DNA of 64,000 nucleotides from Arenivirga flava (GTDB taxonomy: Bacteria; Actinomycetota; Actinomycetes; Actinomycetales; Microbacteriaceae). Below the pieces are notes generated by a model, which saw only the letters and a list, made by a program, of their open reading frames with translations, did not search any database and was not told the origin of the DNA. Where the stretch lies: positions 2,833,809 through 2,897,808 of the forward strand of contig NZ_BSUL01000001.1 of the NCBI RefSeq assembly GCF_030161575.1, in the 5' to 3' direction. Shown here in pieces: positions 1 to 64,000 of this stretch. Each line of letters begins with the position of its first letter. Within the stretch, counting starts at the first letter, position 1. A program made the translations under genes and the position numbers.

Positions 1-2
1 CC

Positions 3-326
3 GATGTGTACGACTGGGCGCTCGTCGCGGCCCAGGTCAACTCCCGGACGGTGCCGCAGCAGATCGCGCACTGGGCGCGCATCGGGCGAGAACTCGAGAG
101 GTCTCCGCAGGTCAGTCATCGTTCCATCAGCGAGGTGCTCGAAGGCAGTCGCGTGTATGACGCCTTGAGCGAGCCGGAGCAGGCGATCGTGCGCCAGGAG
201 TGGGCCGAGCGAGCGACGGCCGCGCGTGGCGCGCTCGACTACGCGGCGCGGTTCGCCGCGGACGGCGAGTCGTACTCGGAGCTCGACGAGCACGGCGCGG
301 TCGTCGTGCATCCAGCCCACGACTGA
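3..326 (+). CDS. ParD-like antitoxin, 5' end cut off by the window
   Basis: The frame is open from the first bases of the window, so the true start lies upstream. The visible part has the core of the actinobacterial ParD-like antitoxin family, including QQIAHWARIGRELE followed by SPQVSHR. Its stop overlaps the ATG of the next gene (TGATG), so the pair is translationally coupled. In this family the antitoxin blocks its cognate toxin and usually represses its own operon. A GTG at 6 could act as a start, but that would remove the expected N-terminal DNA-binding part, so I treat the gene as partial. The family call rests on remembered motif similarity. Confidence 0.7.
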   Translation, partial: DVYDWALVAAQVNSRTVPQQIAHWARIGRELERSPQVSHRSISEVLEGSRVYDALSEPEQAIVRQEWAERATAARGALDYAARFAADGESYSELDEHGAVVVHPAHD

Positions 327-901
327 TGCCGCTGCTGCACCTGCTCGCAGGACCGAACGGTTCCGGCAAGTCCAGCTACGTGGCCGACGTGCTGGCACCC
401 ATGACCCGGTTGCCCTTCATCAACACCGATGAGATCGCTGCGGCGCACTGGCCCGACTCGGCCGCTCAGCACGCCTACGAGGCGGCGCAGCTCGCCGAGC
501 AGCTTCGTAGGCAGCACATGGCCGATGGCGCCTCGTTCATCTCGGAGACGGTGTTCTCGCATCCGAGCAAGGTTCAGCTCGTCGCCGACGCGTCGAGTGC
601 CGATTACCTCGTGCATCTGCACATCGTCATCGTGCCCGTCGAACTCACCGTGCAGCGGGTGCGTGAACGGGTGCGGCGCGGCGGTCACGAGGTGCCCGAG
701 CAGAAGATCCGCGATCGCTACGAGCGTCTCTGGGGCCATCTCGCCGAGGCGATCCGCATCGCCGACGTGACCGAGGTGCTCGACAACAGCAGCGCGCGTG
801 CCCCCTTCCGGCTCTGCGCGTCCTTCGAGCGCGGCAGGCTGGCCTCGGCACCGAGCTGGCCGACCTGGGCCCCGCCCGAACTGGTGGCGGCGGGGCGCTG
901 A
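326..901 (+). CDS. zeta-toxin-family P-loop kinase
   Basis: A 191-residue protein with a Walker A motif at residues 8-16 (AGPNGSGKS), then NTDEIAAAHW and SETVFSHPSK. This pattern is seen in the zeta-toxin/AAA_33 kinases. Zeta toxins phosphorylate UDP-N-acetylglucosamine and so poison peptidoglycan synthesis; some relatives have other small-molecule substrates, so the target here is inferred. The ATG at 326 overlaps the antitoxin stop, which decides the start. The last 30 residues are rich in Ala, Pro and Trp and look unstructured. Base composition is that of the host backbone, unlike the island that begins at 1674. Confidence 0.8.
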   Translation: MPLLHLLAGPNGSGKSSYVADVLAPMTRLPFINTDEIAAAHWPDSAAQHAYEAAQLAEQLRRQHMADGASFISETVFSHPSKVQLVADASSADYLVHLHIVIVPVELTVQRVRERVRRGGHEVPEQKIRDRYERLWGHLAEAIRIADVTEVLDNSSARAPFRLCASFERGRLASAPSWPTWAPPELVAAGR

Positions 902-1034
902 ACGGACGAGGGCCAGCGCGTGCCGGTCAGCCGTCGCGCGTAGCGTCCCTGCATCCGGCAGGATCAGCGGAGGGGCGCCACGAGATCGCAGACCGCTCCG
1001 TCGACGTCGCAACCCACCGGATGAAGAGAGCACG

Positions 1035-1655
1035 ATGACCAGCGCAGCCCCGCGAGTCCGCACCAAGACCCCGTTCTGGGCGAAGGCGCTCGTCGCGCTC
1101 ATCCTCATCACGGTCATCGGCGCCGTCGCCTTCTTCGCCGGCAAGTTCTTCGGCGCCGACGAGGAGCGCACCGTGCAGGTGGTCCGCTCGGTCGAGGTCG
1201 AGGAGCAGGTGATCCTGCTGACGGCTGGGCTGGCGGATGACATCCCGCTCGAGCGCGAGGCGTTCAGCATCTTCGACCTGTTCGATCTGCCGGGTTCGGA
1301 GCGTGCGACGGATCTGCGGGTCGACTTCGACGGCAAGTTCGGCATCGAGGGCGGCGAGGTGCAGATCGAGCAGCGCGGCGAGAACGCGTACCTGATCCGC
1401 ATCCCCGAGTTCCAGTACCTCGGCTACGACAACCCGGAGTTCACGGTGGCGTCGGAGCGCAACGGCGTGCTCAGCTGGACGACCGAGGAGATCGACACCC
1501 TCGAGGCGGCCGAGTACGCGCTGTCCGATGATGCCGCGCAGCGGCACATCGACGGATTCCGCCCGCTGCTCGAGCAGCAGGCCGAGCAGTTCTACACCCG
1601 CATCGTCTCGGGCATCGATCCGGAGATCACGCTCGAGTTCGAGTTCGCGGGCTGA
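1035..1655 (+). CDS. membrane-anchored protein of unknown function
   Basis: A 206-residue protein. After a short basic N-terminus comes one transmembrane segment (about residues 17-41), then an acidic domain predicted to lie outside the membrane. That domain has alternating hydrophobic residues (VQVVRSVEVEEQVILLTAG) that suggest beta structure, and a helical C-terminal third. The architecture recalls DUF4230-type proteins, but I cannot confirm that. A GAAGAGAG ribosome-binding site sits just before the ATG. The gene stands alone: 133 bases separate it from the zeta toxin, and it converges on the DUF262 gene. No function is proposed. Confidence 0.6.
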   Translation: MTSAAPRVRTKTPFWAKALVALILITVIGAVAFFAGKFFGADEERTVQVVRSVEVEEQVILLTAGLADDIPLEREAFSIFDLFDLPGSERATDLRVDFDGKFGIEGGEVQIEQRGENAYLIRIPEFQYLGYDNPEFTVASERNGVLSWTTEEIDTLEAAEYALSDDAAQRHIDGFRPLLEQQAEQFYTRIVSGIDPEITLEFEFAG

Positions 1656-1673
1656 CGCTCGTGCTCGGTGGGC

Positions 1674-3458
1674 TCACCCCTGAGCGGCGGTGCTGACACC
1701 CTCCAAAGTTTCGGCCTGCCCGAGCGCCACCAGGAGTCGCCCCCGGATCCGTTGCTTCCGCTGCTCGAAGAAGAGCGCGAAATCGGACAAGCCGAGCGGT
1801 AGGCCGTCGAGGTCGTTCTCGCTCAAGTAGGTCGCTCGTTTCTCAAGGTTCGCGAACGCGCCGTTGATCCACTCGGCGGGCAGAGCATCCTGCTTTTCGA
1901 TGTTCGCGGTGCCGGCGAGCAGCTGGAGGTTTGGAAGCAAGTTGATTGCTCCGATGAAGTCATCGATTTTCTCTAGATCTACCCCCGCACTCAACAGCTT
2001 CTTCTTTGTGAATCTCGATTTCGGGAAAATGTGATCCTCATGGAACTTCTTGCCGAGATCGAGGCCCGGGTACAGCACCGAGAGCACAGAGAATGTTCGT
2101 TGGCCGGCGTATTTGAGATTGAGCAGTTCATCGATCTCAGCCTCGTCGAACACGAGGCTCTTCCCTGCCGCCGCCATGGCGCTTTCGACCGAGTTGAGCG
2201 GGAAGCCTCCCTTAGCCTCCTCGCTGATCACGTCGCGGATGCGGAGGAGGAGGGTGTCAAGACCGGACCCCCAGATGCCACGCTTCACCAGCGATCGCGT
2301 AACCCATCGCTGTAAGGCCAGGCGATCGGCAGCGTCGACCGAGGAGTCGAGATAGGAATCAGTGGCGCCTCGACGGTGTAGATAGTAGGCGACGGGCACG
2401 ATCACACTGTTCGCCGTGAGGTTGCGTTCGTTGTATCCGAACTGCTGCAGGAGCGTCGCGGCGCGAAGTAGGGCGCCCTTGATCTCGTGCCAGGCAGATT
2501 CGACCTTCTCCATGTTCTCCTGGGTGAAGTTGCTCACGGTGAAACGAACGTCCACGTCGGCGATCGTGAGCGCGGTCTTGAGAACGACGTCCTTCGAGAA
2601 CGAGAACTGCCGTCCGGCGTTGCTGTTGATCTCCGAGACGAGTGAGCGAACTTCCTCGCGCGCGTCGAGATCGCGCCATTGATTCGTCGCCATGGAGAGC
2701 AGTGGATCCGAGTAAGAGAGCGTGGTTCCGCCGCTGTTCACACGGACAAAGATCTCGAGAACCTTGTCAGCATCCTGGTCGGTGACCAGGAAGTAGTTCA
2801 TAGGCTTCAGGATCCGCATGGCCTGAAAGAGTTCGTACAGTCGCTGAAAAGCATCAGTGGTGTTCGCAATCTCGCGCCGGCTGAGCTCCTGCATAATTGC
2901 GGGCCCTGCATCAGCGAGGTCGAGCACGGCGCCGACGCGGAACCACTTGTCTGCCTCGCCCTCGGAGGGTGCAGCTTCGCGCTCCGACAGAAAACGCAGG
3001 TCGTACCTGGTGCCGAGTTCCTCGTCGTCTGGCGCATCGACGAGGTTGAGGTACAGACGCTTGCTGGGGAACGCGTCGGCGCTATTCCACCATGCGTACT
3101 TTCGCTTCTCGGCGTAACTGCCGTACAGCGCTATGTTCAGCGAGGTGAGTCGCTGCTGTCCGTCAAGAACCGCGACGGTGCCACTTCCCGAAGGTACGGT
3201 CGCCTTGGCGGCGTAGGGGTTGTCGCGCTCGTGGTAGTTGGTCAAGAATTCGTAGAACGTGTACGACTGAGCGGTTTCGGGCTTCACTTCCCAAAGCAGG
3301 AAGGAGCCGACCGGATAGCCCCGCATCAGGCTGTCGACGAGCTTGACTATTTGATCCGAACTCCATACGAACTCGCGCTGGATTGCGGGCATGAGGTAAT
3401 CCCGCTTGTGGATAGCGGTGAGCACATCCTCGATACTGCGGGGGGTCTGAAACGACAT
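1674..3458 (-). CDS. DUF262/HNH protein, GmrSD-like (candidate modified-DNA restriction enzyme)
   Basis: A 594-residue protein. The N-terminal DUF262 (ParB-like nucleotidase) domain is marked by AIQREFVW at residues 25-32 and DGQQR at 99-103. The C-terminal part carries EDHIFPKSRF around 474-483 followed by INLLPNLQLL, an HNH-nuclease signature of the DUF1524/DUF262 C-terminal type. GmrS (DUF262) and GmrD (DUF1524) form the type IV enzyme that cuts glucosylated hydroxymethylcytosine DNA; single-chain fusions and BrxU are relatives. It is the last gene of a three-gene minus-strand cassette, 49 bases after the 61-residue gene. G+C is clearly below the backbone, which suggests transfer. Target specificity is unknown. 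Confidence 0.8.
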   Translation of the reverse strand: MSFQTPRSIEDVLTAIHKRDYLMPAIQREFVWSSDQIVKLVDSLMRGYPVGSFLLWEVKPETAQSYTFYEFLTNYHERDNPYAAKATVPSGSGTVAVLDGQQRLTSLNIALYGSYAEKRKYAWWNSADAFPSKRLYLNLVDAPDDEELGTRYDLRFLSEREAAPSEGEADKWFRVGAVLDLADAGPAIMQELSRREIANTTDAFQRLYELFQAMRILKPMNYFLVTDQDADKVLEIFVRVNSGGTTLSYSDPLLSMATNQWRDLDAREEVRSLVSEINSNAGRQFSFSKDVVLKTALTIADVDVRFTVSNFTQENMEKVESAWHEIKGALLRAATLLQQFGYNERNLTANSVIVPVAYYLHRRGATDSYLDSSVDAADRLALQRWVTRSLVKRGIWGSGLDTLLLRIRDVISEEAKGGFPLNSVESAMAAAGKSLVFDEAEIDELLNLKYAGQRTFSVLSVLYPGLDLGKKFHEDHIFPKSRFTKKKLLSAGVDLEKIDDFIGAINLLPNLQLLAGTANIEKQDALPAEWINGAFANLEKRATYLSENDLDGLPLGLSDFALFFEQRKQRIRGRLLVALGQAETLEGVSTAAQG

Positions 3459-3507
3459 GTGAGACGGTTTCCTTCGTCTGGGGGCGAGCTGCGGATTCGT
3501 TGATCAG

Positions 3508-3693
3508 TTAGGAGCGACATCTACCGAAGTGGCGGAGCACGGAGTCGGCGAGGTCGGCATCGACTTCCCACCGACCGCCCTTGCCTGGAGCGGTTTGGGG
3601 GCTGAGCCTGCGCAGCTCTGTACGGACCTTCTTGCCACCATCCGTGTGACCGAGATGCGCGGCAAGCTGCGGGGGAGTAGTGGGGAGGTTCAT
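3508..3693 (-). CDS. 61-residue helical protein, possible mini DNA-binding domain
   Basis: Reads MNLPTTPPQLAAHLGH at the start, then KKVRTELRRLSP, and ends with GGRWEVDADLADSVLRHFG. This resembles a small actinobacterial domain (LAEELGV...RLRAWLR...GKRWELT type) that looks like a compact helix-turn-helix and is often found fused to other proteins. The ATG overlaps the stop of the upstream gene in an ATGA arrangement, and the DUF262 gene follows. It may give DNA binding or regulation to the cassette, or serve as an antitoxin-like partner; both are inferences. That the frame is real is supported by the exact coupling, not by homology. Confidence 0.5.
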   Translation of the reverse strand: MNLPTTPPQLAAHLGHTDGGKKVRTELRRLSPQTAPGKGGRWEVDADLADSVLRHFGRCRS

Positions 3694-4949
3694 CGCTTCT
3701 CGTCTTCAGGGGTCGTGTCCGTCGCCTGCCTCAGCCGTCGTGCCCGTTCGGCCAGTCCGGTCGACACCTTCTCGGTGACGCCGAGCGCCCCTCCAAAAGC
3801 CTTGAGCCCGAACCGGCGAACGTTGTCGGCCGTGTCGGCCCCGGTCTCGACTGCCTTATCCCGTGCTTCACCGACCGCTACGAGCCAGCGCTTCGCCTCG
3901 ATCGCCTCGTGCTTGCCGTCGATGCCGATCCGATCATGGAACTCGATCACATCTGTCGCGACCTCGCCGATCGAACGGACAGCTGCACTCGAACTGAATG
4001 GATTGAACAGGGCACGAGCATTGGCCGTGTCAGCGGTCGCCTCGATCCGCTCCAGGAGCCGGAATGTCGTCTGAGAGACGAGGGCGCGGCGATGCGCGCG
4101 CGCAGCGTCGAGCGCGTTACGGTGCTGGTCCAGCTCCTCGGGCTCCGTATCGAAGACGCGATCGAGTTCGAGCACGCCGAGCCCGTTGAAGAGCTGGAAG
4201 CAGCGCGCCAGCACGACGAGCCACTCTTCGACCGTCGCCTCCGCCGCTTTCGATACATCGGCAAGCTCCGAGGCATTCGAGCGCTTCTCCAGCTTCGCGG
4301 CGATCGCGTCGAGCTGCCGCAGCGCATAGGACTGCACAGAGCTGATGATCATCGGGCCGCTCTGGACCTTCGACCAGGTGATGTCGCTGACGCGCCCCGT
4401 GTGCTCGCGGACGATCATCGCTTCATCGATCATGAGGCCGACGCCGATCATCTCGGCGAGTACCGCGTCCTTCTGAGCACGGAGGATGTCGTCGACCTTT
4501 TCCTCGATCACGGCGAGGTACTCGGAGATCTCATCCATTGCCTGCTGCATGGCGATCTGCGACATGATGCCCGCTGCTCCGGCAAGCGCCGCCGGATTGG
4601 TCAGAATGGCCATGGGCGTCTGGACGATCTGCAGGATGTGCTGTGTCTTGCTGCTGCCATCGACCACGATGGCGCGGCCGATGCTGCCGGTGGGTCCCTT
4701 CATGAGCTGGCCGAGACGCATGACCTGCGCGGACTCTTCGGTCAGCTTGACCCACCTGCCTGCGTTGGCAGCCACTTCTGCGGCAGTCTGCGCCGTTCCG
4801 GCGCCCGCGCTGAGCGTGCTCGCGAGCTTTCGCCGGTCGATGGCTCGGGACTCGAGGCCGCTTCGAGCGAAGAACTGCTCGACCGCAGTCGACGAACCGA
4901 AGACTGCGACGCCCTCGCCGTCGCTCACCAGCTCGATCTCGTTGCTCAT
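3690..4949 (-). CDS. helical protein with an internal hydrophobic segment, unknown function, first gene of the DUF262 cassette
   Basis: A 419-residue protein starting MSNEIELVSDGEGVAVFG. The ATG at 4949 is preceded by GGAAGAG; an upstream in-frame start exists but adds an implausible Arg/Pro-rich leader. Residues 40-110 are Ala-rich. A glycine/alanine-rich hydrophobic stretch lies at about 112-138 (AILTNPAALAGAAGIMSQIA), followed by an amphipathic helix (YLAVIEEKVDDILRAQKD) and a long helical C-terminal half. Helical proteins with one hydrophobic hairpin include alpha-helical pore-forming toxins, so a membrane effector is conceivable, but this is structural analogy only. It is coupled by ATGA overlap to the 61-residue gene, which leads into the DUF262 gene. 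Related uncharacterised proteins appear to exist in other actinobacteria. Confidence 0.6.
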   Translation of the reverse strand: MSNEIELVSDGEGVAVFGSSTAVEQFFARSGLESRAIDRRKLASTLSAGAGTAQTAAEVAANAGRWVKLTEESAQVMRLGQLMKGPTGSIGRAIVVDGSSKTQHILQIVQTPMAILTNPAALAGAAGIMSQIAMQQAMDEISEYLAVIEEKVDDILRAQKDAVLAEMIGVGLMIDEAMIVREHTGRVSDITWSKVQSGPMIISSVQSYALRQLDAIAAKLEKRSNASELADVSKAAEATVEEWLVVLARCFQLFNGLGVLELDRVFDTEPEELDQHRNALDAARAHRRALVSQTTFRLLERIEATADTANARALFNPFSSSAAVRSIGEVATDVIEFHDRIGIDGKHEAIEAKRWLVAVGEARDKAVETGADTADNVRRFGLKAFGGALGVTEKVSTGLAERARRLRQATDTTPEDEKR

Positions 4950-5201
4950 GCTCTTCCTTCGACCAGGCAGGCAACTACCAGCCGGATTGCACCGCGGTCG
5001 TCCTGCAACTCTGAAACGGAGGCGCCCAGTGCGTCGAGGAGCCCCCAGCTCGACTGCGCTCAAACTAGCCCAGGCTTCAGACTTCGCGCTCCGCCCAAAT
5101 CTGGGGCAACAGTCCAGACAGCCGGTTCAGCGCGAACTGTCCGCATGGGTCTACGTCATCGGCGAGAACAGCAATGCTCAGCGGATGTGCTGGTCAGCGG
5201 C

Positions 5202-5838
5202 AACGTGCGCGAGCCCTGCGACCTGTTCCGCATGCTGCCGACCGCGAAGGCGTCGTTCGCCACCAAATTCGTCAACCGCGAGCTGCTGCAGTGGGACTCG
5301 ATGGGCCGCACCCGCATCCGCTTCTCCCTCATGCCGCACGAGACGGCGAAGGTCACGGACATCCGCACTTCCCCGATCGCCGAGCGCATCGCGGCGATCA
5401 ACGACTTCGCGTGTTGATGCAAGCGCCGCCGGCCACGAGGTGCACGTCAACTTCTCGCCGATCATCCTGACGCCGACCTGGTTCGAGGACTGGACGGATC
5501 TGCTGCTCCAAATCGACGCCGCGCTCTCCCCGGCCACAACGGCGCAGATCGCCGCCGAGGTGATCTTTCTCACCCACAACGAGGCGCTGCACGAGACCAA
5601 CCTCGGCTGGCACACCAAGGCCGAAGAGCTGCTCTGGCGCCCTGACCTGCAGGAGCCTAAGCTCTCGCAGAACGGCCAGCTCAACGTCCGCTACCGCGCG
5701 AACCAGAAGCGGATGCACCTCGACCGTTTCCTCGCGTTGGCCGACCGCGTGCTGCCGTACTGCTGCATTTGCTACGCATTTGGACTCGGCATTGATCGAC
5801 TCCGGCGGAGCGTGATCGCGATGTCGGGAATGAAGTAG
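5202..5838 (+). pseudogene. remnant of a spore-photoproduct-lyase-like (radical SAM family) gene
   Basis: Two adjacent frames together encode the C-terminal part of an SPL-like protein. One frame runs to a stop at 5415-5417 and contains FRMLPTAKASFATKFVNREL and RTSPIAERIAAINDF. Another continues from about 5418 with AAGHEVHVNFSPIILTPTW, AAEVIFLTHNEALHETNLGW and AEELLWRPDLQEPKLSQNG. The N-terminal part with the radical-SAM cysteine motif is missing and the two segments are out of frame, so the gene is dead. The junction (TTCGCGTGTTGATGCAAGC) differs from the simple C/G-run deletions elsewhere in the window. It lies between the DUF262 cassette and Hachiman and may be the residue of the gene into which the island inserted. 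Confidence 0.75.
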
Positions 5839-6065
5839 GAGGAGGGCCTCCGCAACCCACTCCGCGCCGCGGAACCTGGTCGATCGACGTGTACCGGCTC
5901 TGACCGATCCGGGTGACGGATGACCTCCGTCAAAGGCTACGCGGGGTCGTTCTCGGGCTGAACCCATAAATCGCTTTGGACCAATGGATCATTAATCCCC
6001 GTTTGAGGGGCAGCGTTCCGTTCACCCTGCGGTTATTCTTCCGGCATGGCGGGGGTCAGTCTTCA

Positions 6066-6995
6066 GTGAGCACATCAGTTGAGTCCGAAGCGTTGGCGCG
6101 AGGACTCGAAAAGCAAGTTCGTTCGTATTTCCACTTGCTCGGCGAACAGCAGGTGCTCGATACGCGTGTGCGATTCCGAGTCCATTGGCTCGCCTTCGAC
6201 GCCAATGGGCGTGACCGAACTAAAGCTCTGGCCAACCACCTCTACGCTCGCATCATCGACTTCTGTATTCCGCGTTCACGAATCCTTGAAGCTCAATTCT
6301 TGGACCGTCAGGAAGGTGGCAACGCGCATCTTTCGATGCTCCAAGAAGAGGCTCGGACACTTTTCCTGAATTCCACAAAGTCAGGTGAAGGAGGCGAGTT
6401 GTTGCTCTTTTTCCTACTAGAGGCAGAACTGAAGCTGCCTCAGATCCTCTGCAAAATGGACCTCAAGACTAGTCCCGAGATGCCGATTCACGGCGTAGAC
6501 GGCGTCCACGCTGGCTGGACTGACGATGGCAAGGTGGCCGTTTACTGGGGTGAGTCGAAACTTTACGAGGATGCACCAGCAGCGATGTCGGCTTGCTTCA
6601 AAAGTATTGCGCCTTTCCTTCTCGATGATGGATTTGGCCCGGCTCGTAAGGACTTCTTGCTCGTTCGCGACAACCTAGACGCGGGCGAGCGTGAGATTTC
6701 GTTGCGTCTCGTGAAGTATTTTACGGATGACGAGCCTGAGCGCCTTGACCTGGAAATCCGCGGTGCTTGCTTAGTTGGATTCAGTCATGATTCTCATGTC
6801 GATCCATTCGAACCCGACGGTGAAACTCTTCTGGAAGAGGTTAGCTCGCAAGTCGACGCGTGGGCTGCCGGTGTCCAAACGCGAGTCAAAAATCGCAAAA
6901 TCTCAAACTTCGAAATTGAGTTCTTCTGCGTGCCTCTTCCTTCTGCGCAGCGGCTTCGTGACGCGTTCAACGAGAAGCTCGGTCATGCTTCATGA
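6066..6995 (+). CDS. hamA: Hachiman defence protein HamA (DUF1837 nuclease)
   Basis: A 309-residue protein from the GTG at 6066; a TTG at 5976 would add 30 residues that do not look like protein. HamA is the effector nuclease of the two-gene Hachiman antiphage system. The DUF1837 core is visible as HGVDGVHAGW (142-151) and VYWGESKLYED (159-169). The Asp and the E-x-K of GESK form a PD-(D/E)xK-like site, matching the Glu/Lys pair shown to be needed in characterised HamA. The stop overlaps the hamB ATG by four bases (ATGA). Base composition is notably AT-richer than the backbone. HamA and HamB act as a complex that senses damaged or foreign DNA. Confidence 0.9.
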   Translation: MSTSVESEALARGLEKQVRSYFHLLGEQQVLDTRVRFRVHWLAFDANGRDRTKALANHLYARIIDFCIPRSRILEAQFLDRQEGGNAHLSMLQEEARTLFLNSTKSGEGGELLLFFLLEAELKLPQILCKMDLKTSPEMPIHGVDGVHAGWTDDGKVAVYWGESKLYEDAPAAMSACFKSIAPFLLDDGFGPARKDFLLVRDNLDAGEREISLRLVKYFTDDEPERLDLEIRGACLVGFSHDSHVDPFEPDGETLLEEVSSQVDAWAAGVQTRVKNRKISNFEIEFFCVPLPSAQRLRDAFNEKLGHAS

Positions 6996-9532
6996 GCTCC
7001 GAATACTGGGATGAGGTCGGGCGTCTCGAAGCTTTCGCAGCTGGTGTTCGCCAGTCGACTATTCTAACGACAGTCAACTTTTTCGATTCCGCTCTTGTTG
7101 CTCCCAGAGTGGAACCGCCTGACTGGGCCAGGGCTCTATTTGCGGCCAGCCTTGTTTCCATGGATGCTCCGGAGGCGCTACAGAGCGGGGCGATACGCAT
7201 CGTGCAGGGCTGTCTGCAAGATAGGAACACATCGACGGAACTGCGCCGGGCGTCCACTTATCTACTTCGACGTTTGGGAAACTCGAGGGCTGTTGGGCTC
7301 GCCATCAAACGTGGACTCATTGACGAGGACCTCCGCAGCGGCCAAATCGATCCACTTGGCCTAGACCTCGCAAGATCACGCCTCGAGATGACTGTAGGCT
7401 TCGGAAGCGAAGCGATGCCGGTTAATCCGTTTCAGCGTCAGTTTTGGGACGCCGCATCGCGCGATATGAGGGTTAGCGTTTCGGCCCCGACCGCCGCTGG
7501 GAAGTCCCACATCGTGAAGATGTGGATAAAACATCGCGCGTCCATGTCGAGCAACTTCTCCGCCGCCTATGTGGTCCCCACGCGTGCATTGATCGATGAA
7601 GTCTCCGCCGAACTCCGAGAGGTGCTGGCTGGTGTCGCAGAGGTTCTCACGCTCCCATGGGACGCGCGGGTTGGCCAAAGCGCAAAAGAGGTGTATGTCG
7701 TAACTCAAGAGCGTCTCCATCTGATTCTCAATCAAGACAGAGAGCGGACTTTTGATGTCGTTTTCATCGACGAGGCGCAGAAACTAGGCGATGGTCGGCG
7801 TGGAATCCTGCTTCAGAGAGTGATCGACCAAGTAACAGTTCGGGGCAATCCGCAGCTAATATTCGCGAGTCCGCTGACGGAGAACCCAGAGACACTGGTG
7901 TCGCTCGGAGATGGAACCTCGAGTTCGCTCCTGAGCGAGACGGTGACGGTCAATCAGACACTCCTTCATGCGAACCAGATACCGCGCAAGCGCCAGGACT
8001 GGACGCTCGACATAGTCATGGATGGCGAAACACATAAGTTAGGTACTTTTGCGCTCCCCGCGAGGCCAATACCTGAAAGTAAGCGCTTGCCATTAGTGGC
8101 AGTGGCTCTCGGTCGTGAACATCCGGGGAACGTGATCTACGCGAACGGTGCAGCGGAGGCCGAAAAATACGCCGGTCAGGTCTACGACGCGCTTGGTCCC
8201 AGCAGCGACATCTCCTCGGGCGGTCGCATAGACGCGCTAATCGAGCTGGTCCAGAAGACCATTCATCCGAAGTATTTGCTCGGGCAATACTTGCGCCGCG
8301 GAGTCGCGTTCCATTACGGGAACATGCCTCTCATCGTGCGAGAGGAGATTGCGTCCCTGTTCAAAAATGGCGAGATTCATTTCCTGGTCTGCACTTCGAC
8401 GCTCCTTGAGGGAGTGAACTTGCCCTGCCAGAACCTGTTCGTCCGTGCGCCGAGGAAAGGGCAAGGTAACCCGATGTCACCCGCGGACTTCTGGAACCTC
8501 GCTGGCAGAGCTGGCCGATGGGGAGTGGAGTTCCAAGGAAACATTATCTGTGTGGATGCCGATAAAGACGCCTGGGAGTTCGTCCCATTGCGGCGAACTC
8601 GTCAAGAGATAACCCGCGCAACTGACCGGTTGACGCGAGAGCACGATGACCTGGTTGAGTATGTCCTAGCTGGAACTCCGGTAGCGACTTCGAAGGCTGA
8701 TCCCGAGCTCGAGGGCCTCTTCGCTATCCTTGCGAGTGCGTATTGGTCGGATGTTGAGCTAGAAAACTTGCCGTGGTTGCGCGTTGACGAATCGGTGCGT
8801 CGACGGCTTGAGGAAGCGACGTCGAGCGCGCTCTCCAGCGTTTCAGTTCACCAAGAGATCTTGAGAAAGCATGCTGACATCAGCCCGCTTTCAATACAGC
8901 GATTGAGCGACGCCCTCCAGTCCTCTGGAAGGCCTGTAGAGCACTTCGCGCTTGCCGCGCCCGAATCCGAAGAGTCGTTGCCGCAGATCATCACCGCGCT
9001 GGGCTACATCGATGCGTTCCTGGGTGGCGATTTCACGGACAATGAAGCTCGACACTACGGGCTCGCGCTCTTGTTCACGGATTGGATGCGGGGACGACCG
9101 CTTTCGATGCTCATCGCCAGTCGTATCTCATGGCTGAATAGGACGGGAAAGGACTATAAGCTGCCGGCAGTAATCCGTGATGTCCTGGCTGATGTTGAGA
9201 CCTACGCGCGCTTCATGGGACCACGTTACCTGGCCTGTTACTCGGATGTCGTCACCTCAATCTGGCCCCCGGTGAGTCCCGATGAAGAGATTCCAGATAT
9301 TTCCATGATGATGGAACTGGGCGTCTCCCGCGTAACCGAGTTGTCGATGATGAGCATTGGAGTAAGTAGAACTAGTGCCGTCGTTCTTTCTGAGTACATC
9401 GTCGATGATGGTTTGAATCCACAGGAATGTGTCGAATGGCTGCTGTCGCGCGACCTTTCCGCGCTTGGGCTGCCGTCGCTGATCGAAGACGAGTTGGGGC
9501 GCATACTTCTTCGGCATGTAGGGCTTAGCTAA
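6992..9532 (+). CDS. hamB: Hachiman defence protein HamB (superfamily 2 helicase)
   Basis: An 846-residue helicase. Motif I is APTAAGKS (165-172), motif II is the variant FIDEAQ (258-263), motif III-like SPLTENP follows at about 293-299, motif V is TSTLLEGVNLP (468-478) and motif VI is NLAGRAGR (502-509). An N-terminal region of about 140 residues precedes the RecA-like core, and a C-terminal region of about 300 residues follows. In Hachiman, HamB translocates on DNA and controls the HamA nuclease, leading to broad DNA degradation when triggered. The start is fixed by the four-base overlap with hamA. Codon use is mixed (many AT-ending codons), in sharp contrast to ileS downstream. Confidence 0.92.
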   Translation: MSSEYWDEVGRLEAFAAGVRQSTILTTVNFFDSALVAPRVEPPDWARALFAASLVSMDAPEALQSGAIRIVQGCLQDRNTSTELRRASTYLLRRLGNSRAVGLAIKRGLIDEDLRSGQIDPLGLDLARSRLEMTVGFGSEAMPVNPFQRQFWDAASRDMRVSVSAPTAAGKSHIVKMWIKHRASMSSNFSAAYVVPTRALIDEVSAELREVLAGVAEVLTLPWDARVGQSAKEVYVVTQERLHLILNQDRERTFDVVFIDEAQKLGDGRRGILLQRVIDQVTVRGNPQLIFASPLTENPETLVSLGDGTSSSLLSETVTVNQTLLHANQIPRKRQDWTLDIVMDGETHKLGTFALPARPIPESKRLPLVAVALGREHPGNVIYANGAAEAEKYAGQVYDALGPSSDISSGGRIDALIELVQKTIHPKYLLGQYLRRGVAFHYGNMPLIVREEIASLFKNGEIHFLVCTSTLLEGVNLPCQNLFVRAPRKGQGNPMSPADFWNLAGRAGRWGVEFQGNIICVDADKDAWEFVPLRRTRQEITRATDRLTREHDDLVEYVLAGTPVATSKADPELEGLFAILASAYWSDVELENLPWLRVDESVRRRLEEATSSALSSVSVHQEILRKHADISPLSIQRLSDALQSSGRPVEHFALAAPESEESLPQIITALGYIDAFLGGDFTDNEARHYGLALLFTDWMRGRPLSMLIASRISWLNRTGKDYKLPAVIRDVLADVETYARFMGPRYLACYSDVVTSIWPPVSPDEEIPDISMMMELGVSRVTELSMMSIGVSRTSAVVLSEYIVDDGLNPQECVEWLLSRDLSALGLPSLIEDELGRILLRHVGLS

Positions 9533-9540
9533 CGAGCGAC

Positions 9541-9562
9541 AGGCCCGTGACGCTGCGGGCCT
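9541..9562 (+). terminator. hairpin after hamB
   Basis: A perfect 7-bp inverted repeat, AGGCCCG...CGGGCCT with an 8-base loop, begins 8 bases after the hamB stop. No T-run follows, as is common in high-GC genomes. It separates the defence island from the ileS transcription unit. Confidence 0.55.
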
Positions 9563-9576
9563 GGTGAACTGACGCG

Positions 9577-9582
9577 TACAAT
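9577..9582 (+). promoter_or_regulatory. possible -10 box of ileS
   Basis: TACAAT lies about 25 bases before the first paired element of the T-box, at the distance expected for a start of transcription near 9589. I see no convincing -35 element. Confidence 0.4.
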
Positions 9583-9588
9583 CGACCC

Positions 9589-9862
9589 CAACGACACAGA
9601 TCCGGCCATCACCGGGGAGTCTTCGGAAGAACAGGTCCCATCCGCTCGTCCCTTCACCGGGCAGCGCGGTATGAGCCCCCAGTAGACCCGAACGGGCCAG
9701 GCCCGTCACAGCCGCAGGGAGAGCGGCCTCGTAACGCAAGGGACGAGGTAAGCGAGGTGGTACCGCGCCACCCGGACGACGTCCGGGCGGCGTCCTCGCA
9801 ACGGAGAGCGCCGGCACGAGCAGCCGGACGGACCAGGGCGAACAACCCAGGAGCAGCCACCG
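9589..9862 (+). promoter_or_regulatory. T-box leader of ileS, specifier codon ATC
   Basis: A tRNA-sensing leader between hamB and ileS. The conserved T-box sequence GCGAGGTGGTACCGCG is at 9752-9767; its TGGT can pair with the ACCA end of uncharged tRNA. The likely specifier is ATC (Ile) at 9608-9610 inside CCGGCCATCACCGG. The AGTAGACCCGAACGGG segment (9681-9696) and the following GC stems match the layout of actinobacterial ileS T-boxes. In actinobacteria these leaders mostly act on translation, uncovering the ribosome-binding site when tRNA-Ile is uncharged. A CCGGAC-GAC-GTCCGG hairpin follows the T-box directly, and the ribosome-binding site (CCAGGAG) lies close to the ATG. Confidence 0.88.
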
Positions 9863-12800
9863 ATGTACCCCAGCATCCCCGCGTCCCCGAACCTCCCCGA
9901 GGTCGAGCAGGGCATCCTCGCGTTCTGGAAGGGCGACGGCACCTTCCAGGCGTCCGTCGAGCAGCGGGAGGGCTGCGCCGAGTGGGTGTTCTACGACGGG
10001 CCGCCCTTCGCCAACGGCCTGCCGCACTACGGGCACCTGCTCACCGGCTACGCCAAGGACCTGTTCCCGCGGTTCCAGACCATGCGCGGCAAGCAGGTGC
10101 ACCGGCGCTTCGGGTGGGACACCCACGGGCTGCCCGCCGAGCTCGAGGCCATGAAGCAGCTCGGCATCACCGAGAAGAGCGAGATCGAGGCCATGGGCGT
10201 CGAGGCGTTCAACGCCAAGGCGCAGGAGTCCGTCCTGGCGTACACGCAGGAGTGGCAGGAGTACGTCACCCGCCAGGCGCGCTGGGTCGACTTCGACAAC
10301 GACTACAAGACCCTCGACATCACCTTCATGGAGTCCGTCCTGTGGGCCTTCAAGACCCTGCACGACAAGGGCCTCGCCTACGAGGGCTACCGCGTCCTTC
10401 CCTACTGCTGGCGCGACCAGACCCCGCTCAGCAACCACGAGCTGCGCATGGACGACGACGTCTACAAGATGCGTCAGGACCAGACCGTCACCGTCACCTT
10501 CCCGCTGCGCGGCGAGCGAGCGGATGCGCTGGGCCTGGCCGGAGTGCAGGCTCTCGCCTGGACGACCACGCCCTGGACCCTGCCCACCAACCTCGCCCTC
10601 GCGGTCGGACCCGAGATCACTTACGCCGTCGTGCCGGCGGGGGAGAGCGCGGTGCTCGAGGGCAGCTTCCTGATCGCGGAGAATCTGCTCGGCAACTACG
10701 CCAAGGAGCTCGGCTACGCCAGTGCCGACGAGGCCAAGGCGGCGGTCACCAAGACGGTCATCGGCGCGGACCTGGAAGGCATCGAGTACGAGCGCCTCTT
10801 CGACTACTACGCCGACGTCGAGACCTACCGCACCGAGAACGCCTGGCGCATCCTCGTGGCCGACTACGTCACCACCAGCGACGGCACCGGCATCGTGCAC
10901 CAGGCCCCCGCCTACGGTGAGGAGGACCAGAAGCTCAGCGAGGCCGCCGGCATCCCCACCATCATCAGCCTCGACGACGGCGGGCTCTTCCTGCCGAACG
11001 TGCCCGACTTCGCCGGTCAGCTGTGGTCGGATGCGAACAAGCCGATCACGAAGGCCCTCAAGGAGCACGGGCGCCTGCTGCGCCAGGCCAGCTACGAGCA
11101 CAGCTACCCGCACTGCTGGCGCTGCCGCAATCCGCTCATCTACAAGGCCGTCTCGAGCTGGTTCGTCCGTGTGACGGAGTTCAAGGACCGCATGGTGGAG
11201 CTCAACGAGCAGATCACCTGGGTGCCCGAGAACGTCAAGCACGGCCAGTTCGGCAAGTGGGTCGAGAACGCCCGCGACTGGTCGATCTCGCGCAACCGCT
11301 ACTGGGGCTCGCCGATCCCGGTGTGGAAGAGCGACGACCCCGAGTACCCGCGCGTCGACGTCTACGGTTCCCTCGCCGACCTCGAGCGCGACTTCGGCCG
11401 GCTGCCGCTCGGCGCCGACGGGCAGCCGAACCTGCACCGTCCCTACATCGACGACCTCACGCGTCCGAACCCCGACGACCCCACCGGGCGCTCCACGATG
11501 CGCCGCATCGAGGACGTCTTCGACGTGTGGTTCGACAGCGGCTCGATGCCCTTCGCGCAGGTGCACTACCCGTTCGAGAACGCCGAGTTCTTCGAGCAGC
11601 ACAACCCCGCCGACTTCATCGTGGAGTACATCGGCCAGACCCGCGGCTGGTTCTACGTGATGCACGTGCTCGCCACCGCGCTCTTCGACCGCCCGGCGTT
11701 CAGCAACGTCATCAGCCACGGCATCGTGCTCGGCAGCGACGGCCAGAAGATGTCCAAGTCGTTGCGCAACTACCCCGACGTCAGCGAGGTCTTCGACCGC
11801 GACGGCTCGGATGCGATGCGCTGGTTCCTCATGTCGAGCCCCGTCATCCGCGGCGGCAACCTGGTGGTCACCGAGGAGGGCATCCGCGAGGGCGTGCGCC
11901 AGTTCCTCCTCCCCATCTGGAGCACCACCTACTTCTTCACCCTCTACGCCAATGCGGCCGGCAAGACGGGCTCCATCACGACAGGATCGGCGGATGTGCT
12001 CGACCGCTACCTGCTGGCCAAGACCCGCAGCATGGTCGAGGCGCTGGCAAGCGACCTCGAGTCGCTCGACAGCACCACCGCATCCGCTCGGCTGCGCGAC
12101 TTCGCCGACGTGCTCACCAACTGGTACGTGCGCCGCAGCCGCGACCGCTTCTGGGAGGGCGACCAGGACGCGGTCGACACCCTCTACACGGTGCTCGAGA
12201 CCGTGCTGCGCGCCGCCGCGCCGCTCGCGCCGCTCGTCAGCGAGCACCTCTGGAAGCACCTCACCGGTGGACGCTCTGTGCACCTCGCCGACTGGCCGGA
12301 CGTCTCCGGCTTCCCGGCCGACGATGCGCTCGTGACCGCGATGGACGGCGTGCGCGAGGTCGCCTCCTCCGGCCTGGCGCTGCGCAAGGCGACCAGCCGT
12401 CGCGTGCGCCTGCCGCTCGCGACGCTCACCGTCGTGACCGCCGACCCGGCCGCGTTGGAGCCGTTCGCCGCGATCATCCGCGACGAGCTCAACGTCAAGC
12501 AGGTCGTGCTCGAGGCCCTCGAGGAGGACAGCCTGGAGCGCTTCGGCATCACCCGCACCCTGCGCGTCAACGCGCGCGCCGCCGGCCCGCGCATCGGTAA
12601 GCAGGTGCAGGAGGCCATCAAGGCCTCCAAGACCGGCGACTGGTCCGCCGATGGCGGCCAGGTCGTCGCCGGCGGCATCGCGCTCGAGCCGCACGAGTAC
12701 GAGCTCGACCTCGCGGCGTCCGACCCGGCCGCGGCGATCGGGTTCCTGTCGTCGGGCGGCTTCGTGCTGCTCGACACCGCCACCACGCCCGAGCTGGAGG

Positions 12801-13045
12801 CGGAGGGCCTGGCCCGCGACGTCATCCGTGCCGTGCAGCAGGCGCGCAAGGAGGCGGATCTCGACGTGAGCGACCGCATCCGTCTCTCCCTCGGCTCCGA
12901 TGACGACGGGCGCGCGGCCATCGAGCGTCACCGGGAGCTCATCGCGGGGGAGACACTGGCAGTGGACGTCTCCATCGGCGTGGCCCTCGGCGGCGTGCCC
13001 GTGGGCGACGGCAGCAGCGTCGTGATCGGAGTGGTGAAGGCATGA
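9863..13045 (+). CDS. ileS: isoleucyl-tRNA synthetase
   Basis: A 1060-residue class I synthetase that charges tRNA-Ile in the cytoplasm. The HIGH motif appears as [13 protein letters not shown] (HYGH from residue 55) and the KMSKS loop as [13 protein letters not shown] near residues 626-638. The CP1 editing domain lies between about 190 and 420 ([18 protein letters not shown]). Length, the HYGH variant and the lack of a C-terminal zinc finger fit the eukaryote-like type 2 IleRS found in actinobacteria, a type linked to low mupirocin sensitivity. Expression should be set by the T-box upstream. The stop overlaps folC by four bases. Confidence 0.97.
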
Positions 13046-14423
13046 GCGACCTGACGGCAGAGGACCTGTTCGAGGCCGACGAGGCCCGCGAGCGAGCGGA
13101 TGCGGCGTACCAGGAGATGCTCGCGCGTCTCGGCGAGGCGAACCCGCAGCCGCGGCTCGACGCGACGCGCAAGGTCGTGGAGCTGCTCGGCGACCCGCAC
13201 CGCGCCTACCCGGTGATCCACGTCGCCGGCACCAACGGCAAGACCTCGACGAGCCGCATCATCGAGTCGATCCTGCGGGCCACCGGCCTGCGCACCGGCC
13301 TCGTGACGAGCCCGCACCTCGAGCGCGTCAACGAGCGCATCGTCATCGACGGCGAACCTGTCGACGACCAGCGCTTCGCCGACGGCTGGGACGACGTCAA
13401 GCCCTTCATCGAGATGGTCGACGCCGAGCTGACCGCCGCGGGCGAGCCCGCGCTCACCTTCTTCGAGGCGCTCACCGTGCTGAGCTTCGCGATCTTCGCC
13501 GACGCGCCCGTCGACGTGGCCGTGATCGAGGCCGGCATGGGCGGGGAGTGGGACAGCACCAACGTCGCCGACGGCGCCGTGGCGGTCTTCACCCCCATCG
13601 ACCTCGACCACACGAAGCGCCTCGGCTCCACCGTCGAGGAGATCGCCCGCACCAAGAGCGGCATCATCAAGGACGGCGCGATCGTCGTCACCGCGCAGCA
13701 GCGAGCGGATGCGGCCGCCCCCTCGTCGAGGCCGCCGTGCGTCACGGCGCGACGATCCACGCCGCGGGGGAGGACTTCGGGCTGCAGCGCACCGTGCCCG
13801 GCGTCGGCGGTCAGCTCATCACCGTGCAGGGCCGCGCCGGCACCTACGACGAGGTCTTCCTGCCCCTCTACGGCGAGCACCAGGCGCACAACGCCGCGCT
13901 CGCGATCGCCGCGGTCGAGTCGTTCCTCGGCGACGGCAGCGTGGCGCTCGACGCCGACCTGCTCGCGCAGGGCCTCGGCGAAGCCACCTCGCCCGGACGC
14001 ATGCAGCTGCTCGGCATCGAGCCGAGCGTGCTCATCGACGCCGCCCACAACCCGCACGGCGCCGCCGCGCTCGTCGAGGCGGTGCGCGCGAACTTCAACT
14101 TCGAGGAGATCGCGGTCGTCGTCGGCATCCTCGGCGACAAGGACGTGGACGGCATCCTCGCCCCGCTGGCGACCATCGCCACCCGATTCTACGTGACCGC
14201 ATCCGGTTCCGACCGCGCGGTCGAGACCGAGGACCTCGCCGAGCGCGCCGAGCAGGCCACCGACCCCGACCGCGTCATCGCGGTGAGCGACCCGGTCGAG
14301 GCCGTGGAGCTGGCCCGCGAGTGGGCGGATGAGGGCTCCGGCCGCGGCGTGCTCGTCACCGGCTCGATCACGCTGCTGGGCGAGGTGCTGACGGCGGCGA
14401 AGCAGAGCGGATGGGCGCTGTGA
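13042..14423 (+). CDS. folC: folylpolyglutamate synthase / dihydrofolate synthase, single frameshift
   Basis: Mur-ligase-family enzyme that adds glutamate to folates. [12 protein letters not shown] (P-loop) and [14 protein letters not shown] lie in the first frame; [37 protein letters not shown] and [12 protein letters not shown] lie in a second frame. The frames meet at the C-run 13718-13722: one extra C restores a continuous reading [11 protein letters not shown] and a full-length product of about 460 residues. Loss of a base in a homopolymer is more likely a sequencing error than real inactivation of an essential gene. It overlaps ileS by four bases and the next gene by four (GTGA), so it belongs to an operon. 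Confidence 0.9.
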
Positions 14424-14848
14424 CCTCGCAGGAGCCGCTGCCCGAGGGCCTCTCCTACGACGAGAACGGCGACATCGTGAACGCGCAGGGACAGCGGATG
14501 CGCCTCAAGCGCCGCCGCGGACTGCGCGAGAGCCTCGTGTCGATCGTGATGGGCTGCGAGATCTTCGTGGCGTTCCTCGTCGCGATCGGCCTCGCCGGGC
14601 TGCGCGCCGTCGACCCGGTCACCGCCTACGTGGGCGGCGGCGTCTTCATCCTGCTCGCCCTCGTCGCCGCGGCACGCGCCCGGTACACGTGGGCCGTCGC
14701 GCTGAGCGGTTCGCTTCAGGTCGTCGCGGTACTGTCGGGGCTGCTCGAGCCCATCCTGTTCCTGGTGGGTGCCGGGTTCCTCGCGTTCTGGCTCTACGCC
14801 GTGATCATGGGCACCCGCATCGACCGCCGCAACGCGAAGCTCGCCTGA
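14420..14848 (+). CDS. DUF4233 family membrane protein
   Basis: A 142-residue protein with a soluble N-terminal leader (LPEGLSYDENGDIVNAQGQ), a basic patch and about four transmembrane helices, ending in a basic tail. It belongs to the DUF4233 family, which in actinobacteria sits between folC and ndk exactly as here. The GTG at 14420 overlaps the folC stop and is preceded by GAGCGGA; an ATG nine bases upstream is an alternative. Function is unknown. Confidence 0.75.
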   Translation: MTSQEPLPEGLSYDENGDIVNAQGQRMRLKRRRGLRESLVSIVMGCEIFVAFLVAIGLAGLRAVDPVTAYVGGGVFILLALVAAARARYTWAVALSGSLQVVAVLSGLLEPILFLVGAGFLAFWLYAVIMGTRIDRRNAKLA

Positions 14849-14876
14849 GTCCATCCCCTTCGAAAGAGGAGCACCC

Positions 14877-15293
14877 ATGTCGGTCGAAGAGACCCTCGTC
14901 CTGATCAAGCCCGACGGCGTCGCCCGCAACCTCACCGGCGAGATCCTGCGCCGCATCGAGGCCAAGGGCTACACGCTCGTCGACCTCAAGCTCGTGCAGC
15001 CGGAGCGCGCGCTGCTCGCCGAGCACTACGCCGAGCACGAGGGCAAGCCGTTCTTCGAGCCGCTCGTCGAGTTCATGCTCTCGGGCCCGGTCGTCGCCGC
15101 GCGCGTTGCCGGCAACCGCGTCATCGAGGGCTTCCGCGCGATGGCCGGCGTCAGCGACCCGACCATCGCCGCCGCCGGCACCATCCGCGGCGACCTCGGC
15201 CGCGACTGGGGCGAGAAGGTGCAGAAGAACCTCGTGCACGGCTCCGACTCCGCCGAGTCGGCCGAGCGCGAGCTCGCCCTCTGGTTCGCCTGA
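14877..15293 (+). CDS. ndk: nucleoside diphosphate kinase
   Basis: A 138-residue enzyme that balances nucleoside triphosphate pools. It starts VEETLVLIKPDGVARNL, contains FFEPLVEFMLSGPVVAARV, and carries the phospho-accepting histidine in NLVHGSDS near residue 118. Length is standard. A GAAAGAGGAG ribosome-binding site precedes the ATG. It ends the ileS-folC-DUF4233-ndk operon, with a strong hairpin after it. Confidence 0.97.
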   Translation: MSVEETLVLIKPDGVARNLTGEILRRIEAKGYTLVDLKLVQPERALLAEHYAEHEGKPFFEPLVEFMLSGPVVAARVAGNRVIEGFRAMAGVSDPTIAAAGTIRGDLGRDWGEKVQKNLVHGSDSAESAERELALWFA

Positions 15294-15305
15294 GCGACCC
15301 TCCAC

Positions 15306-15335
15306 GAAGGCCCGGCCCCTCGGGGCCGGGCCTTC
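15306..15335 (+). terminator. terminator hairpin after ndk
   Basis: A perfect 14-bp inverted repeat (GAAGGCCCGGCCCC / GGGGCCGGGCCTTC) with a TC centre starts 12 bases after the ndk stop. CCCCG follows rather than a T-run. Confidence 0.85.
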
Positions 15336-15611
15336 CCCGTGCGCGGGGGAGAGCGCATCCGCTCGCCCTCGCGCTCACCCGCTTCGCATTGGGGCGCTTC
15401 GGCGACGCTGGGGCATGCGCCCGCACGCCCCGACGTCGCTCGAACGCCCCAACGGATGGCCCCGACCTGCGGCGCGACCCTCGACGAGTGCGCGGGCGAC
15501 GCGTGTCGAGCATCTCGGAGGTGAACGGCAGCACGCTCCCAGAACGCGTTCCTAGACTCCCTCCGACCCCGACCCCGGCGCCGCACCCGAGCGGTGAGAA
15601 GGAAGAGCCCC
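15336..15611. other. intergenic region ndk to dsbA-like gene
   Basis: No gene is supported here. It contains one GCATCCGC octamer, the 64-bp palindrome and, just before the next gene, the ribosome-binding site GAAGGAAGAG. TAGACT at 15552-15557 is a possible -10 box for the downstream gene. Confidence 0.5.
15389..15452 (+). repeat. 64-bp palindromic element, copy 1 of 2
   Basis: An imperfect palindrome running from TTGGGGCGCTTCGGCGACG to CGACGTCGCTCGAACGCCCC plus AA. A close copy lies at 43104-43167. It is outside any credible gene, in the 318-base gap between ndk and the DsbA-like gene. Confidence 0.8.
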
Positions 15612-16370
15612 ATGCCCGTCGAACCCCGCGGCGTCAGCGCGCCCGAGCGCATCCGCTCCCGGCGCATCGTCGGCGGTGCGGGAGCCGCGCTGCTCGTCGT
15701 GGTGGCCGTGGCGGTCCTCGTCGCGGCGATGACGGCTCCGGCCGACGGGCCCCGCAACATGGGCGCCGACGGCATCCGCATCGGCGCCGATCTGCACGCC
15801 GTGCCCACCAAGGCGCTGGCGGCCGGGGAACCCGCCATGCAGCTGACCGCCGCCGACGGCGCGGTCGACGTGCGCGTCTACGTCGACTACCGCTGCGTGC
15901 ACTGCGCCCGGTTCGACGACGTGAACGGCGCCCTGCTCGCCGACCTCGCGGATGAGGGGGCGATCGTGCTCGAGATCCATCCGCTGGGCTGGCTCGGCGC
16001 CGACTCGGTCGTCGCCGGCAACGCTGCGGCCTGCGTCGCCGACCTCGCGCCGAACGCCTACCTCGCCTATCACCGCGACCTGCTGGAGCACGCCGGCCAG
16101 CACCTCGACGCCGAGCAGCTCACCGCGCTCGCCACCGACTCGGGCGCCCCGCCGACTCGCCAGGTCGCCTCCTGCATCGGCGACGGCGAGTTCGACCACT
16201 GGGTCCGCGACACCACGCGCCGCGCCCGCACCCAGGCCATCGACGGCCTCGGCTCGCCGGTGCTCGCCGCGCCGACCGTGCTCATCGACGGCGAGCAGTA
16301 CACCGGCCCGCTCGACGACCCCGACGCCTTCGCCGCGGCCCTCGACAAGCACCTCGCCCCCGCGGCCTGA
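15612..16370 (+). CDS. membrane-anchored DsbA-like thioredoxin-fold protein
   Basis: A 252-residue protein with a basic N-terminus, one transmembrane segment (about 21-45) and an extracytoplasmic thioredoxin-like domain. The redox motif is CVHC in VYVDYRCVHCARF; the domain ends with the cis-proline region APTVLIDGEQYTG. DsbA-like proteins put disulfides into exported proteins, and a VKOR homologue, the usual recycling partner in actinobacteria, is encoded 613 bases away on the other strand. The ATG at 15612 follows the ribosome-binding site GAAGGAAGAG; an in-frame GTG six codons upstream is less likely. Confidence 0.8.
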   Translation: MPVEPRGVSAPERIRSRRIVGGAGAALLVVVAVAVLVAAMTAPADGPRNMGADGIRIGADLHAVPTKALAAGEPAMQLTAADGAVDVRVYVDYRCVHCARFDDVNGALLADLADEGAIVLEIHPLGWLGADSVVAGNAAACVADLAPNAYLAYHRDLLEHAGQHLDAEQLTALATDSGAPPTRQVASCIGDGEFDHWVRDTTRRARTQAIDGLGSPVLAAPTVLIDGEQYTGPLDDPDAFAAALDKHLAPAA

Positions 16371-16545
16371 CGGGCACGACGTCTCTGCGGCCGACCGCTG
16401 ACGGTTCGCATCCGTTCGTCCAGGTCGTCCGCATCCGCTCGTCTGCATCACGGCGCGGCGTTCCGCATGCGACCTTCAGCGGCGGCTGCAGCTCCGCAGC
16501 GTCCGACATGCACCGTCCGTCGTTCACCTCGAGCTGCTGCCCTCG

Positions 16546-16595
16546 GCTCGCAAGCTCGCAAGCTCGCAGGCTCGCAGGCTCGCAGGCTCGCAAGC
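16546..16595 (+). repeat. short tandem repeat, unit GCTCGCAR
   Basis: Six consecutive 8-base units reading GCTCGCAA or GCTCGCAG. Such runs change length by slippage and may vary between strains. Confidence 0.85.
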
Positions 16596-16632
16596 AGGGG
16601 CCGAGCGGATGCAGCCCCGACCGCCGCCCTCG

Positions 16633-16717
16633 ATCCCGAATGACGGAGCGGATGCGACCCGCCCAAGCAGGGCGGGCTCGCTCCCGCGCTGAAGGCCCGA
16701 AACTCCGTCATTCGGGA
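16633..16717 (+). repeat. 85-bp inverted-repeat element, copy 1 of 3
   Basis: Left arm ATCCCGAATGACGGAG, right arm CTCCGTCATTCGGGA, with about 54 bases between. Further copies are at 16821-16906 and 31537-31621. Confidence 0.85.
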
Positions 16718-16820
16718 CAGGCGGGCGGAGCGCTTCCGCCCCAGTGCAGGTGCAGGTCAGCGCGGCCGCGGAGGGAGAGGATGCGACACCGAGCGGATGC
16801 AGCCCCGACCGCCGCCCTCG

Positions 16821-16906
16821 ATCCCGAATGACGGAGCGGATGCGACCCGCGCAGCTCGTACGGGCAACGACACGCGCTGGAAGCTCGGAACTCCGTCATT
16901 CGGGAT
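16821..16906 (+). repeat. 85-bp inverted-repeat element, copy 2 of 3
   Basis: Left arm ATCCCGAATGACGGAG and right arm CTCCGTCATTCGGGAT, a perfect 16-bp pair. The left flank, including GAGCGGATGCAGCCCCGACC, repeats that of copy 1 at an offset of 188 bases, while the central part differs. Confidence 0.85.
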
Positions 16907-16982
16907 CGGAACGGATCAGAGCTGATGTCGTTCGAACGGCCGCGAAGCGAGCCGACGCCGCCCTACGCGACGCGCCGCGAGC

Positions 16983-17597
16983 TCACCCCAGCAGCAGCCC
17001 CGGCAGGGTCGGGAACTGCACGAGGATCGCGACGATCACGAGCAGGATGTTGACCGCCGGCACCAGCCAGAGGTACGGCCCCGCGGCCTTGAGCGCTCGG
17101 CGCACGCCGGCCGGGGCGGGCAGCGCGCCGGAGGAGGCGCCCCAGGTGAGCGTGGTCCAGAACAGCGGGATCTGCACGAGCCAGACGAGCATGCACCACG
17201 GGCAGAGCGAACCGAGCACGAAGATCGCCTGCGTCTGCAGCCAGGTGACGAAGACCCAGCCGAGCAGCAGGCCGCCGGTGAAGAGCATCCAGAACCAGCG
17301 CTGGAAGCGCGCGCCGGCCAGCAGGGCCATGCCGACGACGATCGGGGCGACGAAGGCGGCGACCCCGAGGAAGGGGTTCGGGAACCCGAACAGGGCCCCC
17401 TGCGCGCTGCCCATCGAGACGCCGCAGTCGACGAGCGGGTTGATGCTGCAGCTCGGGATGTAGGTCGGATCCGCCAGCACCCGCACCTTCTCGATGGAGA
17501 GGTCGAGGGCTGCGATCCACCCGAGCACGCCGCCGACGATGAGCAGCAGGGCGATGCCGACGGGGCGCTTGGCGGGGTGCAGGGTGCTCACGCGCAC
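16983..17597 (-). CDS. vitamin K epoxide reductase (VKOR) family protein
   Basis: A 204-residue membrane protein with about five transmembrane helices. VKOR hallmarks are the loop cysteines in SCSINPLVDCGVSMGS and the CPWC active site in LGSLCPWCMLVWL. In actinobacteria VKOR re-oxidises DsbA-like proteins, passing electrons to quinone, so it probably partners the thioredoxin-fold protein at 15612. In related genomes it sits between ndk and rne, as here. The start is one of two GTG codons (17597 or 17591). Confidence 0.9.
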   Translation of the reverse strand: MRVSTLHPAKRPVGIALLLIVGGVLGWIAALDLSIEKVRVLADPTYIPSCSINPLVDCGVSMGSAQGALFGFPNPFLGVAAFVAPIVVGMALLAGARFQRWFWMLFTGGLLLGWVFVTWLQTQAIFVLGSLCPWCMLVWLVQIPLFWTTLTWGASSGALPAPAGVRRALKAAGPYLWLVPAVNILLVIVAILVQFPTLPGLLLG

Positions 17598-17915
17598 GAT
17601 CCTGCCACCCGCCGCCTGTGCGTCATGCGGCGCACGGCGCGTCGGCGCGTGCGATACTGGGGGCTGTCGTCCGAGCCGCGTTCGGATGACGCCAATGAGG
17701 GCTTACCGGGCAGCGTCCGGGCCAGGTCTGCGACGGGGATCGTCGCAGCGGAGTCGGATAGCCAGTTCCGAGGCGTCGTGAGAGGGCGCTGCGACCAGAG
17801 CCGAGCGCCGGTCGCGAAGACAGAGTTTCATCGAGCGGATCTCGCGAGCGAGGTCCCTGGAGAGCACCCGGAGGGGCGGCGCGGTTGCCCCGAACCGGCG
17901 AGGAGCACGCCAGCG
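17598..17915 (+). promoter_or_regulatory. long structured 5' leader of rne
   Basis: No gene is supported. TGCGATACT at 17650-17658 fits an extended -10 box, which would give an untranslated leader of about 250 bases. A perfect hairpin CTGCGACG/CGTCGCAG is at 17728-17748, and further GC-rich stems follow. Long leaders allowing self-cleavage feedback are known for RNase E genes, so autoregulation is plausible but not shown. The ribosome-binding site is GGCGAGGAG shortly before the ATG. Confidence 0.45.
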
Positions 17916-20710
17916 ATGGTGGAGAACACGCAGAACACGAACAGCAACGACGACGGAACGGCACGCAAGCGCAGGGGCCTCTTCGGCTCGCGCCGCCGCG
18001 CGACCAGCGCGGTCGTCACCCCTGAGGCGGCCCCTCAGGCGGTCGCCCCGGAGACCGAGCCCGCAGTCGTCGCACCCGAGCAGCAGGTGCCCGAACAGGC
18101 CGCGTCCGAGCAGCAGCCCACTGCCCAGGAGGCGCCAGCGGAGCAGGCCCCCGAGCAGCAGCCGGCCCCCGAGCAGCAGCCGGCCGACGAGCAGCGGCCG
18201 GCCGGCGAGCAGGCCCCCGAGCCCGCTCCCGAGCAGCAGTCCGCGCCCGCCCGCAAGCGCACGGCCCCGCGCCGCGCCACGGCGAAGCAGTCCCAGCCCG
18301 ACCTCGTCGAGCAGGCCGAGTCGGCCGCCGCGAGCACCGCGGACCCCGCAGCAGCAGCGGATGCGCCGGCCGCCGCCGACGACGCGTCCGCCGAGCAGGC
18401 TCCCGCGGCGCGCAACCGCCGCGGCTCGCGCACCCCGAAGGCCGCCGCCGAGCAGCCCGCCGCCCAGCAGCCCGCCGCCCAGCAGCCCGCCGCCGAGCAG
18501 CCCGCCGCCGAGCAGCCCGCCGCCGAGCAGCCCGCTGCGGAGACGCCCGCCGAGCCCGAGGCCGCCGCCGAGCAGCCCGCGAAGCAGCCCGTCGTCCTCA
18601 AGGCGGAGTCGACCACCTCCCTCCTCTTCCACGCCCCCGACATCCCCGCGCACCTGCTGCGCCCGGCACCGGGCCGCGGCGAGCGCATCGACGTGCGCGA
18701 CCAGGAGGACGACGACCGCGAGGGCTCGACCTCGAACGTGCGCCGCCGCAACCGCCGCCGCAGCGGCGAGGACTCTGGCCAGCAGCAGAACGACCCCAAC
18801 ACCGTCACCAAGGTGCGCCAGCCGCGCCCCGCGCCCGAGCCCATCACCGAGCCGCAGCGCATCAAGGGCTCGACTCGCCTCGAGGCGAAGAAGCAGCGCC
18901 GCCGCGACGGCCGCGACGCGGGCCGCCGCCGCACGGTCGTGACGGAGAGCGAGTTCCTCGCCCGTCGCGAGGCCGTCGACCGCCAGATGGTCGTGCGCGC
19001 CCAGGGCGACCGCATCGAGATCGCGGTGCTCGAGGACAAGGTGCTCGCCGAGCACTACGTCACCAAGAACCAGAACGTGTCGCTGCAGGGCAACGTCTAC
19101 CTCGGCCGCGTGCAGAACGTGCTGCCGTCGATGGAGGCCGCCTTCGTCGACATCGGCCGGGGCCGCAACGCCGTGCTCTACTCGGGCGAGGTCGACTGGG
19201 AGGCCGCGCAGGCCGAGAGCGACACCAAGAACCAGCCGCGCCGCATCGAGCTCGCGCTCAAGAGCGGCGACCGCGTGCTCGTGCAGGTCACGAAGGACCC
19301 GGTCGGCCACAAGGGCGCCCGCCTGACCAGCCAGGTGAGCCTGCCGGGCCGCTACCTCGTCTACGTGCCGGGCGGCTCGATGAACGGCATCAGCCGCAAG
19401 CTGCCCGACACGGAGCGCGCGCGCCTCAAGAAGATCCTCAAGGAGGTGCTGCCCGAGAGCGCCGGCGTGATCGTGCGCACCGCCGCCGAGGGCGCCACCG
19501 AGGAGCAGCTGACCCGCGACGTCACCCGCCTCAAGGCGCAGTGGGAGGACATCCAGAAGAAGGTCGCCTCCGGCAACGCCCCCGCGGTGCTGCACGCCGA
19601 GCCCGACCTGCTCACCAAGATCATCCGCGACGTCTTCAACGAGGACTTCCAGAAGCTGATCATCGCCGGCGCCGACGCGCACCGCACGATCGAGCAGTAC
19701 CTCTCCGCGGTGGCTCCCGACCTGCTCGACCGTGTCGAGCAGTACACGGGGATGCGGACGTCTTCAGCGAGTTCCGCATCCAGGAGCAGATCCAGAAGGC
19801 GCTGGACCGCAAGGTCTGGCTGCCCTCGGGCGGCTCGCTGGTGATCGACCGCACCGAGGCGATGACCGTCGTCGACGTCAACACGGGCAAGTTCGTCGGC
19901 AGCGGCGGCAACCTCGAGGAGACGGTGACGAAGAACAACCTCGAGGCCGCCGAGGAGATCGTGCGCCAGCTGCGCCTGCGCGACATCGGCGGCATCATCG
20001 TGGTCGACTTCATCGACATGGTGCTCGAGAGCAACCGCGACCTCGTGCTGCGCCGCATGATCGAGTGCCTCAGCCGCGACCGCACGAAGCATCAGGTCGC
20101 CGAGGTCACGAGCCTGGGCCTCGTGCAGATGACCCGCAAGAAGATCGGTCTCGGTCTGGCCGAGTCGTTCACCGACCAGGGCGCGGCCGGCGGCGGCGGC
20201 AACGGCGGCAGCGGAGGCGGCAGCCGGTCGAACGACGGCGGACAGCAGCAGTCGTCGCGCTCGAGCCGTCGCGGCAAGAAGGGCGCGGCCGCGAACGGCC
20301 AGCCCTCCTCGCAGGGCAACGGCGGCGGTAACGGCAACGGGCACAACGGCACGCACGCGATCACCGAGGACGTGAAGAGCGCCCTCGCCCAGATCGCCGC
20401 GAGCACCATCCCGCACGACGAGGCCGCGCCCGCCAAGGCGGGGCAGCCCGAGCAGCCGGCCAAGGTCGTCTTCGAGCCGCGCATCGAGCAGGCGGCCGAG
20501 GCCGCTGTGGCGATCCTCGACATCCCGGTGGCCCGCGCCGAGAGCCGCAGCAAGCGCGTCACAGGCAAGGCCGCCGACGACCTGCTCGGCTCCGTGCTCG
20601 ACGCGCTGCCCGAGCCCAAGCAGCCCGGCCAGGGCCGCTCGCGCTCGCGCCGCGCCTCCTCCAACGGCGTCACCTCGGCCCCGGTCCGCGAGGACTCCAC
20701 CGAGGGTTGA
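17916..20710 (+). CDS. rne: ribonuclease E/G, single frameshift
   Basis: About 931 residues once the frameshift is corrected. A disordered N-terminal region (about 1-340) is rich in Glu, Gln, Pro and Ala and contains tandem AEQPA / AQQPA repeats (DNA 18446-18540). The S1 domain follows (VYLGRVQNVLPSMEAAFVD), then the catalytic part with VDVNTGKFVG and IVVDFIDM, which hold the two metal-binding aspartates. The frames meet at the G-run 19748-19751; one extra G restores YTGDADVFSEFRIQEQ. The usual Zn-link CxxC after TRKKIG is absent; a Gly/Asn/Ser-rich tail follows instead. The enzyme starts mRNA decay and rRNA processing. Confidence 0.93.
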
Positions 20711-20720
20711 CGTCCCGCCG

Positions 20721-20750
20721 TTGCCGCGCCGATCGCGGTTATGGCAGAAT
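20721..20750 (+). promoter_or_regulatory. likely promoter of rplS
   Basis: TTGCCG at 20721-20726 and CAGAAT at 20745-20750, 18 bases apart, give a housekeeping-sigma-type promoter. Transcription would start near 20757, leaving about 107 bases of leader before the ATG. Confidence 0.5.
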
Positions 20751-20863
20751 GAGCGCTTGTGCCTCGCACGACCCTGCCGCAGGGGGTCCGCGATCACGGG
20801 CACGAACACCTCCCCTTTCTTACCCCGTCATCGACCTGCGCGCGGTGACAGAGAGCGAACATC

Positions 20864-21214
20864 ATGAGCAACCGCCTCGCAGCCGTCGACGCTGCCAGCC
20901 TCCGCACCGACGTCCCGGCCTTCCGCGCCGGCGACACCGTCAAGGTGCACGTCAACATCATCGAGGGCAGCCGCTCCCGTGTGCAGGTCTTCCAGGGCGT
21001 CGTCATCGGCCGCTCGGGCGACTCGGTCCGCGAGACCTTCACGGTCCGCAAGGTCAGCTTCCAGGTCGGCGTCGAGCGCACCTTCCCCGTGCACTCCCCG
21101 ATCATCGACAAGATCGAGCTCGTCACCCGCGGTGACGTGCGTCGCGCCAAGCTCTACTACCTGCGCGAGCTGCGCGGCAAGAAGGCGAAGATCAAGGAGA
21201 AGCGCGACGCGTAA
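20864..21214 (+). CDS. rplS: 50S ribosomal protein L19
   Basis: A 116-residue ribosomal protein with the L19 signatures [20 protein letters not shown] and the basic end [16 protein letters not shown]19 lies at the subunit interface. Length is normal. It follows rne directly, with no rplU-rpmA between, and precedes lepB as in most actinobacteria. Confidence 0.97.
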
Positions 21215-21233
21215 GCATCCGCTCTCCAAGGGG

Positions 21234-21257
21234 CGCCCGACCGACATCGGCCGGGCG
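21234..21257 (+). terminator. terminator hairpin after rplS
   Basis: CGCCCGACCGACATCGGCCG followed by GGCG forms a GC-rich stem with a mismatch, 20 bases after the rplS stop, followed by TTCC. Confidence 0.6.
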
Positions 21258-21329
21258 TTCCGTCGTTAACGGCGGGACGCGGCCGAGCGGATGCGCACGG
21301 CCCGACGAGCGGATGCGCACAGCCCCGAT

Positions 21330-21367
21330 GAGCGGATGCGGGCGGCCGTCCATCCGCGCATCCGCTC
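21330..21367. repeat. inverted GCGGATGC pair before lepB
   Basis: GAGCGGATGCG (21330-21340) pairs perfectly with CGCATCCGCTC (21357-21367). Two more GAGCGGATGCG copies lie just upstream (from 21284 and 21307), so this 85-base stretch is one of the densest octamer clusters in the window. Confidence 0.8.
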
Positions 21368-21452
21368 GCATCGAATCCCCAGCGCCCGCGCGCGCCGCGC
21401 ACGCCGCCGCCCGGCACCTGCGCCCTAGACTGAACCGACGAACGGCGGAGGC

Positions 21453-22223
21453 ATGACGACCGAGAACGACGAGCACGCGCGGCGGTCCCGCCTCGACACG
21501 GATCGACGGCGCCGCAACAAGGGCGTGGGGATGTTCCTGCGCGACATCGCGGTCATCGTCGTCGCGGCGCTGCTGATCTCGTTCCTCATCAAGACGTTCC
21601 TGGTGCGCTCGTTCTTCATCCCCTCCGGATCGATGGAGAACACGCTGCAGGTCAACGACCGCATCATCGTCAACCAGCTCGAGCCGCGCTTCTTCGCGAT
21701 CAGCCACGGCGACGTGGTCGTGTTCAAGGACCCCGACGACTGGCTGCCGGGCCAGCCGCGCATCTCGCAGGGCCCGCTGCTCGACGGCGTCGAGACCGTG
21801 CTCTCGTTCATCGGCCTCGCGCCCGCGCCCGACAGCGACGAACACCTCATCAAGCGGGTCATCGGACTGCCCGGCGACACGGTCGAGTGCTGCGACGAGC
21901 AGGGCCGCCTCATCGTCAACGGGGTGCCCATCGACGAGCCGTACCTCAAGAACCCCTCCGCGGGCGCCTCGCCCGGGGGCGGGATGATCCCGAGCGAGTT
22001 CTCGGTCACCGTGCCCGACGACTCGATCTGGGTGATGGGCGACAACCGCGAGAACTCCGCGGACTCGCGCGCGCACATGGACGACGCCACCGGCGGATTC
22101 GTGCCGATGGACGACGTCGTGGGCCGCGCCATCCTGATCACCTTCCCGTTCGACCGCTTCGGCTGGCTCGACGACCACCCCGAGACCTTCGCGGTCGTGC
22201 CGCGCTCGGACTCCTCCGACTGA
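21453..22223 (+). CDS. lepB: signal peptidase I
   Basis: A 256-residue membrane protease that removes signal peptides from Sec- and Tat-exported proteins. One N-terminal transmembrane helix (about 30-50) leads to the catalytic Ser60 in FIPSGSM; the catalytic Lys134 is in LIKRVIGLPGD and the C-terminal box is GDNRENSADSR. It uses the bacterial Ser-Lys dyad, unlike the SipW-type enzyme at 52602. The stop overlaps the rnhB ATG. Confidence 0.96.
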   Translation: MTTENDEHARRSRLDTDRRRRNKGVGMFLRDIAVIVVAALLISFLIKTFLVRSFFIPSGSMENTLQVNDRIIVNQLEPRFFAISHGDVVVFKDPDDWLPGQPRISQGPLLDGVETVLSFIGLAPAPDSDEHLIKRVIGLPGDTVECCDEQGRLIVNGVPIDEPYLKNPSAGASPGGGMIPSEFSVTVPDDSIWVMGDNRENSADSRAHMDDATGGFVPMDDVVGRAILITFPFDRFGWLDDHPETFAVVPRSDSSD

Positions 22224-22873
22224 TGGCCGTCGCCGACCCCACCCTCGAGGTCGAGCGGCAGCTCTGGGCCGCGGGCGCCCCCGCCGTCATCGGCATGGAC
22301 GAGGTCGGTCGCGGCGCGATGGCCGGGCCGGTCGCAGTAGGCGCCAGTCTGCTCGCACCGGACTGCGGCCCGATGCCGGTCGGACTGCGCGACAGCAAGA
22401 TGCTCAGCCAGGCCAAGCGCGAGCTGCTCGAACCGCTCACCCGCGCCTGGGCGCCCTTCTCGGCCGTCGGCCTCGCGAGCCCCGCCGAGGTCGACGAGCA
22501 CGGCATCACGCACTGCCTCGCGCTCGCTGCGAAGCGCGCGCTCACCGGGCTCCACGAGCTGGGCGCCGACGTGGCGGCCAGCACCGTGCTGCTCGACGGC
22601 CACCACGATTGGCTCAGCCCGCACCTCGCCTCGCCGCTCACCGTCGTCACGCGGGTGAAGGCCGACCGCGACTGCGCCTCCGTCGCGGCCGCCAGCGTCG
22701 TCGCCAAGGTGCACCGCGACGCGATCATGGCGACCGCGCACGGCGCGCATCCCGGCTACGGCTGGGACGGCAACAAGGGCTACGGCAGCCCCGCGCACAT
22801 GGCGGCAATCGCCGAGCTCGGCGCCACCGAGCTGCACCGCCGCAGCTGGATCAAGCAGCCCGGCCTGTTCTGA
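22223..22873 (+). CDS. rnhB: ribonuclease HII
   Basis: A 216-residue enzyme that removes ribonucleotides from DNA. Signatures are GMDEVGRGAMAGPVAVGA (metal-binding Asp-Glu), RDSKMLSQAKR, VKADRDCASVAAASVVAKV and GYGWDGNKGYGSPAH. The ATG overlaps the lepB stop by one base. Confidence 0.96.
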   Translation: MAVADPTLEVERQLWAAGAPAVIGMDEVGRGAMAGPVAVGASLLAPDCGPMPVGLRDSKMLSQAKRELLEPLTRAWAPFSAVGLASPAEVDEHGITHCLALAAKRALTGLHELGADVAASTVLLDGHHDWLSPHLASPLTVVTRVKADRDCASVAAASVVAKVHRDAIMATAHGAHPGYGWDGNKGYGSPAHMAAIAELGATELHRRSWIKQPGLF

Positions 22874-22934
22874 CGCATCCGGTCGATACCGAGGTCGGAT
22901 GCGCGTCGCGCCCCACCGGCGGCAGGCTGCTCCC

Positions 22935-23900
22935 ATGATGCTCATCGAGACCGCCGTGCCGTACCACCGCCTGGCGCGACTGCATCGGCGCAGCGCGCGC
23001 TGGTGGACCCCGCTGAGCACGCTCGGCGTCGCCCTCGGCCTCTACGCCGCCATGCTCGGTCTGCTGCTGGTCGCCTCGGTGGTCTGGGCGCTGCTCCCCG
23101 GCATGCCGAACCCCAGCGCGTGGTTCGACGACCCGCTGAACCCGCTCGACTGGCTGATGATGCTCGGGCCGCTGGCGATGATGCTGCCGGCGGTGCTGCT
23201 CGGCGTGCGCTGGGGCGGACGCCGACGCGGCACCATCCACTCGGTGGCCGGGCGGTTCCGCTGGGACCTCATGCTGCGCGCCGCCGTCGTGGTGGTGCCG
23301 GTCTACGTCGTCGTGCTCGCCGGGTGGCGGCTCATCTCGCCGCCGGAGGACTTCGCCTGGCCGCCCCTCGACGCCCGGCTGCTGATCATCGCCGCGATCG
23401 TGCTGCTGCTCGGCCCGCTGCAGTGCGCCGCCGAGGAGTACGTGTTCCGCGGCCTGCCGCAGCAGCTGCTCGGCACCTGGCTGCGCTCGCCCGCCTGGGG
23501 CATCCTGCTGCCGGTGCCGCTCTTCGTGCTCGGCCACGGCTACGACTGGGCCGGCCAGGTGGGGATCGGAGCCTTCGCGCTGGCCACCGGGGTCCTGGTC
23601 TGGAAGACCGGAGGGCTCGAGCTGGCGATCCTGCTGCATACCGCGAACAACATGGTGCTGTTCGCCTTCGCGCCCACCAGCCCATCGTCGCTGCAGCAGG
23701 GTCCGATCGATCCGTTCTGGCTGCTCATCGACCTGCCGCTGGTCTTCGGCGTGACGCTCGGGTTGTGCGTCTGGGTCTCGCGGCGGCACGGCCTGCGCTG
23801 GAACGAGCCGCTGCGCTCCTCCACAGCCGCCCCATCCTCCGCTCCCGACAAGCGTTCGCTGTCGGCGGGCGAGGAGGGCAGCGCCGTCGCCGTAGGATGA
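22935..23900 (+). CDS. CPBP family intramembrane metalloprotease
   Basis: A 321-residue protein with about eight transmembrane helices. The CPBP (Abi/Rce1-like) motif EEYVFRG appears as CAAEEYVFRGLPQQL, with the second motif HTANNM in LLHTANNMVLF. Members act as membrane proteases or scaffolds; some protect against bacteriocins. The double ATG at 22935 is chosen because upstream sequence lacks membrane or protein character. It is inserted between rnhB and the DUF2469 gene, which are adjacent in many relatives, and overlaps the next frame by four bases. Confidence 0.85.
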   Translation: MMLIETAVPYHRLARLHRRSARWWTPLSTLGVALGLYAAMLGLLLVASVVWALLPGMPNPSAWFDDPLNPLDWLMMLGPLAMMLPAVLLGVRWGGRRRGTIHSVAGRFRWDLMLRAAVVVVPVYVVVLAGWRLISPPEDFAWPPLDARLLIIAAIVLLLGPLQCAAEEYVFRGLPQQLLGTWLRSPAWGILLPVPLFVLGHGYDWAGQVGIGAFALATGVLVWKTGGLELAILLHTANNMVLFAFAPTSPSSLQQGPIDPFWLLIDLPLVFGVTLGLCVWVSRRHGLRWNEPLRSSTAAPSSAPDKRSLSAGEEGSAVAVG

Positions 23901-23905
23901 AGCGG

Positions 23906-24229
23906 ATGGACGACGACGATTTCGAAGACTACGACCGCGAGGTCGAGGTGGCGCTGTACCGCGAATACCGCGACGTCGTCAGCATGTTCCGCTACGTGGT
24001 GGAGACCGAGCGTCGCTTCTACCTCGCCAACGAGGTGGAGCTCGTGCGCAAGGACACCGAGCACGACTTCTACTTCGAGCTGACGATGAGCGACGTCTGG
24101 GTCTGGGACGTCTACCGTTCCGACCGCTTCGTCAAGAGCGTGCGCGTGCTCACCTTCAAGGACGTCAACGTCGAGGAGCTCAGCTCGAAGGAGCTGGAGC
24201 TGCCCAAGGAGCTCGCGCTCGACGAGTAG
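23906..24229 (+). CDS. DUF2469 family protein
   Basis: A small acidic protein of 107 residues with the family core VALYREYRDVVSMFRYVVET and ERRFYLANEVEL. It is conserved in actinobacteria beside rnhB, lepB and yraN; its function is unknown. The ATG at 23906 gives the typical length; an in-frame ATG at 23897 that overlaps the preceding stop is equally possible. Confidence 0.88.
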   Translation: MDDDDFEDYDREVEVALYREYRDVVSMFRYVVETERRFYLANEVELVRKDTEHDFYFELTMSDVWVWDVYRSDRFVKSVRVLTFKDVNVEELSSKELELPKELALDE

Positions 24230-24301
24230 TCGGTCCTGTTCTGAAAGCAGGAGCCCGCGGCCGTGCATCCGCTTCGGAGCGCGGTGCGCCAGGATGAGCG
24301 G

Positions 24302-25623
24302 ATGACCGTGCATCCGATCGGCGCCGAACCGGCCGACGACGACCTGCCCGAGGTCGTGCGCCTGGCCCGCGCCCTCATCCGCATCGACACCTCGAACTTC
24401 GGCCGCCGCGCCGAACCCGAGCGACCCGCCGCCGACCTCGTCGAGGCCGAGCTCGCCGCGGTGGGCATCACGGCGCAGCGCTTCGAGCGCGAGCCCGGCC
24501 GCACGAACCTCGTCGCCCGCTGGCGGGGCAAGGACCCCGCGCTGCCGGCCCTGCTGCTGCACGCCCACCTCGATGTCGTGCCCGCCGACCCGCACGCCTG
24601 GACGCATCCGCCGTTCGCCGGCCGCATCGAGGACGGCATGCTGTGGGGTCGCGGTGCCGTCGACATGAAGGACTTCGCGGCCATGATCGTCGCGGCCGTG
24701 CGGCGCCTCGTGGGGGAGGGGTTCCAGCCCGACCGCGACATCGTGCTCGCCTTCCTCGCCGACGAGGAGGCGGGCAGCGACCTCGGCTCGGTGTGGCTGG
24801 TCGAGGAGCACCCCGAGGTGTTCGCGGGCGTCGACACGGCGCTCGGCGAGGGCGGCGGCTACAGCATCGACATCGCCGGCGGCCGCGCCTACTTCATGAA
24901 CACCGGCGAGAAGGGCGTGCTGACGCTCGAGCTCACCGCTCGGGGCACCGCCGGCCACGGCTCGCTGCCGGCGATCGACAACCCGAACCTGCGCATCGCC
25001 CGCGCGGTCACCGCGGTCGGGGGATCGAGTGGCCGCTCGTCATGACCGACACCACGGCAGCCCTGCTGGAGCGGCTGCGCGAGCTCGGCGGCATGCCGTC
25101 GGATGCGACGCCCGAGGAGCTGGCGGAGCTCGCCGGACCCAGCGCGGTGCGCATCCGTGCGGGCCTGCGCGACGTCTCGAACGTCACGATCGTGAGCGGC
25201 GGCTACAAGGACAACGTGGTGCCCGAGACGGCGACGGCGACCGTCGACCTGCGCTACATCCCCGGTCGGGCGGAGGCGGCCATCGCCGCCGTGCGCGAGG
25301 CGGTCGGCGGCGACATCGAGGTGCGCCCGACCATGGAACTGCCCGCGTTCGAGACGCCCTTCTCCGGGCGGCTGGTGGACGAGCTGCAGGCCGTCATCGA
25401 GGAGGTCGACCCGGGCGCCGTCGTGCTGCCGCACCTCGTGCCCGGCGGCACCGACAACAAGGCGCTGCGCCGGCTCGGCATCGACGGCTACGGCTTCATC
25501 CCGCTGCGTCTGCCGGCGGGCTTCCCGTTCCCGCGCATGTTCCACGGCGTCGACGAGCGCGTGCCGCTCGAGTCGCTCGTCTTCGGCGAGGACGTGCTGG
25601 CACGCCTGCTGCGCCGGGCGTAG
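24302..25623 (+). CDS. M20 family metallopeptidase (ArgE/DapE/CPG2-like), single frameshift
   Basis: About 440 residues if corrected. Metal-binding motifs are HAHLDVVPADP, WGRGAVDMKDF and DEEAGSD; the dimerisation domain starts near GEKGVLTLELTARGTAGHGS. The second frame carries VTIVSGGYKDNVVPETATAT, VLPHLVPGGTDNKALRRLG and FHGVDERVPLESL. The two frames meet at the G-run 25019-25023; one extra G gives AVGGIEWPLVMTD. Substrate cannot be told from sequence: amidohydrolases of this branch cut acylated amino acids or dipeptides. It is not obviously part of the neighbouring operon. Confidence 0.88.
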
Positions 25624-25703
25624 GCGCTGCGCAGCTCGGCCCGCCGCCTGCGCGCGTGCGCGGGGCGCCCTGCGGGTGCGCGGCACCGTGACTCCTGCCC
25701 CGC

Positions 25704-25769
25704 GACTCAGCATCGAGACGACGTCTCAGCCCGGTGCCCGCCTCTGACTCGTCGCTTCGATGCTGAGTC
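25704..25769 (+). repeat. 66-bp palindromic element, copy 1 of 3
   Basis: Arms of about 28 bases: GACTCAGCATCGAGACGACG at the left, and a right arm ending CTTCGATGCTGAGTC. Copies 2 and 3 are at 25884-25949 and 36811-36876 and have exactly the same length. Confidence 0.88.
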
Positions 25770-25883
25770 GCGCTGAGGTCCTGCCTGGGCGCGCTGCCGT
25801 GCTGCCCGCGTCGCATGCAACTGGTCCCCCTGCACCCCGGATCCCGAAGTGGGATGCGCGAGGCGCCACGGCTCCTGCCCCGC

Positions 25884-25949
25884 GACTCAGCGTCGAGACG
25901 ACGACTCAGCACCGCGTCCGCTGCTGACTCGTCGCTTCGATGCTGAGTC
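25884..25949 (+). repeat. 66-bp palindromic element, copy 2 of 3
   Basis: Left arm begins GACTCAGCGTCGAGACGACG, right arm ends CTTCGATGCTGAGTC. It lies exactly 180 bases from copy 1 and in the same orientation. Confidence 0.88.
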
Positions 25950-26077
25950 ACCCGGACGCAGGCACGCCGCGACCGCAGGCACGCCCACCCGTCCTCCACC
26001 GCCGAAGCCGCACCCCGCACCCCACCGATCGAGCGGATGCACGCCCGCCGCCCCGCCCCCGGCGCGAGCCTCGAGGC

Positions 26078-26515
26078 GTGAACAGCCCATCCGCTCCAGT
26101 CCCCGGACGCGCCGGTCGCGCGCCCACCGGCCGCGCCGGAAGCGCGCCGCGCAACGACCCGCGGCACGAGCTCGGCAGGCTCGGCGAGAACCTCGCGGCC
26201 CAGCACCTCGAGCGGGCCGGTTGCACGGTGATCGAGCGCAACTGGCGCTGCCCCCTCGGCGAGCTCGACATCGTGGCCCGCGACGGCGGCGAGCTCGTCG
26301 TCGCCGAGGTCAAGACCCGCGCCGGCACGGGCTGGGGCCATCCGTTCGAGGCGATCACGCACACGAAGCTCGCACGCCTGCGGCGGCTGGCCGGGGCGTG
26401 GTGCGAAGCGCATCCGCTCGACTGCGAGGGCCTGCTCGTGCGCATCGACGCGATCGCGGTCATCGCGCCGCGCGGTGCCGCCGCCACCGTCGAGCACCTG
26501 CGGGGCATCGGCTGA
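26078..26515 (+). CDS. YraN / UPF0102 family nuclease-like protein
   Basis: A 145-residue protein with the restriction-endonuclease-like core GRLGENLAAQHLERAGC, GELDIVARDGGELVVAEVKTR. The D and E-V-K residues match the PD-(D/E)xK pattern of the family. The role is uncertain; it accompanies yifB and dprA in many bacteria. A GTG start at 26078 is chosen because it precedes the conserved part by a normal distance; the region upstream is repeat sequence. The stop overlaps the yifB ATG. Confidence 0.85.
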   Translation: MNSPSAPVPGRAGRAPTGRAGSAPRNDPRHELGRLGENLAAQHLERAGCTVIERNWRCPLGELDIVARDGGELVVAEVKTRAGTGWGHPFEAITHTKLARLRRLAGAWCEAHPLDCEGLLVRIDAIAVIAPRGAAATVEHLRGIG

Positions 26516-28041
26516 TGGCGCTCGCGCGCACGACATCGGTGGCCCTGCTCGGGCTGCGCGGAGCCCTCGTCGAGGTCGAGGCCGACCTCAGCGCCCAGCT
26601 GCCCGGCTTCGTGCTCATCGGCCTGCCGGACGCCGCGCTGGGGGAGGCTCGCGATCGGGTCCGCGCCGCGGCCTCCAACGCCGGCTGCCCGCTGCCGAAC
26701 CGCAAGCTCACCGTCAACCTCTCGCCGGCCTCCTTGCCCAAGCACGGCAGCGCCTTCGATCTGGCGATCGCGCTGGCGGCGCTCGCCGCGGCGGGAGCGG
26801 TGGAGCCCGCATCCGTGGCGAAGGTCGTGCACCTCGGCGAGCTCGGTCTCGATGGCCGGCTGCGCCCGACCGAGGGCGTGCTCGCCGCGGTGGCCGAGGC
26901 CGCGCGGCTCGGGGCCGAGACGGTGATGGTGCCGGCAGGCAACGCCGAGGAGGCGCAGCTCGTGCCGGGCGTGCGGATCGTGCCGGTGGTGTCCTTGCGG
27001 GAAGCGGCCATCTGGCACGGTGCCGAGATCGAGTCGGAGCATCAGGAGCCGCTGCTCGCAGCGCCGATCGAGCAGCGCGAGCTCGACGACACCGATCTCG
27101 CCGAGGTGATCGGCAACGAGGAGGCGGTCCACGCCCTGCTCGTCGCGGCGGCTGGTGGCCATCATCTGCTCATGCTCGGCCCGCCCGGCGCAGGCAAGAG
27201 CATGCTCGCCGCGCGGCTGCCCGGCCTGCTGCCCGACCTCGACACCGCGACCGCGCTGGAGGTGAGCGCACTGCGGTCGCTCAGCGGTATCGCCCTCTCC
27301 CGCGGATTGGACCGCAGGCCGCCCTTCGAAGCGCCGCACCACAGCGCCACGGCGCCCGCGCTCATCGGCGGCGGCAGCGGTCAGCTGCGTCCCGGTGCCG
27401 CGGCCCGGGCGACCGGCGGGGTGCTCTTCCTCGACGAGGCGACCGAGTTCCCGGCCAGCGTGCTCGACACGCTGCGGCAGCCGCTCGAGACCGGGCGCAT
27501 CCGCATCCACCGGGCGCGCGCCACTGCCGAGTTCCCCGGACGCTTCCAACTGGTGCTCGCCGCGAACCCGTGCCCCTGCGGCCTCTACGGCGCGCCCGGC
27601 GACGAGTGCACCTGCAGCCCGGCGCTGCGCCGACGCTACCTCGGTCGCCTCTCGGGACCGCTGCTCGACCGCATCGACCTGCAGCTGCGCCTGCGCCGCA
27701 TCACCGCGGCCCAGCTGCGCATGTCGCGCGAGCGGCCCGGGCTCGGCACCGACGCCGCCCGCGCCCTGGTCGTCGACGCCCGGGCGCGCGCCGAGCGACG
27801 CCTCGCGGGTTCCGGCTTCAGCCGCAACAGCGAGCTGCCCGGCTCGTGGCTGCGCGGCGAGGGCCGCCTGCCGCGCGCCGCCACCGCCGACCTCGACCGC
27901 GCCCTCGAGCGCGGCCTGCTCACCATGCGCGGCTACGACCGCGTGCTGCGCGTCGCCTGGACCGTCGCCGACCTCGACGGCGCATCCGCGCCAGGAGCGG
28001 ATGCGGTCGGCCGCGCCCTCGCGCTGCGCCGCCCCGCGTAG
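26515..28041 (+). CDS. comM: YifB/ComM family Mg-chelatase-like AAA+ ATPase
   Basis: A 508-residue protein. The N-terminal Lon-protease-like domain contains GFVLIGLPDAALGEARDRVR and VNLSPASLPKHGSAFDLAIA. The AAA+ core has Walker A LGPPGAGKSMLA and Walker B GGVLFLDEATEF, followed by AANPCPCG and the cysteine cluster of the family. In naturally competent bacteria ComM is a helicase that helps integrate incoming DNA by branch migration. It stands directly before dprA, another recombination-mediator gene. The ATG overlaps the yraN stop. Confidence 0.9.
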   Translation: MALARTTSVALLGLRGALVEVEADLSAQLPGFVLIGLPDAALGEARDRVRAAASNAGCPLPNRKLTVNLSPASLPKHGSAFDLAIALAALAAAGAVEPASVAKVVHLGELGLDGRLRPTEGVLAAVAEAARLGAETVMVPAGNAEEAQLVPGVRIVPVVSLREAAIWHGAEIESEHQEPLLAAPIEQRELDDTDLAEVIGNEEAVHALLVAAAGGHHLLMLGPPGAGKSMLAARLPGLLPDLDTATALEVSALRSLSGIALSRGLDRRPPFEAPHHSATAPALIGGGSGQLRPGAAARATGGVLFLDEATEFPASVLDTLRQPLETGRIRIHRARATAEFPGRFQLVLAANPCPCGLYGAPGDECTCSPALRRRYLGRLSGPLLDRIDLQLRLRRITAAQLRMSRERPGLGTDAARALVVDARARAERRLAGSGFSRNSELPGSWLRGEGRLPRAATADLDRALERGLLTMRGYDRVLRVAWTVADLDGASAPGADAVGRALALRRPA

Positions 28042-28084
28042 ACGCACGGCCCCATGCCCGCCCCGACGATCGGATGAGGAACGA

Positions 28085-29241
28085 ATGACCCAGCGACCCC
28101 CGCTCCCGCAGACCCCGGCCCTTCCGGCGCGCCCGGCTCATCCGCCCCCGCGGGCCGCGCCCCCGCCGACCCCGGCCGTGCGGACCCCGACCCCGGCCGC
28201 GCCGCACCGACCGCACCCCGCCCCACCCTCTACGGCCTCGACCGCGACCAGCTCCGGCGAGCGGTCGGCGCCATCCGCTCGGACCACGCACCCGACGAGC
28301 TGCCCGAGCTCGTCGCCCGCGCCGCCTGGACCGGCCTCGCCGAGCCCGGCGACGGCGCGGCCGGCCTGCTCGTGGAGACCCTCGGCGCCGAGCCCGCGCT
28401 GCGACTGGTGCTCGACCGCGCCACTCCCGCGCAGCTCGTCGCCGAGGTGCAGCGCGGAGGGGCCCTGCCCGCGCCCGGGCTCGAGCAGCTGCTCGGCCAG
28501 GGCATCGAGCGCTGGTCGGCCAAGCTCGATTCGCGGCTCCTGCTGCGCTCCCTGCGCAACGCCGCCACGCTCGGTCTGCGCCTGCTCGCACCGGGCGACA
28601 CCGACTGGCCCGAGGGGCTGGACGACCTCGGCGTGCACGGTCCGCTCGCCATGTGGAGCAGAGGCCGCCCCGAGCGGCTCGCCGCCCTCGGCCGCTCGAT
28701 CGCCCTGGTCGGAGCGCGCGCCGCGACCACCTACGGCGAGCAGGTGGCGATGGAGGCCGCCGCAGGGCTCGTCGACCGCGGTTTCGCGGTGCTCTCGGGG
28801 GCGGCGTACGGGATCGACGGCATGGCGCACCGCTCCGCGCTCGCCAGCGAGGGTGTGACGGTGGCGGTGCTGGCCGGCGGCCTCGACCGCTACTACCCGA
28901 GCGGGCACGAGCAGTTGCTGCGGCGCATCGCCTCGGAGGGCGCGGTCGTCTCGGAGCTGCCGCCCGGTGCCGCACCGACCAAGTGGCGCTTCCTGCAGCG
29001 CAACCGCCTCATCGCCGCGATGTCGCAGGCGACGATCGTGCTCGAGGCCGGCCGGCGTTCGGGCTCGCTGAACACCGCCGGGCATGCCTCGGCGCTGGCG
29101 AGGCCGCTGGGAGCGGTGCCGGGGCCGGTGACGAGTCCCGCATCCGCCGGCTGCCACCGCCTGCTGCGCGAGTACGACGCGGTCTGCGTCACGACCGCCG
29201 AGGAGATGGCGGAGCTGGCGCCGCCGGCGCCGCCCGAGTGA
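28085..29241 (+). CDS. dprA: DNA-processing protein DprA, single frameshift near the 5' end
   Basis: Rossmann-fold protein that loads RecA on incoming single-stranded DNA. The core shows SIALVGARAATTYGEQVA, VLSGAAYGIDGMAHRSAL, VLAGGLDRYYP and FLQRNRLIAAMSQATIVLEA. The conserved frame is open from 28075 but has no upstream start except a GTG at 28372 inside the N-terminal domain. The ATG at 28085 is one frame off; one extra C in the run 28097-28101 joins them, giving about 385 residues. The Pro/Ala-rich start (28097-28209) is probably disordered. Confidence 0.88.
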
Positions 29242-29308
29242 GGGCGTCGCAAGAGTCGCCCGGGTGAGGGTGTCGCAGGAACCGCCGAAGTGCTAGCGGT
29301 TGGCTGCC

Positions 29309-29866
29309 TCAGCGCACGACGTCGTAGACGAGGTGCGCGAACCGCCCGCGCTGCTCCACCGAGACCAGGCGCAGTGACGACGGCGCGATCGTGCGCGGCA
29401 GCAGCGGCCGGCCCGCCGCCACGGTCGCCGGCGCGAACGACAGCTCGAGGCGGTCCAGCGCTCCGGCGTCGAGGAATTGCCCGGCGAGGTCGCCGCCGCC
29501 CACGATCCAGACGTCCTTCCCGTCGGCGGCCTCGCGCAGCTCGTCGAGGTGCTCGGCGACGTCGCCGAAGCGGAAGCGCACATCCGCTCCCTCCGGCGCC
29601 GGCAGCTCCCGGCTCGTGAACACGTAGCTCGGGCGCTCCCCGTAGTGCTTCGACCAGTCGGCCACCTCGTCGAGCAGCTTCGCCTCGCGCAGCACCCACT
29701 CGTAGGTGGTGGAGCCCTGCACGAGCACGCCGACGCCCTCCATGAAGTCGGCCTGCGGCTGCTCGGTGCCGGCCGGATCGACGGCGAAGAGCCAGTCGAG
29801 CGAGTCCTGCTCGTCGGCGAGGTGACCGTTCAGCGTGGTTGCGGTCAGGAACACGAAGCGGGTCAT
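29309..29866 (-). CDS. dihydrofolate-reductase-like (RibD C-terminal) family protein
   Basis: A 185-residue protein of the RibD_C family, which includes small NADPH-dependent reductases related to DHFR. Signatures are VFLTATTLNGHLADEQDSLDW near the start, VQGSTTYEW, and VWIVGGGDLAGQFLDAGALD. Such stand-alone members are common and mostly of unknown substrate. The ATG at 29866 overlaps the stop of the monooxygenase-like gene upstream (ATGA), so they form a two-gene operon. Confidence 0.85.
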   Translation of the reverse strand: MTRFVFLTATTLNGHLADEQDSLDWLFAVDPAGTEQPQADFMEGVGVLVQGSTTYEWVLREAKLLDEVADWSKHYGERPSYVFTSRELPAPEGADVRFRFGDVAEHLDELREAADGKDVWIVGGGDLAGQFLDAGALDRLELSFAPATVAAGRPLLPRTIAPSSLRLVSVEQRGRFAHLVYDVVR

Positions 29867-30177
29867 GGCGCGACGGTACCGCCGACCGCCGTCACGTCGA
29901 CGAAGTGCTCGACGGTCGGGAACGGCTCGTAGAAGCGATGCAGCAGCTCCTTCCATCGCGCGTACTCGGACGAGCGCCGGAAGCCGTCCGTGTGGGCCTC
30001 GACCGAGTCCCACACGACCAGCAGCAGGTAGGTGCTCGGCGACTCGATCGAGCGCGAGAGCGACAACGACCGGAAACCCGGCTGCGCCGCGATGAGGGCA
30101 CGCGCCTGGTCGAAGGCCGCCTCGAAATCGGCCTCAAGGCCGGGGCGGACGGGCAGGAGGGCGTGCTCGCGGATCAT
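29863..30177 (-). CDS. antibiotic-biosynthesis-monooxygenase (ABM) domain protein
   Basis: A 104-residue dimeric alpha-beta-barrel type protein with IREHALLPVRPGLEADFEAA, PGFRSLSLSRS and YLLLVVWDSVEAH. ABM-domain proteins include heme-degrading and quinone-oxidising monooxygenases, but many have no known activity. Translationally coupled to the reductase-like gene at 29309 and divergent from rlmC, with 36 bases between the starts. Confidence 0.82.
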   Translation of the reverse strand: MIREHALLPVRPGLEADFEAAFDQARALIAAQPGFRSLSLSRSIESPSTYLLLVVWDSVEAHTDGFRRSSEYARWKELLHRFYEPFPTVEHFVDVTAVGGTVAP

Positions 30178-30213
30178 GCCGCCCATCCTGCCGCGCCTAG
30201 ACTCGATGCCCTC

Positions 30214-31338
30214 ATGCAGTGCGACTACTTCGATGCCGGCCTGTGCCGCTCGTGCACCCTGATGGGCGTGCCGTACGGCGAGCAGCTGGCGGCCAAGGAG
30301 GCGCACTGCCGCGAGCAGCTGGCCGCCCACGAGGGCATCACCTGGCTGCCGGCGGTGGCGAGCGCGGAGCGCGGCTTCCGCAACAAGGCGAAGATGGTCG
30401 TCGGCGGCACGGTGGACGCCCCGACGCTCGGCATCCTCGACGCCGCCGGGCACGGTGTCGACCTCCAGCGCTGCGGTGTCTGCGATCCGGGACTGCACGC
30501 CGCCTTCCCTGCGCTGGTGGACTTCATCCGCCTCGCCCGCATCCAGCCCTACGATGTGCCGGCCCGACGCGGCGAGCTGAAGCACCTGCTCGTCACGATC
30601 TCGCCGGACGGCGAGCTCATGGTGCGCTTCGTGCTGCGCTCGCAGGAGTCGCTCTCGCGCATCCGCAAGCACCTGGCGACGCTGCTCGCCGCGCTGCCGA
30701 ACCTCGTCGTGGCGAGCGTCAACCTGCAGCCCGAGCACAAGGCGGTGCTCGAGGGGGCCGACGAGATCGTGCTGACCGAGCGGCAGACGATGCGGATGCG
30801 CGTCAACGACGTCGAGCTCGGGCTGCGGTCGCGCAGCTTCTTCCAGACGAACACGCCCATCGCCGCCGCGCTCTATGCGCAGGCGCGCGAGTGGGTCGCC
30901 GAGACCGCGCCGGCCAGCGTCTGGGACCTCTACTGCGGCGTCGGCGGCTTCGCTCTGCATCTCGCCGCACCGGGTCGTGAGGTCGTCGGCATCGAGACGA
31001 GCGCCGAGGCGGTGCGCACCGCCGAACGCAGCGCCGCCGAGGCAGGCCTGCCGGGCACCCGCTTCCTCGCCGACGACGCCACGGCCTTCGCGCTCGCCAG
31101 CACCGTTCCGCCCGAGCTCGTGCTGGTCAACCCGCCCCGCCGCGGCATCGGCACGGCGCTCGCCGAATGGCTCGAGCGCAGCGGCGTCGAGCGCGTCGTC
31201 TACTCCTCCTGCAACGCGGTCACCCTCGGCCGCGACCTGCGCTCGATGCCGAGCCTGCGCCCCACCCGCGCCCGCGTGCTCGACATGTTCCCGCAGACGA
31301 ACCACTACGAGGCCATCACCCTCCTCGAACGCGCCTGA
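30214..31338 (+). CDS. rlmC: 23S rRNA (uracil-C5)-methyltransferase, RlmC-like
   Basis: A 374-residue enzyme. The iron-sulfur cysteines are in CDYFDAGLCRSC and CGVCDPG; SAM-binding is seen in VWDLYCGVGGFALHLA; the catalytic cysteine is in VVYSSCNAVTLGRDL; FFQTNTPIAAALYAQAREW and MFPQTNHYEAITLLE are family boxes. The short N-terminus without a TRAM domain favours RlmC (U747) over RlmD. The exact target base is inferred from family assignment. Confidence 0.9.
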   Translation: MQCDYFDAGLCRSCTLMGVPYGEQLAAKEAHCREQLAAHEGITWLPAVASAERGFRNKAKMVVGGTVDAPTLGILDAAGHGVDLQRCGVCDPGLHAAFPALVDFIRLARIQPYDVPARRGELKHLLVTISPDGELMVRFVLRSQESLSRIRKHLATLLAALPNLVVASVNLQPEHKAVLEGADEIVLTERQTMRMRVNDVELGLRSRSFFQTNTPIAAALYAQAREWVAETAPASVWDLYCGVGGFALHLAAPGREVVGIETSAEAVRTAERSAAEAGLPGTRFLADDATAFALASTVPPELVLVNPPRRGIGTALAEWLERSGVERVVYSSCNAVTLGRDLRSMPSLRPTRARVLDMFPQTNHYEAITLLERA

Positions 31339-31346
31339 CCGCCCCC

Positions 31347-31425
31347 GCCCGAGCACCCCCCCGCCCGAGCACCCCTGCCCGAGCACCCCTGCCCGAGCAC
31401 CCCTGCCCGAGCACCCCTGCCCGAC
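31347..31425 (+). repeat. 15-bp tandem array
   Basis: About five units of GCCCGAGCACCCCT with an added C or G between some units. It begins just after the rlmC stop. The array is a likely site for copy-number change and for sequencing error. Confidence 0.8.
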
Positions 31426-31536
31426 TGCCCCGCCCGCCCCCGCCCAACTGCTCCCGCCCGACTGCTCCCGCCTGACCGCCCCCGCTCGACGCGACCGCCC
31501 GCCGTCCTCTCGAACCGTGCGCTCGGCACTCCGCCC

Positions 31537-31621
31537 ATCCCGAATGACGGAGGTTCTGAGCTGCGCCGCGCCGCGCCGCGGCGGTCGCGCCCCGTATCGA
31601 CGAGATCTCCGTCATTCGGAT
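31537..31621 (+). repeat. 85-bp inverted-repeat element, copy 3 of 3
   Basis: Left arm ATCCCGAATGACGGAG, right arm CTCCGTCATTCGGAT, 85 bases in total like the two copies near 16.7 kb. The centre is unrelated GC-rich sequence. Confidence 0.85.
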
Positions 31622-31805
31622 GAGGGATGCGCGGTCACCCCCGCTCTCCGCCGTCGCTGCCCACCGCGCCGGACGGACGATGGCATCCGCTCCGCCGTCG
31701 CTGCGCCCCGCGCCGGACGGACGGCGGCGACCGCTCCACCGTCGCTGCGTACCGCGATGCGCGGCGCTCCACCGACGCAGCCCGCCGACGGGGCAGCATG
31801 GAGCC

Positions 31806-32819
31806 ATGACCCTGCGCGAGAGCCTGGCGCCGTTCGCGGCGCACCTCGACGCCGAGCGCGGTCTCAGCGCCAACACCCGCCGTGCCTACCTCGCCGACCT
31901 CGAGGAGCTCGTCGGCGCCCTCGAGGCGAGCGGATGCACCGAGCCCGCGACCCTGGACCTCGAGCGCCTGCGCGATTGGCTCTGGGAGGGCGCGCAGCGC
32001 GGCCTCGCCGGCGCGAGCCTCGCACGGCGCTCCGCGGCGGCGCGGGCCTGGACGGCGTGGCTGTCGAAGCGGGACGGTCTGGAGGCCGACCCCGGCGCCC
32101 GCCTGCGCGCGCCGAAGGCCGAGCGGCGCCTGCCGCGGGTGCTGAGCCGCGGGCAGATGGACGGCATCCTCGAAGGGCTCGCCGTCCGAGCGGCGGGCGA
32201 CGACCCGGCGGCCCTGCGCGACCTCGCGGTGATCGAGCTGCTCTACGCGAGCGCCCTGCGCGTCGGCGAGCTGGTCGGCATCGACCTGGCGCACGTCGAC
32301 GCCACCAGGCTCACGGTGCGGGTCACGGGCAAGGGCTCGAGGGAGCGCGTGGTGCCGTTCGGCGTGCCGGCCTCGCGGGCGCTGCAGGCGTACCTCGACC
32401 GCGGACGCCCCGCGCTGGCCGCGGCGTCGCGTCGAGCCACCTCGGAGGCGCAGCGGGGCCCGCAGGCGGAGGAGCTGCGGGTGGCGCCGCGGGAAACTCG
32501 TCCCGAGCCTCCGGCAGCAGGTATCGCCGCGCACACCGGCACCGAAGCCCTCTTCCTCAACTCCCGCGGCGCCCGCATCGGGACCCGCACGGTCTACGGG
32601 CTCGTGGCGGGCCTGCTCGAGGGGGTGCCCGGCAGCGGCCCGAGCGGCCCGCATGCGCTACGGCACACCGCGGCCACGCACCTGCTCGACGGCGGCGCCG
32701 ACCTGCGCGCGGTGCAGGAGATGCTCGGCCACGCGAGCCTCGGCACCACGCAGATCTACACGCACGTGTCCACCGAGCGCCTCCGCGACGCGTACCGCAC
32801 CGCCCATCCGCGCGCCTGA
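31806..32819 (+). CDS. xerC: tyrosine recombinase XerC
   Basis: A 337-residue site-specific recombinase that resolves chromosome dimers at dif. The N-terminal SAM-like domain reads [20 protein letters not shown]. Catalytic residues are Arg in [13 protein letters not shown], the H-x-x-R of [18 protein letters not shown], and Tyr in [11 protein letters not shown]. An extra stretch of roughly 45 residues rich in Ala, Arg and Glu (DNA about 32412-32546) separates the two halves of the catalytic domain. Context (dprA upstream, M23 peptidase and rpsB downstream) is normal for xerC. Confidence 0.93.
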
Positions 32820-33076
32820 GGTCGACGCAGATCGGCGTGAATCCGCCGGTCCCGCGCGGTCGGAGCGACCGATCCGCGCCGATCTGCTGACGGGTTCGTC
32901 CCTGTGGCGCTCGAGGTCGACGCAGATCGGCGTGAATCCGCCGGTCCCGCGCGGTCGGAGCGACCGATCGGTGCCGATCTGCTGACGGGTTCGTCCCTGT
33001 GGCGCTCGAGGTCGACGCAGATCGGCGTGAATCCGCCGGTCCCGCGCCGTCGGAGCGACCGATCCGCGCCGATCTG
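32819..33076 (+). repeat. 95-bp tandem repeat, about 2.7 units, each palindromic
   Basis: Unit starts GTCGACGCAGATCGGCGTGA at 32821, 32916 and 33011. Inside each unit CAGATCGGCG pairs with CGCCGATCTG, and CGGTCG pairs with CGACCG. The third unit is cut after its palindrome. Units differ at only a few positions. Confidence 0.9.
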
Positions 33077-33274
33077 CGCGACGAATGCGCGCTGATGGCG
33101 CGACTGCCCCGCGCGACGGCTCCGCGCGACTGACCCGCGCGACTGCTCCCCGCGACGGCCCCGCGCGACGGCCCCGCGCGACGGCTCCGCGCGACGGCTC
33201 CGCGCGACTGACCCGCGCGACTGCCCCGCGCGACGGCTCCGCGCGACTGCAGCGCGTTCGCGAGCGCGACGCCC
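32820..33274. other. 455-base repeat-filled region between xerC and the M23 peptidase gene
   Basis: No gene is supported. The left part is a 95-bp tandem array, the right part a 14-bp low-complexity array. The flanking genes are convergent, so any terminator for both must lie here; the palindromes in the 95-bp units could serve. Confidence 0.7.
33093..33262 (+). repeat. 14-bp low-complexity array
   Basis: About twelve units alternating between CCGCGCGACGGCTC and CCGCGCGACTGACC forms. It reads open in several frames only because it lacks stops; no ribosome-binding site or family resemblance supports a gene. Confidence 0.8.
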
Positions 33275-33814
33275 TCATCCGATCGGCCGTGTGGGCAGCA
33301 GCACGGCGCGCGGCACGCCGCCCAGGAACAGCAGCGGCGACACGTACTCGGTGCCGTCGAGTCGGGCCCCGACGTGCAGGCAGCCGCCGGCGCAGTGGCC
33401 GTCGTCCGCGACCGTGCCGATGACCTCGCCGGCGCGCACCGCGTCGCCCGCCGCGAGCGCCGTCGCCACGGGCTCGAAGCTCGACAGCAGCCCGTCGGCG
33501 TGCCGGATGCTCAGCACCGGCCGGTCCACGACCACGCCCGCGAAGTGCACGACGCCGTCCTCCGGCGCGAGCACCTCGGTGCCGGCCGCCGCACGCAGAT
33601 CGATGCCGCGGTGGCCCGCCTCGTAGGGCGTCGGCGGCGCCTCGAAGTCGCGCACCACCGTGCGCGGCGGTCCGATCGGCCACGACCACCTCGATGCCTC
33701 CGCTCCGTTCGCCAGCGACGCGGCAGCGGGGCCGCCGCCGGGCGCGACCGCGCCGAGCGCCACCAGCAGCAGAGCGGATGCGCCGAGCACCTTGAGCAGA
33801 CCTCTCACGCCCAC
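33275..33814 (-). CDS. secreted M23/LytM-type peptidase
   Basis: A 179-residue exported protein with a signal peptide (about 1-32) and an LytM domain. The zinc motif HRGIDLRAAAGTEV (H-x3-D) is present. The second motif reads CLHVGARL where many active enzymes have HLHWG, so one expected ligand position is Cys; this variant is frequent in the actinobacterial gene found next to rpsB. It may cut peptidoglycan cross-links or act as an activator. GTG start; a second GTG two codons in is possible. Confidence 0.85.
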   Translation of the reverse strand: MGVRGLLKVLGASALLLVALGAVAPGGGPAAASLANGAEASRWSWPIGPPRTVVRDFEAPPTPYEAGHRGIDLRAAAGTEVLAPEDGVVHFAGVVVDRPVLSIRHADGLLSSFEPVATALAAGDAVRAGEVIGTVADDGHCAGGCLHVGARLDGTEYVSPLLFLGGVPRAVLLPTRPIG

Positions 33815-33904
33815 AGCGTCCGTCGCGGTGGCGCAGCGCGGTCCCGTCGGAGCCGTCCTGTGGACGGCTCAGCGGGGTGGAGGAGACGACCCGGTCACGT
33901 GACG

Positions 33905-33946
33905 ACGAGCGCCGAACCACGAGCGCCGAACCACGAGCGCCGAACC
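33905..33946 (+). repeat. 14-bp tandem repeat, three units
   Basis: Three exact ACGAGCGCCGAACC units between two minus-strand genes, followed to about 34050 by degenerate CGACCAGC-like repeats. No gene is supported in 33815-34078. Confidence 0.8.
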
Positions 33947-34078
33947 GCGAGCCACGACCCGCGAGCCAACAGCGGCGAGCAACCGGCAACGAGCTGCAAG
34001 CGACCAGCAGCGAGCAACCAGCGACCAGCGACCGACAGCAACGGGCAGCGGATCGACTCGACCGCCGAAGCGCGCCCG

Positions 34079-34540
34079 TCAGCCCTCGATGCCGAGCTGC
34101 TCCCGGTACACCGCCGCGATGCCCGAGAGGTAGCGGGTCACCACGGCCCGCTCGTCCTCGTCGAGCTCGTCGAGCACGCCCTGGGCCCCGCGGGTCAGCG
34201 GCAGCAGCCGGTCGAGGGCGCGGCGCACGCTCTCGGGCTCGGGCACGACCAGGAGTCGGCGCCGGTCGTCCGGGTCGGGCTCGCGGCGTGCATGGGAGAG
34301 GCCCTCGAGGCGGTCGATCACGCCGGTGACGGCGGCGGTGCTCACGCCGAGTCGGCGTGCGAGCTCGCCGGGGCTGAGCGGTCCCGACTCCATGAGGTGC
34401 TGCATGGCCGCGAAGTCGGTGGGGTTGGTGCCGAGCGCGGCGCCCATGTCGAGCTCCATCGACTTGGTGAGCTTGAGGATCTCGCGCAGCAGCAGCGTCG
34501 CCTCGCCGAACGCGAAGTCTGGTCGAGGAGCGGTGGCCAT
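34079..34540 (-). CDS. MarR family transcriptional regulator
   Basis: A 153-residue winged-helix regulator. The DNA-binding segment is LSPGELARRLGVSTAAVTGV followed by the wing HARREPDPDDRRRLLVV. It is divergent from the MMPL transporter gene, and a TTAGCTAA palindrome lies between them, so it probably represses both genes and responds to a transported compound. Confidence 0.9.
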   Translation of the reverse strand: MATAPRPDFAFGEATLLLREILKLTKSMELDMGAALGTNPTDFAAMQHLMESGPLSPGELARRLGVSTAAVTGVIDRLEGLSHARREPDPDDRRRLLVVPEPESVRRALDRLLPLTRGAQGVLDELDEDERAVVTRYLSGIAAVYREQLGIEG

Positions 34541-34570
34541 GCCGGAAGCCTACCGCCAGCTGGCTAAGAC

Positions 34571-34585
34571 GGTTATTAGCTAACC
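34571..34585. promoter_or_regulatory. likely MarR operator
   Basis: GGTTATTAGCTAACC contains the inverted pair GGTTA/TAACC and the perfect palindrome TTAGCTAA (34576-34583). It sits in the 56-base gap between the divergent marR and MMPL genes and is strikingly AT-rich for this genome. Confidence 0.55.
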
Positions 34586-34596
34586 AACTTAACGAT

Positions 34597-36639
34597 ATGC
34601 TCGAGGGCATGACCCGCTTCGTCACCGGCCGCGCGCCGGCCTGGATCGTCCTCGTGCTCACCGTCCTCGTCGCGGGCGGCCTGTTCGCCCTCGGCACGGG
34701 GGCGAGCGGCACGCAGACACCCGAGAGCGGGCTGCCCGACGCCTCCGAGTCCGCCCGCGCCGCCGCGATCGTCGACGACCTCGACGACGGCGACTCGAGC
34801 ACCGCCCTGCTCGTCTACACCCGCGAGGGCGCCGGGCGCGAGGGCGGCACCGTCGACGAGGCGGACCTGGCCGCGATCCGGCAGACCCTGCCGGCGCTGG
34901 GAGAGTTCGGCCAGCCGGTGCCCCCGCAGCTGGCCGAGGACGGCAGCAGCGCGCTCGTCGTGCTCGTCCTCGACGCCGAGCCGGACGTCGACCTGCAGGC
35001 CGAGCGGGCCGCCGGGATCCGCGACGCCGCCGCCGTCGACGGACTCACCCTGTACCTCTCCGGCCCCGAGGGCTTCGCCGTGGACGTCGCCGGCATCTTC
35101 GCCGGCGCCGACGTCACCCTGCTCATCTTCACCGCCGCGGTCGTCGCGGTGCTGCTGCTGGTCACCTACCGCAGCCCCGTCCTGTGGCTGGTGCCGCTCG
35201 CCGTCGTCGGTCTCGGCGACGCCCTGGCGGGCATCGTCGCGACCCGGGTCGCGGCGCTGTTCGAGATCACCCTCGACCCGTCCGTCAGGGGCATCCTCTC
35301 GGTGCTCGTCTTCGGCGCCGGCACGAACTACGCGCTGCTGCTCATCGCCCGCTACCGCGACGAGCTGCGCAAGCACGAGGACCGCCGCGAGGCCATGCGC
35401 CGCTCGCTCCGGGGCGCCGGCCCGGCGGTGCTCGCGAGCGGCTCCACCGTCGTGCTCGCCCTGTTCACGCTGCTGCTCGCGAGCCTCGGCTCCAACCGCG
35501 CGCTCGGCCTCGCCTGCGCGATCGGCGTGCTCGTCGCGATGGCCTTCGCGCTCATCGTGCTCCCGGCCGCGCTCGTGCAGTTCCCGCGCGGCATCTTCTG
35601 GCCGCTGGTGCCGGAGGTCGGCACCGAGCCCGCGGTCGAGCGCAGCGTCTGGGGCCGTCTCGGCCGTGGCGTCGCGAAGCGGCCCACCGCGGTCGCCGTG
35701 CTCGGCGTGCTCGTGCTGCTCGGCCTCGCGGCCGGCGGCCTCGGCGCGAAGACCGGCCTGTCGCAGACCGAGCGCTTCCTCGACACCCCCGACGCCGTCA
35801 TCGGCCAGGAGCTGCTGGCCGAGGGCTTCAGCCAGGGCGGCAGCGGCTCGCCGACCACGGTCGTCGTGCGCGCGGACGAAGCGGATGCGGCCGTCACCGC
35901 CGCCGAATCCGTCACGGGCGTCGTCTCCGTCGCCGAGCAGGCCGAGGGCACGAGCGGCGGCGACGACTGGACCGAGCTCTCTGTCGCCATCGAGGGCGAG
36001 CCGGAGTCGGATGCGGCGTTCGCGACGGTGGCCGACCTGCGCGAGGCGCTCCCCGCATCCGCTCTGGTGGGCGGTCTCGACGCGGAGGCGCTCGACGTCG
36101 CCGACGCGACCGCCGCCGACCAGGCGCTGCTGATCCCGCTCATCCTGGCGCTCGTCTTCGTCGTGCTCGTGGTGCTGCTGCGCGCGCTGCTCGCGCCGGT
36201 GCTGCTGCTCGTCACGGTGGTCGGCAGCTTCTTCGCGAGCGTCGGCGCCAGCTGGCTGCTCTTCCAGCACGTGTTCGGCTTCCCGGCCCTCGACGGCAAC
36301 GTGCTACTGCTGAGCTTCCTGTTCCTCGTGGCGCTGGGCGTGGACTACAACATCTTCCTGGTGACCCGGGCGCGCGAGGAGGCGGCGGAGCACGGCACCC
36401 GCGAGGGCATGGTGCGCGCGCTCGCGGCCACCGGCGGCGTCATCACGAGCGCGGGCGTCCTGCTCGCGGCCGTCTTCGCGGTGCTCGGGGTGCTGCCGCT
36501 CATCACGCTCACCCAGATCGGCATCATCGTCTGCGTCGGCGTGCTGCTCGACACCCTGCTGGTGCGCACGGTCATCGTGCCCGCGCTCGCGTTCCTCGCG
36601 GGCGAGCGCTTCTGGTGGCCCCGCAAGCGCCCGGCCTGA
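34597..36639 (+). CDS. MMPL family transporter (RND superfamily)
   Basis: A 680-residue inner-membrane protein with twelve predicted helices in two halves and two large extracytoplasmic loops. Family signatures include FGAGTNYALLLIARYRDEL in the first half and ALGVDYNIFLVTRAREEA in the second. MMPL proteins use the proton gradient to export lipids or drugs. An ATG at 34609 is an alternative start. Control by the divergent MarR gene is likely. Confidence 0.92.
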   Translation: MLEGMTRFVTGRAPAWIVLVLTVLVAGGLFALGTGASGTQTPESGLPDASESARAAAIVDDLDDGDSSTALLVYTREGAGREGGTVDEADLAAIRQTLPALGEFGQPVPPQLAEDGSSALVVLVLDAEPDVDLQAERAAGIRDAAAVDGLTLYLSGPEGFAVDVAGIFAGADVTLLIFTAAVVAVLLLVTYRSPVLWLVPLAVVGLGDALAGIVATRVAALFEITLDPSVRGILSVLVFGAGTNYALLLIARYRDELRKHEDRREAMRRSLRGAGPAVLASGSTVVLALFTLLLASLGSNRALGLACAIGVLVAMAFALIVLPAALVQFPRGIFWPLVPEVGTEPAVERSVWGRLGRGVAKRPTAVAVLGVLVLLGLAAGGLGAKTGLSQTERFLDTPDAVIGQELLAEGFSQGGSGSPTTVVVRADEADAAVTAAESVTGVVSVAEQAEGTSGGDDWTELSVAIEGEPESDAAFATVADLREALPASALVGGLDAEALDVADATAADQALLIPLILALVFVVLVVLLRALLAPVLLLVTVVGSFFASVGASWLLFQHVFGFPALDGNVLLLSFLFLVALGVDYNIFLVTRAREEAAEHGTREGMVRALAATGGVITSAGVLLAAVFAVLGVLPLITLTQIGIIVCVGVLLDTLLVRTVIVPALAFLAGERFWWPRKRPA

Positions 36640-36810
36640 TCCTGCGCCATATGGTCCGGAGGGCCGGGCCCGATCGCGGCGGGCTGATCGGGTCCGATCC
36701 GCGGAGCGCGTCGCTCACATGCGCGATCTTCTCCGACCCGCCGCACACCTTCCGTGCGATGGATCGCCCCGTGCACCGGAGCCGGTCCGCCGACTCAGCT
36801 CCCGTGGGCC

Positions 36811-36876
36811 GACTCAGCACCGAGGCGACAACTCAGCATCGCGTTCGCTGCTGACTCGTCGTCTCGATGCTGAGTC
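36811..36876 (+). repeat. 66-bp palindromic element, copy 3 of 3
   Basis: Left arm GACTCAGCACCGAGGCGACA..., right arm TGCTGACTCGTCGTCTCGAT..., 28 bases each with a few mismatches. Same length as the two copies 11 kb upstream. Confidence 0.88.
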
Positions 36877-36950
36877 AGCGCGATCCGTCCCGATCCGCCG
36901 GGTCCTGTCGGCGCCCCGGAGGCGGCGCCCCGCGGCATCCGCCCACGCCA

Positions 36951-36982
36951 CGCGGGTGCTACCATGCCGGTAGCACCCCGCG
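36951..36982 (+). other. hairpin in the rpsB leader
   Basis: CGCGGGTGCTACC pairs with GGTAGCACCCCGCG around a 5-base loop, with one bulged G. It may be a terminator of readthrough from upstream or an element of the rpsB leader; the sequence does not decide. Confidence 0.6.
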
Positions 36983-37143
36983 TGTCGGGGTGACTTCGCG
37001 TGCCCACCAGGCTCACCGCATCCACCGGTCTCCTCGAACGAGGAGCGGATGCGCGCCGGGCACCAGGATCCGCGGCCGTTCGGCCCGGGTAGACAACCGC
37101 AATCGACGCGCGAACGCGCGCGTCCAGAACAGGAGGCACGGCC

Positions 37144-38100
37144 ATGGCCGTCGTCACGATCCGCCAGCTGCTCGACAGCGGCGTCCACTTCGGACACCAG
37201 ACCCGCCGGTGGAACCCGAAGGTGAAGCGTTTCATCCTCACCGAGCGCTCGGGCATCCACATCATCGACCTGCAGAAGTCGCTGGGCTACATCGACAGCG
37301 CCTACGAGTTCGTCAAGGAGACGGTCGCCCGCGGCGGCACCGTGCTCTTCGTCGGCACCAAGAAGCAGGCCCAGGAGGCCATCGCCGAGCAGGCCAACCG
37401 CGTCGGCCAGCCCTACGTGAACCAGCGCTGGCTCGGCGGTCTGCTCACCAACTTCCAGACGGTCTCCAAGCGCCTCGCGCGCATGAAGGAGCTCGAGGAG
37501 CTCGACTTCGAGGGCACCACGAGCGGCTTCACCAAGAAGGAGCTGCTGATCAAGAAGCGCGAGCTCGACAAGCTGCACAAGACGCTCGGCGGCATCCGCA
37601 ACCTCACCAAGACCCCGTCCGCGATCTGGGTCGTCGACTCCAAGCGCGAGCACCTCGCGGTCGACGAGGCCAAGAAGCTCGGCATCCCCGTGATCGGCAT
37701 CCTCGACACGAACGCCGACCCCGACGAGCTGCAGTTCCCGATCCCGGGCAACGACGACGCGATCCGCTCGGTGGGCCTGCTCACCCGCATCATCGCCGAC
37801 GCCGCCGCCGAGGGCCTCATCGAGCGCCACCAGAAGCCGGAGGAGGGCGGCAACGTCTCCGCCGTCGAGCCGCTCGCCGAGTGGGAGCGCGAGCTCCTCG
37901 AGACCCCCGCCGAGTCCGAGGCGCCGGCCGCCGAGGCCACCCCGGCCGCCGACGAGGCCCCGGTCGGTGCGACCGTCGCCGAGAACGACGCCGACGCCCA
38001 GGTCGCGGCGAAGGCCGACGAGGCCGCGGACATCACGCCGGACCACGCTCCCGAGACCGCGGAGCAGGTCGAGGCGGCCGCCGAGGCCGAGGCGAAGTAA
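37144..38100 (+). CDS. rpsB: 30S ribosomal protein S2
   Basis: A 318-residue S2 protein: [20 protein letters not shown] at the start, [16 protein letters not shown], and [20 protein letters not shown]. It is longer than the usual 240-270 residues because of an acidic Ala/Glu tail of about 65 residues, as often seen in actinobacteria. The ribosome-binding site is AGGAGG. It is followed by tsf. Confidence 0.97.
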
Positions 38101-38118
38101 TCCAGTCGTCATGACGAC

Positions 38119-38159
38119 GGATGCGGCCGGTCGGGGAGCATCCCCGGCCGGCCGCATCC
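38119..38159 (+). terminator. hairpin between rpsB and tsf, built on a GGATGC/GCATCC pair
   Basis: GGATGCGGCCGGTCGGGG pairs with CCCCGGCCGGCCGCATCC with one mismatch. It starts 18 bases after the rpsB stop and probably reduces readthrough into tsf. Confidence 0.75.
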
Positions 38160-38202
38160 ATCTCAGCCATCAGAACGAATCATCAGAGTTAGGGAAAGCC
38201 GA

Positions 38203-39030
38203 ATGGCAAACTTCAACGTCGCCGACGTCAAGGTCCTGCGCGAGCGCACCGGCGCCGGCATGGTCGACAGCAAGAACGCCCTGGTCGAGGCCGAGGGTGA
38301 CATCGAGAAGGCCATCGAGATCCTGCGCCTCAAGGGCCTCAAGCAGGTCTCGAAGCGCGAGGACCGCTCCACGAGCGAGGGCCTGGTCGCCGCGAAGACC
38401 GTCGAGGGTGCCACCACGATCATCGAGCTCGGCACCGAGACCGACTTCGTCGCCAAGAACGAGAAGTTCATCGCCCTGGCCGACAAGGTTCTCGAGGCCG
38501 TCGCCGCCGCCGGCGCCGGCTCGCTCGAGGAGGCGCTCGCTGCCCCGGGTGGCCGCGGCACCGTCGCGGACCTCATCACCGACGAGGCCGCGATCCTCGG
38601 CGAGAAGATCGAGCTGCGCAAGGTCGCCCGCGTCGAGGGCCAGGAGTTCGCGGTCTACCTGCACAAGACCAGCAAGGACCTGCCCCCGCAGGTCGGCGTG
38701 GTCGTGGCCTACACCGGCTCGGACGCCGACACCGCTCGCGGCATCGCGCAGCACGTCGCCATGTTCGACCCGGCCTTCCTGTCGCGCGACGAGGTGCCGG
38801 CCGACGCCGTCGAGAACGAGCGCCGCATCGTTACCGAGATCGCGACCGCCGAGGGCAAGCCCGAGGCCGCGCTGCCGAAGATCATCGAGGGTCGCCTGAC
38901 CGGATTCTTCAAGGAGCGCGTGCTGCTCGACCAGGGCTACGCCAAGGACAGCAAGGTCGCCGTTGCGAAGATCCTCGACGACGCCGGTCTCGCCGTGCAG
39001 TCGTTCGTGCGCTTCAAGGTCGGCGCGTAA
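38203..39030 (+). CDS. tsf: elongation factor Ts
   Basis: A 275-residue nucleotide-exchange factor for EF-Tu. It has VKVLRERTGAGMVDSKNALV at the start and GTETDFVAKNEKF, the two EF-Ts signatures. Length is standard for actinobacteria. A strong hairpin follows. Confidence 0.97.
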   Translation: MANFNVADVKVLRERTGAGMVDSKNALVEAEGDIEKAIEILRLKGLKQVSKREDRSTSEGLVAAKTVEGATTIIELGTETDFVAKNEKFIALADKVLEAVAAAGAGSLEEALAAPGGRGTVADLITDEAAILGEKIELRKVARVEGQEFAVYLHKTSKDLPPQVGVVVAYTGSDADTARGIAQHVAMFDPAFLSRDEVPADAVENERRIVTEIATAEGKPEAALPKIIEGRLTGFFKERVLLDQGYAKDSKVAVAKILDDAGLAVQSFVRFKVGA

Positions 39031-39041
39031 GCGACGTCCTC

Positions 39042-39078
39042 ACGAGGGCCCGGCAGCGTCTCGCTGCCGGGCCCTCGT
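39042..39078 (+). terminator. terminator hairpin after tsf
   Basis: A perfect 17-bp inverted repeat (ACGAGGGCCCGGCAGCG / CGCTGCCGGGCCCTCGT) with a TCT loop, 11 bases after the tsf stop. Confidence 0.88.
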
Positions 39079-39112
39079 CCGTCCCCGCAGCGTCGTCGGG
39101 GCGGTGCTGCGA

Positions 39113-39137
39113 GCGGATGCGCGGACCCCGCATCCGC
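39113..39137. repeat. inverted GCGGATGCG pair before pyrH
   Basis: GCGGATGCG and CGCATCCGC pair perfectly around a 7-base loop, just upstream of TATCCT (39145-39150), a possible -10 box of pyrH. Confidence 0.75.
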
Positions 39138-39204
39138 GACCCCCTATCCTTGTGAAGGTGCCCGCGGCAGCGGCGCCCCAGTTCGACCAGGAGGAGCAGC
39201 CGCC

Positions 39205-39939
39205 ATGAACGCCCACATCCCCACCCCCGAGGACACCGGCCGTCGACGCGTGCTGCTGAAGCTCTCCGGCGAGGCCTTCGGCGGCGGCCAGCTCGGCGTG
39301 AACCCCGACACGATCAACGCGATCGCCCGCGAGATCGCCGAGGCCGCGAAGTCGGTCGAGATCGCGATCGTCGTCGGCGGCGGCAACTTCTTCCGCGGCG
39401 CCGAGCTCAGCCAGCGCGGCATGGACCGCAGCCGCGCCGACTACATGGGCATGCTGGGCACCGTCATGAACGCCCTCGCCCTGCAGGACTTCCTCGAGCA
39501 GGCCGGCGCGGAGACCCGCGTGCAGTCGGCCATCGAGATGACCCAGGTCGCCGAGCCGTACATCCCGCGCAAGGCCGTGCGCCACCTGGAGAAGGGCCGC
39601 ATCGTCATCTTCGGCGCCGGCGCGGGCCTGCCCTACTTCTCCACCGACACGGTCGCCGCGCAGCGCGCGCTCGAGATCGGCGCCGACGCCGTGCTGGTGG
39701 CCAAGAACGGCGTCGACGGCGTCTACTCCGCCGACCCGCGCACCGACCCGACCGCGGTCAAGCTCGACGAGCTGACCTACCAGGACGCGCTGGTGCGCGG
39801 TCTCAAGGTCGTCGACTCGACCGCCTTCAGCCTCTGCATGGACAACCGGATCGACATGGTCGTCTTCGGGATGGAGCCCGGCGGCAACGTCGCGGCCGCC
39901 ATCCGGGGCGACAGCATCGGCACGCTCGTCCGCAGCTGA
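39205..39939 (+). CDS. pyrH: uridylate kinase
   Basis: A 244-residue amino-acid-kinase-fold enzyme that makes UDP from UMP. Signatures are [47 protein letters not shown] and [19 protein letters not shown]. The ribosome-binding site is AGGAGGAG. It lies between tsf and frr as in almost all bacteria. Confidence 0.97.
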
Positions 39940-39995
39940 ACGCCCCGGGTCGCCCAGGGCGGCCTGGCTACGATGGAACCGAACGAAGGAGCACC

Positions 39996-40550
39996 ATGAT
40001 CGCGGATGTGCTGTCCGACACCAAGGACAAGATGAGCAAGGCCGTCGAGGTCGCCAAGGACGACTTCGGCACCGTGCGCACGGGACGGGCCAACCCGGCC
40101 CTGTACCAGAAGGTCCTCGTCGACTACTACGGCAGCCCGACTCCGCTCGGCCAGCTCGCCGGCTTCCAGCAGCCCGAGGCGCGCGTGCTCGTGATCACGC
40201 CCTTCGACAAGTCCGCGCTCAAGGACATCGAGAAGGCGCTCGTCGCCGCCTCGCACCTCGGCGGCAACGTCAGCAACGACGGCACGATCATCCGCACCGT
40301 GCTGCCCGAGCTCACCGAGGAGCGCCGCAAGGAGTACGTGAAGCTCGCCCGCGACAAGGGCGAGGCCGCCCGCGTGGTCGTGCGCAACCTGCGCCGCAAG
40401 GGCAAGGACGACCTCGACGCGCTCAAGAACGAGGTCGGCGAGGACGAGATCGCCCGGGCTGAGAAGGAGCTCGACGCGGCGACGAAGTCGACGATCGACG
40501 CCATCGACGAGGCGCTGAAGAAGAAGGAAACCGAGCTGCTCGCGGTCTGA
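39996..40550 (+). CDS. frr: ribosome recycling factor
   Basis: A 184-residue protein that splits post-termination ribosomes with EF-G. Core motifs are [32 protein letters not shown] and [22 protein letters not shown] -10-like box lies at 39969-39974, so frr may have its own promoter. Confidence 0.97.
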
Positions 40551-40571
40551 GCGCTCGAACGAGGGGTGGGG

Positions 40572-41654
40572 ATGTCGGAACCGTCCGATGACGGCCGTGG
40601 AGTCGAGGGCGCCGCGCCGCCATCGGTCGACCCCGTGAACGCGTCCGATCCGACGGCCGCGGCGCCCGCCCTCGAACCGCATCCGCAGGACCCCGGCGCC
40701 GTCGCCCACGCGCAGCGCCGGGGCACGCGCGCCGAGTTCGAGCAGTTCGCGCAGGACCGTCGCGCCGAGATCGAGGCGCAGCTGGTCGCCAAGCGGGCGC
40801 AGCTCGACGCCGTGAACGAGCGGATCGAGGCCCGCACCGGCCGCAACCTCATCATGGCGATCGTCATCGGCGTCGCGCTCGGCGGCAGCATGCTGCTGAG
40901 CCTCGTCTTCGTCAAAGAGCTGTTCATGCTCGTGGCGGTCGTGCTCATCGCGTTCACCACCTCCGAGCTCTCGACGGCCCTGCGGGCGGCGGGGCGCGAC
41001 GTGCCCCGCATCCCGACCGTGGTCGGCGGCGTGCTGGTCGTGCCCGCGGCCTGGTTCTTCGAGGGGCCGGGGCAGTGGTACGGCGTGCTCGGCGCGATCG
41101 CGCTGGTCAGCGTCTGGCGACTGGTCGAGACGGCCGTGCCGACCGCGCGGGCCACCCGGCGCAACCTCGTGCTCGATCTCGCCGCGGGCGCCTTCGTGCA
41201 GGCGTACATCACCCTGCTCGGCACCTTCGCCGTGCGGCTCACAGCCGCGGAGGGCGGCCAGTGGTGGACGCTGGGCTTCATCATCCTCGTGGTGCTCGTC
41301 GACACGGGCGCGTACGCGAGCGGGCTGCTGTTCGGCAAGCACCCGATGGCGCCCCGGATCAGCCCGAAGAAGACGTGGGAGGGCACGATCGGCGCCACGC
41401 TGATCACCCTCGTCGGCGGTGTGCTCATCGCGCAGTTCATGCTCGGCCAGCCCTGGTGGGTCGGCCTGGTCCTGGGCGGTTCGATCGTGGTCGCTGCCAC
41501 GATCGGCGACCTCAGCGAGTCGCTCATCAAGCGCGACCTCGGGGTCAAGGACATGAGCACGTGGCTGCCCGGCCACGGCGGCTTCCTCGACCGGCTCGAC
41601 TCGCTGTTCCCCTCCGCGGTGATCGCATATGCGATCTTCCTGCTGGTGGCATGA
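40572..41654 (+). CDS. cdsA: phosphatidate cytidylyltransferase
   Basis: A 360-residue membrane enzyme that makes CDP-diacylglycerol from phosphatidate and CTP. A cytoplasmic Ala/Pro/Glu-rich N-terminus of about 95 residues precedes about eight helices. The CDS signature is split over SPKKTWEGTIGA and IGDLSESLIKRDLGVKDM, with DRLDS at the end. The ATG at 40572 follows a GAGGGG ribosome-binding site. rlmN, the common next gene in actinobacteria, is not present here. Confidence 0.95.
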   Translation: MSEPSDDGRGVEGAAPPSVDPVNASDPTAAAPALEPHPQDPGAVAHAQRRGTRAEFEQFAQDRRAEIEAQLVAKRAQLDAVNERIEARTGRNLIMAIVIGVALGGSMLLSLVFVKELFMLVAVVLIAFTTSELSTALRAAGRDVPRIPTVVGGVLVVPAAWFFEGPGQWYGVLGAIALVSVWRLVETAVPTARATRRNLVLDLAAGAFVQAYITLLGTFAVRLTAAEGGQWWTLGFIILVVLVDTGAYASGLLFGKHPMAPRISPKKTWEGTIGATLITLVGGVLIAQFMLGQPWWVGLVLGGSIVVAATIGDLSESLIKRDLGVKDMSTWLPGHGGFLDRLDSLFPSAVIAYAIFLLVA

Positions 41655-41661
41655 TGGTGCC

Positions 41662-42216
41662 GTGACCGACACCTTCCCCCGCGTGCGCAAGCACGAGCGC
41701 GGTTACGCCGCCGAGGAGGTCGAGGAGTTCCTCGCCCGGGCCCGTGAGGCCTACGCCGCCCCGCGGGGCGAGCAGACCGCGATCGGCGCCCAGCAGATCC
41801 GCGACACCACCTTCACCATCGTGCGCCGCGGCTACTCCGCGACCCACGTCGACGCCGCGCTCGAGCGGCTCGAGGACGCCTTCGCGACCCGCGAGCGCGA
41901 GCGTGCGCTGCACGCCGACGAGGTGGGCTGGTACGGCGACGCCCGCGGCCTCGCGCAGATCGTGCTCGACCGCCTCTCCCGGCCGGCCGGCCAGCGCTTC
42001 GCGCGCTCCAGCGTCTTCGCGCAGGGGTACCGCCGCCGCGACGTCGACCGCTTCGCCAACCGCATCTCGCGGTACCTCGAGAACGGCAAGCCGCTGAACC
42101 TCGAGGATGTGCGGACGGTCACCTTCCGCGCCCAGCGCGGGGGCTACCGGGAGCGCCAGGTGGACTACCTGCTCGACAGCGTCGTCTCGGTGATGCTGGC
42201 CGTGCGCGCTTCTTGA
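41662..42216 (+). CDS. DivIVA-domain-like protein
   Basis: A 184-residue protein with four copies of a short DivIVA-type motif: ERGYAAEEVEEFLARAREAY, RRGYSATHVDAALERLEDAF, AQGYRRRDVDRFANRISRYL and RGGYRERQVDYLLDSVVSVM. DivIVA-like proteins mark poles or septa in actinobacteria. This repeated form next to cdsA is known in Microbacteriaceae but uncharacterised as far as I know. GTG start, 7 bases after the cdsA stop. Confidence 0.75.
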   Translation: MTDTFPRVRKHERGYAAEEVEEFLARAREAYAAPRGEQTAIGAQQIRDTTFTIVRRGYSATHVDAALERLEDAFATRERERALHADEVGWYGDARGLAQIVLDRLSRPAGQRFARSSVFAQGYRRRDVDRFANRISRYLENGKPLNLEDVRTVTFRAQRGGYRERQVDYLLDSVVSVMLAVRAS

Positions 42217-42288
42217 GCGAATCCGGATCCCGGCGTCCGGGAACCGTCCAGGTGCATCCGTTCACCGATTTGTTACCATTGGGGCACT

Positions 42289-43011
42289 GTGGGTAAGCAT
42301 GCACTGACGCGCGTCCCCCAGACCGACCCGAGCTCGACCCGACGGGGACTGGTCCGTGGCGGCGCCCAAGCGACCATCAGGCCGACGCGCGCGAGCGCGG
42401 CGACGGCCTCCATCATCGACCGCCGGGGCAACCCGGCACAGCGTTTCGGGTTCGTCATGTTCGCGGTCACCGCGCTCGTGGCCGCACTCTTCGTGAGCCC
42501 GGAGCCGACCGCGTACGCGACCGCCATGTCGGCCGAGTGGCGGCCGCAGGCGCAGAGCGTCGAGGTCTCGGCCACGGCCAGCGCCGAGGTCGTCCGCGAC
42601 GGCTTCACGTACACCGAGCCGGAGCCCGAGCCCGTCGTGGTCGCACCGACCACGGGCAGCACCGGCGGCAGTGGCAGCGGTGTGGCTCCGGTGGCCGGGA
42701 CGCCCGACCCGGGCAGCGCCAAGGCGATCGCCGCCGACATGGTGGCCGCCCGCGGCTGGGGCACCGACCAGTACGACTGCCTCGTCTCCCTGTGGAACAA
42801 GGAGTCCGGCTGGAACGTCTATGCCCACAACACCTCGAGCGGTGCCTACGGCATCCCGCAGGCGCTGCCGGGCAGCAAGATGGCCTCGGTCGGCGGCGAC
42901 TGGGCGTCGAACCCCGCGACCCAGATCACCTGGGGCCTCGGCTACATCTCGGGGCGCTACGGCACGCCATGCGGTGCCTGGGCCAAGTCGCAGGCCTCCG
43001 GCTGGTACTGA
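42289..43011 (+). CDS. secreted lytic-transglycosylase-like protein
   Basis: A 240-residue protein with a long basic N-terminus, a transmembrane or signal segment (about 55-75), a Thr/Pro/Glu/Gly-rich linker and a C-terminal domain of about 90 residues. That domain, with YDCLVSLWNKESGWNVYAHN and SGAYGIPQALPGSKM, is the transglycosylase-like (Slt70-related) module of many actinobacterial wall enzymes; the catalytic Glu is in NKESGW. It probably remodels peptidoglycan. TTGTTACCAT before the gene may include its -10 box. Confidence 0.82.
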   Translation: MGKHALTRVPQTDPSSTRRGLVRGGAQATIRPTRASAATASIIDRRGNPAQRFGFVMFAVTALVAALFVSPEPTAYATAMSAEWRPQAQSVEVSATASAEVVRDGFTYTEPEPEPVVVAPTTGSTGGSGSGVAPVAGTPDPGSAKAIAADMVAARGWGTDQYDCLVSLWNKESGWNVYAHNTSSGAYGIPQALPGSKMASVGGDWASNPATQITWGLGYISGRYGTPCGAWAKSQASGWY

Positions 43012-43028
43012 CCCCGCAGCAGCTTCCC

Positions 43029-43064
43029 CGAACGGGCCGTCCTCGCACGAGGGCGGCCCGTTCG
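43029..43064 (+). terminator. terminator hairpin after the transglycosylase-like gene
   Basis: CGAACGGGCCGTCCTCG pairs with CGAGGGCGGCCCGTTCG apart from a central mismatch, 17 bases after the stop. Confidence 0.85.
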
Positions 43065-43103
43065 CGTATGCGCCGCGGCTGCCGCGCGTGCTCTCGTTCA
43101 GTG

Positions 43104-43167
43104 TTGGGGCGGTTCGGCGACGTCGGGGCATGCGTCCGCACGCCCCGATGTCGCCGAACCGCCCCAA
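43104..43167 (+). repeat. 64-bp palindromic element, copy 2 of 2
   Basis: Runs from TTGGGGCGGTTCGGCGACG to TCGCCGAACCGCCCC plus AA. Same length as the copy at 15389-15452, with the same central GGGGCATGCG...CCGCACGCCCC. It follows a terminator. Confidence 0.82.
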
Positions 43168-43229
43168 CGCGGGCGCCGTGGGGCGGGCGCGTGGGGCGGG
43201 GTGCAGGGTCGCTGTCTAGACTCGAGGGC

Positions 43230-43529
43230 ATGCCCCGCTCGAACCGACCCCGTCGTCGCGCGGGCGGAGGGCACGCCGAGCCGGAGCGCGACATCGAGAG
43301 CGTGCTCATGGGCAACCGCCGCACCGAGAGCCGTCGGGGCCAGGCGTTCAGCGTGCAGCCGATCTCCGCGGCGAAGGCCGTGAAGGCCTACAGCTGCCCC
43401 GGCTGCGGCGGCGCGATCGAGGCCGGGGTCGCGCACCTGGTGGTGTGGCGCATGGACGGCGTGCTGGGCGACGCGGCGGACCTCGCCGCGCGCCGGCATT
43501 GGCACGAGCACTGCTGGAGGACCGCATGA
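43230..43529 (+). CDS. small zinc-ribbon-like protein
   Basis: A 99-residue basic protein with CPGCGGAIEAG and HWHEHCW, a probable CxxC...HxxxC zinc site. Homologues in actinobacteria are often labelled ATP/GTP-binding protein without evidence. It is coupled by a four-base overlap to the alpha/beta-hydrolase gene, a common pairing. Role unknown. Confidence 0.7.
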   Translation: MPRSNRPRRRAGGGHAEPERDIESVLMGNRRTESRRGQAFSVQPISAAKAVKAYSCPGCGGAIEAGVAHLVVWRMDGVLGDAADLAARRHWHEHCWRTA

Positions 43530-44235
43530 CCGAGATCCGCGGCGGCGTGGAGCTGCCCGCCCTGCGCGAGGACGTCGAGCTGCGCACGGCCGACGGCCTG
43601 ACGCTCGTCGGCGAGCTGGCCGTGCCCGAGGGGCGCCCGCCGGCCGCGACGCTCGTGTGCCTGCATCCGCTGCCCACGCACGGCGGTTTCATGGACTCGC
43701 ACATCCTGCGCAAGGCCGCGGCCCGGCTGCCCGAGCTCGCCGACCTGGCCGTGCTGCGCTTCAACTTCCGCGGCGTGGAGTCGCCGCGCGGTCGCAGCGA
43801 GGGCGCGTTCGGCGAGGGCGACGACGAGCGGCACGACCTCGCCGCGGCGATGGACCTCGTCGCCGAGCGCGGCCTGCCGCATCCGTGGCTGCTGGGCTGG
43901 TCGTTCGGCACCGAGGTGGCGCTCAAGCACGGCCGCGCGCATCCGATCGTCGGCGCCGTGCTGCTCTCGCCGCCGCTGCACCGCACGAGCGACGCCGAGC
44001 TCGCCGCCTGGGCCGGCAGCGGCGAGCGCCTCGGCGTCATCGTGCCCGAGCTCGACGACTACCTGCGCCCCGCCGAGGCGGCCGAGCGCTTCGCCGTCGT
44101 GCCGGAGGCGCAGCTGACCGGCGTCGAGGGCGCCAAGCACCTGTGGGTGGGGAGACCCAGACCCGTCAGGCGCTCACGGAGATCCTGCGCGTCGTGCGCC
44201 CCGAGGCGCTGCCGCTGCCGACCAGCTGGCCCTGA
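43526..44235 (+). CDS. alpha/beta-hydrolase fold protein, single frameshift
   Basis: About 236 residues once corrected. Family features are LVCLHPLPTHGGFMDSHILR, VLRFNFRGVESPRGRSEG and the nucleophile elbow GWSFGTEVAL. The frame breaks at the G-run 44149-44152; one extra G gives KHLWVGETQTRQALTEILRV and a normal C-terminus. The histidine of the catalytic triad is probably in GAKHLW. Substrate unknown. The ATG overlaps the preceding stop. Confidence 0.85.
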
Positions 44236-44254
44236 GCGGCTCGTCGCCGACCCG

Positions 44255-44280
44255 GCGAGCGGATGCGCGCATCCGCTCGC
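44255..44280. terminator. 26-bp perfect palindrome of GCGGATGC between convergent genes
   Basis: GCGAGCGGATGCG followed at once by CGCATCCGCTCGC. It lies between the convergent hydrolase and AI-2E-type genes, 19 and 9 bases from their stops, and probably serves as a terminator for both. Confidence 0.75.
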
Positions 44281-44289
44281 TCCGACCGG

Positions 44290-45336
44290 CTACAGCTCGT
44301 TCTGCCGCGGCACCCAGACCTGCTTGACGATGATCAGGATCGAGGCGGCCACCGGGATCGCGACGAGCGCGCCGAGCACGCCCGCGAGGGTGCCGCCGGC
44401 GAGGGCCGCGATGACGACGATCGCTCCGGGCACCTTGACGGCGCGGTTCATGATGTTCGGGCTGAGCACGTAGGCCTCGATCTGCATGTAGACGAGGTAG
44501 TACCCGGCCGCCCAGAGCACCGCGGGGAACGGCAGGAAGGCCGTGGTCGCGACGATGATGATCGAGCCGGTGATCGTTCCGACCAGCGGCACGAGCGAGC
44601 AGAGGAAGGCCACGAAGGCGAGCAGCGCGGCGAACGGGGAGCCGAGGATGCTGAGGAAGATGAAGCTCAGCACGCCGTTGCACGCGGCCAGCGAGGCCTG
44701 CCCGACGACGTAGCGGCCGACCGCCTGCGTGACCTGCTCGGAGATCTCGATGAAGCGCTTGCGCTTCGACGCGGCGACGAGGCCGTAGAGGCCGCGCTTG
44801 ATGGTCTTCATCGACGAGGTGAAGTAGAGGGTGAGGATCAGCACCACGATCACGCCGAAGACGCCCGAGCCGATCGCGATGCCGACGGCGAGGATGCCGT
44901 TGCCGACCTCGATGATGTTCTCCGGGTCGCGGAAGAACGCGACCACGTCGTCGCGCACGTTGCCGAGGTTCACCCAGTCGCCCACGTAGCCCTGGGCCTC
45001 GTCGATGAACTCGTCGAAGGTGAAGCTCTGGAAGTAGTCGGTGATCTGCTGGATGAGGCCGGAGGTCTGATTGACGATCACCGGGATCACCGCGAAGAAG
45101 AACCCGACGAGCCCGCCGACGAACGCGGTGAGCACGATGAGGATGGCCGCCCAGCGCGGCACCCTGCGCTTCTCGAGCCAGGAGATGATCGGCTCCAGGC
45201 CGAGCGAGATGAAGAGCGCGACGGCGATGTAGGTGATGATCGTCGCCAGGCTCGACACGGCGCCGCCGATGACGAGGGCGACGAGCACACCGAGCCCGCC
45301 GAGCAGACCGACCTTGAACGCGTTGTTGATCTTCAC
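44290..45336 (-). CDS. AI-2E family transporter (PerM-like)
   Basis: A 348-residue membrane protein with about eight helices. Features are ALFISLGLEPIISWLEKRRV, an extracytoplasmic region with YFQSFTFDEF, and the C-terminal box SPNIMNRAVKVPGAIVVIAAL, typical of the family. Members move autoinducers, sodium/protons or lipids, so no substrate is assigned. The GTG at 45336 follows the ribosome-binding site GAGGAGCA, which decides against the longer reading. Confidence 0.9.
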   Translation of the reverse strand: MKINNAFKVGLLGGLGVLVALVIGGAVSSLATIITYIAVALFISLGLEPIISWLEKRRVPRWAAILIVLTAFVGGLVGFFFAVIPVIVNQTSGLIQQITDYFQSFTFDEFIDEAQGYVGDWVNLGNVRDDVVAFFRDPENIIEVGNGILAVGIAIGSGVFGVIVVLILTLYFTSSMKTIKRGLYGLVAASKRKRFIEISEQVTQAVGRYVVGQASLAACNGVLSFIFLSILGSPFAALLAFVAFLCSLVPLVGTITGSIIIVATTAFLPFPAVLWAAGYYLVYMQIEAYVLSPNIMNRAVKVPGAIVVIAALAGGTLAGVLGALVAIPVAASILIIVKQVWVPRQNEL

Positions 45337-45361
45337 GGACTGCTCCTCGTCGGCCTCGCGG

Positions 45362-47134
45362 TCAGTCCTGGTCGTCGTACTCGCTCGACGAGACCTGCTC
45401 GGCATTGCTCAGCACGCTACGCAGGTTCGTGAAGTATCCCGCGACCGCCTCGCGCTCGATGCGGATCCTGGCCAGGCGCTCCTCCGCATCCGCGACCAGC
45501 GCATCCGTGCGCTCCTGCGCCTCCGCGACGAGCGCGGCGGCGCGGGCCTCGGCGTTGGCGAGGATCTCGGTGGCGAGGTCGTCGGCGCGCTGCCGCGAGG
45601 CCCTCTCGTTCGCCTCGCCGGCGGCCTCGAGCGTGTCGGCCTCGAGCCGCTTGTCGGATGCGCGCCGCAGGGCGTCGGCGAGCTGCGCGTTCGCCTCGTC
45701 GAGGTACTTCTGCGTCTGCGCGACCGCCTCCTGGTGCTTGGCCAGATACTCCTTCTCGGCCGCGTCCCTGCGCGAGGTGAGCTCCATCTCGAGGTCCATG
45801 CGGGCCTGCTCGGTCTCGCGCTGCAGCGCGGCGCGGGCCTCGCCGTCCTGATGCTCGAAGGCGGCGCGGGCCTGCTCCTGCTCGTGCTCGGTGCCGGCCC
45901 GGCGCTCCTCGAACTCGCGCTCGAAGTCGGTGCTGCGCTGCTCGATCTCGGCCTCGAGCGCTGCGCGGCGCTGACCGAGCTCGGCCTCCTGCAGATTGCG
46001 GCGCTGGTCGAGGTCGGCGTGCTCGCGGGTGGCCCGCTCGGCGAGCTCGTTCTCGAGGGCGGTGAGGCGCTCGGCGAGTGCGTTCTCCTGCTCGTTCCGG
46101 CGCTGCTCGAACTCGGCCTCCCATTCCGAGCGGGTGCGGGCGAGCTCGGCCTCCTGCGCGTTCCTGCGCTCGGCGATCTCGTCCTCCTGCTGGTTGCGGC
46201 GCCGGTTGAGGTCGGCCTCCTGCTCGGCGCGGGCCTGCGCCAGCTGCGCCTGCTGCTCCGAGCGGATGCGCGCCAGCTCGGCCTCCTGCTCGCCGCGCGC
46301 CTGCGCGAGCTCCGCGTCCTGGCGGTTGCGGCGCTCGGTCAGCTCCGTCTCCTGCTCGGCGCGCAGGCGGGCCAGCTCGGTCTCCACCGAGGTGCGGGCA
46401 GCCTCGAGCTCGGCCTGCACGTCGGCGCGGCGGCGCTCGACCCCCGCCGTGAACTCGATGCGGTCGCGCTCGGTGTCCCGCGCGAGCTGCGCCGCAGCCT
46501 CGCGGGCCGCGACCGTCTCGCGCTCGACGACGACGCGCAGCTCGGCGGCCTCGCGCTCGGCATCGGAGCGCAGGGTGCCGGACTCGCGGGCGGCGGTGGC
46601 GCGCACCTCGGCGGCCTCCGTGGCGACGGCGCCGCGGATGGCCGCAGCCTCGCGGAGGGCGTCGTTGGTGGCGGTCTCGGCCGTGTCGCGCGAGCGGCGG
46701 AGGGCCGCCTCGCTCTCGGCACGAGCCTGCTCGAGCGTCGATGCGGCCTTCTCGGTGGCCTCGCGCACCAGGCGCTCGGCGTACTCGCGCGCCTCATCGC
46801 GCGCGGCGACGGTCTCCTTCTGCACGGCGGCGCGCAGCTTCTCCGCGTCGATGTCGGCCTGGCCGATGAGGCGGGTCGCCTGCTCCTCGGCGAGGCGCAG
46901 GGTGGTCTCGAGGCGGGAGCCGAGCCCGCTGTAGGTGGGGGTGCCGACCTCGTCGAGCTCGGTCTGCAGCTCGCCGACCTGGGCGCCCAGCTGCTTGAGC
47001 TCCCTGTTCGCCTCCGCCTTCTCGGTGTTGGCCTTGATGAGCTCGCGGCGCAGCTCCTGCATCGCCTTGTCGACCTCGTCGCGGTTGTACCCGCGCACCT
47101 GGATCGAGAAGCTCGACTCGTCTGTGGCCACCAT
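45362..47134 (-). CDS. long coiled-coil DivIVA-domain protein (Scy/FilP-like)
   Basis: A 590-residue protein. The first 40 residues (FSIQVRGYNRDEVDKAMQEL) form a DivIVA-like N-terminal motif; about 500 residues of Ala/Glu/Arg-rich coiled coil follow, with a roughly 14-residue periodicity (RRNEQENALAERLTALE type). Such proteins build cytoskeletal or polar scaffolds in actinobacteria. The ATG at 47134 follows GGAG. It is 25 bases upstream of the AI-2E-type gene on the same strand. Confidence 0.8.
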   Translation of the reverse strand: MVATDESSFSIQVRGYNRDEVDKAMQELRRELIKANTEKAEANRELKQLGAQVGELQTELDEVGTPTYSGLGSRLETTLRLAEEQATRLIGQADIDAEKLRAAVQKETVAARDEAREYAERLVREATEKAASTLEQARAESEAALRRSRDTAETATNDALREAAAIRGAVATEAAEVRATAARESGTLRSDAEREAAELRVVVERETVAAREAAAQLARDTERDRIEFTAGVERRRADVQAELEAARTSVETELARLRAEQETELTERRNRQDAELAQARGEQEAELARIRSEQQAQLAQARAEQEADLNRRRNQQEDEIAERRNAQEAELARTRSEWEAEFEQRRNEQENALAERLTALENELAERATREHADLDQRRNLQEAELGQRRAALEAEIEQRSTDFEREFEERRAGTEHEQEQARAAFEHQDGEARAALQRETEQARMDLEMELTSRRDAAEKEYLAKHQEAVAQTQKYLDEANAQLADALRRASDKRLEADTLEAAGEANERASRQRADDLATEILANAEARAAALVAEAQERTDALVADAEERLARIRIEREAVAGYFTNLRSVLSNAEQVSSSEYDDQD

Positions 47135-47318
47135 GTCTCCTTCGGGCGCTGCGTGGGGCAGTCGTCGCGGGGCGTCCGCGGACAGGTCGAGTGTAGTCAG
47201 GGGCACCGTCGCGGGGTGACGGGGCGGGGGCCGCGGGGAGGTGGCGCCCAGGCGCATCCGCTACCGTTGCTCCGTTCTCCGCCCATCCGGGACCCCCTAC
47301 CCGAGAGGATCACCCATC

Positions 47319-49097
47319 GTGCGCTTCGTGCTGGCCATCGTGAGCTTCGTGCTCGCGGCCCTCATGATCGGCTGGGGCATCGGTCAGCGGACCATCCTGG
47401 CGGGGCCCGAGAGCGCGACCTCCTCCGTGCGGACCGAGGCGGCGCCGCTCACGGTCGTCGACGGCGAGGCCGTCGAGCAGCTCGGCATCGAGCTCGACGC
47501 GCTCTCCCCGTCGCGCTCCATGACCGTGTCCGGCGAGGGCGAGCTGCTCGTCGCCTACGGGCGAACGGTCGACGTGCTCGCCTGGGTGGGCGACACCGAC
47601 CACAACCTCGTCACCGCCGACCTCGAGTCCGGCGAGCTCGTCAGCGAGCTGGTCACCGGTGCCGAGAGCGAGGCGCCCGACCCGCGCGGCTCGGACCTCT
47701 GGTTCGACGAGGTCGACGGCGTGGACGCCGTCGAGCTGACCAGCGGCGTCCGCTCGGACATGAGCGTGCTGTTGGCCACGGACGGCACCGCCCCGGCGCC
47801 GGACGCCATCTCCGTGCAGTGGCCCATCGACGACAGCACCCCCTACGCCGTGCCGCTCATCGTCGCCGGCAGCGTCATGCTGGTGCTCGGTCTCGCCCTC
47901 TACATCTGGGCGCTCGTGCACCTGCGCCGGGGTCAGGGTCCGCGCCGCAAGACCGCCAAGCAGCCCAAGGGCCCGAAGCCGCCGAGGCGCCCGAAGCCCG
48001 GCGTGCTCGGCGCCGGCCGCCCGCCGGGGCCGCAGCTCGAGTCGCCGCGCGGACGCCGTGCGACCCGCAAGCGCATCGCGCTGCTGCCGGCCGGTATCGC
48101 CGTGGCCGCGCTCGCGGGCTGCACCGGCACGCCCTCCCTCGACGTGGACGCCAGCCCGTCGCCGTCGGCGTCCGAGTCGGCGGGGCCCGCGGTCGAGCCG
48201 CCGGTCGTCACGCAGGCGCAGGCCGAGCGCATCCTGGCGCAGGTCGCCGAGGTCGGCGCCGCGGCCGACGAGGCGCGCGACGCCGATGCCGCCTCGGCGC
48301 GCTTCGACGGCGCGGCGCTCGACGAGCGCCGCGGCTACTACGCACTCCTCGCCGCCGAGGCCGAGGAGCCCGCGCCGCCCGTCATCCCCGCGTCGGTCGT
48401 CGAGGTGACGCTGCCGCAGGCGACCGAGGCGTGGCCGCGCACCGTTTTCGCCGTGCTGCGCGACGAGGCCGACGCCGAGGCGTCGCAGGTGGCGGTCGTG
48501 CTCACGCAGAACAGCCCGCGCGAGAACTACAAGGTGCAGTACGCCGTCGCCTTCGCGCCCGGCGCCCAGTTCCCCGACGTCGCGCCCGCCAGCATCGGCG
48601 CCGCACGGCTCTCGCCCGACGACCAGCTGCTCGCCGTGCCGCCGTCGCAGCTCGGCGCCGCCTACGGCGACGTGCTCATCAACGGCGACTCGAGCGGTTC
48701 CGCCGGCCTCTTCTCGGAGGAGGCCGACGGCCTGCGGACGCAGATCGGCCAGCAGAATCGTCAGGACACCCGCGACGCGCTCGGCGAGAACGGCACCTTC
48801 GACACGCGGATCGAGGCGGGCACCGGCGAGACCATCGCCCTCGCCACGAACGACGCCGGTGCCATCGTGGCCGTCTCGCTGAAGGACGTCTACGAGGTCA
48901 AGCCCGTCGACAGCGGCGAGATCAACCTCGGCGAGACCACCGCCGCCGTGCTCGACAAGGAGTCGACGACCACGGGGGTCCGCTCGACCTACGGTCTGCA
49001 ACTGCTCTTCGCCGTCCCACCGTCCACCGCCGCCGACCAGACCGTCCGGGTCCTCGGCTACAGCAACGGCTTCCTGGAAGCCTCGGAGCTCGAATGA
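47319..49097 (+). CDS. two-part membrane protein of unknown function (DUF8094-like)
   Basis: A 592-residue protein. It has an N-terminal transmembrane helix (about 1-22), an extracytoplasmic domain, a second helix (about 184-206), a basic Pro/Lys-rich loop, then a third hydrophobic segment ending in LAGC that looks like an internal lipobox (IAVAALAGCTGTPSL), and a large acidic C-terminal domain. It looks like a fusion of a membrane protein and a lipoprotein. The GTG at 47319 has GAGAGGA before it. The stop overlaps the start of ybbN. Confidence 0.65.
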   Translation: MRFVLAIVSFVLAALMIGWGIGQRTILAGPESATSSVRTEAAPLTVVDGEAVEQLGIELDALSPSRSMTVSGEGELLVAYGRTVDVLAWVGDTDHNLVTADLESGELVSELVTGAESEAPDPRGSDLWFDEVDGVDAVELTSGVRSDMSVLLATDGTAPAPDAISVQWPIDDSTPYAVPLIVAGSVMLVLGLALYIWALVHLRRGQGPRRKTAKQPKGPKPPRRPKPGVLGAGRPPGPQLESPRGRRATRKRIALLPAGIAVAALAGCTGTPSLDVDASPSPSASESAGPAVEPPVVTQAQAERILAQVAEVGAAADEARDADAASARFDGAALDERRGYYALLAAEAEEPAPPVIPASVVEVTLPQATEAWPRTVFAVLRDEADAEASQVAVVLTQNSPRENYKVQYAVAFAPGAQFPDVAPASIGAARLSPDDQLLAVPPSQLGAAYGDVLINGDSSGSAGLFSEEADGLRTQIGQQNRQDTRDALGENGTFDTRIEAGTGETIALATNDAGAIVAVSLKDVYEVKPVDSGEINLGETTAAVLDKESTTTGVRSTYGLQLLFAVPPSTAADQTVRVLGYSNGFLEASELE

Positions 49098-50040
49098 CCG
49101 ACCTGCCCCCTCCGTCGCCTCGCTGCGCGGAGCCGTCGACCTCTCGTCCCTCGCACGCCGCGCCGCCCCGCCGCAGCAGGCCGCCCCGCCGGCCTCCGAT
49201 GCCGCCGCCGCTCCCGGCGGGGTCGATGTCGTCGTGGAGGGCACGGATGCGGGCTTCGCCTCGATCCTCGAGCTCTCGAACACGGTGCCCGTCGTCGCCG
49301 AGCTCTACGCCGGCTGGTCCGAGCAGAGCCAGCAGCTCGGCGCCCTGCTCGAGCGCCTGGTGCGCGCCGCCGCGGGCCGTCTCGTGCTGGCCCGCATCGA
49401 CGCCGAGGCCAACCCGCAGCTCGCCCAGGCGTTCCAGGCGGATGCGATCCCCACGGTCGCCGCGGTCGTCGCCGGCCGCCCCGTCTCGCTCTTCCAGGGC
49501 CTGCCGGCCGAGGAGCAGGTGCAGGGCGTGCTCGAGCAGCTGCTGGAGCTCGCCGCGCAGAACGGCGTCACCGGCAGCATCGAGCTCGATGGCGCCGAGG
49601 CGCCGGCCGAGCCCGAGCAGCCGCCGCTGCCGCCGCTGCATCAGGAGGCCTTCGACGCCATCGACCGGGGCGACTACCCCACCGCGATCGCCGCGTACAG
49701 GAAGGCCATCGCGCAGAACCCGGCCGACCACGACGCCGCCGCCGGTCTCGCACAGGTCGAGCTGCTCGAGCGCCTCGCGGGGCGCACGGCCGCGGAGATC
49801 CGCCAGGCGGCGGGTGACGCCCCGGGCGACGTCGACGCGCAGCTCGCCGTCGCTGACCTCGACCTCAGCGGCGGCCACCTCGAGGACGCCTTCGGGCGTC
49901 TGCTCGAGCTGTTCCCGAGTCTCGACGCCGCAGGCAAGGAGCAGGTGCGCGTGCGTCTGCTCGCGTACTTCCAGGTGGCCGGCGGGGACGACCCCCGGGT
50001 CGCCGCTGCGCGCCGCCGGCTCACCTCGCTCCTGTACTGA
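49094..50040 (+). CDS. YbbN-like co-chaperone (thioredoxin plus TPR), single frameshift near the start
   Basis: About 315 residues once corrected. The thioredoxin-fold part (ILELSNTVPVVAELYAGWSE) lacks the CxxC motif, as in YbbN/CnoX; the C-terminal half has TPR-like helices (AFDAIDRGDYPTAIAAYRKA and AQVELLERLAGRTAAEIRQA). The ATG at 49094, which overlaps the upstream stop, is one frame off; one extra C in the run 49106-49110 gives MTDLPPSVASLRGAVDLSSL or similar and joins the conserved frame. Such proteins protect or hold unfolded clients. Confidence 0.82.
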
Positions 50041-50295
50041 GCGCCGCGGTGGTCTTTCGCGGATCTTGAGCCTCCAGGGTGGTGACCGCGAATGCTTCCC
50101 CTTTCCTTCGGGGGGACAGCAGGCTGCATGTGGATGCGAGTGCATAGAGTCGGAGCCATCAGGCAACGAGCTGCGATCCGCTGAAGACAGCGAGCCGCGG
50201 ATCGGGCCGGCCCTCGGATCGAGGGCATCCGCTTCTTCCCGGCTGCGCATCGTCTTCGGCGATCTCGCGCTGCGATCGACTCGAAAGGCATCATC
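50041..50295 (+). promoter_or_regulatory. leader region of the SipW-type secretion cassette
   Basis: No gene is supported in these 255 bases. TTCGCGG (50056-50062) pairs with CCGCGAA (50086-50092), and CCCC...GGGG forms a second small hairpin near 50100-50120. The ribosome-binding site is GAAAGG before the ATG. I could not match it to a known riboswitch. Confidence 0.35.
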
Positions 50296-50826
50296 ATGCA
50301 CAAGCTCGTCAAGGCCACCATCGCCGCCGCTGCCGGTATCGCCCTCCTGTCGGGAGGCGCGGGCACCTTCGCGATGTGGAACCAGTCGGCCAACGTGTCG
50401 GTCTCGTCCATCCAGTCCGGGTCGCTCTCGCTCACGCCCTCCTCCACCGCGGGGGCCTGGTACAACGCGGCCGGCCAGAAGATCGACATCGCGACCTACC
50501 GCATCGTCCCCGGGGACACCATCTCCTTCAAGCAGGACCTGACCATCAGCGGCACCGGCACCAACCTCGCCGCCGAGCTGTCCTGGAACGCGCTGCAGAG
50601 CACCAGCCAGATCGCCGGCGCCACCGCCGAGCTCTCGGTCACCGGCGCCGGCCTCACCAAGAAGAGCGACACGGTCTACACCGTCGCCGTCACCAACGGC
50701 ACCATCTCGACCACGGCGAACGCGACCGTTACCCTCAAGTTCGACGCGAACGCCACCGGCGGGCAGAACTCGACCGCGGCCTTCAGCAACATCGCCTTCA
50801 CCCTCGCCCAGGTCGCGAAGGCCTGA
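50296..50826 (+). CDS. TasA/camelysin-like protein with SipW-type signal peptide
   Basis: A 176-residue exported protein. The N-terminus, KATIAAAAGIALLSGGAGTF followed by AMWNQSANV, is the alternate signal peptide handled by SipW-type peptidases. The mature part is beta-rich, with many Ser, Thr and Ala (LSLTPSSTAGAWYN, NATVTLKFDANATGG). TasA-like proteins form matrix fibres or act as surface proteases. It heads a four-gene cassette ending with a SipW-like peptidase. Confidence 0.85.
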   Translation: MHKLVKATIAAAAGIALLSGGAGTFAMWNQSANVSVSSIQSGSLSLTPSSTAGAWYNAAGQKIDIATYRIVPGDTISFKQDLTISGTGTNLAAELSWNALQSTSQIAGATAELSVTGAGLTKKSDTVYTVAVTNGTISTTANATVTLKFDANATGGQNSTAAFSNIAFTLAQVAKA

Positions 50827-50869
50827 TCCCCGGACGACAGCAGCAGCGAGCATCGGAGAGGAGGTGCGC

Positions 50870-51814
50870 ATGTCCCGGTCACGGAGGCAGCGCCCCTCCT
50901 CTCGTTCCGCCTCCCGGCATCGCCGGGCGCGCGGCACGGTCGACATCGGCCGCTTCCTGGTGCGCGGCACCCTCGCCACGGTCGTGGTGGCGTTCGCCGC
51001 CCTCCTGGGCCTCGGCGGTACCGCCGCGCTGTGGAGCAGCACGGCGAGCGTCTCGGTGCCCTCCGTGACCGCGGGATCGATCGACATCACCCAGTCGACG
51101 CTCGCGGACGCCACGGTCGTCTACGCCAACGGCACCGCTCGCAAGACCACCTCCCTGGTCGTCAAGAACACCGGCTCGGCGTCGGCGACCGTCAGCGCGG
51201 GCGTCGCGATCGCCGGCGACACCGGACTGGCCTCGGCCATCGCGGTCAATCTGTGGCGGGTCTCCGCCGCCTCGTCCTGCACCGAGACGGCCGCCAGCTC
51301 CGGCGACGCCATGAGCTGGTCCGCACTCGGCCGGGTCTCCTCCACGGTCGCCGCGGGCGAGACCCAGGTCTACTGCCTGCGCACCTCCCTCACGTCGGCT
51401 CAGATCTCCTCCTACGCCGGCAAGGCCTACAGCGCGACGCTGACCCTGACCGCGAAGCGCGGCGGATGGACGAGCGTCGACTCGCTGGGCAAGGTCGCGC
51501 AGAGCGTCAAGGCGGTCGCCGCCTCGGCGCCGAGGTTCACGTGCAACGACAACAGCGGCTGGAACACGAACGTCGTCTGGTCGAACCCGAGCGGCGTGCC
51601 CGACACCGTGAAGTACCAGGTGCGCACCGGTTCGACCGTTCTCGGCAGCAACGGCACCTACTGGAACACGCAGGACTGGATCGAGCGCGAGGCGTTCTCC
51701 AACCTCGCCAGGAACCGCACGTACACCGTGGACGTCATCCGCACCGACACCGGTGCGACCATCGCGACCGGGGCCATCCGCTACGACTCGGAGGGCAAGA
51801 CATGGTGCGCCTGA
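50870..51814 (+). CDS. second TasA-like secreted protein with SipW-type signal peptide
   Basis: A 314-residue protein. After a basic N-terminus comes LGLGGTAALWSSTASVSVPS, again the alternate signal type. The beta-rich mature region has four cysteines and a C-terminal part (VKYQVRTGSTVLGSNGTYWN) resembling a fibronectin-like fold. The ATG at 50870 is set by an ideal AGGAGGTG site at 50857-50864. It overlaps the next gene by 13 bases. Confidence 0.8.
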   Translation: MSRSRRQRPSSRSASRHRRARGTVDIGRFLVRGTLATVVVAFAALLGLGGTAALWSSTASVSVPSVTAGSIDITQSTLADATVVYANGTARKTTSLVVKNTGSASATVSAGVAIAGDTGLASAIAVNLWRVSAASSCTETAASSGDAMSWSALGRVSSTVAAGETQVYCLRTSLTSAQISSYAGKAYSATLTLTAKRGGWTSVDSLGKVAQSVKAVAASAPRFTCNDNSGWNTNVVWSNPSGVPDTVKYQVRTGSTVLGSNGTYWNTQDWIEREAFSNLARNRTYTVDVIRTDTGATIATGAIRYDSEGKTWCA

Positions 51815-52605
51815 GGGCCGCTGGGCGAGCGCTCGTCGGGGTCGTGGCCGCGGCGCTGCTCGCGGGTTCCGTCGCGAGCGCCGCGCCGGCCACCGCGAGC
51901 ACGACCACCGACGGTCTCGAGCTGAGCCTCGACGGCACCACCTGGTCGACGACGATCCCCGAGGCGCTCTTCGACGAGCTGCCCGTGCTGGTGCCCGGCG
52001 ACACGGTCACCCGCGAGCTCATGGTCCGCAACACCACCGGCACCGACGCGCTGCTGCGCATCGACGCGGTCGAGGTGCGCATCGACAACCCCGATTTCGC
52101 CCGTTCGCTGCACATCGGAGCCGCGGTGGCGCAGGAGACGGGGCGTGCCCAGTCCCGCGCGGCCATGGTGCCGCTCGACGGCGACGGACGCTGCACGAGC
52201 GTGCTGCCGGGGGACCGGATCGAGGCGTCCGGCGTCGCGACCGTGATCGTCATGCTCGCCTTCGACGAGCACGCGCCGCCGCCCGCCCAGAACTCCTCGG
52301 CCGGCCTGTCGCTGCTGCTGTCCGCGTCGCGGGACATCGGCCAGGACATCACGGCGCAGGCCTGCCCGCTGAGCGGCATCCAGCTGCCCGTCCTCGCACT
52401 GCCCGACGACACGGAGGCCGCCGCCGCCGGCTCCGGACCGACCCGGACGGCCGCCGCCGAGCCGGATGAGCCGACCGGTGCGGCCGCGCTGGCGCTGGCG
52501 CTCACGGGGACGGCGGGCGCACCGATGCTCGCCGCCGCCGCCGCGGTCACGATCCTCGGCGTCGCCGTCGCCGTCATCGGCAGACGACGAGAGCGCCGCG
52601 AGTGA
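51802..52605 (+). CDS. surface protein with LAxTG-type sorting signal
   Basis: A 267-residue protein with a signal peptide (about 1-30), a beta-rich domain (LELSLDGTTWSTTIPEALFD, VLVPGDTVTRELMVRNTTGT) and a C-terminal sorting signal. That signal is LALTG, a hydrophobic helix and the tail GRRRERRE, which fits the class E sortase motif LAxTG. It is probably linked to the wall and may organise the two TasA-like proteins. It is coupled at both ends to its neighbours. Confidence 0.78.
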   Translation: MVRLRAAGRALVGVVAAALLAGSVASAAPATASTTTDGLELSLDGTTWSTTIPEALFDELPVLVPGDTVTRELMVRNTTGTDALLRIDAVEVRIDNPDFARSLHIGAAVAQETGRAQSRAAMVPLDGDGRCTSVLPGDRIEASGVATVIVMLAFDEHAPPPAQNSSAGLSLLLSASRDIGQDITAQACPLSGIQLPVLALPDDTEAAAAGSGPTRTAAAEPDEPTGAAALALALTGTAGAPMLAAAAAVTILGVAVAVIGRRRERRE

Positions 52606-53426
52606 GCGGCCGTCGCAGCCGTCGCGGCGTCATCCACTTCCTGCTCCTCGGCGTCTCCGCCGGGGTGTTCGCGGTGGTCGCCGCCATCGCCGCACTCGTG
52701 CTCATCGTCCCCGCGGTCACCGGCTCGGTCGCACTGACGGTGCTCACCAGCTCGATGGAGCCCGGGCTGCCGCCGGGCAGCATGGTCGTCGTGCGTCCGA
52801 CGGACCCGGCGGACGTGCGCATCGGCAGCATCATCACCTTCCAGTGGGAGTCCGGCAACCCCACCCTCGTGACGCATCGCGTCGTCGGCGTCATCACCGA
52901 CGCCGACGGCGGTTACGCCTTCACCACCCAGGGCGACAACAACGACGAGCCCGACCCGAACCCGGTCGGTCAGGAGCAGTTGCGCGGGGTGGTCTGGTAC
53001 TCGCTGCCGCTGCTCGGCTGGGTCGCCAACCTGACCTCCGGGGAGCTGCGTCCCATCCTGGTGCCGGTCCTCGCCGGTGCGCTCTTCGTGTACGCCGCCG
53101 TGCTGGTCGTGCAGGCGCTGCGCGGGCGGCGGCCGGCCCTCGCGCCCGAGGCGGGGGCCTCGGCCGGACGTCGTGCCCGGGTGCGAGACGGCGCGAGCGC
53201 CGCGCAGCAGCCCGAGGGCGGCCGCCGCGCCACCTTCGTCGCTCCGTCCGACGAGCCGCGGCCCGCGCACGGCCGGCGCTCCGCGTCGGCGCCCCGCGTG
53301 CGCGAGCAGGAGGCGCGGGCACCCGGCCTGCGCGAGCAGGAGGCCGCCGCGCCCATGGGCGACGCCCGCGCCGACGGCGAGCAGCCGCCCATGCGGCCGC
53401 GGGGCGCGCGGCGCGCACGTCGCTGA
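52602..53426 (+). CDS. SipW-like signal peptidase I (Ser-His type)
   Basis: A 274-residue membrane peptidase. The catalytic Ser51 lies in VLTSSMEPGLPPGS; the second residue is His92 in THRVVG where LepB has Lys, so this is the archaeal/ER-like SipW class. TTQGDNNDEPDPNPV is the conserved box after it. A second helix (about 160-178) and a long disordered, charged tail follow. It should process the alternate signal peptides of the proteins encoded at 50296 and 50870. GTG start, four-base overlap. Confidence 0.9.
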   Translation: MSGRRSRRGVIHFLLLGVSAGVFAVVAAIAALVLIVPAVTGSVALTVLTSSMEPGLPPGSMVVVRPTDPADVRIGSIITFQWESGNPTLVTHRVVGVITDADGGYAFTTQGDNNDEPDPNPVGQEQLRGVVWYSLPLLGWVANLTSGELRPILVPVLAGALFVYAAVLVVQALRGRRPALAPEAGASAGRRARVRDGASAAQQPEGGRRATFVAPSDEPRPAHGRRSASAPRVREQEARAPGLREQEAAAPMGDARADGEQPPMRPRGARRARR

Positions 53427-53431
53427 CCGGT

Positions 53432-53472
53432 CCCGCATCCGCTCGTCGGACGGTCTGCCGAGCGGATGCGGG
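53432..53472. terminator. GCGGATGC inverted pair between convergent genes
   Basis: CCCGCATCCGCTCG and CGAGCGGATGCGGG pair perfectly over 14 bases around a 13-base loop. It lies between the convergent sipW-like and glgB genes, 5 bases after one stop and 6 before the other. Confidence 0.82.
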
Positions 53473-53478
53473 CACCGA

Positions 53479-55646
53479 TCACTCGGCGGGCGCCAGCCAG
53501 AGCGCGCCGAGCGGCGGCAGCGTGAGCACGGCGGAGGCGGGGTGCCCGTCGTGCGCCTCGTCGAAGGCCTGCACGGCGCCGAGGTTGCCCACGCCGGAGC
53601 CGCCGTAGACCTCGGCGTCGGTGTTGAGCACCTCGTTCCACGTGCCGGCCTGCGGCAGCGCGATGCGGGCGTCGTGCACCGGGTTGCCCGAGAAGTTGAA
53701 GACCGCGACGATCGGACGGCCCTGCCGGTCGCGCCGTGCGAAGGCGAGCACCTCGCCGTCGCCGCCGAGCATCTCGAAGCCCGAGCCGTCGTGGTCCAGC
53801 TCCCAGAGCGCGGGCGTCGCCCGGTACAGCGCGTTCATGCGCGCGACCAGGTCGAAGAGGCCGCGGTGCACCGGCTGGTCGAGGATCCACCAGTCCAGCC
53901 CGCGGGACTCGCTCCACTCGCTGGGCTGACCGAACTCCTGACCCATGAAGAGCAGCTTCTTGCCCGGGTGCGCCCACATGTAGGCCAGGTAGGCGCGCAC
54001 GTTGGCGAGCTTCTGCCACTGGTCGCCGGGCATCTTCGTCAGCAGCGAGCCCTTGCCGTGCACGACCTCGTCGTGGCTGATCGGCAGCATGAACTGCTCG
54101 CTGAACGCGTAGACGAAACCGAACGTCAGGTCGTTGCGGTGATGGGTGCGGTACATCGGGTCGACCGCGATGTAGCGCAGGGTGTCGTTCATCCACCCCA
54201 TGTTCCACTTCAGCCCGAAGCCGAGCCCGCCCTGGTCGGTCGGCTGGGTCACGCCGGGCCAGCTGGTGGACTCCTCGGCGATCATCATGATGCCGGGGCT
54301 GCGCTTGTACGCGGTGGCGTTGACCTCCTGCAGCAGGCCGATGGCCTCGAGGTTCTCGCGACCGCCGTACTGGTTGGGCAGCCACTCCTCGCGCGAGTAG
54401 TCGAGGTAGAGCATGCTCGCCACGGCGTCGACCCGCAGGCCGTCGATGTGGAACTCCTCCAGCCAGTAGAGGGCGTTCGCGACGAGGAAGTTGCGCACCT
54501 GCGAGTCGCCGAAGTTGAAGATCTTGGTGCCCCAGTCGAGCTGCTCGCCGCGGCGCGGGTCGCTGTGCTCGTAGAGCGCCTGCCCGTCGAAGTCGGCGAG
54601 GGCCCACTCGTCCTTCGGGAAGTGGCCGGGCACCCAGTCCATGATCACGCCGATGCCCGCCTGGTGCAGCCGGTCGACGAGGTAGCGGAAGTCGTCGGGG
54701 TGGCCGAAGCGGCTCGTCGGCGCGTAGTAGCCGGTCACCTGGTAGCCCCAGCTCGGCGCATAGGGGTGCTCGGCGACGGGCATGAACTCCACGTGCGTGA
54801 AGCCCAGCTCGCCGACGTACTCGATGAGGTGGTCCGCCATCTCGCGGTAGCCGAGGCCGGGGCGCCACGAGCCGAGGTGCACCTCGTAGACGCTCGCCGG
54901 GCCCGTGTGCGGGTCGCGGGCGGCGCGTTCGCGCAGCCAGTCGCCGTCCTGCCACGCGTAGGAGCTCGTGCCGACGACGCTCGCGGTGTGCGGCGGCGTC
55001 TCGGTGTAGCGGGCGAGCGGATCGGCGCGCGTCACCCAGCGCCCGTCCTGCGTCAGGATCTCCCACTTGTAGGTGGTGCCGGCGCCGACGCCGGGGACGA
55101 AGAGCTCCCAGACGCCGTTGCCGTCGAGCCGGCGCATGGGATGGCGCGCGCCGTTCCACTCGTTGAAGGAGCCGACCACGCGCACGGCCTGGGCGTGCGG
55201 CGCCCACACCGAGAAGCCGGTGCCGACGACGCCCTCGTGCTCGCGGTGATGCGCGCCGAAGACCTTCCAGACCTCCTCGTGGCGGCCCTCGCCCCACAGG
55301 TGCAGGTCGAGCTCGCCGATCGTCGGGGTGAAGCGGTAGGGGTCCTCGGTCTCCCAGACCGGAGCGTCGCCGTAGACGGCGCGCACGGTGTACGTCCCGT
55401 CGACCGTGGTGACGAGCTCCCAGAGCCCGTCCTTCGTGTGGTCGTAGTCCGCGGTCGTGCCGTCCTCGAACACGGCGGTGACGCGGTCCGCGAGGGGGCG
55501 CACGACCCGCAGCACCCAGCGCTCGACGCCGTCGGGACCGGTGGCGAGCGGGTGGCGGCCGAGCCAGTCGTGTGGGCGCGGCTCCGCTCCGCCGACGATC
55601 CGGCCGATGAGGTGCTCGTCCAGGGCGGGCGGTGCGATGCGGGCGC

Positions 55647-55650
<4 letters not shown>
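53479..55650 (-). CDS. glgB: 1,4-alpha-glucan branching enzyme
   Basis: A 723-residue GH13 enzyme that puts alpha-1,6 branches into glucan. It carries an N-terminal CBM48 part (FSVWAPHAQAVRVVGSFNEW) and the GH13 boxes VIMDWVPGHF, GLRVDAVASMLYLDYSREEW, MMIAEESTSWPGV and LPISHDEVVHGKGSL. Nucleophile Asp is in RVDAV and acid Glu in AEES. The ATG overlaps the glgE stop (ATGA). With glgE it forms the GlgE-pathway pair; no treS lies beside it. Confidence 0.96.
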
Positions 55651-57630
<1,980 letters not shown>

Positions 57631-57724
57631 GCGCTCAACGTAGCGGAGGGGTGTCGGGGAGGGGAGGGCTCTCACGTCGCATCCATCCGCCGTCCGCCTC
57701 GGGGCCGGATGGCCGCGCCGAGCC

Positions 57725-58210
57725 TCAGCGACCGATCGCCGCGAAGCGTGCGCCGGTCGCCCGACGCAGGTCCTCCGGCGCGAGCTCGAGGTCGAGGCCG
57801 CGACGGCCCCCGGAGACGAGCATGCTCGGCAGGGCCTGCGCGGAGGCGTCGACGACGGTGCGCAGCCGGGTGCGCTGACCGATCGGGCTGATGCCGCCGA
57901 CGACGTAGCCGGTGTGGCGCTCCGCGACGGCGGGCTGCGCCATGACGGCCTTCTTGCCGCCGAGCGCCGCGGCCAGCGCCTTCAGGTCGAGCTGGCCGCT
58001 CACCGGCACGACGCCGACGACCAACTCGCCGTCCAGGTCGACGAGCAGCGTCTTGAACACCTGCTCCTGCGGGAGGCCGAGCGCCGCGGCGGCCTCCTGC
58101 CCGAAGTCGGTGACGGCAGGGTCGTGCGTGTAGCCGCGCACCGTGAACGGGATGCCCGCCGCCGCGAGCGCGACGGTCGCCGGGGTGCCTGCGGAGCCCT
58201 TCTTCGCCAT
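57725..58210 (-). CDS. ybaK: Cys-tRNA(Pro)/Cys-tRNA(Cys) deacylase YbaK-like
   Basis: A 161-residue editing-domain protein with FTVRGYTHDPAVTDFGQEAA, QVFKTLLVDLDGELVVGVVP and GYVVGGISPIGQRTRLRTVV. The lysine in VFKTLLV and the GGISPIGQ box are family hallmarks. It removes wrongly attached cysteine from tRNA-Pro. Confidence 0.92.
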   Translation of the reverse strand: MAKKGSAGTPATVALAAAGIPFTVRGYTHDPAVTDFGQEAAAALGLPQEQVFKTLLVDLDGELVVGVVPVSGQLDLKALAAALGGKKAVMAQPAVAERHTGYVVGGISPIGQRTRLRTVVDASAQALPSMLVSGGRRGLDLELAPEDLRRATGARFAAIGR

Positions 58211-58219
58211 CCGCTCAGC

Positions 58220-60463
58220 CTAGGAGCGCGTGCGCGGCCGGCGGCCTGCGGGGCGTGAAGCCGCCGTGCGCGGCAGGCCGGCGAAGGAGGCCGGCGCCCA
58301 CGTCGCGCGCATCCGGTCGCGCGGGGTCGCGGCGCGTCGCAGGCCCCGAACGACGAGCGCGCCGAGGTCGCCGGAGACGTCGCCGGTCTCGGTGCCCGGG
58401 TGCTCGGCGAAGCGCATCCGCTCGACCCGGCGCAGCAGCTCCGCCACGGCGGCGCGGGCCTCGACGTCGTCGGGGCGCAGCAGGCCGAGCAGGCGCTCGG
58501 CGCTGCCCTGCGGCGACTCCTCGCCCGCGGGCACCGAGCCGAGGTCGCGCGCCGTGGCCAGCGCCTCCCGCCACGCCGACTCGGTGCCGGAGCGCCGCGA
58601 GTCGAGGCGGTTGGAGCGCAGACCGATGCGCACGAGCATCGGGCCGAGGACGATGCCGAGGCCGATCAGCAGGATCGCCGAGATGACGCCGGTCGCCAGG
58701 TTCACGCCGTCCGACGGCGCGGGGGCAGCGCCCGCGGTGCTGCTCGGCGAGGGGCTCGGCGCGCCCGATGCGGGTGGCGGCAAGGCTTCGTCGGAGGGCT
58801 CCGGGGTGAAGCTCGGCGAGGCGCTCGGGGTGGCCGACGGCTCGGTGGTGACGTCGGCGCGGCCGGGGGTGGGCTCGAACGGCGTCCAGCCCAGGCCCTC
58901 CAGGTAGAGCTCCGGCCAGGCGTGCAGCGCGTTCGCCGGCACGACGAAGCGGTCGCCGGCCTCGAGATCGGGCAGCCCGGGCAGGTAGCCCACCGCGATC
59001 CGGGACGGGATGCCCAGCTCGCGTGCCATGACCGCCATCGCGGAGGCGAAGTGCACGCAGAAGCCGCGGCGCACCTCGAGGAAGTCCTCCAGCACCTCGA
59101 TCTGGTCGTCGCGCACGCCGGGCGCCGGGGAGGACTCGTCGTAGACGAAGTCCGTCTCGCGGAAGAAGGCCTGCAGCGCCGCGCCCTGCGACGCCGCCGT
59201 CGTCGCCCCCTCGACCGCACGGCGCGCGGTCTCGCTCACGATGTCGGGGGTGTCGTCGGGCACCTGCAGGTACCGCTCCACGTCGTCGGGCTCGCCGGCG
59301 TCGGCATCGATCTGGGATGCGTCGGGCTGCAGGGCGAGGCTGGTCACCGAGTAGGTCTCGCCACCGCGCAGCTGGGCCCCGGAGACGTTGGGTCCGTCGG
59401 TCGAGAGCCGCCAGCCGTCGTCGAGCCCCTCCGCGTCGATCGGGCGCACGGGCAGGGGCAGCAGGTCGCCGCGCAGGGACTCGATGGTGATGTCGGTGCG
59501 CACCTCGTCGCGGGCCACGGCGTCGTCCAGCCCGGCGACGGGGCCGAACTCGGGCGGCCCGTCCCGACGATCGCCGCGGTCGGCGGGACCCCACACGCCT
59601 CCCTCGAACTCGTCGATGTGGCTGATCGCGAGGTACTGCGGCCCGCCCGTCGACGTGTAGCTGAGCACGGTCTGGTCGCCGGCCGCGCGCAGGTCGGCGC
59701 TGAGGTTGAGCAGCGGCGAGGCCTGGTTCGAGAGCCCGGGCAGCGCGATCTCGCTGCGGTGCGGGCCGAGGGTCGGCGCCAGCAGCCCGGCGATCGCGGC
59801 CACCGCGACCACGGCTACGCCGGGCAGCACCATGCCGCCGCCCGCGCGCCGCACCCGGTCGAGCCAGAGCAGCAGCAGGAAGGCGGCGCCGGTGGCGACG
59901 AGCACCGGCCCGTCCACCTCCCAACGGGTGACCGACGGCGGCACGATCAGCACGCCGAGCAGCGGCAGGCCGGCCAGCGCCGGCTGCCGCAGCGTGACCG
60001 CCAGCAGCTCCACGAGCAGCGCGAGCAGGCCGATGCCGGCGGTGAGCACGGGGTCGAAACCGGCGGGCACCTCGAGCGGGGCCGAGCGCACGGCGAGCTC
60101 AGCGCCCGCCTCGGCGAGGCCTCCGCGCAGCGCCGTGAGCGTCGGCGTGTTGGGCAGCAGCCCCGCGGTCGCCAGGTGCCCGAAGTGCATCGCGGTGGTC
60201 GCGACCACCACGGCGACGAGGCCGCCCAGGAACGGCAGGAACCAGGGCAGCGCACCCAGCCCGGGCACGGGCACCCGGCGCAGCAGGCTGGTCGCGGTCA
60301 GCCCGATCGCGGCGGCGACCATGCCCGCGAGCCACCAGTCCTGGCCCAGGAAGAGCATGCCCAGACCGGATGCGGCGGCGCCGGTCGCGACGAAGGACGC
60401 GAGGGTGACCGGCAGCGTGCGACGGCTGCGGGCGCGCAGGCGCTCGGCGCCCCGCTCAGCCAT
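58220..60463 (-). CDS. transglutaminase-like membrane protein (DUF3488/TgpA type)
   Basis: A 747-residue protein with about six N-terminal helices, an extracytoplasmic transglutaminase-like domain, a Pro/Ser/Ala linker and another helix near residues 595-617. The catalytic triad is Cys in RRGFCVHFASAMAVMAREL, His in NALHAWPELYLEGLGW and an acidic residue near TPFEPTPG. Part of the common MoxR-DUF58-transglutaminase operon; biological role uncertain. It overlaps the DUF58 gene by 8 bases. Confidence 0.9.
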   Translation of the reverse strand: MAERGAERLRARSRRTLPVTLASFVATGAAASGLGMLFLGQDWWLAGMVAAAIGLTATSLLRRVPVPGLGALPWFLPFLGGLVAVVVATTAMHFGHLATAGLLPNTPTLTALRGGLAEAGAELAVRSAPLEVPAGFDPVLTAGIGLLALLVELLAVTLRQPALAGLPLLGVLIVPPSVTRWEVDGPVLVATGAAFLLLLWLDRVRRAGGGMVLPGVAVVAVAAIAGLLAPTLGPHRSEIALPGLSNQASPLLNLSADLRAAGDQTVLSYTSTGGPQYLAISHIDEFEGGVWGPADRGDRRDGPPEFGPVAGLDDAVARDEVRTDITIESLRGDLLPLPVRPIDAEGLDDGWRLSTDGPNVSGAQLRGGETYSVTSLALQPDASQIDADAGEPDDVERYLQVPDDTPDIVSETARRAVEGATTAASQGAALQAFFRETDFVYDESSPAPGVRDDQIEVLEDFLEVRRGFCVHFASAMAVMARELGIPSRIAVGYLPGLPDLEAGDRFVVPANALHAWPELYLEGLGWTPFEPTPGRADVTTEPSATPSASPSFTPEPSDEALPPPASGAPSPSPSSTAGAAPAPSDGVNLATGVISAILLIGLGIVLGPMLVRIGLRSNRLDSRRSGTESAWREALATARDLGSVPAGEESPQGSAERLLGLLRPDDVEARAAVAELLRRVERMRFAEHPGTETGDVSGDLGALVVRGLRRAATPRDRMRATWAPASFAGLPRTAASRPAGRRPRTRS

Positions 60464-61910
60464 CCCGTCCCTCCCGCCCTCGGATCTCCGCGGCGACGAG
60501 GTCCTCGAAGAAGTCGGGGGCCTCGCGGGTCGGGTCGTCCGACCACGCGAACGCGACCTCGCTGCGCAGATCCATTACACCCACCCGCCAGCCCTGGTCG
60601 CGCAGCGCGACGGCGACCGGCTCGTCCTCGTCCATGAGCAGCAGCGTGCCCGCGCCGGCGCGCGAGCGCAGCGCGCCGAGCGCGCCGAGCTCCTCGTCGC
60701 CGTGCGCGCCGGTCACGCCGAAGACCGGCTGCGGGCCCTCGGCGAGCTCGGCCGAGACGGAGCGCAGCAGCGCCTCGTGCGCATCCGCTCGGTCGTCCGA
60801 CAGGTCGACCCGGGCGAGCCGCAGCAGCACCGCTTCGAGCCCGTCGTTCCCCGTGCCGTCGCCGGTGCCCCCGTCGAGCAGGCGCACGCGCACCCCCTGC
60901 GCGTCGAGGAACGCGGCCAGCGAGGCGAGCGCCTCCACGGCCCACTCGAAGCGCGACAGCGCCGTCAGGCCGAGCAGCTCGCGGCGGTTGCGCTCGAGGC
61001 GCGGGTCCGCGGCGAGCGCGCGCTCGGCGGCCGTGAGGTAGCTCTCGGCGCGGGTGTCGAGCAGCAGCAGCGAACGGGAGCGCTCCTGGTGCTCCTCCTG
61101 CCGCACCATCAGCTCGCCGTGGTGGGCGGTGGCGCGCCAGTGCATGTGCCGCAACGGGTCGCCGGGACGGTACTCGCGGGCGGTGACGTCGCGCACCGTG
61201 CGGTCGCTGCGCAGCTGCCGCCGCGCGCTGACGCCCTGGTCGAGCTGGGCGGCGTACGCGACGTCGAGCAGCGGCGTGATGCGCGGGGTGACGACGAGCG
61301 AGGCGGAGCCCTCCGCGGTGCGCTCGGAGCGCGCGAGGCCGAGCGGATCGGTCACGACGGCGCGCAGCGGTCCGACGGTGTAGTCGCCCCGCTCGCTGGT
61401 CTCGATGCGATAGGCGATCACGGCGGCGCCCTCCCCGCGGCCGGGGATGCGCGGGGTGCGGCCGCCCGCATCCGCCGTGAAGGGGTCGTCGAAGACGTCC
61501 GTCCAGTCGCCGGGCGGCATCGGGAGCGTGCGCGGGTTGCGCAGCTGCAGCCGCACCTCCACGGCACCGCCGGCCGGTACGAGCGCGCGATCGAGGCGAC
61601 GGTCCACGGTCGGCCTCGGGCGCAGCAGCAGCACGAGCAGCACGGCCGTCGCGACGGCGGCGAGCAGCAGCGCCCCGGCGTAGCCGAGCACGGTCGAGCG
61701 CTGCAGCAGGCCGACCGTCAGCAGCGCCACCCCGGCGAGCGCGAGCGCCGCGCCGCGGAGCGTCGGCCGCACCGCCCAGCGCAGCAGCGGCCGACGGGAG
61801 CGAGCGGATGCGGAACCGGCCACCCCGCGCACGCGGGCGCGTCGGCGCTCCGCCGAACGGCGGCTGCGCGGGGTGCCCGCGGGTCGCGGCACCTTCGAGG
61901 GACGGGCCAC
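60456..61910 (-). CDS. DUF58 domain protein
   Basis: A 484-residue protein with a basic Arg-rich N-terminus, two close transmembrane helices (about 50-95) and the DUF58 signature EYRPGDPLRHMHWRATAHHG. DUF58 proteins have a von Willebrand A-like fold and act with MoxR ATPases. GTG start at 61910, 5 bases after the moxR stop. Confidence 0.9.
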   Translation of the reverse strand: MARPSKVPRPAGTPRSRRSAERRRARVRGVAGSASARSRRPLLRWAVRPTLRGAALALAGVALLTVGLLQRSTVLGYAGALLLAAVATAVLLVLLLRPRPTVDRRLDRALVPAGGAVEVRLQLRNPRTLPMPPGDWTDVFDDPFTADAGGRTPRIPGRGEGAAVIAYRIETSERGDYTVGPLRAVVTDPLGLARSERTAEGSASLVVTPRITPLLDVAYAAQLDQGVSARRQLRSDRTVRDVTAREYRPGDPLRHMHWRATAHHGELMVRQEEHQERSRSLLLLDTRAESYLTAAERALAADPRLERNRRELLGLTALSRFEWAVEALASLAAFLDAQGVRVRLLDGGTGDGTGNDGLEAVLLRLARVDLSDDRADAHEALLRSVSAELAEGPQPVFGVTGAHGDEELGALGALRSRAGAGTLLLMDEDEPVAVALRDQGWRVGVMDLRSEVAFAWSDDPTREAPDFFEDLVAAEIRGREGRDG

Positions 61911-61915
61911 GCGGC

Positions 61916-62874
61916 TCAGGCCGTCGGCACGGGGACGCGGTTGAGCAGGCCTTGCACGACGACTTCGAGGAAGTCCATCTCGCCGAGCCCGCTGAGCGAC
62001 AGCGACTGCCGGATGGGCAGCATGCGGTGGGCGAGCACCGGCACCGCGAGCGCGGCGACGTCGTCGGGCAGCACGAAATCGCGGCCGTCGAGCAGCGCGT
62101 GCGCCTTCACGGCGCGCACGAGGTGCAGGGTCGCGCGCGGGCTGGCGCCGAGCCGCAGGTCGGGGTGGTCACGCGTGGCGTGCACGAGGTCGACGAGGTA
62201 CTGCTCGACCGGCGGCGCGATGAAGACGTCGCGCGCCGCGGCGATCATGGCCTGCAGCTGCGCGACCGTCACCACGGGCCGCACCTGGTCGAGGGGTCGA
62301 CCGTGCCGCGGTGCCGCAGCATCTCGAGCTCGGCGGCCACGTCCGGGTAGCCGAGCGAGATGCGCGCGAGGAAGCGGTCGCGCTGCGCCTCGGGCAGCGC
62401 GTAGGTGCCGTCCATCTCGACCGGGTTCTGCGTGGCCACGACGAGGAACGGGTTCGGCAGCTCGTGCGTGACGCCGTCGACGGTCACCTGGCGCTCTGCC
62501 ATCGCCTCGAGCAGGGCCGACTGCGTCTTGGGCGAGGCGCGATTGATCTCGTCGCCGATCACGACGTTGGCGAAGACGGCGCCGCGCTGGAACACGAAGG
62601 CGCCCTGGCGCTGGTCGTAGATCGACACGCCGGTGACGTCGCTCGGCAACAGGTCGGGGGTGAACTGGATGCGGCTGATGGTGCCGCCCACCGCGCGCGA
62701 GAGCGCCTTGGCGAGCATGGTCTTGCCCACGCCGGGCACGTCCTCGAGCAGCAGGTGCCCCTCGGCCAGCAGCACCGTGAGGGCCGTGCGGGTGGCCTCC
62801 GGCTTGCCGTCGATGACCTTGCGCACCTCGTCCAGGATGCGACCGGCCGCCTGCTGGGCTTCGGGGATGTTCAA
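61916..62874 (-). CDS. moxR: MoxR family AAA+ ATPase, single frameshift
   Basis: About 319 residues once corrected. Walker [19 protein letters not shown], Walker [21 protein letters not shown], and [20 protein letters not shown] are in the first frame; [20 protein letters not shown] and [20 protein letters not shown] are in the second. They meet at the run 62293-62296 (CCCC on the coding strand); one extra C restores [13 protein letters not shown]. It starts with TTG, coupled to the preceding stop (TTGA). MoxR proteins act as chaperones for assembly of metal or surface complexes. Confidence 0.92.
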
Positions 62875-63395
62875 CGGGGCCTCCTGGTCAGGATGGGCAG
62901 CGCGATCGCGGCGAGGAGCGCGAGCACGCCGAGGGCGAGGGTCGTGGGGGCGAGCTGCACGAGCAGCCGCGCGAGGCCGGCGGCGGTGTCGTCCTCGGGG
63001 TGGAAGGTCATCTCGAGGAGGCCATCGGGGTTCAGCATCGTGCCGAAGCCCGAGAACTCGATGCGGCGCAGCAGGCCCTGCGACCAGATGCCGCCGAGCA
63101 CGGCCAGGAGGATGAGCGCGGCGCCGAGGGCGTAGAGCGCGCCGATCGCGGGGTTGCGGCGCATGGCGGGCGCTTCGGCCGGCGCGTCGTCACCCGCGCT
63201 CTCGAGCAGCACGATGCGGTTCCCTTCGCGTGCCGACGGTGTGCGCGGCGGCGAGGCGGGGACCTCCGTGTCCGGCAGCGGGCTTCGAACGGATGGGCGC
63301 GGCGGCCGCATCGGAACGGGCGCGGTCGGCTGCCCTCCGCCCGGCTGCGTCCCGTCCGGTCGCTGGAAGGCCGCGGGGTAGCGCGGATCGCTCAC
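62871..63395 (-). CDS. DUF-type membrane protein of the moxR operon
   Basis: A 174-residue protein. A Pro/Arg-rich disordered N-terminus (about 1-75) is followed by a transmembrane helix ([20 protein letters not shown]), a short acidic loop ([10 protein letters not shown]) and a second helix. The GTG at 63395 overlaps the preceding stop (GTGA) and its own stop overlaps moxR. Function unknown; conserved position suggests a partner of the operon. Confidence 0.65.
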
Positions 63396-63724
63396 GCGGA
63401 CGCCCGCATCCGCATCCGCTGCTCCCAGACGACCGCCTGCAGGGCGAGCGCGCCGAGCACTGCTGCGATCCCGGCTCCGATGCACACGGGCACGAGCTCC
63501 GTGGCGAGCTGACCGGCGGCCAGGGTGCGCAGGAACTGCTCCTCGGTCATGCCGCTGGCGAGCTCGGAGCCGTATCCGGCGTACATGCCGAGCAGGTTGT
63601 CCTTCCAGAACAGCGCGTGCAGCACGATCCCCACGGCGACGAGCGCGACACCGCCCGCGTGCAGCGCGATCACCCAGGGGTTCGGCACCCGTCGGCGCCG
63701 GGCGGCGCCCTCCTGCTCGCTCAT
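63392..63724 (-). CDS. small membrane protein, first gene of the moxR operon
   Basis: A 110-residue protein with two transmembrane helices (about 17-39 and 77-97) joined by a loop (FWKDNLLGMYAGYGSELASG). It resembles no family I can name. It heads the operon and overlaps the next gene by four bases. Confidence 0.65.
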   Translation of the reverse strand: MSEQEGAARRRRVPNPWVIALHAGGVALVAVGIVLHALFWKDNLLGMYAGYGSELASGMTEEQFLRTLAAGQLATELVPVCIGAGIAAVLGALALQAVVWEQRMRMRASA

Positions 63725-63814
63725 GGAACCCCCTCCGTGCAGCGTGGTCCCACTCTACGAGCCCCGGGCTGCGGGGTCCGCCCCTCGAACGGAGGATCAT
63801 CCGCTGGACGGAGC

Positions 63815-63845
63815 GGCGGATGCGCGCTGGGGACGCGCATCCGCC
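63815..63845. terminator. GCGGATGCGCG inverted pair, terminator of the sortase-substrate gene
   Basis: GGCGGATGCGCG and CGCGCATCCGCC pair perfectly around a 7-base loop, 8 bases beyond the stop of the minus-strand gene that enters at the window end. Confidence 0.8.
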
Positions 63846-63852
63846 GGGACCG

Positions 63853-64000
63853 TCAGGCGCGGTGCGCGCGGCGGCGGGCGATGACGAGACCGGTGCCGGC
63901 GGCGATCGCGAGGACGCCGAGGGTCAGGCCGGTCGCTGCTGCGGCGTCGAGGCCCGTCTCGGCGAGGCGATCGGGGTCGGTGCCGGTGCCCGGCTCACCC
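63853..64000 (-). CDS. C-terminal end of a cell-wall-anchored protein with LAETG sorting signal (partial)
   Basis: The minus strand reads in from the window end as GEPGTGTDPDRLAETG, then a hydrophobic helix (LTLGVLAIAAGTGLVIA), then RRRAHRA and a stop. This is an LAxTG sorting signal for a class E sortase, with the usual membrane helix and basic tail. The rest of the protein lies outside the window, so nothing can be said of its function. Confidence 0.8.
   Translation of the reverse strand, partial: GEPGTGTDPDRLAETGLDAAAATGLTLGVLAIAAGTGLVIARRRAHRA

Follow-up and report, generated by a model that had tools for sequence, protein, structure and literature searches.

Analysis of a window of the Arenivirga flava genome (the whole stretch of 64,000 nt under study, C1:2833809-2897808) and of related genomes suggests that the octamer GCGGATGC is the genus form of a strand-neutral word with the core CGGATGC that is found across the family, and that this word may serve as a DNA-uptake (self-recognition) signal, a reading to which we give about an even chance. 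The window holds 64 copies of the octamer against 10.2 expected, and none of 100 dinucleotide shuffles reached as high a count. The complete genome (3.25 Mb in 5 contigs, GC 71%) contains 2,716 copies of the octamer and 4,080 of the core. The octamer is part of a fuller unit with a consensus of approximately CGAGCGGATGCG: around 381 octamers from a 464-kb sample, the favoured bases are A at -1 (0.56), then G both at -2 (0.59) and directly after the word (0.70). The extended form GAGCGGATGCG occurs 132 times in the same sample against 5.1 expected. Most single-base variants at its centre are present in around a few copies or fewer, near neighbours are without enrichment, and the commonest tolerated changes fall on the last two positions with 20 copies each. 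The 10-mer was counted 1,169 and 1,223 times in the two genomes of the genus, with controls at 52 and 69.

The word is not palindromic, as GCGGATGC differs from its own reverse complement GCATCCGC, and its copies are evenly divided between the strands, with 1,351 forward and 1,365 reverse in the whole genome; the reversed control word gives 262 and 275. Strand use is homogeneous across 20 kb stretches (own genome, chi2 32.0 on 35 df; congener G001, chi2 33.3 on 46 df), and within genes 354 sense copies stand against 404 antisense copies. Over the motif-rich genomes of the family the strand difference has a mean of 0.98 standard units, where chance alone would give 0.80, and a maximum of 3.4, so there may be a slight strand skew in a few of them. 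This bears on a polar site of the Chi type (recombination) or KOPS type (segregation), read directionally by RecBCD/AdnAB or FtsK, which would account for a non-palindromic word over-represented in the core genome and for its 5' part AGCGG, which Gram-positive Chi words resemble. Chi and KOPS sites are skewed by replication direction, however, and the near equality of the two strands genome-wide, together with the even strand use along 20-kb stretches of both genomes examined, disfavours such a site; we consider it highly improbable.

Copies inside and outside genes were counted with a home-made HMM segmentation, which was made frameshift-tolerant to cope with the split genes of the own assembly. 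The folC-like (13042-14423) and RNase E/G (17577-20710) genes of the window are each split across two frames. In coding DNA, 255 octamers were found against 74.8 +- 6.5 in synonymous shuffles, a 3.4-fold excess, and the 10-mer AGCGGATGCG reached 90 against 8.8. Outside genes, where atypical genes can be included since the segmentation may call them noncoding, 195 octamers compare with 24 under a second-order Markov model, and 149 copies of AGCGGATGC with 4.0 expected. Among the unpaired copies sampled from the own genome and the congener, 768 of 1,099 are coding. The signal consists mainly of such single copies, which lie for the most part within genes. REP/BIME elements, which are confined to extragenic DNA, were rejected on this distribution.

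The word is also retained between species. In 186 kb aligned between two congeners at 86% identity, 98 of 174 octamers were conserved exactly, compared with 3,351 of the 8,482 copies of 432 permuted words of the same composition, and this despite a lower flank identity around the octamers (0.82 vs 0.87). At a flank identity of 0.7-0.9, retention was 53/103 for octamers and 1,559/4,772 for control-word copies.

These counts permit an appraisal of a mutational or codon-context bias under which the word would have no function. The reversed control word is itself raised in coding DNA (82 vs 43, and 1.5-1.9 times its own synonymous expectation in the genus), so part of the 3.4-fold coding excess may be codon context, and base composition is strongly biased at 71% GC. 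The intergenic excess of AGCGGATGC is far higher, however, near-neighbour words are not enriched, and congener retention exceeds that of words of the same composition. Related genera of similar GC moreover lack the word: Curtobacterium, with a GC of 0.71, has 33 copies against 43 expected. Codon usage as the sole cause was rejected on the synonymous-shuffle and intergenic excesses, and a functionless word is in our estimation improbable.

The family was assigned as Microbacteriaceae by nearest named loci; for EF-Ts these belong to Subtercola (73%) and other members of the family. The 11-mer GAGCGGATGCG, searched over 398 genomes of the family, reaches 900-1,000 copies in the own genus only, so a shorter core was needed to reveal the family pattern; the 10-mer is moderately raised in seven further family genomes (135 to 389). 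The part shared among the sampled relatives is CGGATGC, with counts from tens to >6,000 per genome over the 398 genomes. When one genome per genus was taken (n=85), 54 had at least three times as many cores as reversed control words, another 8 had a ratio in the range 2-3 and 23 stayed under 2; the reversed word is a crude control, as genome G018 has a ratio of 8.2 yet only 12 copies against 7.9 by synonymous shuffle. An order-level sample of 218 genomes placed 15 of 16 family genomes at no less than 3.7 times the control, whereas outside the family an eye count gave 2 of 202 genomes at 3 or more, the highest being 3.5, with the families f4 and f7 mildly raised. Of 13 family genomes sampled, 12 have the core raised 2.7-4.8-fold relative to synonymous shuffles, and G018 stands at 1.5; the same ratio is 1.5 for eight named Curtobacterium loci and 0.6 for eight named Leucobacter loci. 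Among named loci, represented by one region per genome, the core is raised in Subtercola (39 vs 16.5) and Agrococcus (56 vs 29) and not in Curtobacterium, Leucobacter, three Microbacterium, Demequina or the Arthrobacter-group. Core counts jump several-fold between species of one genus in G186, G353 and G356, the first a likely loss in genus g106 and the others gains in g67 and g77; in the order-level sample G186 is down to roughly a quarter to half of the copies found in its genus mates. Such jumps can be used to test what is gained or lost alongside.

Around the constant core, the flanks differ by genus, giving forms such as GAGCGGATGCG, ACGGATGCCG and CGGATGCNC. The own genome (G000) and its congener favour A/G then G before the core and G after it; G002, G026 and G030 favour C, G, C after it, with G007 similar, and G009 has both flank forms. 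C at +2 reaches a share of 0.97 in G012, and G027 and G029 favour G after the core. ACGGATGCC is raised 16-fold in G030 and 9-fold in G009, and stands at about 1 in the own genus. Other repeated words were seen in these genomes: G009 and G030 (L149-L168, L176-L181) have many GGTTGAGGAG and GTTTCGAGAC or GTCTCGAGAC words with a REP-like look, and the congener G001 (L028-L046, L127-L146) has runs of CCCCCCCC at 465 against 38 expected.

A minority of copies form inverted pairs, six of which lie in the window:

53432-53472, no strand assigned: focal hairpin GCATCCGC...GCGGATGC between convergent genes, copies at 53435 and 53462
44255-44280, no strand assigned: inverted pair flanked by convergent genes, predicted stem of 12 bp, copies at 44259 and 44269
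63815-63845, no strand assigned: inverted pair with minus-strand genes on both sides, lying upstream of the ORF at 62871-63800, copies at 63816 and 63837, z -4.6
39113-39137, no strand assigned: inverted pair in the tandem gap tsf/pyrH, copies at 39113 and 39130, z -2.7
21330-21367, no strand assigned: inverted pair upstream of lepB, copies at 21332 and 21358, the weakest fold in this list with z -1.8
38119-38159, no strand assigned: imperfect inverted pair within a 19-bp predicted stem in the rpsB-tsf gap, z -8.8

All six are predicted to form hairpins, and comparison with dinucleotide shuffles gives z scores in the range -8.8 to -1.8. The focal site (53427-53478) has a predicted fold of -41.5 kcal/mol (z -6.4) and lies between a left ORF ending at 53426 and a right ORF with GlgB-like domains ending at 53479; its arm order, with GCATCCGC first, is opposite to that of the other five sites. 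The right ORF (53479-57675) joins a GlgE N-terminal domain to GlgB-type domains in one open frame, which the gene calls split at about 55650. The pair at 44255-44280 is flanked by a plus-strand stop at 44233-44235 and a minus-strand gene of the AI-2E transporter family (44290-45405), and the predicted stem around 38119-38159 starts about 18 nt past the rpsB stop. The pair at 21330-21367 closes a small array with further copies at 21287 and 21309, and the fold of 21322-21372 was matched by 10 of 200 shuffles. The earlier note had listed these six sites as inverted pairs, one of them imperfect (38119-38159), and had placed those at 44255-44280 and 53432-53472 between convergent genes; every pair is present and folds in prediction, and the flanking ORFs agree with that placement.

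When pairs were counted in the arm order GCGGATGC...GCATCCGC and at gaps of 0-25, the own genome had 70 and the congener 73, against 1 and 0 for the reversed controls. Random placement would give about 15 in the own genome, which makes the excess about 5-fold, and the counted pairs contain approximately 140 of the 2,716 octamers (5%). Direct pairs number 62 (own) and 40 (congener), with about 30 expected in the own genome, an excess that is partly due to tandem arrays. One cluster of same-strand copies lies in the window:

16605-16843, plus strand: four same-strand octamers starting at 16605, 16648, 16793 and 16836, in a 51-bp unit that recurs at a distance of 188 bp

At 16605-16655 and 16793-16843 there is a second repeated word, CCGAATGACGGAG, which partly runs on into the octamer and whose 12-mer was found 12 times in 464 kb.

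The position of pairs relative to genes was mapped in samples of the own genome and one congener, with both arm orders included and intergenic gaps of <=600 bp. Of 48 sampled pairs, 34 lie in intergenic gaps, 10 are coding and 4 lie elsewhere; in the HMM segmentation 15 of 20 inverted pairs are intergenic. Convergent gaps hold 5.1 pairs per 10 kb, tandem gaps 2.1 and divergent gaps 1.4. Where a stop lies on one side, 16 of 29 pairs begin <=25 nt from it; the same holds for 22% of positions drawn at random from intergenic DNA and for 71 of 235 single copies. This mapping against stops, which had been proposed as the check on the claim that hairpin pairs sit at gene ends, bore that claim out in these samples of the genus: the pairs exceed random expectation, are mostly intergenic, cluster past stops and are commoner at gene ends. 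In the other genera sampled, inverted core pairs at gene ends were not the pattern, the pairs being mostly coding in G009 (8/10) and G030 (7/7) and absent from the G027 sample.

The word could on these grounds be solely a shared arm of terminator or 3'-end hairpins, its single copies being decayed or chance remains. The concentration of pairs past stops and in convergent gaps is in line with this, as are predicted folds below the shuffled energies. The samples nevertheless hold 1,099 singles against 48 pairs, with the coding singles above synonymous shuffles, and other genera have the core without gene-end pairs. Of 75 flanks on the 3' side of pairs a single one contains TTTT, so the pairs are not textbook intrinsic terminators, though the paired copies may act as terminators without a U-tract. 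A pure terminator was rejected because most copies are single and genic, and we give that explanation hardly any credence.

Two genes linked by the earlier note to competence were matched by profile in the window:

25849-28041, plus strand: comM-like gene with ChlI, Mg_chelatase and Mg_chelatase_C (PF01078, E 9.8e-82)
28372-29241, plus strand: dprA-like gene with DNA_processg_A (PF02481, E 1.3e-64)

DprA is a transformation-linked recombination mediator. ComEC was found in 57 of 59 relatives, including G000 and G001 and motif-poor genomes too, and ComEA adjoins it in the congener. Tad/Flp-type loci number three in the two congeners, one of them in extra copies at contig ends of the own assembly. 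A plasmid-type replication protein (Rep_1, L147:12604-13458) lies about 3 kb from a tad locus at an end of contig C1. Some loci recur at contig ends (C1:38482, C1:3154601 and C2:29215), which, like the split genes, looks like an uncorrected long-read assembly. PilM, which marks type IVa pili, is present in 27 of 59 relatives, but neither G000 nor G001 gave a match. A check for competence genes thus returned ComEC, ComEA (congener) and Tad/Flp loci, the type IVa marker being the part that failed to appear. The filament ATPase (T2SSE) is present in 59/59 relatives, motif-poor ones included; PilM presence shows a weak relation to motif strength (11/16 vs 11/19 at a ratio of at least 3, p 0.057), and G008, motif-rich by the crude ratio (4.3), is without a TadE or PilM match. 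With ComEC and T2SSE near-universal and PilM a weak correlate, gene correlation neither supports nor refutes the uptake reading. The lack of a PilM match in the genus makes it more likely that any uptake would pass through a Tad/Flp pilus rather than a type IVa pilus; the filament of the known DUS receptors is a type IVa pilus, and the receptor is a ComP-like minor pilin.

Scarcity in foreign DNA was assessed on a low-GC island (1674-9532, GC 59% against 73% elsewhere in the window) that carries a DEAD-box helicase gene (6992-9532). The island holds 3 octamers and 3 cores, the other 56 kb of the window 61 and 86 (p 0.03 for the octamers, single island). This is weak evidence that the word may be scarcer in foreign DNA, the comparison having one island at 59% GC and few low-GC3 genes; phage Min1 was left out of it, as its host is not known to carry the word.

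A serious rival is a hyperabundant site comparable to cyanobacterial HIP1 with some other reader, such as an orphan methyltransferase, a nucleoid-associated protein or a repair factor conserved in the family, and a role at the DNA level without uptake. The word is strand-neutral, chromosome-wide, mostly genic and restricted to the family with losses, and it is present where PilM is absent; HIP1, in the accessible parts of PMC4390886, is tied to methyltransferases. HIP1 membership proper was rejected since the word is no palindrome, and a fixed core with genus flanks and gene-end inverted pairs suits uptake signals better. We regard this rival as possible, if rather unlikely.

An uptake signal remains the reading that we prefer, as hyperabundance, strand neutrality, excess both in genes and between them, retention between congeners, family restriction with losses, and dialects together resemble uptake signals. 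The earlier note had proposed that the octamer could be an actinobacterial analogue of uptake sequences, occurring as inverted pairs. The pattern agrees with this in its over-representation, strand equality, gene-end hairpins and ComEC, DprA, ComM and pilus genes, to which the analysis adds a family core with genus flanks. What has changed is that the unit is not the bare octamer (it is the core with flanks, approximately CGAGCGGATGCG), that copies are not mainly paired (95% are not in counted pairs), and that the type IVa marker was not found in the genus. Somewhat below even odds, and therefore put forward tentatively, is the wider proposal that Microbacteriaceae, independently of Neisseriaceae and Pasteurellaceae, evolved an uptake-signal language with genus dialects, which would be read by a Tad/Flp pilus and would be the first in a Gram-positive lineage, some of its copies having been co-opted for termination in some genera. 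A hypothetical surface receptor on the predicted Tad/Flp competence pilus would bind, or prefer, DNA with the word; preferential uptake followed by recombination would let copies accumulate, and flanks drifting along with the receptor would yield the dialects. Head-to-head copies past a stop codon could form hairpins for transcription termination or mRNA 3'-end protection. Counted against the uptake reading are gene-end hairpins that are not general, competence genes that do not discriminate, the lack of a PilM match in G000 and G001, the motif-rich G008 with neither TadE nor PilM matched, the weak depletion in foreign DNA and the raised control word.

In the literature found, specific uptake words are known from two Gram-negative families only, and this word, if the reading is true, would be a third case. 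It would offer, in an actinobacterium with another type of pilus, an independent test of why bacteria tag their own DNA; it would predict natural competence in Microbacteriaceae, for which no report was found in the literature searched; and its dialects would predict which genera can exchange genes. Whatever its role, a family word with thousands of copies and shifting flanks calls for explanation. A search, with subscription papers mostly outside it, returned no literature on such a word in Microbacteriaceae or the phylum, and the literal strings CGGATGC and GCATCCG gave an unrelated match only. The consulted parts of a 2026 terminator survey (PMC13020248) report uptake words in Neisseriaceae and Pasteurellaceae terminators, amounting to up to 22% of predicted terminators in Pasteurellaceae, and do not name actinobacteria.

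Comparison with known systems shows both likenesses and differences. The Neisseriaceae DUS, as described in the accessible parts of PMC3630211, have dialects with genus-specific flanks around a CTG core, and like the word described here they are short, non-palindromic, family-restricted and present in thousands of copies with a constant core (the available text of PMC2346458 gives 'almost 1,500' uptake sequences per genome for Neisseria); inverted copies that form hairpins near gene ends are a further likeness, here in the own genus. Unlike the DUS, the word belongs to another phylum and envelope type, has the core CGGATGC rather than CTG and is known from sequence alone, the type IVa marker was not found in the genus, and gene-end pairs are not present in all motif-rich genera. 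Similarly, the Pasteurellaceae USS (PMC2346458, in part) are hyperabundant, without overall orientation bias, with many genic copies and some terminator-like pairs; the USS is an unrelated word of a Gram-negative host for which uptake has been demonstrated. HIP1, according to the accessible sections of PMC4390886, is likewise a hyperabundant, strand-neutral, chromosome-wide octamer, yet it is palindromic, whereas the word here is not and its flanks differ by genus. A further comparison is with Micrococcus luteus, an actinobacterium that has ComEA, ComEC and Tad/Flp pili but no ComG cluster, and in which Flp pili are required for transformation (PMC6370729 and PMC4322843, accessible parts); the terms 'uptake sequence' and 'sequence-specific' are absent from the available text of PMC4322843.
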